Made by a program: the position numbers and the translations under genes
Assembly: GCA_020720045.1 (NCBI GenBank)
Contig: DYPH01000058.1
Location: 1-35,031 of the forward strand
DNA from: Sorangium cellulosum
GTDB lineage: Bacteria; Myxococcota_A; Polyangia; Polyangiales; Polyangiaceae
Direction: 5' to 3'
DNA length: 35,031 nucleotides
The notes under the pieces: model-generated
The model's input: only the letters and a program-made list of their open reading frames with translations
Database searches by the model: none
Told to the model about the DNA's origin: nothing
Shown here: positions 1 through 35,031 of the stretch, piece after piece
Layout: each line of letters begins with the position of its first letter
How positions within the stretch are numbered: position 1 is the first letter of the stretch

Positions 1-48
1 TTTCGCGAGGACGTGTCGCACTCCGAAAAGGAGATTCCGAGCAGCTAC

Positions 49-927
49 CTAGCGACGCTTCGCCGTCGGCCGTGGGAGCCCGAGCTGGTCCATCACCTTC
101 TGGAGGTCGTCCCACACAAGCTTTTTCGCCTGCTTGGCGCGCGGGTCGCCAGGATCGGCGAAGCTTGTGAGCGGCAACGTTGGCATTACCGGCGTGCGGC
201 TCCGGTAGACCTTCCACTCGCCCCGTGGCGGCGCGCCGAGGGCGGCCCCCACGAGCGCGGTCGCCGCCGCATCGCCGAGGGCGACGATCGCCTTGGGGGC
301 AAGGGCAAGAAGTTGCTCATGAAGAAACGGGCTGCACGCGAGGAGTTCGCCCGGGAGCGGCGCCCTTGAGGAATGGCACTTGGTCGTCGTAAGGACGGCC
401 GCGTCGGTCGCCGCGTCGAGGCCCATCGCGATGATCATCCGGTCGAGGAGCTCACCAAGGGGGCCCGAAAACGGGAGGCCGGATGCATCGTCGTCCGCGG
501 TCGGCGCTTCACCGACGAAGACAATCTTCGCCGTTCCTGTTGCCGCACCCCGCAAAAAGACCGAGTTCGTGCGCGTTGTATGTAGACTGCAAGCGGTGCA
601 CCCGGAAGCCTCGGCGGCAAGAACCGCGAGGGGACGCGCGCCGGAACCTGGTAGACTCTTTGGTGCATCCTGCGCGGGCTTGGGTGCATCCTGCAGGGGC
701 TTGGGTGCATCCTGCAGAGACTTGGGTGCATCCTGCAGGGGCTTCAGTGCATCCTGCACAGGTATGGCCGTGATGGCCGGCGCCGTTTGGGCAGGTGTCT
801 CGGTCGGTTCTTCGCGGACGGGCCTGGCAGAACCACGCGGAATCCCGTGGCTTCCCGTCGATTCATGCCACTCCAAGTAGGCCCGCAGCGAACCGACGAG
901 GCTCCGAAGCTCTTCGCGCTCGTCCAT
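49..927 (-). CDS. Uracil-DNA glycosylase, family 4-like, divergent
   Basis: This 292-residue protein resembles the iron-sulfur uracil-DNA glycosylases of family 4/5, which remove uracil from DNA at the start of base excision repair. Four cysteines fit a 4Fe-4S cluster: C110 and C113 (CTAC), C184 (TTKC) and C198 (LLAC). Motif 1 is GEAPTADDDASGLPFSG from residue 139. Residues 1-26 look helical; residues 57-93 are a Pro/Ala/Lys linker of repeated LQDAPKP heptads encoded by a 21-bp tandem repeat. The expected motif 2 (HPxxLLR) is not seen: the equivalent stretch is MPTLPLTSFADP near residue 248, without His. The start lies one base after the tonB stop, so translation is probably coupled. Family membership is fairly secure; activity on uracil is uncertain because of the missing His. 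Confidence 0.82.
   Translation of the reverse strand: MDEREELRSLVGSLRAYLEWHESTGSHGIPRGSARPVREEPTETPAQTAPAITAIPVQDALKPLQDAPKSLQDAPKPLQDAPKPAQDAPKSLPGSGARPLAVLAAEASGCTACSLHTTRTNSVFLRGAATGTAKIVFVGEAPTADDDASGLPFSGPLGELLDRMIIAMGLDAATDAAVLTTTKCHSSRAPLPGELLACSPFLHEQLLALAPKAIVALGDAAATALVGAALGAPPRGEWKVYRSRTPVMPTLPLTSFADPGDPRAKQAKKLVWDDLQKVMDQLGLPRPTAKRR
661..762. repeat. 21-bp tandem repeat, about five units, within the glycosylase gene
   Basis: Units start at 663, 684, 705, 726 and 747 and share the core GTGCATCCTGC with period 21. The period is seven codons, so the array adds LQDAPKP-type heptads without a frameshift. The last unit is a full GTGCA-N3-TGCAC palindrome; the others have G or GC in place of the final C or AC. 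Units are nearly identical, which points to recent slippage or conversion. Confidence 0.9.
747..759. repeat. Interspersed palindrome GTGCA-N3-TGCAC, copy 1
   Basis: A perfect 5-3-5 palindrome with spacer TCC, at the end of the 21-bp array. In the minus-strand gene it reads as codons GTG CAG GAT GCA C, giving V-Q-D-A. The same element recurs in four other genes of this window. Confidence 0.85.
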
Positions 928-928
928 T

Positions 929-1774
929 TCAGCGATCGTAGCTCACGGCGAAGTCTTTCGTTGCCCCGATCGGGTTCCCGTCATCGTCGAGGGCCGGCTC
1001 GAACTTCTGGCTTCGTGCAAAGGTGGCGGCTGCGCGCCCGAACCCGGCGGAGCTTTCGCGGACGACCTGGACTTTTTCTACCGTTCCGTCGGGGCGGATC
1101 GTCACGCGCAGGGTAACTTTCGCCGAGTCGATGTTCTCTTGATCGGCCTCGGGCGGAAAGGGCGCACTCGTCCAAGCCGCCGGATTCTTTTGGGAAGCGG
1201 CGCGTGCCTTGCTCACCTTCGGGCCGGCAGGCGCCGTGCCCGTGCCGCCGGTGACCCCGGGCCCTTTGGCCTCGACGTTCCGGACGGCGGTCGTCGACGT
1301 GCCATTTGCTGCCGAGGTGCCGCCCGCGAACGTCGACCCGGAGCCGCTAATGAAGCCGTCGTTGCTGAAGTCTTCGATTTTGTTCGGGTCGGCCGGCGCC
1401 GTGAGGACCGCGCCCGCCTGCGCCGCCGCTGGTGCAGCGGCCGGCTCTTCCTCTTTGGGTTCGACGGGGGCATCTTTCGGCGGTTCCGGCGGCGGGACGT
1501 CTTTCACCGGTTCCGGCGCCTGTTCCTTCTCGACCTCAATGTCGGCTTCGGCGACGACGATCCCTTGGACCTTCCGGCCGAGAACATCTTGAAACGCGAG
1601 GATTTCCGTCAAGACCGTCGCCGAGGCGGCACCCCCCGCCATCCCGCCGTGGAGCAGGAGGGCGAGAACGACCGTCAACGACACGGGCAGGCGCGTCCCG
1701 AGCGAACTCACGCGGGCAAACGCGTCTTCATGGCGCGGTGCCACGTAGGGAAGATCTAGGGAAGATGCATGCAT
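929..1774 (-). CDS. tonB: TonB-like energy transducer
   Basis: TonB links the proton-driven ExbB-ExbD motor in the inner membrane to outer-membrane receptors across the periplasm. The 281-residue protein has an N-terminal cytoplasmic segment, one membrane helix (around LPVSLTVVLALLLHGG) containing a His, as in the S-x-H region of TonB anchors, a Pro/Glu/Lys-rich stretch (PPPEPPKDAPVEPKEEEP), a Gly/Ser/Thr/Ala-rich linker, and a C-terminal TonB fold with VTLRVTIRPDGTVEKVQVV and FEPALDDDGNPI. An ATG at 1774 is preceded by GAGG at good distance and leaves 28 bases after exbD; an earlier in-frame ATG at 1846 would overlap exbD and was rejected. It lies directly behind exbB-exbD. No receptor gene is in the window, so the substrate is unknown. 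Confidence 0.85.
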   Translation of the reverse strand: MHASSLDLPYVAPRHEDAFARVSSLGTRLPVSLTVVLALLLHGGMAGGAASATVLTEILAFQDVLGRKVQGIVVAEADIEVEKEQAPEPVKDVPPPEPPKDAPVEPKEEEPAAAPAAAQAGAVLTAPADPNKIEDFSNDGFISGSGSTFAGGTSAANGTSTTAVRNVEAKGPGVTGGTGTAPAGPKVSKARAASQKNPAAWTSAPFPPEADQENIDSAKVTLRVTIRPDGTVEKVQVVRESSAGFGRAAATFARSQKFEPALDDDGNPIGATKDFAVSYDR

Positions 1775-1802
1775 CGCCGCCTCGTTTCGCGCGTGAAAAG
1801 GG

Positions 1803-2237
1803 TTACTTCTTGGGGGCGCCGTCTGCGCGGGCGGTCGGCGTGACACCGAACGCGATCTTCTGAACGTTTGCCTGCTTCAAAAGATCCAAAACGTGAATGA
1901 CTCGACCGTGAGAAACTTCGTTGTCCGCTTTGATGACCGCGCGAAGTTCCGCGTTCTTGTCGTGGGCGGTCTTTGCGAGCGCCATGATGGCGTCGTCGTT
2001 GGCTACTGGCTTTGAGTCGACGAGCGTTTGGCCGTCCTTCGCCAGAACCACGCTAAACACGGTCTGCACTTCGCCGCCGCTCGCCGCCTTCGGGAGGTCG
2101 AGCGGGACCGCCTCGTTTCGGACGATCGCTTGGGCGGTAACCATAAAGATAATCAGGAGAACCAGCGTGACGTCGACGAGCGGCGTCACGTTGATTCCAA
2201 CGATGCCGTCGTCTGAGTCTTGAGCGCCACCGGCCAT
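1803..2237 (-). CDS. exbD: Biopolymer transport protein ExbD/TolR family
   Basis: ExbD is the proton-channel subunit partnered with ExbB. The 144-residue protein has a short acidic N-terminus, then the signature INVTPLVDVTLVLLIIFMV near residue 15, in which the membrane Asp (LVD) is the conserved proton-carrying residue. A periplasmic domain follows, with VQTVFSVVLAKDGQTLVDSK and ending VQKIAFGVTPTARADG, matching the family length. The ATG at 2237 begins one base after the exbB stop and has AAGGAG inside the exbB end, which decides this start over an upstream in-frame ATG at 2384 that would give a long Arg/Pro-rich extension. Assignment to TonB rather than Tol rests on the adjacent tonB and the absence of tolB/pal. 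Confidence 0.9.
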   Translation of the reverse strand: MAGGAQDSDDGIVGINVTPLVDVTLVLLIIFMVTAQAIVRNEAVPLDLPKAASGGEVQTVFSVVLAKDGQTLVDSKPVANDDAIMALAKTAHDKNAELRAVIKADNEVSHGRVIHVLDLLKQANVQKIAFGVTPTARADGAPKK

Positions 2238-2238
2238 C

Positions 2239-3003
2239 TCAGTTCTCCTTCGCGTCGTCGTCGTCGGTCTTCTTGGAAGACTTCTTTTCGGCTTTTTCGG
2301 CCTTTTCGGTCTTCTCCGACTTTTCGGTCTTCGCAGCGACCGCCGCCGGTGCCGCCGCGGCGGGCGCCGCGCGGAGGTGGGCAAGAAGGACGTGGGAGAG
2401 GGCGTCGGTGTTCGTCAGCGTCGTCTTTACGATGCGTTGGAAGCTGTTAAAGGCGGCGACGGCGGGGATAGCGACGAGGAGACCGACGGCGGTCGCGACA
2501 AGCGCCTCCGCGATGCTCCCCATGACGCCACCGCCCGCCATTTGGGCTTGGGAACCGGCTGCCGACATCGACTTCTTCAGGTCGTCGAAGGCCATGAGAA
2601 TGCCGATAACGGTACCGAGCAGTCCGATAAACGGCGCATTGTTTCCGAGGGTTCCGAGGAAGGCGAGGCGCGTCTCAAGCCGGGCCTTTTGCAAGGCTGC
2701 CGCGCCCATCATCGCCTCTTCGGCGGAATCGGCGCCGCGGTCGGCTTCGACGACTCCTGCAAGAACAACAGCTGCTTCCGCGCTCGGGGACCCCTTCAAG
2801 AGGCTCTTGGCGCCGCTCAGGTCGTCGGCTCGGAGGCGATCGCCGAGGTCGCGCATGAGTCGGGCAATGTCATCGCGGAGCGACCAGTAGACCCACGCGC
2901 GCTCCAACATGATCGCCAGCGAAACGACGGAAAGAACCATGAGCAGCCAGAGGATCCAGCTCGCTCCGAAGCTGACCATCACATCTTTGATACGCTCGAT
3001 CAT
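2239..3003 (-). CDS. exbB: ExbB/TolQ/MotA proton channel protein
   Basis: ExbB is the multi-helix scaffold of the proton channel that powers TonB. The 254-residue protein has a first membrane helix (ILWLLMVLSVVSLAIMLE), a cytoplasmic region, and the conserved family core LAFLGTLGNNAPFIGLLGTV with a second helix, followed by a third (EALVATAVGLLVAIPAVAAF). The C-terminus is an unusual Ala/Pro stretch followed by a charged Lys/Glu/Asp tail (KTEKSEKTEKAEKAEKKSS) that would lie in the cytoplasm. The ATG at 3003 places the first helix at the right distance; an upstream in-frame ATG at 3141 would overlap truD. It is followed one base later by exbD. Confidence 0.9.
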   Translation of the reverse strand: MIERIKDVMVSFGASWILWLLMVLSVVSLAIMLERAWVYWSLRDDIARLMRDLGDRLRADDLSGAKSLLKGSPSAEAAVVLAGVVEADRGADSAEEAMMGAAALQKARLETRLAFLGTLGNNAPFIGLLGTVIGILMAFDDLKKSMSAAGSQAQMAGGGVMGSIAEALVATAVGLLVAIPAVAAFNSFQRIVKTTLTNTDALSHVLLAHLRAAPAAAAPAAVAAKTEKSEKTEKAEKAEKKSSKKTDDDDAKEN

Positions 3004-3037
3004 CTCGTCATCCGTCCGTTTGTGCGCTTGCGGTAGG

Positions 3038-4225
3038 TCAAGAAGAAGCCGTTGCTGAGCCGTCGTCGCCGTCTGATTCCGAAAGCCCTGCTTCCGTTCC
3101 GTCGGGCGTTGCCGGTGCGGCGTGGCCTCGAGACGGCTCACGAAGCTGGAGGAGTGCTCCGAGAACCGTCGTCGCGTAAGACCCGCGAGCTAGCACGAAA
3201 TCAAAGAGCACGTCGGCAGTTGCCGGGTCGGTTAGCGACTCTTCCACGCGAATGCAAGGCGCCTGCACTTGCAATTGAAGTGCACGACGGGTCCCCTCGC
3301 CGAGCGCCTTCGTGCGATCCCAGGGGAAGTCTTCGCCGAACAGTTCCGTGACGATACGCTCCTCCAGGGCGCCGATTGCCCCTTCCGGTCGTTTCATCGT
3401 CACCCCCGGCATCGGCCCCGTCGGACAGACCTCAAAGCGCGCGCAACGTTCGTGATCGCCGGCGGCGTCGGTGCAGAGGAAGACGGCGTGGGTACCTGTT
3501 TTTTCGAGCAGTTCCCCCAATTGGGGCCGGTTCCACGTGCCATCGGCAACGCGGGCTGCGAGGACGCGGTTGAAGGCTTCCGATTGGGCGGCGGAGAACA
3601 GAAACCGACGCTGTTTCGGGTCCCTCGGGCCGCCTCTACCCTCACGAAGGGTGCTAATTGCACGCATCGCGTTGTCGCCGTCGCGACCGAAGCGTTGCTC
3701 GCCGTAGTAGTTCGGGACGCCTTGCGTTTCCGTGGCGAGGAACGCCGCTTCGAGGGCAGGGAGGGCGGCGCGGTCGATTCCGCGGACACGCACGCTAAAG
3801 CGGTTGCCAAGGAGGTGCCCGGTCTTCAGTTTGTTCCGGTGGCGCTTGGCCTCCTGGATCTTGACGCCCGGGATATCGAGCCTTGCGACGGCATCATCAA
3901 TGCTCGCAAACTTGCCACTCGCCGGCAGGGAAATCGTTTGCGTGGTGACCGCAATCTTGTCCTTCATTCCTGCGATCCCGATGTCTCGCGGGGGAATTTG
4001 CAGGACGTCGGCGATTCGCTTCACCGCCTGAGGCGTCGTCAGGTCGCGCTTTTCGAAGGTAACGTACAAATGATCGCCGACGCCTTCGGCCAGATAAAGC
4101 GGGATTTCCTCGACGCGAAAGTCCTCCGGGACCGACTTCAAGAGGCCAGACGGCAGGGCGGAGGTTCGCGGCGCTTCGGCGAGGGAATCGGCGGCGGCCA
4201 CGGGGCTTGCGGGCGAGGAAGACAT
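3038..4225 (-). CDS. truD: tRNA pseudouridine synthase TruD
   Basis: TruD makes pseudouridine 13 in tRNA-Glu and similar tRNAs. The 395-residue protein carries the family motifs: an N-terminal PEDFRVEEIPLYL, the catalytic motif GMKDKIAVTTQ whose Asp is the nucleophile, GNRFSVRVRG, and NYYGEQRFGRDGDN. The C-terminus (from about residue 365) is a poorly conserved Pro/Gly/Ser/Asp-rich tail. The ATG at 4225 is preferred because it leaves a short intergenic space to the divergent lipoprotein gene; an earlier in-frame ATG at 4288 would overlap that gene. The region before PEDF is Ala/Ser-rich and long for the family. It is the first gene of the exbB-exbD-tonB-udg run, 34 bases ahead of exbB; no functional link between tRNA modification and TonB is known to me. 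Confidence 0.92.
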   Translation of the reverse strand: MSSSPASPVAAADSLAEAPRTSALPSGLLKSVPEDFRVEEIPLYLAEGVGDHLYVTFEKRDLTTPQAVKRIADVLQIPPRDIGIAGMKDKIAVTTQTISLPASGKFASIDDAVARLDIPGVKIQEAKRHRNKLKTGHLLGNRFSVRVRGIDRAALPALEAAFLATETQGVPNYYGEQRFGRDGDNAMRAISTLREGRGGPRDPKQRRFLFSAAQSEAFNRVLAARVADGTWNRPQLGELLEKTGTHAVFLCTDAAGDHERCARFEVCPTGPMPGVTMKRPEGAIGALEERIVTELFGEDFPWDRTKALGEGTRRALQLQVQAPCIRVEESLTDPATADVLFDFVLARGSYATTVLGALLQLREPSRGHAAPATPDGTEAGLSESDGDDGSATASS

Positions 4226-4280
4226 GGAAGGCCGGTTACCACTTCCGCTCGACTCCCGGGGCGCGCTATTCGTGGGCGCG

Positions 4281-5246
4281 ATGGTCACTCTTCATTCGGC
4301 CTCGGGCCGCTCTGTCTCGCGCGCCCTCGGACTCCTTGCCTTCGTGCTTGCCGCTGGCTGCGGCCCGGCAAATCCGCCGAATCCGAAGCTGGCCGACGTC
4401 GCCATGGCGAACCGCCAGCGTCCGGCGATTCCCGAGGAAGATCTTGGCACCTTCGAAGCTGTACCCTCGGAGCCGAAGAAGGTGGCGCCGATCAAAGGCG
4501 AAAAGCGGGAGCGTTCTCGCCGCATTGTTATCAAGACGCCGCTCCGCGACGTGAAACGCGAATTGTCGTGGTTTGAGGAAATTCTCGCCCTCAAGAAAGA
4601 TGGTAGCGTCAGCAAGTTGCGCGTCATCATCGGCAAAGATGAGATGACGCCGCCGCCGGCAGCCGCACCAACCGGAGACGCGACGAAACCGTCGGCACCG
4701 GCAAGCAAACCGGGCGAAGCGGGTCCAGGACCGCTCGACGCCAAGGGGGCGACCCTCGCGGAGGGGGACGGGACCGCGTGGATGGCCGTCGACGAACGCG
4801 GAAAGCCCGACCCGGCCGAAGACTCGAAGCTGGTCGCCGAAGGGATCGGAACCCGTGACGATTTCGATCCGGTCTTCGCACGTATCCCTTCGAAACTAAT
4901 CAATCCGCAGGACGAAGTCCCCGAACTTGTTCCGGCGGTTAGCGATCTCTGCCGGCGCCGTTTCCTCGAAGGTGTCGGCATTGAACGAATCAAGGTCGTT
5001 TACAAGGGCGTCCGCGCCGAGGCGATGGTCTTCGAACTCGAAGTCGATTTGACGAGCAAGGCGGAAGACGCGAAGGTGGCGAAACTGAAGGGGGCGCTCG
5101 TTGTCGACAAGACCACGGGAACGACGGTGCTCTTCCAGCTTGGCGGGGTGCTCGAGATGCCCCCGAAGACGGCGTCGGATCCGGTTCCCCCGTTTGGCGA
5201 AATCCACCTTCACGAAGAGACGACGCGCGCCATCAAGAAGAAGTGA
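4281..5246 (+). CDS. Unrecognised lipoprotein
   Basis: A 321-residue protein with a lipoprotein signal: MVTLHSASGRSVSRALGLLA followed by lipobox LAAGC, with C27 as the likely lipidated residue. The mature part has basic segments, a Pro/Ala/Thr/Lys-rich low-complexity stretch near residues 120-150, and a folded-looking C-terminal half with alternating strands (VVYKGVRAEAMVFELEVDLT, then GALVVDKTTGTTVLFQLGGV). No domain is recognised. The later ATG at 4281 rather than the one at 4224 puts the signal peptide at the N-terminus. It is divergent from truD and followed by a bidirectional terminator, so it seems to be a single-gene unit. Confidence 0.75.
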   Translation: MVTLHSASGRSVSRALGLLAFVLAAGCGPANPPNPKLADVAMANRQRPAIPEEDLGTFEAVPSEPKKVAPIKGEKRERSRRIVIKTPLRDVKRELSWFEEILALKKDGSVSKLRVIIGKDEMTPPPAAAPTGDATKPSAPASKPGEAGPGPLDAKGATLAEGDGTAWMAVDERGKPDPAEDSKLVAEGIGTRDDFDPVFARIPSKLINPQDEVPELVPAVSDLCRRRFLEGVGIERIKVVYKGVRAEAMVFELEVDLTSKAEDAKVAKLKGALVVDKTTGTTVLFQLGGVLEMPPKTASDPVPPFGEIHLHEETTRAIKKK

Positions 5247-5297
5247 CCTGTTTACGCGCTGTCTTCCGCTTCGCGGACCTTTTGCAGGCCAAAAAAG

Positions 5298-5327
5298 AAC
5301 CCCCGCAGCCTTTCGGTAGCGGGGGTT
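5298..5327. terminator. Bidirectional intrinsic terminator
   Basis: A perfect 9-bp stem AACCCCCGC / GCGGGGGTT with a 12-base loop lies between two converging genes. A run of six A at 5291-5296 becomes a U-run for minus-strand transcripts, and TTTCCTTTC follows on the plus strand. It should end both the lipoprotein transcript and the dehydratase-activase transcript. Confidence 0.85.
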
Positions 5328-5346
5328 TCCTTTCATCGAGCGTCGG

Positions 5347-7194
5347 TCACTCGGCGGCGTGGGCGACCTGCTCGACCATCTTCTTCCCGGCCTTCATTTC
5401 GCGGTAGGCGGTGACGTCCTCTTTGATCTTCTCAAAGACGATGGGTGCATTCTGCACGCTCTTCTGGACGAACTCGACGACCATGTGGGGGCTCTTCTTC
5501 GCCACCTTCGAGGAACTCTTCCCGAAGGCGACGACGCGATCGCGCCAGCGTTCCGCGCGCGTCTTCGTGATGTAGGGCGCAACGTTCGCAACGACATCGC
5601 CGGCGGTGCCCGAATAGGCGTGGGGGGCGCGGTAGAGGGACGAGGCGAACCGCGGGTTTTCCGTAAGGAACGTGCGGACTTGCTCCAAGGTGACGCCCTG
5701 TTCGGAAAGCGCCTGTTCAAGTTCGGCGGCGGCCGCCTGCTTCGCCTTGAAGAGGTACATTTGAACGCGCGAGTAGAAGTTGACCTTGCCGTCGCCGGAA
5801 GTCTCGACGGGGCAGTAGATGCTCCCAGGGAACTTCTCGGTGATCGCGCTTTGAACGCCGTCCGAAACGCCCGCGCTCGGCATGCACCCGAAGGGCTTCA
5901 CGCTGAGCGTCATGTGCGCCTTCTTCTTCTGCACGTTGAGGATCAGCTTACCGACCTCCATGTGCCCCTCGCCGCCGCGAAGTTCATTGTTGTAGTGGTT
6001 GTTGGAGAGCTCGGCGATTTCGTCCATGTTCGGGAGCTCGTAGCCCTCGAGGCCGATCGCATACGCGAAGGTGTGGAAGAGCACCCGAATCGCCTTGTCG
6101 GCGACTTCGAGGCCGTAACGCTTTCCGAGAATGGCGAAGGGGCCCTTGCCACCGAGCCCGTAGTAGCTCGTGTCTGCACCGCGGAGGTTTTCGCGCGCGG
6201 CAGTGTCGCGACGCCCTTCCCAAACGGTGTACAGGATCCACGCGGCGACAAGCTGAATGTCGTCTTCTGCCCCTTCTTCCTCCAGGAAGCGCTGGAGGAA
6301 GTAGTTGCCATCACCTTCGGTCGTCATCGCCCAGAACTCGCCAATGATCGAGATCTTCGGCTTCGGCTGAAGGCGGTCGACCTTGATCGCTTTGAAGAGC
6401 GGACGGCACTTGAGCAGTGCGAGAAGGACGTTTGAACGCTCCTTCAGGGATTTGTAGATGATCCCTTTGGCCTGTTCGAGGACGCGGTCGGTCTCCCCCT
6501 TTTCAAGTTCGTAAGGACGAATCCGATAGCCGAGGGCGTTGAGGACGTCTCCGACGAAGAGCGCTTTCACAATCGACCAGAAAAACAGCGGGTTGAGCTC
6601 GAGACCGGAGGCTTCACCGGTCGCTTGCTTCAGGCCGCCTGACTGCTGGAAGAGCACCACCCGGAAGCCGTCGAAGCCAGCGTCGCGGAGCGCCTTCCGG
6701 TACTCGGTGACGTACATTCCGAAGCGGCACGGGCCACAAGCGCCCGCAGTAAGGAAGACGTACTTCTGAACGATCTCTTCCGACGTCAATCCGTGTTTGT
6801 CACGAAGCGTCTGGAGGAATTTTACCAAGTTTCCGACGGTAAAGTAGGTCGGGTTGCACTGGCCGCGGTTGCCGAACTCTTTGCCGGCCTGGAAGGAATC
6901 CTGGTCGGGCGGCGTCATCATCTGGACGTTGTAGCCAATGCCGGAGAGGGCGGCCTCCACGAAGTAGTCGTGGGCGACGGTCAAGCCGGAAACCAGCATC
7001 GTGATGTGGGCCTTCTCACTCTTCGTGAAGGTGAGCCCGGCCATATCCTCAACCCAGTTCTCGACCTTGCCGTCGAGGCCGAGCTTCTTGCGCTCTTCCG
7101 CTTCGAAGCGCGCGAGCTCCGCATCGATGTCGTAGGTCTCCCCGGCAAGCTTCAAGCGACGCTTCCCATCCACGCCCACATGCATTTCGGCCAT
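5347..7194 (-). CDS. HgdB-like 2-hydroxyacyl-CoA dehydratase-family protein
   Basis: A 615-residue protein of the 2-hydroxyglutaryl-CoA dehydratase D-component (HgdB/FldC/BcrB-like) group, whose members hold 4Fe-4S or double-cubane clusters and receive electrons from an ATP-driven activase. Cysteines that could bind a cluster are C113 (NRGQCNPTYF), C153 and C156 (AGACGPCRFGMY), C263, C437 (KPFGCMPS) and C461. QCNPTYFTVGNLVKFL and FGMYVTEYRKALRDAGF are typical of this group. The first 60 residues are charged and the last about 100 are helical and Lys-rich. The start ATG is at 7194; a second in-frame Met is at residue 4. The neighbouring activase, 125 bases upstream in the same direction, is its likely reductase. 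The substrate cannot be read from sequence, and the protein need not be a classical dehydratase. Confidence 0.82.
   Translation of the reverse strand: MAEMHVGVDGKRRLKLAGETYDIDAELARFEAEERKKLGLDGKVENWVEDMAGLTFTKSEKAHITMLVSGLTVAHDYFVEAALSGIGYNVQMMTPPDQDSFQAGKEFGNRGQCNPTYFTVGNLVKFLQTLRDKHGLTSEEIVQKYVFLTAGACGPCRFGMYVTEYRKALRDAGFDGFRVVLFQQSGGLKQATGEASGLELNPLFFWSIVKALFVGDVLNALGYRIRPYELEKGETDRVLEQAKGIIYKSLKERSNVLLALLKCRPLFKAIKVDRLQPKPKISIIGEFWAMTTEGDGNYFLQRFLEEEGAEDDIQLVAAWILYTVWEGRRDTAARENLRGADTSYYGLGGKGPFAILGKRYGLEVADKAIRVLFHTFAYAIGLEGYELPNMDEIAELSNNHYNNELRGGEGHMEVGKLILNVQKKKAHMTLSVKPFGCMPSAGVSDGVQSAITEKFPGSIYCPVETSGDGKVNFYSRVQMYLFKAKQAAAAELEQALSEQGVTLEQVRTFLTENPRFASSLYRAPHAYSGTAGDVVANVAPYITKTRAERWRDRVVAFGKSSSKVAKKSPHMVVEFVQKSVQNAPIVFEKIKEDVTAYREMKAGKKMVEQVAHAAE
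5445..5457. repeat. Interspersed palindrome GTGCA-N3-TGCAC, copy 2
   Basis: A perfect copy with spacer TTC inside the HgdB-like gene. In that gene it reads GTG CAG AAT GCA C, giving V-Q-N-A, in the same codon phase as the other copies. Confidence 0.85.
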
Positions 7195-7265
7195 TTTCTC
7201 GTCCTATTCGTTCGTTGATTGAATCGTGAAGATGGGCCTCGAGGAGGCCTTCGTCGAAGGGGGTT

Positions 7266-7301
7266 GGCGCTCGGCGCGGCAGCGACTACGCGCCGAGCGC
7301 C
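7266..7301. other. Perfect 13-bp inverted repeat between the activase and HgdB-like genes
   Basis: The arms GGCGCTCGGCGCG (7266-7278) and CGCGCCGAGCGCC (7289-7301) match exactly, with a 10-base loop. It lies 18 bases after the activase stop and about 70 bases before the HgdB-like start. No T-run follows on the minus strand, so an attenuator or mRNA-stability stem-loop fits better than a full intrinsic terminator. Confidence 0.75.
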
Positions 7302-7319
7302 GAGGGGTCACTCAAGATT

Positions 7320-10300
7320 TTATTCGGCAGCCGGTGCGGCGTCGGACTGCCCCTCGCGGGAATGCACGGGGACGACGCGGCCGTCCTCGGTCTTCTTCCC
7401 GAGGCGGACCATTCCCTTCGGCAGTTCTTTGTTCGTGGTGCGGGTCCGTGCCGCCTCCCACGCGGCGACTTTCTCGCGAAGGTCGACAATTTGCTGCTCG
7501 AGGGCGGAATCACGTTTGTTCGTCGTCGCGAGCTGATCGCGCTTCAGCGCAAGAAGATCGAGGCGCTTCTGGTCGATGCGGAAGGCGAGTTCGTTCTCCC
7601 GGGAGCGGGCGTCGGCGAGGCGCTCTTCGTGGAGATTCAGCGCATGCGCGTACGTCTTCACGCGGATCTTGATGCTTCCGCTCGGTTTGTTTGCGTCGAT
7701 GTCGTGGAGCGCCGCGTAGGGCGTCTTCGACGTCTCGATGATGCTGTCGATGAGGCCGTAGGTCGGTGCATCGTGGCCGCACTTGAAGCTGGAAAGGTCG
7801 AGAACGACCACGTTCGGGTGGTGGGCTGCGAAGTTGGCCGCCCAGACCTTCTGCGCACTGTTGACCGAGTAGTTCTCCGGCCAAACGTGATTGAGCTCCA
7901 GCGGCGACTGCCCGTTTGCGATCTCTTCCTTGTAGTACCGATTGAGGTACTCGAGGTCCTTCGGGAGCGAGCGAATCGAGAGGATGGGGTACCCACGTAC
8001 CTGAAACTCCTCGGGAATCCCGTGATTCAGCCCCGGGTCCGAGTGGTAGGGGCGGCCGAGAAGGAGAATCGCTACGCGATCTTCGGCTTCGACGGTCTCT
8101 AGAATCGCGCGCCCCTTGTTCTGGATATCCTGGTCAAAAATGCGCTGGGCTTTCCAGGCTTCTCGGCAGGCGAAGTCGTTTTCGTCTTCCGTGATTCCAA
8201 GGCGGTCCTTGAAGCATTCGAACAGTCGGTGAGCCATGTAGGTCGGCTCGACGAAGCTCAATGCGGGATCCAAGTATTCGATCCCACGCATCGCGAAGAA
8301 GTCACTCTCCTTCGTGAAGGCCGCCTTCATGACCTCCGGTGCCCCCGCAACGATGGGGCAGCTCGCGTTATCCATCGTGTCTTTCACGAAGGAATCGACG
8401 TGGGTCAGAATCGGGAAGAAGATGAAATTGAGCTTCTTCTTCTCCGTGTGGTGATGGAAAAGGAGGTTGTGGACGTGCGCCTGCGCGACCTTCGAGGGGT
8501 AGCAGGGGTCGATTGAGCCGTACTTTCCGCCCTCCACCCAAAGTTCTTCGGTGGTCGCGTCGGAGAACACGACGTTCTGCTTCGGAACGCCGAGCGCCTC
8601 CAAGTAGGTCCGGAACCAGGGGCCCGTCGAATACATGTTGAGGACGCGCGGGATGCCGATGCGGATCTTCTTGCGCTTCTGCCAAGCCTCCTTGGGGCTG
8701 CGCTGGAAGGGGCGCGTGACCGGAACGCGTCGCATGCCGAGGAGGCCCTTACGAACTTCCAGGTCCTTCACGGGCGACCCATGCTCGGGCATCGGCGCGG
8801 CGTCGTAGAAGTGCATGAAGGCCCGCCTCGCCTCGTAGTCGACGAGGTTCGGATATTCTTGGGCGGTCTTCTTGCGGTCGGCGACGAGTTCGAGCATCGC
8901 CTCCTTCGACTCAACGGTCCCTTTCTCGCAGGAGAAACCGGCAATGTAGCGGCTCTTGCGTCCGTCGGGGGTCTTCGTGTCGATGAAGGTACGCTTGCAC
9001 TCGTTCGGGCAGAAGTGGCAGACGGTCTCTTCGTCGTTCTTCGTCGTGTATTCGAGATTGATCGCCGCTTCGAGACCGATGAACGTGGACGTCCCGCGGC
9101 GTTTGACCACGCGGAGCGTCTCCATGGCCGCGCCGATGGCCCCAGCCTCACCGGTGTGGGGATGGACGAAGACTTCCGCCTCGGGCACGCGCTCTTTAAT
9201 GTAATCAACCTGGGCCTTTACGGCCGCGAGATTGTACTGGGTGCCGCCCTGAAGGACGAACTTCTTCCCGAGGGCCGCCATGCGCGGAATCTGCACGACA
9301 TACTGCCAGACGTTCTTCGGCAACACTTGCGCGAGGCCGGCGAGCATTTCCTCTTTCGAGAAGCCCTCTTTCTGGAAGTTGACGCGATCGGTGTCGAGGA
9401 ACACCGCGCAGCCGTAGGAGAACTTCGGTGCGAGTTCCGCCTGGAAGGCGACGTCGGCAAACTCGGTAACCGGGACACCAAAGGAATCGGCGGTTGCCTG
9501 CAGAAGCATGCCGTTCCCGGCGCTGCAGCTGTTGGAAAGTCGGAAGTTCTGGATGTCACCGTTCTTGATGAACAGAACCTTGATGTCCTGGCCGCCGATG
9601 TCGCAAATGACGTCGACATCGCCGAAGAAGTGAACCGCGCTCATCATGTGAGCGACCGTCTCGACGACGTTCACATCGCTCTTCACGCACTCTTCGAGGA
9701 CGTCGGCCGCGTAGCCGGTCGCTCCGAAGCCTTTGATGACGAGGGAGGCCCCCTGCGCCGTCACGAAGCCCTTGAGTTGCTCCAGAAGTTCCTTCGTGTC
9801 TTGAATCGGATTCCCCTTGGAAAGCTGGTAGGCTTTCGCCAAGATCTTCCCCGATTCGTAATCGACAAGAACGGCTTTTGAGGAGGTTGAGCCACCGTCG
9901 AGGCCGATGACCGCTTCGACGGTTTGACCTGGGAGGAACCGGGACGACTCAAACTTCGGAATCTTGTAGGCTTCGCGGAACTTGCCAAGTTCGTCGGAGG
10001 TCGCCGCGAGCGGCGGGCCTGCCGTCTCTCCGAGGCGGGCTTTGCGCCCCGTTGTGATGTACTCGCGAAGCTTCGCGAGGTCCTCGAGCCACCCGATGTG
10101 GCTCTCCTCGTGAAGGCCGTAAAATACGGCCCCCTGGGCGGCATAAAGGTGAGCATTCTCGGGAACAAAGACGAGGTCCTCGATCGGCTGATCCTTCGGC
10201 CAATCGAAGCCGCGCTCGTTCCAGATTTGCGGAATTCGAAGGCGCCAGCAGTCCTGAAGGAAGGGGAGGTACGTATTCGGACCGCCAAGCAGGAGGACCC

Positions 10301-10973
10301 GCGGCTTCAGCGTTCCGCCGCGTGTCAGAACCGAAAGATTCTGCATGACGATGGCATCGGCGAGCGAACAGAGGACCTCCGTCGCCGGGATGCCGCTCTT
10401 GATCAAATTGACGATGTCCGTCTCGGCGAACACTCCGCATTTCGCGGCGATGTGGTGGAGCTTTGACGCGTCGAAACGGAGGGTCGTAACCATCTCCGGC
10501 GGTGCATTCACTTTCAGGAAGCACTTGTCGATCGTGGCGCCGGTGCCGCTCGCACACTTGTCGTTCATCGACGCGACGGCGGTGCGCATGCCGGTCTTTT
10601 CGTCGATCTTGAACATGATGATCTTGGCGTCTTGACCGCCAAGCTCAATCACGGATCCGACGTCAGGATGATGGTGCTCGACGGCAAGCGTGACCGCGTT
10701 TACCTCCTGTACGAACTTGCCGCCCGTCGAACCGGCAAGCGGCGCAGACCCGGAACCGGTCAGAAAAATACGGAAGTCGGCGCGGGTTTTCGTGGGGAAC
10801 GCCGCGAGAATCTGCTCCAAGAGCTCGAGGACCATCTCGGGCTGCTTCGTGTGGTGTCGCTGGTAGTCGCTCCAGAGGACCGCTTTGGTGGCCGGATCGA
10901 GGACGACCGCTTTTACGGTCGTGCTGCCGACGTCCATACCGATGGCGAGAAAGTCACGCGAAGATTCGTTCAT
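7320..10973 (-). CDS. Double BadF/BadG/HgdC-type CoA-dehydratase activase with DUF2229 and HgdB-like C-terminal region
   Basis: A 1217-residue ATP-driven electron-transfer protein. Two ASKHA activase domains lie in tandem. Domain 1 (about 8-290) has GMDVGSTTVKAVVLD, LGGQDAKIIM, C140 (DKCASGTG) and C179 (AKCGVFAETD). Domain 2 (about 354-625) has GLDGGSTSSKAVLVD, DIGGQDIKVLF, C483 (NSCSAGNG) and C522 (GCAVFLDTDR). In stand-alone activases two such Cys per monomer bridge one 4Fe-4S cluster in a homodimer; here both pairs are present in one chain. Next come CHFCPNECKR (652-661), a DUF2229 region (about 768-990, RIGIPRVLNMYSTGPWFRTY), HgdB-like sequence to about 1090, and a C-terminal coiled coil (about 1113-1175). 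ATG 10973 follows GGAG; upstream in-frame sequence to 11162 looks non-coding. The HgdB-like gene downstream is the expected partner. Confidence 0.9.
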   Translation of the reverse strand: MNESSRDFLAIGMDVGSTTVKAVVLDPATKAVLWSDYQRHHTKQPEMVLELLEQILAAFPTKTRADFRIFLTGSGSAPLAGSTGGKFVQEVNAVTLAVEHHHPDVGSVIELGGQDAKIIMFKIDEKTGMRTAVASMNDKCASGTGATIDKCFLKVNAPPEMVTTLRFDASKLHHIAAKCGVFAETDIVNLIKSGIPATEVLCSLADAIVMQNLSVLTRGGTLKPRVLLLGGPNTYLPFLQDCWRLRIPQIWNERGFDWPKDQPIEDLVFVPENAHLYAAQGAVFYGLHEESHIGWLEDLAKLREYITTGRKARLGETAGPPLAATSDELGKFREAYKIPKFESSRFLPGQTVEAVIGLDGGSTSSKAVLVDYESGKILAKAYQLSKGNPIQDTKELLEQLKGFVTAQGASLVIKGFGATGYAADVLEECVKSDVNVVETVAHMMSAVHFFGDVDVICDIGGQDIKVLFIKNGDIQNFRLSNSCSAGNGMLLQATADSFGVPVTEFADVAFQAELAPKFSYGCAVFLDTDRVNFQKEGFSKEEMLAGLAQVLPKNVWQYVVQIPRMAALGKKFVLQGGTQYNLAAVKAQVDYIKERVPEAEVFVHPHTGEAGAIGAAMETLRVVKRRGTSTFIGLEAAINLEYTTKNDEETVCHFCPNECKRTFIDTKTPDGRKSRYIAGFSCEKGTVESKEAMLELVADRKKTAQEYPNLVDYEARRAFMHFYDAAPMPEHGSPVKDLEVRKGLLGMRRVPVTRPFQRSPKEAWQKRKKIRIGIPRVLNMYSTGPWFRTYLEALGVPKQNVVFSDATTEELWVEGGKYGSIDPCYPSKVAQAHVHNLLFHHHTEKKKLNFIFFPILTHVDSFVKDTMDNASCPIVAGAPEVMKAAFTKESDFFAMRGIEYLDPALSFVEPTYMAHRLFECFKDRLGITEDENDFACREAWKAQRIFDQDIQNKGRAILETVEAEDRVAILLLGRPYHSDPGLNHGIPEEFQVRGYPILSIRSLPKDLEYLNRYYKEEIANGQSPLELNHVWPENYSVNSAQKVWAANFAAHHPNVVVLDLSSFKCGHDAPTYGLIDSIIETSKTPYAALHDIDANKPSGSIKIRVKTYAHALNLHEERLADARSRENELAFRIDQKRLDLLALKRDQLATTNKRDSALEQQIVDLREKVAAWEAARTRTTNKELPKGMVRLGKKTEDGRVVPVHSREGQSDAAPAAE

Positions 10974-11371
10974 CAGATGCTCCGGGCGCACCCTGGAAAG
11001 CGGGCCGGCGGTGAATTCGTGGGGGACGCCCCGAGGACCGACGTGCATCGCTTGCGCAGGTGTGCGGAATTTGCGCGATGGCGCCGGCAGGCTAACGCCA
11101 AACGGTCTTCGTGGAGGGACAATTTTCGTTCCGGGGCGAGGACGGTTTCCAAAGATGACCAATTTCCGACAGAGCGCGTGAAAACCACACGGACGGTAGG
11201 GGGCCTTTCCCCTTCCACGCGTCCTCCCTCTTCCAGTACGATAAGAGGTTCCGCCATGTCTCTTCCGGTCGGGTCATGCATCATCGCCCGCCCCCCAACG
11301 TCCGCTGCGGCCCATCGTGGCGCCTTCCTGAAGGAATTCGGAGGCGCAACGCGAGGTCATCGAAGGTTCCC
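10974..11371. other. Divergent intergenic region, no gene seen
   Basis: About 400 bases between the minus-strand activase and the plus-strand small-protein gene. Open frames cross it on both strands, but their translations are Arg/Pro-rich and unlike their neighbours, as expected from base composition. Promoters for both directions must lie here, but I see no convincing -35/-10 pair. No strong long hairpin was found. Confidence 0.5.
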
Positions 11372-11737
11372 GTGCGCGACTCGTCCCCTCCGACGCAAAA
11401 GCGAATCGACATCCCCAACATCCTCGTCGTTGGGCTCGCCGCCGACGTCTCCGCACAAGTTGAGCGGCGAATTTCGCCGTTCCCTGTCGTCCGCGCGGCC
11501 GACCTCGCGGAGGCGACCGGTCTCATCGCCGCCGCCCAGCCACTGGTGGTCGTCGTCACATCTGCACGGGGCGATGAAGAAATCGCCATTCTCCGTGATC
11601 TTGCGCGTACCGTAGTCAGCGAGTTCGCCGTCTTTGAAGAGCTCGGTCCCCTCGACGCCGCTTGCGTCGGCATGGAGCGACTCCTGATGCGTGCTGAAGC
11701 GCGTCGTACCGGCGATCCCCAGCGAAACGACCGATGA
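11372..11737 (+). CDS. Small protein of unknown function, coupled to the 5'-nucleotidase
   Basis: A 121-residue protein, starting at a GTG preceded by GAAGG. After about 15 polar residues it reads IPNILVVGLAADVSAQVERR, AADLAEATGLIAAAQPLVVV and DEEIAILRDLARTVVSEFAV: an alternating strand-helix pattern that looks like a small alpha/beta domain of response-regulator-receiver style. The acidic phospho-acceptor motif of true receivers is not evident (VVVVTSARGD stands where LLDxxMPxxxG would be). An upstream ATG at 11276 in the same frame gives an Arg/Pro-rich extension and is less likely. Its stop overlaps the next start in ATGA, so the two are probably translated together. The assignment as coding rests on this overlap and on the plausible fold pattern. 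Confidence 0.55.
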   Translation: MRDSSPPTQKRIDIPNILVVGLAADVSAQVERRISPFPVVRAADLAEATGLIAAAQPLVVVVTSARGDEEIAILRDLARTVVSEFAVFEELGPLDAACVGMERLLMRAEARRTGDPQRNDR

Positions 11738-13293
11738 ACGAACGCCCTCACGCCCTTCCGTCTGCCCCGCTCGCCGCCGAAGACACCCCGCCGGAGGGCC
11801 TCAGCACTGAGGCGCTCCCGCGCAAAAATCGTGTATTCTGCAATAGAACGCTGAAGCTAAACCACGTCGAGTGGATCGGCTTCGACATGGACTACACGCT
11901 CGCGATCTATGATCAGCCGGCGATGGACGACCTGTCGATTCGCGCGACCGTCGAAAAGCTTCTGAAGCGCGGCTACCCGAACTTCGTGCGCCACGTCCCC
12001 CACGTGACCGACTTTCCGGTGCGCGGACTCCTCATCGACAAGCGCTTCGGCCACGTCCTGAAAATGGACCGTTACAAGTACGTCTGCCAAGGATTTCATG
12101 GACTTCGCGAGCTCTCGAAAGAGGAACTTCGCGAGCTGTATCACGCAAAAAAGGTACGCCCGGCGACGTCCCGTTTCCATTGGGTCGACACGCTGTACGC
12201 GCTCTCGGAGGTCGCCCTTTACGCGGCCCTCGTCGATGCTCTGGAGCGGAACGGCCTCGCCGTCGACTACGGAAAGGTCTTTGACGACATCCGAGAATGC
12301 ATCGATGAGGCCCACCGCGACGGGACGATCCTCGACGCTGTGATGGCCGATCTCCCGCGATTCATTCATCGTGATCCGGACCTCGCATCGACGCTGCATA
12401 AGTTCCGGTCGGCGGGTAAAAAGCTGTTTTTGCTTACAAATTCTGGCTGGGCCTACACCGACAAGATGATGACCTATCTCATCGGTGGTGCGCTTCCCGA
12501 ATATCCGAGCTGGCGTCACTACTTCGACGTCGCCATCGCTTCTGCCCGGAAACCGACGTTTTTCACCGGCGAAAATCCGCTGTTTGTTCGCGAAGGGGGC
12601 GAGCAGAAGCCGGCGACGTTCCCGCTCGAGCGTGGAAAGATCTACGAGGGGGGCAACGTCCACGACCTCGAGCGCGCTTTTGCCTGCGACGGCGACGCGG
12701 TCCTCTACGTCGGCGATCATATTTACGGCGACATCCTCCGCTCGAAAAAAGAGAGCGCGTGGCGGACGGCGATGATCATCCAGGAGCTTGAAGCTGAGCT
12801 CCGCGCCCACGAAGCGAGCAAGGCCGACTACGACGTCGGGGAGGAACTCGAGCTCCTCCTCGATCGCCTCGAGAACGACCTCCGTTTCTATCAAGCGCGT
12901 TTCAAGGAGCTCACTCGTCGCATTGAGCGCCCCTCGGAGCCGCCGCCGCCGGCGGAAGAATCCGCGGAGACTGCAGGGGCGGTCGTCGATTCTGCAGACA
13001 GCCCGGACGCCCTCGAGGCAGAGCGTGCGCGCGTAAAGCGCGCGGTGGAACGCATCCGAAGCCGACTTCGGCAGGCCCACACCGAGCGGGATCAAATCAC
13101 GAAGCGCATCGATGGACGGTTCCATCCCTTCTGGGGCTCTTTGATGAAAGAAGAGCAGGAACAATCGCTCTTTGGCGCGCAAGTCGAGAATTACGCGTGC
13201 GTTTACACGTCCCGCGTTTCGAACTTTCGGTTCTACTCGCCCCAACAGACCTTTCGATCGCCCCGCGACGAGATGGCCCACGAAATCGGCTGA
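11734..13293 (+). CDS. HAD-family 5'-nucleotidase (cN-II/NT5DC type)
   Basis: A 519-residue haloacid-dehalogenase-superfamily phosphatase of the purine 5'-nucleotidase group, predicted to dephosphorylate nucleoside 5'-monophosphates in the cytoplasm. Motif I is FDMDYTL, with the nucleophile D51 and the acid/base D53; motif II is KLFLLTNSGW; motif IV is YVGDHIYGDIL, and ARKPTFF precedes it. A coiled, charged segment (about 350-460) holds an Ala/Pro/Glu-rich linker, followed by a conserved-looking C-terminus (FHPFWGSLMKEEQEQSLFG, then YTSRVSNFRFY), typical of this family. The ATG overlaps the preceding stop by four bases. Substrate preference among IMP, GMP and others cannot be told. Confidence 0.9.
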   Translation: MNERPHALPSAPLAAEDTPPEGLSTEALPRKNRVFCNRTLKLNHVEWIGFDMDYTLAIYDQPAMDDLSIRATVEKLLKRGYPNFVRHVPHVTDFPVRGLLIDKRFGHVLKMDRYKYVCQGFHGLRELSKEELRELYHAKKVRPATSRFHWVDTLYALSEVALYAALVDALERNGLAVDYGKVFDDIRECIDEAHRDGTILDAVMADLPRFIHRDPDLASTLHKFRSAGKKLFLLTNSGWAYTDKMMTYLIGGALPEYPSWRHYFDVAIASARKPTFFTGENPLFVREGGEQKPATFPLERGKIYEGGNVHDLERAFACDGDAVLYVGDHIYGDILRSKKESAWRTAMIIQELEAELRAHEASKADYDVGEELELLLDRLENDLRFYQARFKELTRRIERPSEPPPPAEESAETAGAVVDSADSPDALEAERARVKRAVERIRSRLRQAHTERDQITKRIDGRFHPFWGSLMKEEQEQSLFGAQVENYACVYTSRVSNFRFYSPQQTFRSPRDEMAHEIG

Positions 13294-13339
13294 CGGCACG
13301 GGGGGGCGCGGCGCGCGTTTGGTGGTAGAGCGGGCCGCG

Positions 13340-14626
13340 ATGCGCTCGTTGAAGTCCTCCCCCCTCGTCGTTCTTGTTCTCGGTTTCGCCAGCTGCCTCA
13401 CGGGCGGTGTGTTGATGGCCGCCTGCGGCTCCGACGATGGCGCCATCGCCGCCGATTCGGGAGTGCCCGCGTCCGATGCAAGCTCTGGAAAAGACGCACA
13501 AACGTCGGATGCGGCCCCCGCCGAAGACCCGAAGTGTCACGCGACGCCGAGGGCCGACGGCGCCCGGATTGTGCTCGCGACGCGCCCCCGTCGAAAGCGG
13601 GCCGATGGCGCTTACGACAACCAGGGGACGCTCGTTGAGGTCTTGAAGCTCAGCGCCGACGGCACGCTCACGCGCCCGGGAACCACGTTTGATCTCGGGG
13701 GGCCCCCCGAGACGAATTTTGCCTTTACGCCGGATGGTCAGCTCGCCGTCGTCGGCCTTGGCGCCGGAAAAGGGCTCGCGACGGTGCGTATCGCTGCCGA
13801 TGGTGCCGTCACCGTTGTGACCGCAGCGACGAACGACTCTATCAAGGTTTCCCCGAACGAACTCATTCCGGATTCCGACGGGAAACGCCTCTATGCGCTC
13901 GACCCGAACACGACCGCGAATGGCGGTGGTCTCCACGCGATTCGCCTCCACTGCGATGGCACCCTCACCGACGAGGGGCTCGTCCTCCCCGGGGAGCGGG
14001 CGTCCGCCTTTTCCTTCTTCGGCGGGGCGGATAAGGCGCTCTACGTGGGGGGTAAAGCAGGAGATTTGTTTCAGTATCTGCAGCCCCTCACGCTGAGCGG
14101 TGCGACGGCGACGGCGAGTGGGGCGGCGAAGATCTTCCCCGACGAGGACGCGATTCCGTCGTCGGTTGCCGTTACCCCAGATGGCAAATACGCGCTCGTG
14201 AACGACGTCGGTTTTGGCGCCGGCAATCGGGTTGGCGTCGTCGAGCTGGCGACGCTGACGACCAAGCAGGTCCTCGCGCTCCCCGGCCCGGAAGCGATTG
14301 TGGCGTCGCCTTTTGGGAACGCGCTCCTGTTCGTTCAGAGCGATACCAACGATGCCTATCGGCTCGCGACCTACGACGCAGCCAATGCGACAAAGCCCAT
14401 CGGTTTCGGTCCGAAGCTTGCCGTAGCGCGGAAAGTCGAGCTCCCGTCGAACCCAGTCACTATCGCGGCAGGGACCTTGAAAGGGCGCGTACTTCTTGCG
14501 GAAGTAAGCGGCGTGCGCCAGGTCCAGTTCGCCGCCGACGGGACGATCGCCGACAAAGGGCTCTTCTCGATGGACGTCGATAAAGATCTTTTGAATGCCG
14601 TTGAAAACTTGGGAGTGCAGCCGTGA
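13340..14626 (+). CDS. Beta-propeller-like lipoprotein
   Basis: A 428-residue exported lipoprotein. The signal peptide MRSLKSSPLVVLVLGFASCL ends at lipobox LMAAC with C29 (C19 is a second possibility). The mature N-terminus is an Asp/Ser/Ala-rich linker (GSDDGAIAADSGVPASDASS), typical of Polyangia lipoproteins. The rest has repeated strand-turn units such as FAFTPDGQLAVVGLGAG, VAVTPDGKYALVNDVGFG and ADGTLTRPGTTFDLGG, the pattern of 7-bladed propellers of the lactonase/YVTN style. No catalytic residues are claimed. The ATG at 13340 is chosen over an in-frame ATG at 13172, which lies inside the nucleotidase gene. Its stop overlaps the next start in GTGA, so it is probably co-translated with the CCA enzyme. 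Confidence 0.75.
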   Translation: MRSLKSSPLVVLVLGFASCLTGGVLMAACGSDDGAIAADSGVPASDASSGKDAQTSDAAPAEDPKCHATPRADGARIVLATRPRRKRADGAYDNQGTLVEVLKLSADGTLTRPGTTFDLGGPPETNFAFTPDGQLAVVGLGAGKGLATVRIAADGAVTVVTAATNDSIKVSPNELIPDSDGKRLYALDPNTTANGGGLHAIRLHCDGTLTDEGLVLPGERASAFSFFGGADKALYVGGKAGDLFQYLQPLTLSGATATASGAAKIFPDEDAIPSSVAVTPDGKYALVNDVGFGAGNRVGVVELATLTTKQVLALPGPEAIVASPFGNALLFVQSDTNDAYRLATYDAANATKPIGFGPKLAVARKVELPSNPVTIAAGTLKGRVLLAEVSGVRQVQFAADGTIADKGLFSMDVDKDLLNAVENLGVQP

Positions 14627-16023
14627 CTTTTACCGTCGCAGAAACGTTTGATCTTGCGGTTGTTCCGCCGGAGGTTCGTGAGGTTTGCAACCGGCTGCGT
14701 AGCGCAGGGAAGAAGGCCTGGGTCGTCGGCGGGTGTGTCCGTGACACGCTGATCGGGCGCGTTCCCGGCGACTGGGACGTCTGCACCGATGCCGTCCCCG
14801 ACGAGATGCTTCGTATCTTCCCTCGGGCGATTCCGACGGGAATTCAACATGGTACGGTGACGGTCGTCGTCCGTCGCCCCGGCCAAGAGGCGGCCCATGT
14901 GGAGGTCACGACCCTCCGCGGCGAGACGACCTACACGGACGGGCGTCGCCCGGACGGCGTCTTTTTCGTCGACGACATCGTCGCCGACCTCGCCCGCCGC
15001 GATTTCACCATCAACGCGATCGCCGTCGACGCCGAAACGGGCACCCTGGTCGACCCCTTCCAAGGGCACAAAGATCTTACGGAAAAGACGATTCGCGCCG
15101 TCGGCGTCGCCGAGGAACGCTTCTCGGAAGACGGCCTCCGCGTGCTTCGCGCCGCCCGCTTCGCCGCCCAGCTCGACTTCGTCGTCGAGACGACGACCCG
15201 CCAGGCGATCGGGCGGACCCTCGACACCTATCGGAAAGTCTCCGCGGAGCGTGTTCGCGAAGAATGGCTCAAGTCGATGAAGGCGAAGACGCCGAGTATC
15301 GCCTTTGACCTGATGCGCGAAACCGGGATTCTTTCGGTGACGTGCCCGGAACTTTTGGACGGCGTCGGCTGCGAGCAGAATCGCTATCATACCTACGACG
15401 TCTGGGGTCACGCCCTCGGCTGTATGGACGCATGTGTCGGCGATCCAATCCTCCGTCTATCGGCCCTCTTTCACGATGTCGGGAAGCCGAAGACGCGCAA
15501 TCGGCACCCCGAACATGGCGATTACACCTTCTACAATCACGAGATCGTCGGAGCAGAAATCGTCGAGCCGATCCTTCAACGGCTCAAATTTTCGACGGAC
15601 GAAACGACCCGTATCAAACACCTCGTTCGCCAGCACATGTGGCACTACGACGGCTGGAGTGACGCGACCGTTCGTCGCTGGATTCGCCGGGTAGGCGTCG
15701 AAGCGATCGACGACCTCTACCGCCTTCGCGAAGCCGACATCCGCGGAAAAGGTCCGGAAAAGATCGACGTCGGTGACTTCGAAAGCCTCGAAGCTCTTCG
15801 TGTGCATGCTGCACGCATTCTTGCCGAGGGGACGGCGCTCACCATCAAGGATCTCTCGCTGAACGGGCGAGATTTGATGCAGGAACTCCAATTGAAGCCT
15901 GGGCGCATTCTCGGAGAGATCTTGGAGCACCTTCTCGAGCGTGTGACCGACGATCCGAGCCGAAATGAGCGTGAGGTGCTCTTGGCGGAGGCGCGCGTAT
16001 TCGTCGCCGGGAAGCTCGTGTAG
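14623..16023 (+). CDS. cca: CCA tRNA nucleotidyltransferase with HD domain
   Basis: A 466-residue class II tRNA nucleotidyltransferase, which adds or repairs the 3' CCA end of tRNA. The nucleotidyltransferase core has VVGGCVRDTLIGR, then the metal-binding pair in GDWDVCTDA (D50 and D52), then RRDFTINAIAVD and EDGLRVLRAARFAAQL. An HD domain follows (ALFHDVGKPKTRNRHPEHGD, YNHEIVGAEI), and the C-terminus ends at LEHLLERVTDDP. The GTG start at 14623 overlaps the previous stop in GTGA and is preceded by GGGAG. Whether it adds CCA, or only CC or A as in some bacteria with split enzymes, cannot be told from the sequence. Confidence 0.93.
   Translation: MTFTVAETFDLAVVPPEVREVCNRLRSAGKKAWVVGGCVRDTLIGRVPGDWDVCTDAVPDEMLRIFPRAIPTGIQHGTVTVVVRRPGQEAAHVEVTTLRGETTYTDGRRPDGVFFVDDIVADLARRDFTINAIAVDAETGTLVDPFQGHKDLTEKTIRAVGVAEERFSEDGLRVLRAARFAAQLDFVVETTTRQAIGRTLDTYRKVSAERVREEWLKSMKAKTPSIAFDLMRETGILSVTCPELLDGVGCEQNRYHTYDVWGHALGCMDACVGDPILRLSALFHDVGKPKTRNRHPEHGDYTFYNHEIVGAEIVEPILQRLKFSTDETTRIKHLVRQHMWHYDGWSDATVRRWIRRVGVEAIDDLYRLREADIRGKGPEKIDVGDFESLEALRVHAARILAEGTALTIKDLSLNGRDLMQELQLKPGRILGEILEHLLERVTDDPSRNEREVLLAEARVFVAGKLV
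15802..15814. repeat. Interspersed palindrome GTGCA-N3-TGCAC, copy 3
   Basis: A perfect copy with spacer TGC inside the cca gene. In frame it reads GTG CAT GCT GCA C, giving V-H-A-A, in the same codon phase as the other copies. Confidence 0.85.
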
Positions 16024-16034
16024 CTTCGCTGGCC

Positions 16035-17732
16035 ATGTACCGCGAACTCGGATCGCCCACGCGTGCGCTTGGTATGGCGGGAGGGCCGTACGCGGGGGCG
16101 ACGCGGACGCTCCCGTTTTCGGAACTGCCGGCGACGGTCCGCACACGCCTCCGCAGCGTTTTTCAAGGGACGACGCCGCCGGCGCTCCTGGTGCGGCTGC
16201 CCGAGCGTCGGGGAGGGGCGCCCATGCTTGCTGGCGGGCTGGCGCTCGGGGCGTGTGCCGTCGTCGCGGTGCTTTTTGCCTATCGATTTGGCGATCTTGC
16301 CGGGTGGCGTCTCGGCCTGCTTGCCCGGGGGTTGGCCGTCTTGGCGTTCGCGACGCTGGGGGGCGCCCTCGCGTCGACGGTCTTCGCGCGCCTCCGCGGC
16401 GTCGGCTTTCGGGGGCTCGCCATTTTCCCCCTCGATCTCGTCCGCATCGATGGCCACGCCCTCCACGTGACCCCCTTCGGATCGCTGCGGAGTGCACGTG
16501 TTCTCGCATCGGGCGTGGCGCCAGATGGAGACGGCGTATCGACGTTGATCCTCGCCTTCGAAGATGGCTCTGAACACCGATTGCCTTTTGCCTCGGAGGC
16601 TGACGCGGAGGCGCTCTACCGTTCCATTGAAGCGGCGCAGGATCAGCTCGAACTTTTGACGATCGCCCCCGACTTGGAGCGCGCGGTGCTCCTCGACCCG
16701 TTCTTTGAGATTCGGGGCGATGCAGGCTTCTCGGGGGCGGCGCGTGCCGGCAAATCGCTGAGGTTGGTCCCGGCAGCCGGAGCTCTCTTTTTCTTTGGAA
16801 TTGGACTGCTTGCAACGAACGTTCGCGACCGCCTCAGCGAGCGTGCGTTGGTCGCCAAGCTCTTTGCGAGCGCAAACGTCGCCCTCTGGGAGCAGTACCG
16901 AGTTGGCGGCGGCGAACGGCTTTTGGCCACCCAGGAAATCGATCGCATCGAACGTCGCCGGGCGGAAGCGGCGGAACAACGTCAATCGGTGGAAACGGCG
17001 CTCTCTCACGCAAAAGAACGAGCGGCGAAGACGACATTTCCCGCCCATCTCGCCGATAGTTCCGATGCGAAGCTCCCGGCCGGCTATGCGGAAACCCGAG
17101 CCGCGTGGCAGGAGCGTGTTCTCGGGCAGCTTGCCCGCCAGCATGCACATGCCGGGTTTCAGCAGGTCGTGACGGAGGTCTTTGCCCGCGCGCGCAGCGG
17201 TGGCGACCGTACCCTGCTCGTCGTCGTTGCGAGCCCGGAGGGGGAGGCGGCGGCCCGAGAGCTGGCGAGCGCCCTGAACGAAGCGATTCCCGAATTGCTC
17301 TTGGAAATCCAAGTCCTTTACGAAGACGGGCCGCTTCGCGATCGCCTCCGCATGGCGGGCGTCGCCGGGCTCGCCTCCTCGCGCCGCTGCCGATTTTCGA
17401 ACCTCCGCGCCGCCGTCGGCCCCGCGGACGACAGTGCCCCGTGCATGTTCGTCGAGGGGGGCGACGCGTTCTCCGATCCGGCGTCTCGCCGGGCGGAGAC
17501 AAGCGCCCTGCGGCTGGCCGGGACTTCGCCGCCCAGCGAAGGGGCGCCGCGCCTAAAACTTCGGGAGTTCAAAGAACTTCACGGCTACCTCTGGGGGGCG
17601 CCCGCCGCTGCGACGAAGGGCGCCGACGCCGGTCGCGCCGAGCGCCGACCGGCGGGCGAGTTGGCGGCGCGTTACCTCCTCGGTCTCGAAAGTCCGCCCG
17701 TCGATCCCCCTTCCGCCGGGAAATTGCGTTAG
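16035..17732 (+). CDS. Unrecognised membrane protein
   Basis: A 565-residue protein with two membrane helices near residues 64-115 (MLAGGLALGACAVVAVLFAY and LGLLARGLAVLAFATLGGAL) and a third near 245-262 (AAGALFFFGIGLLA). Between them lies a soluble domain resembling a PH-like fold (LVRIDGHALHVTPFG, ILAFEDGSEHRLPF). The second half is a charged helical segment (EQYRVGGGERLLATQEIDRI) then an alpha/beta domain (RTLLVVVASPEGEAAARELA). No family is recognised. The ATG at 16035 lies 11 bases after the cca stop. The gene leads into the outer-membrane barrel gene 12 bases downstream, so a shared envelope role is possible but not shown. Confidence 0.72.
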   Translation: MYRELGSPTRALGMAGGPYAGATRTLPFSELPATVRTRLRSVFQGTTPPALLVRLPERRGGAPMLAGGLALGACAVVAVLFAYRFGDLAGWRLGLLARGLAVLAFATLGGALASTVFARLRGVGFRGLAIFPLDLVRIDGHALHVTPFGSLRSARVLASGVAPDGDGVSTLILAFEDGSEHRLPFASEADAEALYRSIEAAQDQLELLTIAPDLERAVLLDPFFEIRGDAGFSGAARAGKSLRLVPAAGALFFFGIGLLATNVRDRLSERALVAKLFASANVALWEQYRVGGGERLLATQEIDRIERRRAEAAEQRQSVETALSHAKERAAKTTFPAHLADSSDAKLPAGYAETRAAWQERVLGQLARQHAHAGFQQVVTEVFARARSGGDRTLLVVVASPEGEAAARELASALNEAIPELLLEIQVLYEDGPLRDRLRMAGVAGLASSRRCRFSNLRAAVGPADDSAPCMFVEGGDAFSDPASRRAETSALRLAGTSPPSEGAPRLKLREFKELHGYLWGAPAAATKGADAGRAERRPAGELAARYLLGLESPPVDPPSAGKLR

Positions 17733-17744
17733 CGTCCCGCCGCC

Positions 17745-19244
17745 ATGCGCCTCCGGATTGCTCTTCCGTTCGCCGTTCTCGCCCTGATCACCGCCTCGTC
17801 CGCCTTCGCCGGCGACGAGCATTCGGAGGGGCGCCAACGCGACGATCGAAGTGTAACCGATGGAAATTCAAAGGGCGGGAAGGGGTTTGCCTACGGCGAA
17901 TTCCGGATCCTCCCCCTTGCCGATCTGCGCCTCCGCGGCGAGTTCCGCACCGTCGCCGGTGAGCCCGGCGGAACGACGACCCCGGTCGGCGGCGTCCTCG
18001 CACGGACGCGCGTTGGCGTTGAAGTTCGCCGCGGAGACACCGTGCGCGCGGTCCTCTCCGTGCAAGATGCACGGGTCCTCGGCGGCGCGCCGACGGGACT
18101 CCTAAGCACGCCGACGAGCCCCTACGCCACCGCCCCCTTCGAAGCGTTCATCGAGGTCAAGGAGCGGCGAACGGGGGCCCGTCCGTCGGTGTCGACCAGC
18201 GACTTTACGGGCCGCGGCGACGCCGGGGACGGCGGGCCCCTTTCAACCGGCGCGTTCTTGCCGGCGACGACCGCCGAGTACGAGACCGACGGCGCCTATC
18301 TTCGCATCGGTCGCCAGCGGCTGGTCGTCGCCAATGGGCTCCTCGTCGGCGCAAATGACTGGTCGCCGACGGGGCGGTCCCTCGATGCAGTCCGCGGCGA
18401 AATTCCCTGGGGTCGCCTACGCTTTGGGGCGTTTGCGGCGCTCACGTCGGCACCCGGCACCTTTGGCCTCGGCGTCGACGCCGCAAGCGCGAGCCGCGCG
18501 TCGAACCTCGAAGGGGTGACCGTTCGCTGGGCGCCGACGGAGCTCTTTCGCGTGGAAGCCTTCGGGCTCCACTCCAAGACCTACGCACGCCCCGGAGGCA
18601 GCGCTGGGGATGCGCAGCTCGTGACGGCCGGCGCCCGCCTTCATGGCGAAAAGAGCGGCTTTCAATGGCAGTTGATGGGCGCTTACCAGGGCGGGACTCG
18701 CACCTTCGCTGCTAGTGATGCCGACGTAGGTGCTTATGCTTTCTATGCTTCTGCGCAGAAACGTGTCCCAGAACTCCGATTGAATCCGACGTTTCGTCTT
18801 GGCGGCGCGTGGGCGAGCGGAAACCGGGCCGGGTCCTCGCGCGTGGGTGCATTTGATCCGCTCCTGCCGGACGTCCAGACCTTTGGCCTCCTCGACGCAG
18901 CGGCGCTCACGAACCTGGTCGCTGCCCACGGGGCCGTCACCGTGGAGCCGGGCGTCCCGACGCGCCTCTCGCTCCGCTACCAATTCGCGGCGCCGGAGCG
19001 GAAATACGGTGGGGAAACAGACGCTTACCTCACCCCGGCGACGAACGTTAGCCGCGTCTTCGCCTCCCGCCACGAGGTCGATCTCACCTTCGCGTACACG
19101 CCGATCCGCGACCTCGAACTCCTCGCCGGCTACGGCATCCTCGCCGGGGTCGCCCGGGACCGCGCGAGCGGCGCAACGAGCGGCTTTTCCATGAAAGATC
19201 CGGCGCAGCTCGCTTTCCTGTCGGCGCGCTTCCTTCTCCATTGA
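17745..19244 (+). CDS. Alginate-export-family outer-membrane beta-barrel
   Basis: A 499-residue outer-membrane protein with signal peptide MRLRIALPFAVLALITASSAFA. The body is a succession of amphipathic strands with Tyr/Phe/Leu-rich ends, such as RVGVEVRRGDTVRAVLSVQD, YLRIGRQRLVVANGLLVGAND, VTVRWAPTELFRVEAFGLHS and HEVDLTFAYTPIRDLELLAG, and it ends FLSARFLLH with an aromatic/hydrophobic terminus. The stretch from IGRQRLVVANGLL to RSLDAVRGEI resembles the alginate-export barrel (AlgE-like) family. Most proteins in that family are general porins rather than alginate exporters, and no alginate biosynthesis genes are nearby. It follows the membrane-protein gene by 12 bases. Confidence 0.75.
   Translation: MRLRIALPFAVLALITASSAFAGDEHSEGRQRDDRSVTDGNSKGGKGFAYGEFRILPLADLRLRGEFRTVAGEPGGTTTPVGGVLARTRVGVEVRRGDTVRAVLSVQDARVLGGAPTGLLSTPTSPYATAPFEAFIEVKERRTGARPSVSTSDFTGRGDAGDGGPLSTGAFLPATTAEYETDGAYLRIGRQRLVVANGLLVGANDWSPTGRSLDAVRGEIPWGRLRFGAFAALTSAPGTFGLGVDAASASRASNLEGVTVRWAPTELFRVEAFGLHSKTYARPGGSAGDAQLVTAGARLHGEKSGFQWQLMGAYQGGTRTFAASDADVGAYAFYASAQKRVPELRLNPTFRLGGAWASGNRAGSSRVGAFDPLLPDVQTFGLLDAAALTNLVAAHGAVTVEPGVPTRLSLRYQFAAPERKYGGETDAYLTPATNVSRVFASRHEVDLTFAYTPIRDLELLAGYGILAGVARDRASGATSGFSMKDPAQLAFLSARFLLH
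18060..18072. repeat. Interspersed palindrome GTGCA-N3-TGCAC, copy 4
   Basis: A perfect copy with spacer AGA inside the outer-membrane barrel gene. In frame it reads GTG CAA GAT GCA C, giving V-Q-D-A, in the same codon phase as the other copies. Confidence 0.85.
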
Positions 19245-19260
19245 AGCGCGAGATGGGCGG

Positions 19261-19905
19261 TTAGCCTTTCCAGCGTCGGTGTTTGCCGACATCGGCGTGG
19301 ACGAAGCGCTCGCCGGGGGCAAGGTAGACGCCAACGCCACCGTCCCAGCCGAGCGACCGGATCTGCTTCTCGAGGAGGAGTGGATCGACAGCCGTACCTG
19401 AACCGCTTGGAATAATTCGAAAATCAACGGCGGTGCCGAGGCTGTGCTGGCTATGCCCGGCGACGTGATGCCCCTTCTTTCGCATCGCTTCATTCCGTTT
19501 TTCGCTGCGAAAGCCGGACACAATCTCGATACGACAGTGGGGGTAGATCCCGGCGAGCTTGCGGAGGAGTCCGAAGAGTTCCGGCGCTATGGTGTGTCGT
19601 TCGTCGAGGACATGATCGACGAGCAGTTCGGAGACGGCGGCTGCATCGGGCCAGTGGTCGCCGAGGAAGGTGACCTCGCGCGTGTGCGTCTGGAGGATTG
19701 TCGCCCGCGGCGGCTCCGGGGCCGGGACGACGTCTCCAACCGTGCGCACCGGGGCTTCCGACGGGGCAACGGAGCCGGGGTCGCGCGCGAGGAGCGACGG
19801 CGCGCCCAGGGAAAAGAGCAGCGCCCAGGCCAGCGAGAGGGGGCGCAGCGGCGGCACCGGCGCATCCTGCCCGAGTCCCGGGGATCCTGCAATTTTCCCC
19901 AGCAT
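19261..19905 (-). CDS. YcbK-like DUF882/M15-type peptidase
   Basis: A 214-residue secreted protein of the YcbK (DUF882, peptidase M15-like) group, thought to cleave or bind peptidoglycan peptides. The family pattern is clear: IVSGFRSEKRNEAMRKKGHH, then the metal-site residues H and D in GHSQHSLGTAVDFR, then GGVGVYLAPGERFVHADVG with the second His of an HxD motif. A hydrophobic export segment (LSLAWALLFSLGAPSLLA) begins near residue 23. The ATG at 19905 gives a long n-region; a GTG at 19857 with AGGA upstream would place the export segment better and may be the true start. It converges with the barrel gene, with only 16 bases between stops. Confidence 0.85.
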   Translation of the reverse strand: MLGKIAGSPGLGQDAPVPPLRPLSLAWALLFSLGAPSLLARDPGSVAPSEAPVRTVGDVVPAPEPPRATILQTHTREVTFLGDHWPDAAAVSELLVDHVLDERHTIAPELFGLLRKLAGIYPHCRIEIVSGFRSEKRNEAMRKKGHHVAGHSQHSLGTAVDFRIIPSGSGTAVDPLLLEKQIRSLGWDGGVGVYLAPGERFVHADVGKHRRWKG

Positions 19906-19934
19906 CGACGGCGGCTTCGCTATCTTCGGCGGCT

Positions 19935-20783
19935 ATGGTCGCCTTCACCGAAGCGCGTCTCACGACGCGCTCCTCCGCCGGTCCTGCACTCTACACCTAT
20001 CATGCGATTCCCGAGAAGCCGGTGGGGCTCGTCGCGCTCCTGCACGGGTACGCCGATTACGGCGGTCGCTACGCCCACGTTGCCGAAGCGTGGAATGCGC
20101 GCGGGCTCGGCGTTGTCGCCATCGATCTGCGCGGCCACGGGCACTCGGAGGGGGCGCGCGGTCATGTGAAGAAGTGGGAGGAGTACCTCGACGACGTCGG
20201 CGAATTGGTGAAGCTTCTCGACGCCGTCGAAGCGAAGACCGGCCCACTCCCGCGCTTCCTCTTTGGACATAGCAACGGGGGGCTCATTGCTGGGAGGACC
20301 GTCGAAGTGACCCCCCATCGCTGGAATGGCCTCATTACGTCGAGCGCCTTCTTTCGCCTGGCGCTTCCGGTGCCGGCTCCGAAGCTCTTTGCTGGGCGTA
20401 TCGCCTCGAAGATTTTGCCGAAACTGGCACTCCCCAGCGGAATCCCAGGTGGTTCTCTTACCCACGATACCGCGATTGCCGCCCGCTACGAGAGTGACCC
20501 ACTCGTGTTTAAGACGGCGACCGCTCGTTGGTTCGTGGAGACGGAAGCGGCCCAGCGAAAGGCGATTGACGAGGCGCGCACCGTGAAGATCCCGGCATTG
20601 ATCGCCCACGGCGAGGCCGACCCGGTCGCTTCCCCCTCGGGCTCCCGGGACTTTTTTGCCGGCCTCTCTTCCGCCGACAAGACCTTTTTGAACAAACCGG
20701 GGGAGCTCCACGAAATCATGAATGAACTCGGCTGGAAGACGACCGCCACGGAGATGGCCGACTGGATGCTCGAGCGCCTCTGA
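19935..20783 (+). CDS. Alpha/beta hydrolase, monoacylglycerol-lipase-like
   Basis: A 282-residue hydrolase of the serine aminopeptidase S33/Hydrolase_4 group, probably an esterase or lipase on acylglycerols or lysophospholipids. Motifs are the oxyanion region LLHGYADYGGRY, the D-R-G loop IDLRGHGHSEGARGHV, the nucleophile elbow FGHSNGG (Ser between H and N), the acid HGEADPVASPSGS and the catalytic His in KPGELHEIMNELG. Most relatives have Met rather than Asn after the nucleophile. No signal peptide is seen. ATG 19935 begins just before AFTEARLTT; the upstream frame (to 19698) runs antisense through the peptidase gene and was rejected. A strong terminator follows. Confidence 0.88.
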   Translation: MVAFTEARLTTRSSAGPALYTYHAIPEKPVGLVALLHGYADYGGRYAHVAEAWNARGLGVVAIDLRGHGHSEGARGHVKKWEEYLDDVGELVKLLDAVEAKTGPLPRFLFGHSNGGLIAGRTVEVTPHRWNGLITSSAFFRLALPVPAPKLFAGRIASKILPKLALPSGIPGGSLTHDTAIAARYESDPLVFKTATARWFVETEAAQRKAIDEARTVKIPALIAHGEADPVASPSGSRDFFAGLSSADKTFLNKPGELHEIMNELGWKTTATEMADWMLERL

Positions 20784-20814
20784 AGGGCCTACTTCGACGA
20801 GCCCGCCACGAAGA

Positions 20815-20842
20815 AAAGGCTCCGGATTTCTCCGGAGCCTTT
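20815..20842. terminator. Bidirectional intrinsic terminator
   Basis: A perfect 12-bp stem AAAGGCTCCGGA / TCCGGAGCCTTT with loop TTTC lies between the converging hydrolase and Cys-rich lipoprotein genes. The A and T ends of the stem give short U-rich tails in both directions. Confidence 0.88.
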
Positions 20843-20880
20843 CTTGCGTAACCTGATGGATTCCTAGCGGAATCCGCGGA

Positions 20881-21603
20881 TCACCTGCAGTAGCCCATGT
20901 CGATGCGGTCGCCGGAGCCGGCGTTCGCGAGGGTGCAGGTCTTGCCGGACGGGCAATCGCTGTCGGCCTGGCAGCCCTGGAACTCACCGGCGCCGCAGGT
21001 CGCCTTGCAGCGGGTGCCCGACTCACGGGTGAAGATTTTGCAGGAGGTGGTGTTGCTGGTCGCGAAGCCGACGCCGGCGTCGGCGCCGTTCGAGATCACG
21101 CAGCAGACGCCAGCGCCCTTGGACGCGCAGTCGGCCTTCTGGGTGCACTCGAAGGCCTGGGTCGGCGCGGCGCCCGGGGAGGCGGCCGCACACTTGTCCG
21201 CGGCGCCGACCACGCAGACGGACGGGTCGAAACCGCCGCCATCGGGCTTGCCGCCGCCGAAGCAGCAGGTTTCCGTCTGGGCGCAGTTCACGCCGGTTCC
21301 GCCGTCGGCCTTGGGGACGAAGGGGCAGAAGACGCCCTTGTCGGGGCTCGGACGGAGCTTCGCGAAGCAGCTGGGGCCAGAATCGGTCGTCGTGCCGCCG
21401 CCGTCGGTCGTCGTGCCGCCGTCGGGGACGGTGCTGTCCGGCGTGCCGGAGTCCTTGGAGCCGGCGTCGACCTTGACGCCGCTGTCGGTGTCGGCGGGGA
21501 CGTCGTCGCCGGTGCTCGCTTCGCTGCAGGCGAGCACACCGACGCCGCCACCGAGGACGAGCGTAGAAATCATCACGAGCCAGGCCAAACGCGTCTTCGT
21601 CAT
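20881..21603 (-). CDS. Cys-rich lipoprotein with Asp/Thr/Gly linker
   Basis: A 240-residue exported lipoprotein. The signal MTKTRLAWLVMISTLVLGGG leads to lipobox VLAC with C26. A low-complexity linker follows (DTDSGVKVDAGSKDSGTPD, then PDGGTTTDGGGTTTDSG). The mature domain is Cys-rich: SCFAKL, VFCPFV, NCAQTETCCFGGG, VCVVGAADKC, FECTQKADC, VCCVI, SCKIF, RCKATCGAG, GCQADSDC, TCTLA and GYCR, which suggests a disulfide-held extracytoplasmic fold. Linker and Cys pattern are common in Polyangia proteins of unknown function. The ATG at 21603 has GGAGAGAG upstream; an earlier in-frame Met at 21711 lacks a signal peptide at its N-terminus. Confidence 0.8.
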   Translation of the reverse strand: MTKTRLAWLVMISTLVLGGGVGVLACSEASTGDDVPADTDSGVKVDAGSKDSGTPDSTVPDGGTTTDGGGTTTDSGPSCFAKLRPSPDKGVFCPFVPKADGGTGVNCAQTETCCFGGGKPDGGGFDPSVCVVGAADKCAAASPGAAPTQAFECTQKADCASKGAGVCCVISNGADAGVGFATSNTTSCKIFTRESGTRCKATCGAGEFQGCQADSDCPSGKTCTLANAGSGDRIDMGYCR

Positions 21604-21903
21604 TGTCTCTCTCCGGGGCGACCGTCCCTGTTGGGGGGTCTCAGGCGACGGCGTCGCAAGACGGCCGCGCGGGTTCGCGTGGGGGCCACGCAACAAGCCG
21701 TTTCCGTCCAACGAGGGTTGGCGCGGCTAACAAGGCGGTTTCTTACGGGGTCGTGACCCTTGGGAAACCGCTGTTTCGGCCCGTGCATTCGAAAATGCAC
21801 GAAAAGGAAGGGGTTTGCCGACCTCTCGACCGGCGCTGGGCGGGTTAGCACACCCGCTGCGGAGATTCCCGCAGGAAGGTGCGCTGCAACGCGATCGTCA
21901 CCC
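21604..21903. promoter_or_regulatory. 300-base intergenic region with stacked inverted repeats
   Basis: This lies between the end of the ferredoxin gene and the start of the Cys-rich lipoprotein, both on the minus strand. It holds three inverted repeats: 8-bp arms GCGGTTTC (21735-21742) and GAAACCGC (21764-21771) around an inner GGGTC-GT-GACCC (21748-21759); CGTGCATT-CGAA-AATGCACG (21782-21801); and CTGCGG-N6-CCGCAG (21857-21874). The last could end ferredoxin transcripts, though no U-run follows. The first two could be 5' leader structure or operators of the lipoprotein. No coding signal is seen. Confidence 0.5.
21782..21801. other. Hairpin with 8-bp stem and CGAA loop
   Basis: The arms CGTGCATT and AATGCACG match perfectly around CGAA, about 180 bases upstream of the Cys-rich lipoprotein start. 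It contains the same GTGCA/TGCAC half-sites as the interspersed 13-bp palindrome, but with an 8-base spacer and outside any gene. Confidence 0.7.
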
Positions 21904-22209
21904 TCAGTAGTCGTTGACCGGCTTCAGGACGACGAGCCCCGGGCCCGCCTTCAGCTTCAGGCAGCAGGCGAGGCGGTGGGTCTTCGGTGCGCCAAGAACA
22001 TCAAGAATATCGAGCTCTTCGTCTTCCGGCGCGGCGAGGAGGTCGGCGCCGGCAGCCACTTCGCAGCGGCAGGTCGCACAGCTCGCGCTGCGGCACGAGA
22101 AGGGGACCGGCGCTTCGTACTTGTCGCAAAGATCGGCGACCGAGCCCCCTTCCGGCGCTTCGATGGTCACGGTCTTGTGGGGCGGGGCTTCAAAGGTCAC
22201 GGAGGGCAT
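21904..22209 (-). CDS. 2Fe-2S plant-type ferredoxin
   Basis: A 101-residue soluble electron carrier. The cluster ligands are C39, C44 and C47 (SCRSASCATCRCEV), with the fourth at C82 or C83 (HRLACCLKL), the [2Fe-2S] ferredoxin pattern. Further Cys at 28 and 49 and the doubled C82-C83 are extra. The fold markers VTIEAPEGGSVADLCDKY and ELDILDV fit the adrenodoxin/plant-type group. The ATG at 22209 is preceded by AAAGGA. It follows the methyltransferase gene after an A/T-rich gap. It could serve many oxidoreductases; no reductase gene is adjacent. Confidence 0.93.
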   Translation of the reverse strand: MPSVTFEAPPHKTVTIEAPEGGSVADLCDKYEAPVPFSCRSASCATCRCEVAAGADLLAAPEDEELDILDVLGAPKTHRLACCLKLKAGPGLVVLKPVNDY

Positions 22210-22257
22210 CGATGCGTCCTTTCGAGATATTTGGAGAATAAAAAGAAATTTGGGCTC
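22210..22257 (-). promoter_or_regulatory. A/T-rich leader before the ferredoxin gene
   Basis: In this G+C-rich window the stretch 22226-22252 is unusually A/T-rich and lies just before the ferredoxin start with its AAAGGA ribosome site. It may hold a promoter giving the ferredoxin its own transcript. No clear -35/-10 pair can be assigned, so this is tentative. Confidence 0.35.
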
Positions 22258-23967
22258 TTAGCGCGGGCGCCGGTTGCGTGGCGGCGGCGCGTCATTGTGC
22301 GGAGTGCTTGGACGCGGCCCAGGCCCGTGGGGGCGTGGCCCCCGGGGAAGCGGGCCGTCGGAGCGTGGGCCCCGAGGAAGCGGGCGCTGCTCGCCGTCGG
22401 AGCGCGCTTCCGATGGGCGGGCGTCGTTCGTCTCGAAGCGGCGCTGCGGTTCCGGATTTCGGAAGACGCCGCCAGCACGCGGCGCAATCCGTACCGGCGC
22501 CGAGGTGTCGCGTTCGAGGAGAATCGCGTGCTCGGCGCGCGGGCGCGTTTCGAAGAGGTGGGCGGTCGGCAGGTGGAAATGCGGGCGATCTTGGCTTGCC
22601 CGGGCGACGACGCGGAAGGGGGTCTCCTCGGTGGCGCGGGCGACGAATTCGTCGGCGCGGAGGACCTGCTGGCGGCTGGCGGAATCGCCGACGACGAGGA
22701 TCGCGTGGCCGCCCGGCTTCAAAACGCGCGCGAAACCTTGAAGCATTCCGCGGAGTTCATCGGCCCAGCGGGCGGTGGTCTCGCCGGGGCCGAGGCGTTG
22801 GTAGCTGCGGCGCGCCCCCATTTCGCCGCGGGAAAAGTTGCGGCCGTCGAGACCGAGCCACCGGAGCCGGAGCGCGTGGTGTTCGAAGTAGTCGTAGGTC
22901 GCCGCGTAAGGGGGCGACGTCACCAGGAGATCGATCTCGGCGTCGCGGATTTTCGAGAGCTGGGACGCATCTTCCTCGTAGGTGAAGAGGCGTGAATCGG
23001 CCGGGACAAGCTCCCGAAAGGATTCCAGTCTTCGTGCAAACTCTTCGGTCTTCGCGAGGAAGAACCGCGCCGGAAAATCGGGGGGGAAGCGCTTCTCCAC
23101 GGTGCCGTCGGCGCTGTCGCCGCCGCGTTTCGAGAACTTCACAAGCATCGCCGAAAGCACGAGGAAGAGCGGGCGGAAGGTCTCTTCGCGGGCGATCGTC
23201 TCGATGCCGAGACGGATCGAGTCGAGGGCGAGGAGCACGTGCGGCGAGAACAGCGCGACGTCGTCTTCCTCGTAGCGCCGGGAGGCGCCGACCTTTTTGA
23301 TGCGGCGTTCGTCGGCGAAATGGCGAATCTTCTCCGCATCTTCGAGGACGGCGGCGAAGTCGGTTTTCCGGTCGGTTTTCCCGGCAAGCAGCCGGACAGC
23401 GAGCGGGTTGAGGTCGTTGGCGAAGGCATGGCGGCCGGCGAGCATCGCCTCGATGGCGACCGTCCCCGAGCCGGCGAAGGGGTCGAGGACCTTGCCGCCC
23501 GGCGCGGAAAAGCGCTCGATGAGGGCGCGCGCCGTCATCGGATGCATGCGGGCCGGCCAGGCGTGGAAGCCGTGCACGTGGGGGCGTGCCGGGTCGTCCT
23601 CGCCGGAGCTGGGGGCGCGCCGCTGGGGCTCGTCGAAATAGAGGTCCTCGGCGCCGTAGCCCTCCTGGGGGCGCGGACGCTGGGCCCCTGTGTAAGTGGG
23701 CCCGCCGTCTCTCGCGACGCCTCCAGCACGGAAGTCGCCGGCGTTCGCGAACGGACGGGCCCCTGTGTAAGTGGGCCCGCCGTCTCTCGCGACGCCTCCA
23801 GCATGGAAGTCGCCGGCGTTCGCGAACGGACGGGCCCCGCGGGCGCCGGTCTGGTCCGAGCGGGGCACGTCCAGGGCCTGCGCTAGTTTCTCTCCGAACG
23901 CCGGAGCGCCGAAAATGCGTGTTTCCCCGCCAACATGGGTCAGGGTCCGTCGTTCGGCATCACTCAC
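22258..23967 (-). CDS. Orphan DNA methyltransferase, N4/N6 amino-methylase type
   Basis: A 569-residue S-adenosylmethionine-dependent methyltransferase. Motif X-like HGFHAWPARMHP (about 132-143) precedes motif I LDPFAGSGT (161-169, the cofactor site), then motif IV TSPPY (350-354, catalytic site for exocyclic-amino methylation). GRHAFANDLNPLA after motif I and HAILVVGDSASRQ near the end also fit. The N-terminal 100 residues include two near-identical 25-residue repeats (GARPFANAGDF...), and the last about 90 residues are a Pro/Arg/Gly-rich tail; neither is part of the fold. No restriction endonuclease is adjacent, so it looks solitary; RNA methylation cannot be excluded. The start is GTG at 23967, overlapping the previous stop in GTGA. 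Confidence 0.78.
   Translation of the reverse strand: MSDAERRTLTHVGGETRIFGAPAFGEKLAQALDVPRSDQTGARGARPFANAGDFHAGGVARDGGPTYTGARPFANAGDFRAGGVARDGGPTYTGAQRPRPQEGYGAEDLYFDEPQRRAPSSGEDDPARPHVHGFHAWPARMHPMTARALIERFSAPGGKVLDPFAGSGTVAIEAMLAGRHAFANDLNPLAVRLLAGKTDRKTDFAAVLEDAEKIRHFADERRIKKVGASRRYEEDDVALFSPHVLLALDSIRLGIETIAREETFRPLFLVLSAMLVKFSKRGGDSADGTVEKRFPPDFPARFFLAKTEEFARRLESFRELVPADSRLFTYEEDASQLSKIRDAEIDLLVTSPPYAATYDYFEHHALRLRWLGLDGRNFSRGEMGARRSYQRLGPGETTARWADELRGMLQGFARVLKPGGHAILVVGDSASRQQVLRADEFVARATEETPFRVVARASQDRPHFHLPTAHLFETRPRAEHAILLERDTSAPVRIAPRAGGVFRNPEPQRRFETNDARPSEARSDGEQRPLPRGPRSDGPLPRGPRPHGPGPRPSTPHNDAPPPRNRRPR
23682..23831. repeat. 75-bp direct tandem duplication in the methyltransferase gene
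   Basis: Units 23682-23756 and 23757-23831 differ by one base (C versus T in CAYGG), and a third partial start GGGCCCC follows at 23832. The period is 25 codons, so the frame is kept. The near-identity suggests a recent duplication. Confidence 0.92.
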
Positions 23968-24647
23968 GGCGTCGTCGCTTTCTGGGGGGCATTGGCCCCT
24001 TCATCAGGATCGGCAAGCTCCTCGCTCACCTCTCGGAAACTCGAAGGGACCGCCTCTACACGCCCGGCGGCATCGACCGCAATCCGCGCGCGCCCCAGCG
24101 CCGTTGCGATCGTCAGGAGGCGTTCTGCTTCGGCGATGTCGACGCCGAGGCGCGTGGCGAGCGCGTCGGTCGTGACCGGTGCGACCGCTTCATCAACGAG
24201 CGCCCGCGCCCCCTCTTCGAGAGCCGTGGCAACCGCCGCCGTCGCCGCCGTTTCTGCACGATTGCCGCGACGCCGAAGCAGCAGCGCCCCAAACACGAGG
24301 GCGGCCATCACGACCAAAAGCACGATTCCGGCGGCCGGCGCGGGGCCGAGGAGGAGCCCACCGAGGGCGCCGGCGACCAGCGCGCTCGCAAAGACGCCGA
24401 CCGAGCCGAGGCGCGCCCCGGCGGCGACCACCTTCGCGCGCTTCGCATCGGCGAGCGCTGTTTTGCTCGTCTTCGCAGCTAGCGCGGCGTCTTCCGCCGT
24501 CAAGAAGACCCGCGGAAAGCCGCAAACCCCGCACACCTTTCGGAGCACGGGGTCGTCTTCGCTGCGGCTCCGGCTCTTGCAGTTTCCGCAGGCGAGGAGC
24601 ACGTCCTCGGCGGGCAGGAGCGGGGCGGGGGCCGTTTCAGAAACCAC
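23964..24647 (-). CDS. Zinc-ribbon membrane protein with helix-turn-helix-like C-terminus
   Basis: A 227-residue protein of unknown function. Residues 19-45 hold a zinc-ribbon pair (ACGNCKSRS and VCGVCGFPRV). Two membrane helices follow near 80-125 (SVGVFASALVAGALGGLLLG and GIVLLVVMAALVFGALLL). The C-terminal cytoplasmic part (TTDALATRLGVDIAEAERLL then TALGRARIAVDAAGRVEAVP) looks like a winged-helix segment. The start appears to be GTG at 24647, with no clear ribosome site, so it is less certain. Its stop overlaps the methyltransferase start in GTGA, so the two are probably co-translated. Confidence 0.68.
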   Translation of the reverse strand: MVSETAPAPLLPAEDVLLACGNCKSRSRSEDDPVLRKVCGVCGFPRVFLTAEDAALAAKTSKTALADAKRAKVVAAGARLGSVGVFASALVAGALGGLLLGPAPAAGIVLLVVMAALVFGALLLRRRGNRAETAATAAVATALEEGARALVDEAVAPVTTDALATRLGVDIAEAERLLTIATALGRARIAVDAAGRVEAVPSSFREVSEELADPDEGANAPQKATTP

Positions 24648-24692
24648 GGCGGCCGTCTACTACGACGCCCGCGGGGCCGCCCCCCAAAACCG

Positions 24693-25397
24693 TCACGGCT
24701 TGACGATCGTCGTGCCGGGCGGCGGCGTGAACTTGAAGAGTTCGGCGGAGACCGGCTCGTTCACGCGCGGCTTCGAGAAGTCGAAGCGATTTCGGTTCCC
24801 TTGCCCGTCGAGGATGAGCACGCGGCGGACCTGCCAGGTGTCCTTGTCGACGTAGAAGAAGACCGTCTTGTAGGCGGGCGACGCCTGCTTCGGCGTCCCG
24901 GCGAGGACGACGCCCCCCTTGAAGCCCATCGCGTCGCCGTCAAACTGCTGAAAGGTGAAGCTATCGGTGAGCTTGCCGGAGCCGGTGAGGAACGAGAGGG
25001 CGGCCGGGTACTGGGACTTGTCGACGACCTGCTCGTACATTTGCGAGCTGCCCTTTTCGTAGACCTTCAGCGTCGTGCCGTCCGAAACGACCCGATTTCC
25101 TTCCGGTTCCGCGTACTCGAAGTACATCTTGCCCGGCTTCGAGAAGGTCACCACGCCCTTGGACGAGGTCTTCTTGTTGTGGAGCTTTGCGTTGAATTCT
25201 TGAGTAAAATCGGCCTTGAAGGTCGTCGTCTTGTCGTAGAACGCTTGAACCTTGGCGACCGAGTCGGCGGCCACGTTCGCCGGGGCGGCGGTTGGCGAGC
25301 CGTCGGCGCTGGCCGGAGCTGCGTGGATCGCGGCGAAGCCCTGCGTGGCAGCGACGGTGGCGACGAAGACGGCGGCGAAGAAGCGGTTTCGCGACAT
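24693..25397 (-). CDS. lolA: Outer-membrane lipoprotein carrier LolA
   Basis: A 234-residue periplasmic chaperone that carries lipoproteins from the inner-membrane LolCDE complex to the outer membrane. The signal peptide is MSRNRFFAAVFVATVAATQG... ending near HAAPASA. The mature part has the LolA pattern: VQAFYDKTTTFKADFTQEF, SSKGVVTFSKPGKMYFEYAE, VVSDGTTLKVYEKGSSQMYE, ALSFLTGSGKL and VFFYVDKDTWQVRRVLILDG, ending NRFDFSKPRVNEPVSAELFK. GGAG precedes the ATG. It fits the many lipoproteins in this window. It lies 123 bases after ruvC. Confidence 0.93.
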   Translation of the reverse strand: MSRNRFFAAVFVATVAATQGFAAIHAAPASADGSPTAAPANVAADSVAKVQAFYDKTTTFKADFTQEFNAKLHNKKTSSKGVVTFSKPGKMYFEYAEPEGNRVVSDGTTLKVYEKGSSQMYEQVVDKSQYPAALSFLTGSGKLTDSFTFQQFDGDAMGFKGGVVLAGTPKQASPAYKTVFFYVDKDTWQVRRVLILDGQGNRNRFDFSKPRVNEPVSAELFKFTPPPGTTIVKP

Positions 25398-25520
25398 GGA
25401 AGGCTCCGAGGAGTGGGGGAGGGAAGGCTCGCGCGCCGTGGCGCTTAGCGAGTGGGGCGTCTGACGGGAAGGGGCGAGGGACGATACACGCCCATTTGTA
25501 AGGAAATGCCTCCCGTGATC

Positions 25521-26129
25521 TTACGGGCGTGCCGCCTGTTTCGCGAGGGCGGCTCGGATGGCTGCGGCGACGCGCTTCGCACCGTCATCGGCCGGTTTTT
25601 TTTGAACTCGCGTCGCTGCCGTCGTCCCGTAGGAGGCCTTTTGCAGGTGCGTCAGTGCGACGGCGAGGGCGTCGGAGGCATCGAGCGGGGGCGCTTCCGC
25701 AAGTCCAAGGATGCTCTGCACAAAGCGTGCAACTTGCACTTTGCTGGCCGCCCCTTCGCCGGAAACGGTTGCTTTTACACGGGACGGCGGATATTCGCCG
25801 ACACGAAGCGCCCCTCGTGTGCAGACGAGAAGAGCGACGCCGCGGGCATGACCGAGCTTCGCCGCCGCCGATGGATCTTTCGCGTAGATCAGGCTCTCAA
25901 TCGCCGCTTCCTGCGGGGAAAACCGCGTGAGGATGTCGACGAGCGCCGCTTCAATCGCGACGAGGCGTTCACCAAGCGGGGCCTTCGCGACCGGGTGAAT
26001 CACACCGTGGGCGACGTGGACCGGGCGATTCCGCACGCGACGGATGATCCCCCAGCCAAAATGCAAGGTGCCCGGGTCGATCCCGAGCACCGTGCACCCT
26101 TCGCGGGTCGCCGAAGCGCCTGCGACCAT
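25521..26129 (-). CDS. ruvC: Holliday-junction resolvase RuvC
   Basis: RuvC cuts Holliday junctions made during homologous recombination. The 202-residue protein has the four acidic active-site positions: D in VLGIDPGTL, E in AAIESLIYAKD, and two D in LDASDALAVALTH. Family markers KLGHARGVALL and VSGEGAASKVQVARFV are present. The C-terminal 35 residues are a basic tail longer than usual. The ATG overlaps the yebC stop by one base (TGATG on the coding strand), so translation is coupled. ruvA and ruvB, often nearby, are not in this window. The gene carries one copy of the interspersed palindrome. Confidence 0.94.
   Translation of the reverse strand: MVAGASATREGCTVLGIDPGTLHFGWGIIRRVRNRPVHVAHGVIHPVAKAPLGERLVAIEAALVDILTRFSPQEAAIESLIYAKDPSAAAKLGHARGVALLVCTRGALRVGEYPPSRVKATVSGEGAASKVQVARFVQSILGLAEAPPLDASDALAVALTHLQKASYGTTAATRVQKKPADDGAKRVAAAIRAALAKQAARP
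25727..25739. repeat. Interspersed palindrome GTGCA-N3-TGCAC, copy 5
   Basis: A perfect copy with spacer ACT inside ruvC. In the gene it reads GTG CAA GTT GCA C, giving V-Q-V-A, in the same codon phase as the other copies. Confidence 0.85.
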
Positions 26130-26878
26130 CAGCCGCCGAGCTTGGCGAGGTCTTCTTCGGAGATGTCGAAGTCGGCGTAGACGTTCTGGACGTCGTCGTT
26201 GTCGTCGAGGATTTCGGCAAGGTTCATCGCCACTTCCGCGTCGCGGCCCGTGAGGACCTTCTTCATCTTCGGGATGTAGGCGGTCGACGAACTCACGACG
26301 GCGCTCTTGGCCGCTTCGAGCGCTTCAAGGACGCCGTTCAGCGCTTCCGGCGAGCTCGAGACGTTCCACTCTTCCCCCTCGTCGGTGTAGTCGTCGGCGC
26401 CACCGCCGAGGGCCACTTCCATGAGCTGGTCTTCGGTGACGGCGCTCTTGGCGAGCACGACGATGCCGCGACGGTCGAAGTTCCAACCGGCGGTGCCCGA
26501 CGTGCCGAGGACGCCGTTGTTTTTGTCAAAGATCTTGCGAAGTTCGGCGACGGTACGGTTGCGGTTGTCGGTCATTCCTTCGACGAGGAAGAGGGAGCCG
26601 CCGGGGCCGGTGCCTTCGTAGAGGACCTCTTCGTAGGCCTCGCCTTCGAGTTCACCGGTGCCGCGCTTGGCGGCGCGGGTGATGGTGTCGTTCGGCATCG
26701 ACTGGGCTTTTGCGTCGGCGACCGCCTTGCGGAGGCGCGCGTTTGCGCTGACGTCACCGCCGCCCATGCGGGCTGCAACGGTGATTTCTTTGATCAACTT
26801 GGTGAAGAGCTTGCCGCGCTTTGCGTCGGTCGCGCCCTTCTTGTGTTTGATCGTTGCCCATTTGGAGTGGCCGCTCAT
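26129..26878 (-). CDS. yebC: YebC/PmpR-family regulator
   Basis: A 249-residue YebC-family protein. Members act as DNA-binding regulators or as translation factors at poly-proline stretches. The hallmark N-terminus MSGHSKWATIKHKKGATDAK is intact, followed by RGKLFTKLIKEITVAARMGG, then IFDKNNGVLGTSGTAGWNFD, and the acidic C-terminal domain (DYTDEGEEWNVSSSPEALNG, DDNDDVQNVYADFDIS). AAGGA precedes the ATG. The yebC-ruvC order is common in bacteria, and the one-base overlap with ruvC supports one transcript. Confidence 0.96.
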   Translation of the reverse strand: MSGHSKWATIKHKKGATDAKRGKLFTKLIKEITVAARMGGGDVSANARLRKAVADAKAQSMPNDTITRAAKRGTGELEGEAYEEVLYEGTGPGGSLFLVEGMTDNRNRTVAELRKIFDKNNGVLGTSGTAGWNFDRRGIVVLAKSAVTEDQLMEVALGGGADDYTDEGEEWNVSSSPEALNGVLEALEAAKSAVVSSSTAYIPKMKKVLTGRDAEVAMNLAEILDDNDDVQNVYADFDISEEDLAKLGG

Positions 26879-26938
26879 GATTCGATCCTTTGCGCGTAGT
26901 GCAGGTGGGCCGGCACTCGGAGGCTGGCTGGAAAGTTT

Positions 26939-26967
26939 GGGGGCTCTGAATAGTCGAAAACGCCCCC
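26939..26967 (-). terminator. Possible weak terminator after the giant DUF3857-type lipoprotein gene
   Basis: A 6-bp GC stem GGGGGC (26939-26944) / GCCCCC (26962-26967) with a 17-base loop lies just past the stop, between this gene and yebC. Only AAACTTT follows on the minus strand, so termination would be partial at most. Confidence 0.35.
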
Positions 26968-26977
26968 CCGGTGGGAG

Positions 26978-29900
26978 TCACTTCTTCGCGGGCGCCTTCG
27001 GAGTCGTCACGCGGGCGCCGGCGAGGAAGCCGTCGTCGACGCGCACGATCGATGCGCCAAATGCAGCGAATTTGGCGGCAGGGACCGTCCCCGACTCAAG
27101 GACGAGGGAGAAGTCCTCCTCGATGCGCGGGCCGTCGACCTTGAGCGTCCGCTTTCCGTGGAGGAGCGTCGCGTCTTCGGCGAGGGGGCCCGGCAGCGAT
27201 TCGACCTTGGAACCGTCCGGAAAATCGAGCTTTCGATGGAGGTGGTACAGGGAGCCGGCCCGGATGGCGAAGTCGGATTCCCGCTTCCCCTGGCTCGTGT
27301 AGGCGGCGCGGAGCGTGCCCGAGTAGGGGCGCGGATAGACGCCGTGGACGGGGTCGATACCGGGGACGAGCAGCGTCGAAACGCCATTCTTTTCTTCGAC
27401 TTGGGCGAAGCCACCGATGGTTACGTTCGCCCGGAGCGCGACCTGCCAGCTCCCTTCGCTTGACGAGAGGCTCACGTCTTCGACGGTCGCGAAGGGGAGC
27501 CAGCCGAGGACGACGCCGCGGAGGGTCTTTTGGCGTTCGTCGCCAACGACGCGCACAAACGCATCGGCGAGGCCCTGCGCCGCGCGGCCGCGGAGGACGA
27601 CGGTGACCTCCCCCTTGGCGTCGCCTTTTGCGTCGACGGCGAGGCGGATGTCGATCTCGTCGCCGTCGTTGTCGTTCGCGGTGACCGGGACGCTGGCGAT
27701 CGTCCCGTCCTTCGCAAAGAGCGCCAAACGCCCCTTCAATTCCGGGGAGATACGGCCGGGCGGGAGCGGCGGACCTTGCACGTCGGCGTCGACGAGGACC
27801 GGTTCCGTCTCGGCGCCGCCGGGCGTTTTCGGCACGGCGACGAGCAAGAGCGGATGGGTGAAGCGCCCCGAGCGGACCGGGACGTCGGCGCGGGCGCTCC
27901 AGGGCGTCGGCTCCGCAACGAGCAATTCGGAACGAATTCCGAGTTCGCGTAGAGCGCGATGGACGAGCCAGGTGCGGCTCCCTTCCCGGGACGCGAGGAA
28001 GGAGCGGGCGCTTGCCGGGCGCGAGCCGTCGGGACCGTCGTCGGAGTCGGAGAGGTAGGCGGCGTTCGGCTGGCGGAGTGCCTTGCCGACGGCGGTGACG
28101 ACGGCGTCGACGAGCTCTCGGGACGGCGGCAGCACCTTGCCATCACGGGTTGCCGCTTGGCGGGCCCAGGCGGCGACCTCGGGATCGGCGTCGTCGAGGG
28201 CCACGAGCTTGTCGCGGAGGCCGCGGGCGGCGGCATCCCAGGTCGCGGTGGAGAAGCTGACGGCGACGTCCTGGTCCATCCGAGGGACCCCTTCCTCCTG
28301 GCGGCGGATCGGGGTGTTTTGCACCGTGTAGACGCGGAGCAAGCGCCCGTCTTTCTTGGTCTCTACCGGCTTCCCAAGGAGCGGGTGGGCGAGGAAGACC
28401 CCCTTGATCGACTCGGGGAGGTCGACGCGGATCTCGCCGGCAACGACGCGGGTCCGCTCGGGGAGGAGGTCGGCCCCTTCGAAGCCGAGGGTGCCGTTCG
28501 CGTCGGGGAGCGCCCAGCTTTCGTAGAGCGCCTCCACGTAGTCGCCCGGCTCCAGCTGGGAGAGATCGGCGTGGTTTTGGGCCGCTTGCGGCGTCTTTTC
28601 CGGTTCGAGGATGCGGCCGTCCTGCTTGTGGACGCGGCGTCGGAGCACTTTGAAGCGCTCACGGCCGAGGGCGTAGGCGGGGGGGGCCTCCGCGTTCTCT
28701 TCGACGTCGGTGGTGCCGTCGACGCGGCGCAGGTCGAAGGTCGTCAGATGAAGGACGCCACTCTGCGAAATTTCATAGCTTTCGTCGTGGCGGAGGACGA
28801 CCGTCCCCGCGCCCGGGAACGCCTTTGCGGCGAGGTCCTTCGCGACGAGCTTTTCGGCGACGCCGTCAAAGGGGAGCGGGGACGAGCCGGACGCGACGCG
28901 CAGGGCGGCGGCGAGGTTCATCGGCGAGTCGCTCGCCTTGCGTGCATTCTGCAGGAAGGTGTCTCGGCCGGCCCCCGGCGTCGCGGCGGCGTCGAGACCG
29001 GGCAGGAAGGCGAGCGTTCGGTCTCCCGGGGCGAGCTTCGCCGCTTCGGCATCGCGGCGGGCGGTGTCGCCGTCGCGCATCGCGTCGCGGAGGCGGTCGC
29101 CACGAACGACGGATTCATCGCCATACAATTTTGCCAAGCGATCCAGCTCTTTGGAGGCCGCTGCGAGGTCCCCACGGTAGAGGGAAGCCTCCCGGCAGCT
29201 CCGTGTATCCTGCATGTGCCCCGGCTCCGAACTGCAGCGGAACGCGAGGTTGGCAGCGGCATCCCGGGGCACAAGCAGGGAGGCGACATCGACCTCCATC
29301 GCCGTCTTCGGGAAGGTCGCGTGGGCGTCGGTGACGAGCTTCGCCGCCTCATCGGGCAGCGGATCGCGGCCGAAAAGACCCGCCTTGAAGGCGACCACGA
29401 CCGCGTGCGCCTTCGGGGTCAGGTCCTTCTCGTGCTTGGCGAGGTCGTTCAGCGCGAAGAAGCGCGCCTCCGCCGGGGCCCGCCGTGCCCCTTCGAGCTT
29501 CGCGTGGCCGAGGACCGCCTCCCAGGCGTAGGGCCAGGCGACGAGCGCCTTCTCGTGGAGTGCTCGAATTCGCTCAGCTTTTTGAATGTTGTTGAGGTCG
29601 GGAGCGCCAGCCAACGCACGGGCGCGGAGGAGGAGGAGCGTCGGATCGTCGTCGTGGCCAAACGCGAGCGCGCTGAGGCGCGACTCGGCGGCAGCCCGGT
29701 AACCGGCGGCGAGCTCCCCGGCGGCGAGGAGCGCCTCTTCTTTTGCCGAGTGGGCGGCGGCGGGGACGGCGACGGCGACCGTCTTGAAGCTCCCCGTGGC
29801 GGTGTCGCCCGGCTTCGGGGCGGTCGTCGGGAGCGGTTCGCCGCTGCCGTTGACGATGGCGAGCGTTGCAGTGCCGGTGCCGCCGACGCGGAGGGCGAGG

Positions 29901-30805
29901 CGTACCGTCCCCGTCACCCCTTCCAAGGTCACGCGCTGGGTTGTAAGCCCATCGCTTTCCAGGTAATTTCGGGAAAGGACCGTCTTCCCTTGTGCGAGGA
30001 GGCGGGCGGGGCCGTCGACGCGAAGAATCAGCGCGAGGGTGCCGTCGCTCGGCGCTTCGACGTCGATGATCGCGTCGCGGACGCCGGGCGCTGCGCTCGC
30101 TGCGTGAAGGGGAATCGCGGTGTTCCGGGCGGCGACGGCGACCGGGGGCGAGACAATGCCCAACGGATCCGAGATCGTAGCTGGGGCCGGGCTGCCGGCG
30201 GTGTCCCAGGGCGTCGGCGCGAAGATGCCGCTCGGAACTCCGCCCTGGTGGGGGGGCGTAACGAGGGCGTCGCGTACAAAGCCGGCGCGGTTCCGCCAGA
30301 GGGCGGCGTCGACGGCGTCGCCGCGGGCGCTCGCCAGCACGAACAGCGCGTGGGCGAGGGTGGGGCGGGTAAATGGGTCAAACCCTGCTTTTTCCCAGGT
30401 CGCGCGCAAGCGAGCGACCGCCGGGCCGCCGTCCCCCTTCGGGTCGAAGGTCGCGGCGAATTTGGGTGCACGATACAGGAGTGCCGCGTGGGGGGTCGCG
30501 TCGGCGATGGCGTCGGGCGTCTCAAAAAGGAGTGCGTCGAGGGCGGCGCCGATGAGCGGAATCCGGCGATCGCCGAGGTCGGCCAGCGCCGCCTTTTCCA
30601 CGAGGCTCAGGTAGGCTTCGGCGGCACCGTCGTCGTCGCCGCGCGCTTCGACGTGGAAGGCATCCGTGTAGGCGGCCCCCGCATCGAACTTCGGCGCGAG
30701 CGGTGCCTGGGCGGGGCCGCAGGCGAGGAGCGCGAGGAGGGGCGCGAGGCCGAGGCCGCCGAGGCGAACCGTGCGCGAAGGGCTGAAAAGAATAGGCATT
30801 TTCAC
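26978..30805 (-). CDS. Giant DUF3857/transglutaminase-type lipoprotein lacking the catalytic Cys
   Basis: A 1275-residue exported lipoprotein with lipobox LLAC (C29). An N-terminal helical TPR-like region (to about 620) is followed by a DUF3857-like segment (about 660-840: YEISQSGVLHLTTFDLRRVD, RFKVLRRRVHKQDGRI, LEPGDYVEALYESW) and a transglutaminase-like domain. At the expected catalytic site (about residue 941) the sequence is REGSRTWLVHRALRELGI, lacking the Cys of the neighbour's REGDCDDKA; a downstream His (GRFTHPLLL) and Asp (PVLVDADVQG) remain. The C-terminal 250 residues are strand-rich. It is probably a non-enzymatic paralogue of the gene upstream. The start is GTG at 30805, overlapping the previous stop in GTGA; an ATG two codons later is an alternative. 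Confidence 0.8.
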   Translation of the reverse strand: MKMPILFSPSRTVRLGGLGLAPLLALLACGPAQAPLAPKFDAGAAYTDAFHVEARGDDDGAAEAYLSLVEKAALADLGDRRIPLIGAALDALLFETPDAIADATPHAALLYRAPKFAATFDPKGDGGPAVARLRATWEKAGFDPFTRPTLAHALFVLASARGDAVDAALWRNRAGFVRDALVTPPHQGGVPSGIFAPTPWDTAGSPAPATISDPLGIVSPPVAVAARNTAIPLHAASAAPGVRDAIIDVEAPSDGTLALILRVDGPARLLAQGKTVLSRNYLESDGLTTQRVTLEGVTGTVRLALRVGGTGTATLAIVNGSGEPLPTTAPKPGDTATGSFKTVAVAVPAAAHSAKEEALLAAGELAAGYRAAAESRLSALAFGHDDDPTLLLLRARALAGAPDLNNIQKAERIRALHEKALVAWPYAWEAVLGHAKLEGARRAPAEARFFALNDLAKHEKDLTPKAHAVVVAFKAGLFGRDPLPDEAAKLVTDAHATFPKTAMEVDVASLLVPRDAAANLAFRCSSEPGHMQDTRSCREASLYRGDLAAASKELDRLAKLYGDESVVRGDRLRDAMRDGDTARRDAEAAKLAPGDRTLAFLPGLDAAATPGAGRDTFLQNARKASDSPMNLAAALRVASGSSPLPFDGVAEKLVAKDLAAKAFPGAGTVVLRHDESYEISQSGVLHLTTFDLRRVDGTTDVEENAEAPPAYALGRERFKVLRRRVHKQDGRILEPEKTPQAAQNHADLSQLEPGDYVEALYESWALPDANGTLGFEGADLLPERTRVVAGEIRVDLPESIKGVFLAHPLLGKPVETKKDGRLLRVYTVQNTPIRRQEEGVPRMDQDVAVSFSTATWDAAARGLRDKLVALDDADPEVAAWARQAATRDGKVLPPSRELVDAVVTAVGKALRQPNAAYLSDSDDGPDGSRPASARSFLASREGSRTWLVHRALRELGIRSELLVAEPTPWSARADVPVRSGRFTHPLLLVAVPKTPGGAETEPVLVDADVQGPPLPPGRISPELKGRLALFAKDGTIASVPVTANDNDGDEIDIRLAVDAKGDAKGEVTVVLRGRAAQGLADAFVRVVGDERQKTLRGVVLGWLPFATVEDVSLSSSEGSWQVALRANVTIGGFAQVEEKNGVSTLLVPGIDPVHGVYPRPYSGTLRAAYTSQGKRESDFAIRAGSLYHLHRKLDFPDGSKVESLPGPLAEDATLLHGKRTLKVDGPRIEEDFSLVLESGTVPAAKFAAFGASIVRVDDGFLAGARVTTPKAPAKK
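28942..28954. repeat. Near-match to the interspersed palindrome
   Basis: GTGCATTCTGCAG differs from GTGCA-N3-TGCAC at one end base. In the giant lipoprotein gene it reads CTG CAG AAT GCA C (L-Q-N-A), in the same phase as the full copies. A more decayed version, GTGTATCCTGCAT, lies at 29203-29215 in the same gene, reading M-Q-D-T. Confidence 0.7.
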
Positions 30806-33800
30806 TTTGCTGCTCCCGTGGTCGCCTTCTTGCCGATCCCTGCGCCGTGCTTGGCCGGCGGCGGGAGCTTCTTCGTCGGCTCGGCGGCCGGTTTTTCCGG
30901 GGCCGGCGCCTCCGCGTGGGCCACGTCCAGGCGTAGCGACTTGTGCATGAGGGCGTCGGTCTCGAGGAGGAACTTGCGGAAGGCGGGGTACTTGGCGACG
31001 GGGACTTTGTTGGCGTCAAAGATCAGCGTGCGCTTGACGGTGATCTTGTCCCCTTGCTGGCTAAATGTCAGCGAAGACTTGCCAAATTCACCCCCCTCGA
31101 CGGTCCCCCCCTTCGGGAGGACGCCCCACTTGCCCCCCTTCGGCGCGTCGACGACGAAGGTGATGGTGCGGTGGCTCGGCGCGAGTTGGGAGGGGAGTTC
31201 GACGGGGAGGAGGCGGCTCGGCGACGGCGCGAACGTCGACGCCAAGGTGGCGCTCGCCGAGAGCGGGAGCACGAGGGCGTCCCCCTCTTTGCGGCCCCAG
31301 GCTTCCGAGAACGCCGTGTAGGAAACCTCGGATTTTCCTCCGGAAAGGTCCCCTTGGAAGCCGACGCCCTTGTCGACGGAGAGCTGGGGGAAGTAGCCGC
31401 CGATCAGGTTCTGCTCGACGTACTGGGAGCGCCCCTCTTCTTCGCGGAGCGCCGTCCGGAGGAAGAAGGCCGAGTCGCCCATGTGGAGCTCTTTCCCAGC
31501 GATTTTCGCGGCGCCGTCCCGGTTGACGGCGATGTTCCAGACGGAGTCGGAGCCGTGGTCGGCCGGCAGCGCGTTCGGAAGTTCAACGATTTCGGCGGGG
31601 CCGTCCATGCGGAGGGCGACGGCGCGCGCGTCCATCGAGGGGATCGGTCCGAGGCGCGATTGCGGCGAGGTCGCGTCGAGGTAGCGGCCGCCGTTGGGGC
31701 CGGGGAGGAAGGCGATGCCGTGGTCGAACTGGGGGACGGCGGCGCCGGGCGCCTTGAGGACGCTCGGCATGTTCGTCTGCCGCGTCTGTACGAGGACTTC
31801 CTGGGCTTCGATGCCAACCGCTTTCAGGAGGGAAATCAACAAGATCGCCTTGTCGTCGCAGTCTCCTTCCCGGCGGGCGAGGAGCTGCTGGGGGCGGTTC
31901 GGCAACCACCACTCGCCGCTCACGTAGTTCACGTAGCGGATGTCGTCGGCGACGAACTCAAACAGGGCTTTGAGTTTTTCGTCTTTGGTCGTTTTCCCCT
32001 TCGTCAATTCGGCGGCGATGCGCTTCACCTGCTCGTCGGGCTCCGTGAAGCCCTTGACCGCCTCCGCGTACCACTTCCGGAAGGCGTCCCAGTTTTTGAA
32101 CGTCGAGCCGACGACGAGCGGCACCACCTCGGAGAGCGGCGGCGCAAACGGTTCGTCGGGGACGACGACCGGCGTGTCCCACACGAGGTCGACCACATGC
32201 TCGCCGTCTTCGTCCCGTTCCGTCCGCTTCATGGCGCCGGCGTGGAGGACGTCGACGTGGATCTGCTTGTCTTTCGGGGAGGTTACGATGACGCGGTTGT
32301 AGAGGAGCGGCCGCGTCGTCGTGGCGCCTGCGTAGTCGAAGAAGGTGAACGGCGCGTCGCCGCGGCCGCCGACCGCCTGGCTCGTCCAGCTCTTGATGAC
32401 GACTTCGGTCACGTCGCCGGGGGCGAGCTCGGGCCAGCGGATACGAGGGCGACGGCCGTCGTTAAACTCCTCGACCGGGTAGGCAATGCCGCCCCCTTTG
32501 CGATGGACGCGGGCGCGGACGATCTCGAAATAATCCCCTTCGAGGGGGAGGTTTTCGTAGAGTTCGTCCTCGGTTTGCGGGGCGATGACGACCTCTTTCC
32601 CGTATTGAATGAGCTGGGAAACGCGGCCGTCCGGCTCCATGTGGACCGAGCGGAGCCAGTAGATTTCCCGCTCTTCCTCGGTGATCGGCTGCCCCTCGGG
32701 GACGCCGCGGCGCCGGGCCAGGAGCACGTCGCTCGCCACGAGATATTTGTCGTTTTCGGTCTTTTCCGGCGTCTTCGACGGGGCCCCCGGCGGGTTGGCC
32801 CGGAAGGCGAGTTCGGCGCGTACTTTTCCGTCGCCGGGATCGAGCTCGCGGGCGCGGCGGAGGGCCGCTTCGACGGTCGCCTTGCCGGCGGTCCCCTCGG
32901 TGGCGGCGGCGGCGCGCGACAATTGGGTGAATACTTCCGCGCGGTTCGGCGCGAAGAGCGCCATCGTCTTCGCGGTCGCGTAGGCGGTGTCCCAGTCGCC
33001 GGCGGAGGCGGCGAGCCGGATGACGCCGACCCCTTCGTCGGCCCCGTCGAGGCGCATCATCGCCTCTTCGGCCGCCTTCGCGCGGGCGGCCCGATCGCTC
33101 TGGAGGGCCGCTTCGACGGCGAAGGAGCCCCGGAAGCCGCGGCGCTCGTACTCGGTCGTTACTTCTTGGAAAACGCGGCGATCGAGCGTCCGCGATTGGC
33201 CGAGGAGCTCGCCGAGGAGCGCCATCGGGGCGCGGGCGCGGTCGGCCCGGAACCGCTCGACGAGCTTGCGGAAGGCGGCGACGCGGATCGGTTCCATCCC
33301 CGATTGGCCGTCGATCATCGCAGCGACGAGGAGCGCCTCGGCGTCGTTGGCGGCGTCGATGCCGGAGGATTTCCGCTCGATCATCGCCCAGTCGAAGAGG
33401 CCGGCGCCGATGTGTTCCGCGAGCTTCCGGCGGCCGACGAAGCGCTCCGCTTCCTTGTCCCCTTTGGTGACGGCGGCGCGGCGGGCGACCTCGAAGAAAC
33501 CGCTACGATTTGCGCCATTTGGCGATACCCACGCGGCAAAGGCGAGCGTGTCTGGGGCGACCGTCGCGGCCGCCTGCGTGCCGTGGAAAATCTGATCGAG
33601 GAGACCCGGCGCGCGGGGGCTTCGGAGGTCGTCGATGCCGCCGAGGGTGCGCAGCGTCGCGCGGGCGAGGAGCGCTTCGACGTCGTGCGTCTCTGCTTTT
33701 TCCGTGCCGGTCGCCCGTTCGACGACCGTCGGAATTCGGGTGATCGTCGCGGCAGCGTCCGGGCGGGCACCGCCGAGATCGAAGCTCGTCGCGAGCGACT

Positions 33801-34692
33801 TCGGAGCGCCATTTTCGTCGGTAAATCGAACACGTACGCGGCCCGCGTCCATGATCGCCCCCGTGCAGACCTTCATGGCGAGGAGGTGGGGGCCGGCGTT
33901 TGCCGTCACCTTGGCGGCGAGGCGATCGAAGCGGGCGGCGCCGTGGGCGACTTCGCTGATGCCGATCTCTTTTCCATCAAAGGTTGCGCGGAGTTGGCCG
34001 GCGGAGGCGACGCGAACCACGAAGGGGGCGCCGTCGGTCGTGACCGTCGTGGCGAGGTAGCTACAGCTCTCCTTGCGCGGGGCGACGAAGACGTCGAGGG
34101 GGACGCCGCGGGCGAGGGCATAGCTCGCCGGGACCGGGCGCGGGTAGACGTCGACGGAGCCCCAGGCGTAGCGGCCCCGGAGGTTGGCGAAGTTTTCGTC
34201 TTCGGGCCCCTCCTTCGCCTTGATACCGCCGCCGGTATCTCGGAAAGGTCCAATCAAAACAAGTTTTTGCGCGATGCCGTCGGCGGCGTTCGCAGCGGCG
34301 GCTGCCGTCGAGCCGTCGGTCCCGGAGGCGCCGCGGGCGAGGAGCCGAGCTTCCGTGCGGACGTCGGGGTCGGTCGCGCGCTCGGCGACGGCCAGCAGCG
34401 CCTTTTCCGCGGCGCCAAAGCTCGCGCGGTCGGAGAGGGCCGAAATCGTCGAAAGGGCCGCGTAGGCGCGGAACGTCGCCTCGCCATCAGACCTTGCCGC
34501 CGCCGACGTCGCGGAAATCGCCTTCGCGGCGAGCGCCTCGATCATCGCATCGGGGGTCTCGGCGACCCAACGTCCGTTCGCCGCCGACCCTGTGGTCGTC
34601 GACGGGGTTGGGCCGGCGGTCGCCACGACGGCGGGGGCGCCAAGAAGAACCGGGAGAAGCGCAGGAAAGAGGGCGAGTTGCCGAGATTTCAC
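30802..34692 (-). CDS. Giant DUF3857/transglutaminase-type exported protein with intact triad
   Basis: A 1296-residue exported protein. The signal peptide is VKSRQLALFPALLPVLLGAP ending near VVATA. The first about 640 residues are helical with TPR-like spacing. A DUF3857 region follows (about 690-850: EIYWLRSVHMEPDGRVSQLI, DYFEIVRARVHRKGGGI, LAPGDVTEVVIKSW), then a transglutaminase-like domain with REGDCDDKAILLISLLKAVG (C945), the His in VPQFDHGIAFL and the Asp in GRYLDATSP. These match the Cys-His-Asp triad of transglutaminase-fold proteins, which in bacteria are mostly proteases or amidases. The C-terminal part is strand-rich with a Pro/Lys tail. The GTG at 34692 has AAAGG upstream; an ATG at 34764 would add a non-signal extension. 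Its paralogue follows with a 4-base overlap. Confidence 0.83.
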   Translation of the reverse strand: MKSRQLALFPALLPVLLGAPAVVATAGPTPSTTTGSAANGRWVAETPDAMIEALAAKAISATSAAARSDGEATFRAYAALSTISALSDRASFGAAEKALLAVAERATDPDVRTEARLLARGASGTDGSTAAAAANAADGIAQKLVLIGPFRDTGGGIKAKEGPEDENFANLRGRYAWGSVDVYPRPVPASYALARGVPLDVFVAPRKESCSYLATTVTTDGAPFVVRVASAGQLRATFDGKEIGISEVAHGAARFDRLAAKVTANAGPHLLAMKVCTGAIMDAGRVRVRFTDENGAPKSLATSFDLGGARPDAAATITRIPTVVERATGTEKAETHDVEALLARATLRTLGGIDDLRSPRAPGLLDQIFHGTQAAATVAPDTLAFAAWVSPNGANRSGFFEVARRAAVTKGDKEAERFVGRRKLAEHIGAGLFDWAMIERKSSGIDAANDAEALLVAAMIDGQSGMEPIRVAAFRKLVERFRADRARAPMALLGELLGQSRTLDRRVFQEVTTEYERRGFRGSFAVEAALQSDRAARAKAAEEAMMRLDGADEGVGVIRLAASAGDWDTAYATAKTMALFAPNRAEVFTQLSRAAAATEGTAGKATVEAALRRARELDPGDGKVRAELAFRANPPGAPSKTPEKTENDKYLVASDVLLARRRGVPEGQPITEEEREIYWLRSVHMEPDGRVSQLIQYGKEVVIAPQTEDELYENLPLEGDYFEIVRARVHRKGGGIAYPVEEFNDGRRPRIRWPELAPGDVTEVVIKSWTSQAVGGRGDAPFTFFDYAGATTTRPLLYNRVIVTSPKDKQIHVDVLHAGAMKRTERDEDGEHVVDLVWDTPVVVPDEPFAPPLSEVVPLVVGSTFKNWDAFRKWYAEAVKGFTEPDEQVKRIAAELTKGKTTKDEKLKALFEFVADDIRYVNYVSGEWWLPNRPQQLLARREGDCDDKAILLISLLKAVGIEAQEVLVQTRQTNMPSVLKAPGAAVPQFDHGIAFLPGPNGGRYLDATSPQSRLGPIPSMDARAVALRMDGPAEIVELPNALPADHGSDSVWNIAVNRDGAAKIAGKELHMGDSAFFLRTALREEEGRSQYVEQNLIGGYFPQLSVDKGVGFQGDLSGGKSEVSYTAFSEAWGRKEGDALVLPLSASATLASTFAPSPSRLLPVELPSQLAPSHRTITFVVDAPKGGKWGVLPKGGTVEGGEFGKSSLTFSQQGDKITVKRTLIFDANKVPVAKYPAFRKFLLETDALMHKSLRLDVAHAEAPAPEKPAAEPTKKLPPPAKHGAGIGKKATTGAAK

Positions 34693-34781
34693 GCGGGGCC
34701 TTTCGTCGTCGGGTTGCCCACAGCGCCCGCGCAACGCCGGCGATCGAAGGGGGGCACCCCGCACGGCGACAGGAATAGCGA

Positions 34782-34793
34782 ATCTCGCGAGAT
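34782..34793. promoter_or_regulatory. 12-bp perfect palindrome ATCTCGCGAGAT
   Basis: It lies about 90 bases upstream of the giant transglutaminase-type gene, in the only non-coding gap (34693-34827) before that long operon. A perfect palindrome of this length here fits an operator for a dimeric regulator, but nothing else supports this. Confidence 0.4.
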
Positions 34794-34827
34794 CTGCGTC
34801 GGATTTCGCGCGTCGGCGCTCGCCGAG

Positions 34828-35031
34828 TCAGAAGCCGTGGACGCGCGCGAGATCGACCATCATTCCGATATGTTCCTGATCGGAGACCGCGCGACCGACG
34901 AGCGTGAACTCCCCGAGCCACCCCTGGAGGTTGATGCCGCCAGAGACGTTTCCGAGGAGACGAACCTTGTTCGCGGCCTCATCGATGAGCCTCGTGCGAA
35001 TCTTCTTTGGGCCATCGTTGGGACACTCCTT
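34828..35031 (-). CDS. C-terminal end of an unrecognised gene, cut by the window edge
   Basis: Sixty-seven codons before a TGA, open to the window edge. The fragment reads KECPNDGPKKIRTRLIDEAA, then NKVRLLGNVSGGINLQGWLG, EFTLVGRAVSDQEHIG, and ends MMVDLARVHGF. It looks like a real C-terminus: balanced composition and a hydrophobic/charged pattern unlike the Arg/Pro-rich antisense frames nearby. The family is not recognised. It runs in the same direction as the giant transglutaminase-type gene, 135 bases upstream of it. Confidence 0.6.
   Translation of the reverse strand, partial: KECPNDGPKKIRTRLIDEAANKVRLLGNVSGGINLQGWLGEFTLVGRAVSDQEHIGMMVDLARVHGF

Follow-up and report, generated by a model that had tools for sequence, protein, structure and literature searches.

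Two adjacent, overlapping genes in a 35,031-nucleotide stretch of Sorangium cellulosum DNA (GCA_020720045.1, contig DYPH01000058.1; this whole stretch is referred to as the window) are predicted to encode an exported enzyme on a transglutaminase fold, P1, and a lipoprotein pseudoenzyme paralogue, P2. It is reasonably probable (about 0.6) that the two constitute a two-subunit periplasmic system, in which a non-catalytic P2, tethered through its lipid anchor, acts as a partner to position P1 or to gate it. Eukaryotic signalling offers well-known examples of pseudoenzyme partners. If this reading is true, the pair would offer a clean, genetically tractable model for a dead copy controlling a live one. 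The open-access literature yielded no function for the pair, and DUF3857 came up there in a single paper, whose accessible text mentions it just as a neighbour of lolA.

Organization and relationship of the two genes

Both genes lie on the minus strand, and their open reading frames and lengths agree with a preliminary description of this DNA. P1 (30802..34692, 1296 aa) starts at a GTG at 34692; read from another in-frame GTG, at 34764, it would have 1320 aa. P2 (26978..30805, 1275 aa) has a P1-like architecture, and its start shares the four bases GTGA with the P1 stop (30802..30805, minus strand). This overlap had been taken to imply matched production. Among 60 pairs from across the phylum, 37 have a start codon available at the same offset, which fits that idea, but the two genes are unlinked in 7 of the 25 genomes that carry both, so that co-production does not depend on the overlap.

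The two proteins differ in their export signals, as had been proposed. The signal region of P1 ends in VVATA-G, an ordinary signal peptide, and a lipobox occurs in 0/20 P1 rows. That of P2 consists of a hydrophobic stretch ending in ALLAC-G, with the lipobox cysteine at Cys29 (LLAC-G; 30719..30721, minus strand); a lipobox was found in 23/23 P2 rows under the later pattern and in 9/23 under a stricter first one.

P1 and P2 are homologous (BLASTP E 9e-6; profile-profile E 3.7e-20). Pfam recognised only Transglut_core in P1 (residues 891-972; 31777..32022, minus strand), at 42.6 bits against a curated cut-off of 23 (E 8e-11), plus a sub-threshold DUF3858; P2 matched no family, Transglut_core included, at E up to 1. 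The pseudo-core of P2, with approximate limits at residues 856-1029 (27719..28240, minus strand), was delimited from a conserved stretch and from the VIA-align ranges obtained with such structures as factor XIII, XPC and protein 4.2. The common architecture of helical repeats, DUF3857, transglutaminase-like domain and strand-rich end that had been assigned to both proteins holds in part. TPR and DUF3857 exceed their cut-offs in phylum-wide relatives of both the live and the dead kind, and the C-terminal models match structure 3kd4 over its full length (Foldseek E 2.9e-27 for P1 and 1.5e-25 for P2, the model of the P2 C-terminal half having a pLDDT of 87.8). However, Pfam called no repeats in P1 or P2, and DUF3857 (PF12969) was over cut-off neither in these proteins nor elsewhere in the genome of the window. 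Across the phylum, a DUF3857 match is present in 202 of 377 sampled genomes.

Catalytic triad of P1 and altered site of P2

The predicted catalytic residues of P1 were located at Cys945 within GDCDDK (31858..31860), His991 (31720..31722) and Asp1006 (31675..31677; all minus strand), in line with the residues named earlier. The full Cys-His-Asp triad is found in 24/24 P1 rows and 80/80 P3a rows, and the gene is under purifying selection (dN/dS 0.034).

Where P1 has GDCDDK, P2 is three residues shorter and reads Gly942-Ser943-Arg944 (27974..27982, minus strand), and the distance from the active-site Gly to the GI at the helix end is 16 residues in P2 vs 19 in P1. Ser-Arg is present, and the catalytic Cys missing, in 22/22 P2 rows and 30/30 further P2 matches. 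Asp1006 (27788..27790, minus strand) is kept throughout the same rows. His984 (27854..27856, minus strand) occurs in 20/22 and 23/30, the substitutes being Tyr or Lys in 2/22 rows and Tyr or Gln in 7/30, with Ala in one row. Thus the shortened Cys region and the retained His and Asp that had been described stand for P2 itself, but the His varies in its relatives. A cysteine brought in from elsewhere in the pocket was also sought: the only cysteines of P2 are residues 29 (lipobox), 524 and 537, the C-terminal part (639-1275) is free of cysteine, and Cys reaches at most 2/22 in any column of the P2 alignment, so that this candidate was rejected.

P2 evolves faster than P1, its best same-family identity being 41-43% vs 51-54%. 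Its two parts have dN/dS values of 0.064 and 0.007, and it thus joins a lost catalytic residue to retained purifying selection, as a pseudoenzyme does. A 96-residue stretch around the dead site holds 19 of the 44 invariant C-terminal columns of P2, and beside GSR the site carries a conserved stretch of its own, DxDVxGPPLPPGRxSPELRGR.

Asymmetry of the pair across Myxococcota

The division into a live and a dead copy extends to the Myxococcota relatives. Upstream-type genes keep Cys, His and Asp in 104/104 rows, and the Cys is absent from downstream-type genes in 98/98. The order live-then-dead is seen in 60/60 tandem pairs selected across the phylum, a panel that is not blind because the profiles used to choose the pairs had themselves been made from live and dead sequences. 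Pairs in which both copies bear the Cys were sought in relatives and numbered 0/60. Two dead-type relatives with GDCPQA and GDCPAV motifs looked like live downstream copies at first, but both motifs were placed by alignment within the DUF3857 domain, outside the active site. The earlier interpretation of the pair as enzyme and pseudoenzyme is supported by these searches, in which neither a replacement Cys in P2 nor a both-Cys pair turned up.

In a tree computed without the active-site columns, a single branch parts live from dead copies (SH-aLRT 99). By profile comparison, P2 is nearest to the phylum-wide dead family (E 1.6e-41, vs 4.9e-26 and 3.7e-20 for live families). To judge from these sequences, the P1/P2 split predates the sampled families and the asymmetry is old. 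The active-site His, found in 20/22 rows of the P2 branch, survives in few members of the wider dead family (6/76), where the dead site is poorly conserved and contains 1 of 26 invariant columns.

For these counts, L029 (alternative frame) and L024 (no core) were dropped beforehand. A1 omits L024, L028, L029, L030, L031, L005, L032 and L033 as partial genes or near-duplicates; A2 omits the near-duplicate L034 and two short pieces of L039. The 104- and 98-row counts exclude further matches, and the 30 P2 rows were counted apart.

Co-occurrence and gene neighbourhood

Among 59 genomes searched, both genes were present in 25, P2 alone in 2, P1 alone in none and neither in 32; in the two P2-only genomes, P2 lies at a contig edge. 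A scan of genome contigs for close relatives retrieved only two contigs, from one near-identical MAG. P2 is adjoined by YebC in 4 of the genomes examined and LolA is nearby in 3; beyond these, no shared neighbour hinting at a substrate was present in the loci examined.

Proposed function and alternative readings

Recurrence of the live-plus-dead arrangement among the relatives examined makes it probable that the dead copy is a working partner and not simply broken. P1 would be the soluble working subunit, a Cys-His-Asp enzyme that, going by the reaction class of its fold, may act on an amide bond in a protein or wall substrate, by cleavage or transfer. P2 would be its non-catalytic paralogue on a lipid anchor that probably sits in the outer membrane, and would most likely bind P1 via the shared repeat and beta domains and keep it at the membrane. 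The rebuilt dead site, comprising GSR and the conserved stretch beside it, may gate P1 by binding a ligand, a strand of substrate or P1 itself. Because that site is so poorly conserved in the wider dead family, gating through it may concern P2 only.

A role for P2 as a periplasmic lipoprotein that binds or scaffolds independently, sharing ancestry and an operon with P1 and exerting no action on it, is unlikely, even though the genes can be unlinked and dead transglutaminase-fold domains scaffold other complexes (Rad4/XPC, menin and EPB42, in the accessible text of PMC10318531). None of the genomes searched has P1 without P2, the two exceptions in the other direction are the contig-edge cases, and the live-then-dead order with its overlap recurs across the phylum. 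The nearby LolA and YebC genes would fit a role of the pair in handling substrates of some unrelated pathway, for instance quality control of lipoproteins or of the outer membrane, and a DUF3857 gene precedes lolA in Xanthomonas (accessible text of PMC6341742). This link is restricted to close relatives of the window, however, and other loci examined have no such neighbour, which makes the proposal quite improbable.

P2 might also have been re-equipped as a serine enzyme on the transglutaminase fold, with Ser943, where the former catalytic helix begins, as the nucleophile beside His984 and Asp1006. The constant Ser-Arg, the invariant Asp, the His in most rows and the strong conservation of the dead-site stretch within P2 would agree with this. 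Yet some relatives have Tyr, Lys, Ala or Gln instead of the His, the helix in the predicted secondary structure opens with Cys in P1 (from 315) and with Arg in P2 (from 306), and in the wider dead family N, D or H is frequent at that position and the His mostly gone; such an activity is therefore very improbable. A decaying duplicate of P1, to which the lost Cys and the faster evolution might point, is scarcely tenable: dN/dS stays well under 1 in both parts, the frame is open over its full length in distant relatives, the split is older than the sampled families and the dead site has an invariant motif of its own. P2 as a pseudogene is ruled out by the dN/dS and the conservation.

Comparison with known systems

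The sole solved structure of the DUF3857-Transglut-DUF3858 architecture, which is also that of the C-terminal halves of P1 and P2, is 3kd4 (BDI_1141 of Parabacteroides distasonis, titled 'putative protease'). The predicted models superpose on it with Z 20.4 and rmsd 3.7 over 479 residues (P1) and Z 15.3 and rmsd 5.5 over 461 residues (P2). Like P2, 3kd4 is the downstream member of a tandem and lacks Cys, His and Asp at the aligned positions, its upstream gene having GVCKD. Unlike P2, it is devoid of the N-terminal repeat half, the lipobox and the three-residue deletion (Gly-Thr-Pro is present). Its sequence scores 64.9 bits with live profiles vs 28.5 with dead ones, so its triad was probably lost independently. 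These features suggest that 3kd4 is a non-enzyme despite its title, and function should thus not be transferred from it.

With odds a little short of even, Myxococcota may possess an obligate two-subunit machine on the transglutaminase fold, with the live subunit soluble and the dead twin always lipid-anchored, a split reaching back as far as much of the phylum, and duplication of the two genes together. Such live-dead tandems would then have arisen more than once, since a separate pair, in Bacteroidota, appears to have 3kd4 as its dead half. If true, this would be a phylum-wide, strictly asymmetric enzyme-pseudoenzyme pair of the bacterial envelope whose dead member is the membrane anchor. 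In plasmid searches, DUF3857 genes turned up singly in several genera, and the one true tandem was that of Parabacteroides; no dead partner was found alongside the Aureibacter DUF3857 locus, and the Caballeronia locus is without annotation.

A dead transglutaminase fold kept for binding is described for EPB42 (erythrocyte protein 4.2), XPC/Rad4, menin and CC2D2A in the accessible text of PMC10318531. P2 resembles such scaffolds in structure (XPC, Z 9.7; protein 4.2, Z 9.3; Rad4, Z 7.6), although all four are eukaryotic. To our knowledge, they are neither lipoproteins nor encoded as overlapping live-dead pairs. On the live side, P1 shares an exported Cys-His-Asp arrangement with the LapG-type cysteine proteases. 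It falls below the LapG (BTLCP) equivalog model (12.6 bits, cut-off 320), and no LapD-like gene was present among the window genes scanned. Nevertheless, the best solved match to its core after 3kd4 is a LapG-type structure, 4fgq, on which the modelled catalytic core of P1 superposes with Z 11.4 and rmsd 3.0 over 132 residues.

Active sites of the tandem paralogues

P1 (34692 to 30802, minus strand) and P2 (30805 to 26978, minus strand) are open frames that overlap by the bases GTGA common to both. Pfam gave a Transglut_core match above cut-off in P1 and no family in P2 at E up to 1. By sequence comparison the two are distant paralogues, with 23% identity across 581 C-terminal columns and homology upheld by profile-profile comparison (E 3.7e-20). 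Neither a second P1 copy nor a DUF3857 match above threshold was found in the genome of the window. An open frame of 1120 aa lying antisense to both genes (27959-31321, plus strand) is most likely the shadow of a G+C-rich coding strand.

The residues C945, H991 and D1006 of P1 have G942-S943-R944, H984 and D1006 as their counterparts in P2, in which the segment running from this Gly to the GI that ends the helix is three residues shorter. In the predicted models (pLDDT 88.8 for P1 and 87.8 for P2), the first residue of the catalytic helix is the Cys in P1 (model residue 315) but an Arg in P2 (model residue 306). Because both helices begin five residues past the end of the preceding helix, this same register would place the Arg of P2 in the Cys slot. 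A second diagnostic column holds Asp in 101 of 104 aligned relatives with the catalytic Cys (live rows) and Leu in 22/22 P2 rows. Very probably P1 is an exported enzyme acting on amide bonds, and P2 is very probably not an enzyme of the transglutaminase type.

A phylum-wide pair with the same asymmetry

A more distant set, about 26-31% identical to P1, likewise consists of tandem genes of 1200-1300 aa. In the two genomes used for domain assignment, the upstream live member (P3a) contains GDCKDK, TPR, DUF3857 and Transglut_core, and the downstream dead member (P3b) contains TPR and DUF3857 without Transglut_core. Sixty tandem pairs spanning 16 family codes were picked from the profile listings as adjacent, correctly ordered matches, a subset of those listed; in 60/60 all three triad residues are present in the upstream copy, and the downstream one shows a gap at the Cys. 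Across all aligned rows, the triad is present in 24/24 P1 and 80/80 P3a, and the Cys in 0/22 P2 and 0/76 P3b. His is retained in 20/22 P2 versus 6/76 P3b rows, and Asp in 22/22 versus 34/76. Additional matches, which include some genes already among the main rows, lack the Cys in 30/30 P2-type and 20/20 P3b-type cases and have it in 20/20 P3a-type cases. Several family members have both pairs. Only P1/P2 is kept in the genome of the window and in G001 from the same genus, neither of which has a DUF3857 match.

In a tree of 77 rows with the active-site columns removed, one branch parts all live from all dead sequences (SH-aLRT 99); since the method was quick, midpoint-rooted and accompanied by long-branch warnings, this represents a clean split, not a dated event. 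Profile comparison agrees with the tree in making P3b the closest group to P2. The simplest history would be a single ancient loss, after which the pair was duplicated or diverged as a pair.

Parallel in Parabacteroides and known folds

Along their whole length, the modelled C-terminal halves of P1 and P2 match 3kd4, a Parabacteroides distasonis structure with the DUF3857-TG-DUF3858 architecture. At one locus of this species (NZ_OY725779.1, 5923-9478), on which the parallel is based, an upstream 652-aa DUF3857 protein with GVCKD is followed after 13 bases by a 527-aa protein whose residues 23-527 are identical to 3kd4. 3kd4, titled 'putative protease', is the only solved structure of this architecture found, and is itself the Cys-less downstream member of a tandem. 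In the alignment its Cys site reads Gly-Thr-Pro, and neither the His nor the Asp is present; unlike P2, it has no three-residue deletion. Because of this, and because it scores better with the live than the dead profiles (64.9 versus 28.5 bits), its sequence suggests a separate loss. PMC4866520 places 3KD4 among members of the transglutaminase-like cysteine protease superfamily. After 3kd4, the nearest solved fold to the core of the P1 model is LapG, although P1 is not LapG by the curated model.

Co-occurrence and gene order

P2 is present in 27 of the 59 relatives searched; 25 of these genomes, and none of the others, also have a close P1 (at least 41% identity). In the two exceptions (G017 and G031), P2 lies at the edge of a contig. 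The association has a value of 1e-14 by Fisher's exact test, with genomes counted as independent despite shared ancestry. Judged from the contig positions of the matches, the genes in these 25 genomes are adjacent in 14, separated by 3 and 11 kb in 2, unlinked in 7 and not judgeable in 2. A start codon at offset -4 is found in 37 of the 60 phylum-wide pairs, in the window and in 3/5 other P1-P2 loci tested. Co-occurrence without linkage, the conserved asymmetry and this gene order point to P2 as a putative partner of P1.

No neighbour of the pair was found to be conserved past a few genomes, YebC being near P2 in 4 and LolA in 3. Downstream of P2, the window carries YebC, RuvC and LolA genes (24696-26878), and YebC and LolA remain near P2 in a few close relatives.

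Export signals and conservation of the dead site

A hydrophobicity-plus-lipobox scan detected a lipobox in 23/23 P2, 14/16 P3b, 0/20 P1 and 2/20 P3a, the two P3b misses reading LAAC and LWGC by eye; a stricter initial pattern gave 9/23, 10/16, 0/20 and 2/20, respectively. With a lipoprotein signal on P2 and an ordinary one on P1, P2 may serve as an anchor. By the rule established in E. coli, a lipobox Cys without a following Asp fits the outer membrane. Such an Asp occurs in no P2 scanned, so that P2 would fit an outer-membrane location.

Comparison of the window with its nearest relative gave dN/dS values of 0.034 in P1, 0.064 in the N-terminal part of P2 and 0.007 in the C-terminal part of P2. 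A 96-residue dead-site stretch, whose limits were drawn after the invariant columns were seen, holds 19/44 invariant columns of the C-terminal half of P2 (p about 3e-6), versus 1/26 in P3b; the dead site was therefore rebuilt in P2 and not preserved in every dead copy. Given this conserved site and the scaffold roles of dead transglutaminase-fold relatives described in PMC10318531, one might guess that P2 gates P1.

Other genes in the window

A 1280-aa protein (7323-11162) with BcrAD_BadFG ATPase and DUF2229 domains represents a fusion of the CoA-enzyme-activase type and adjoins a protein without Pfam match (5350-7194). A 565-aa protein, also without Pfam match, adjoins a protein with a strong match to Alginate_exp, an outer-membrane porin type (17745-19241).
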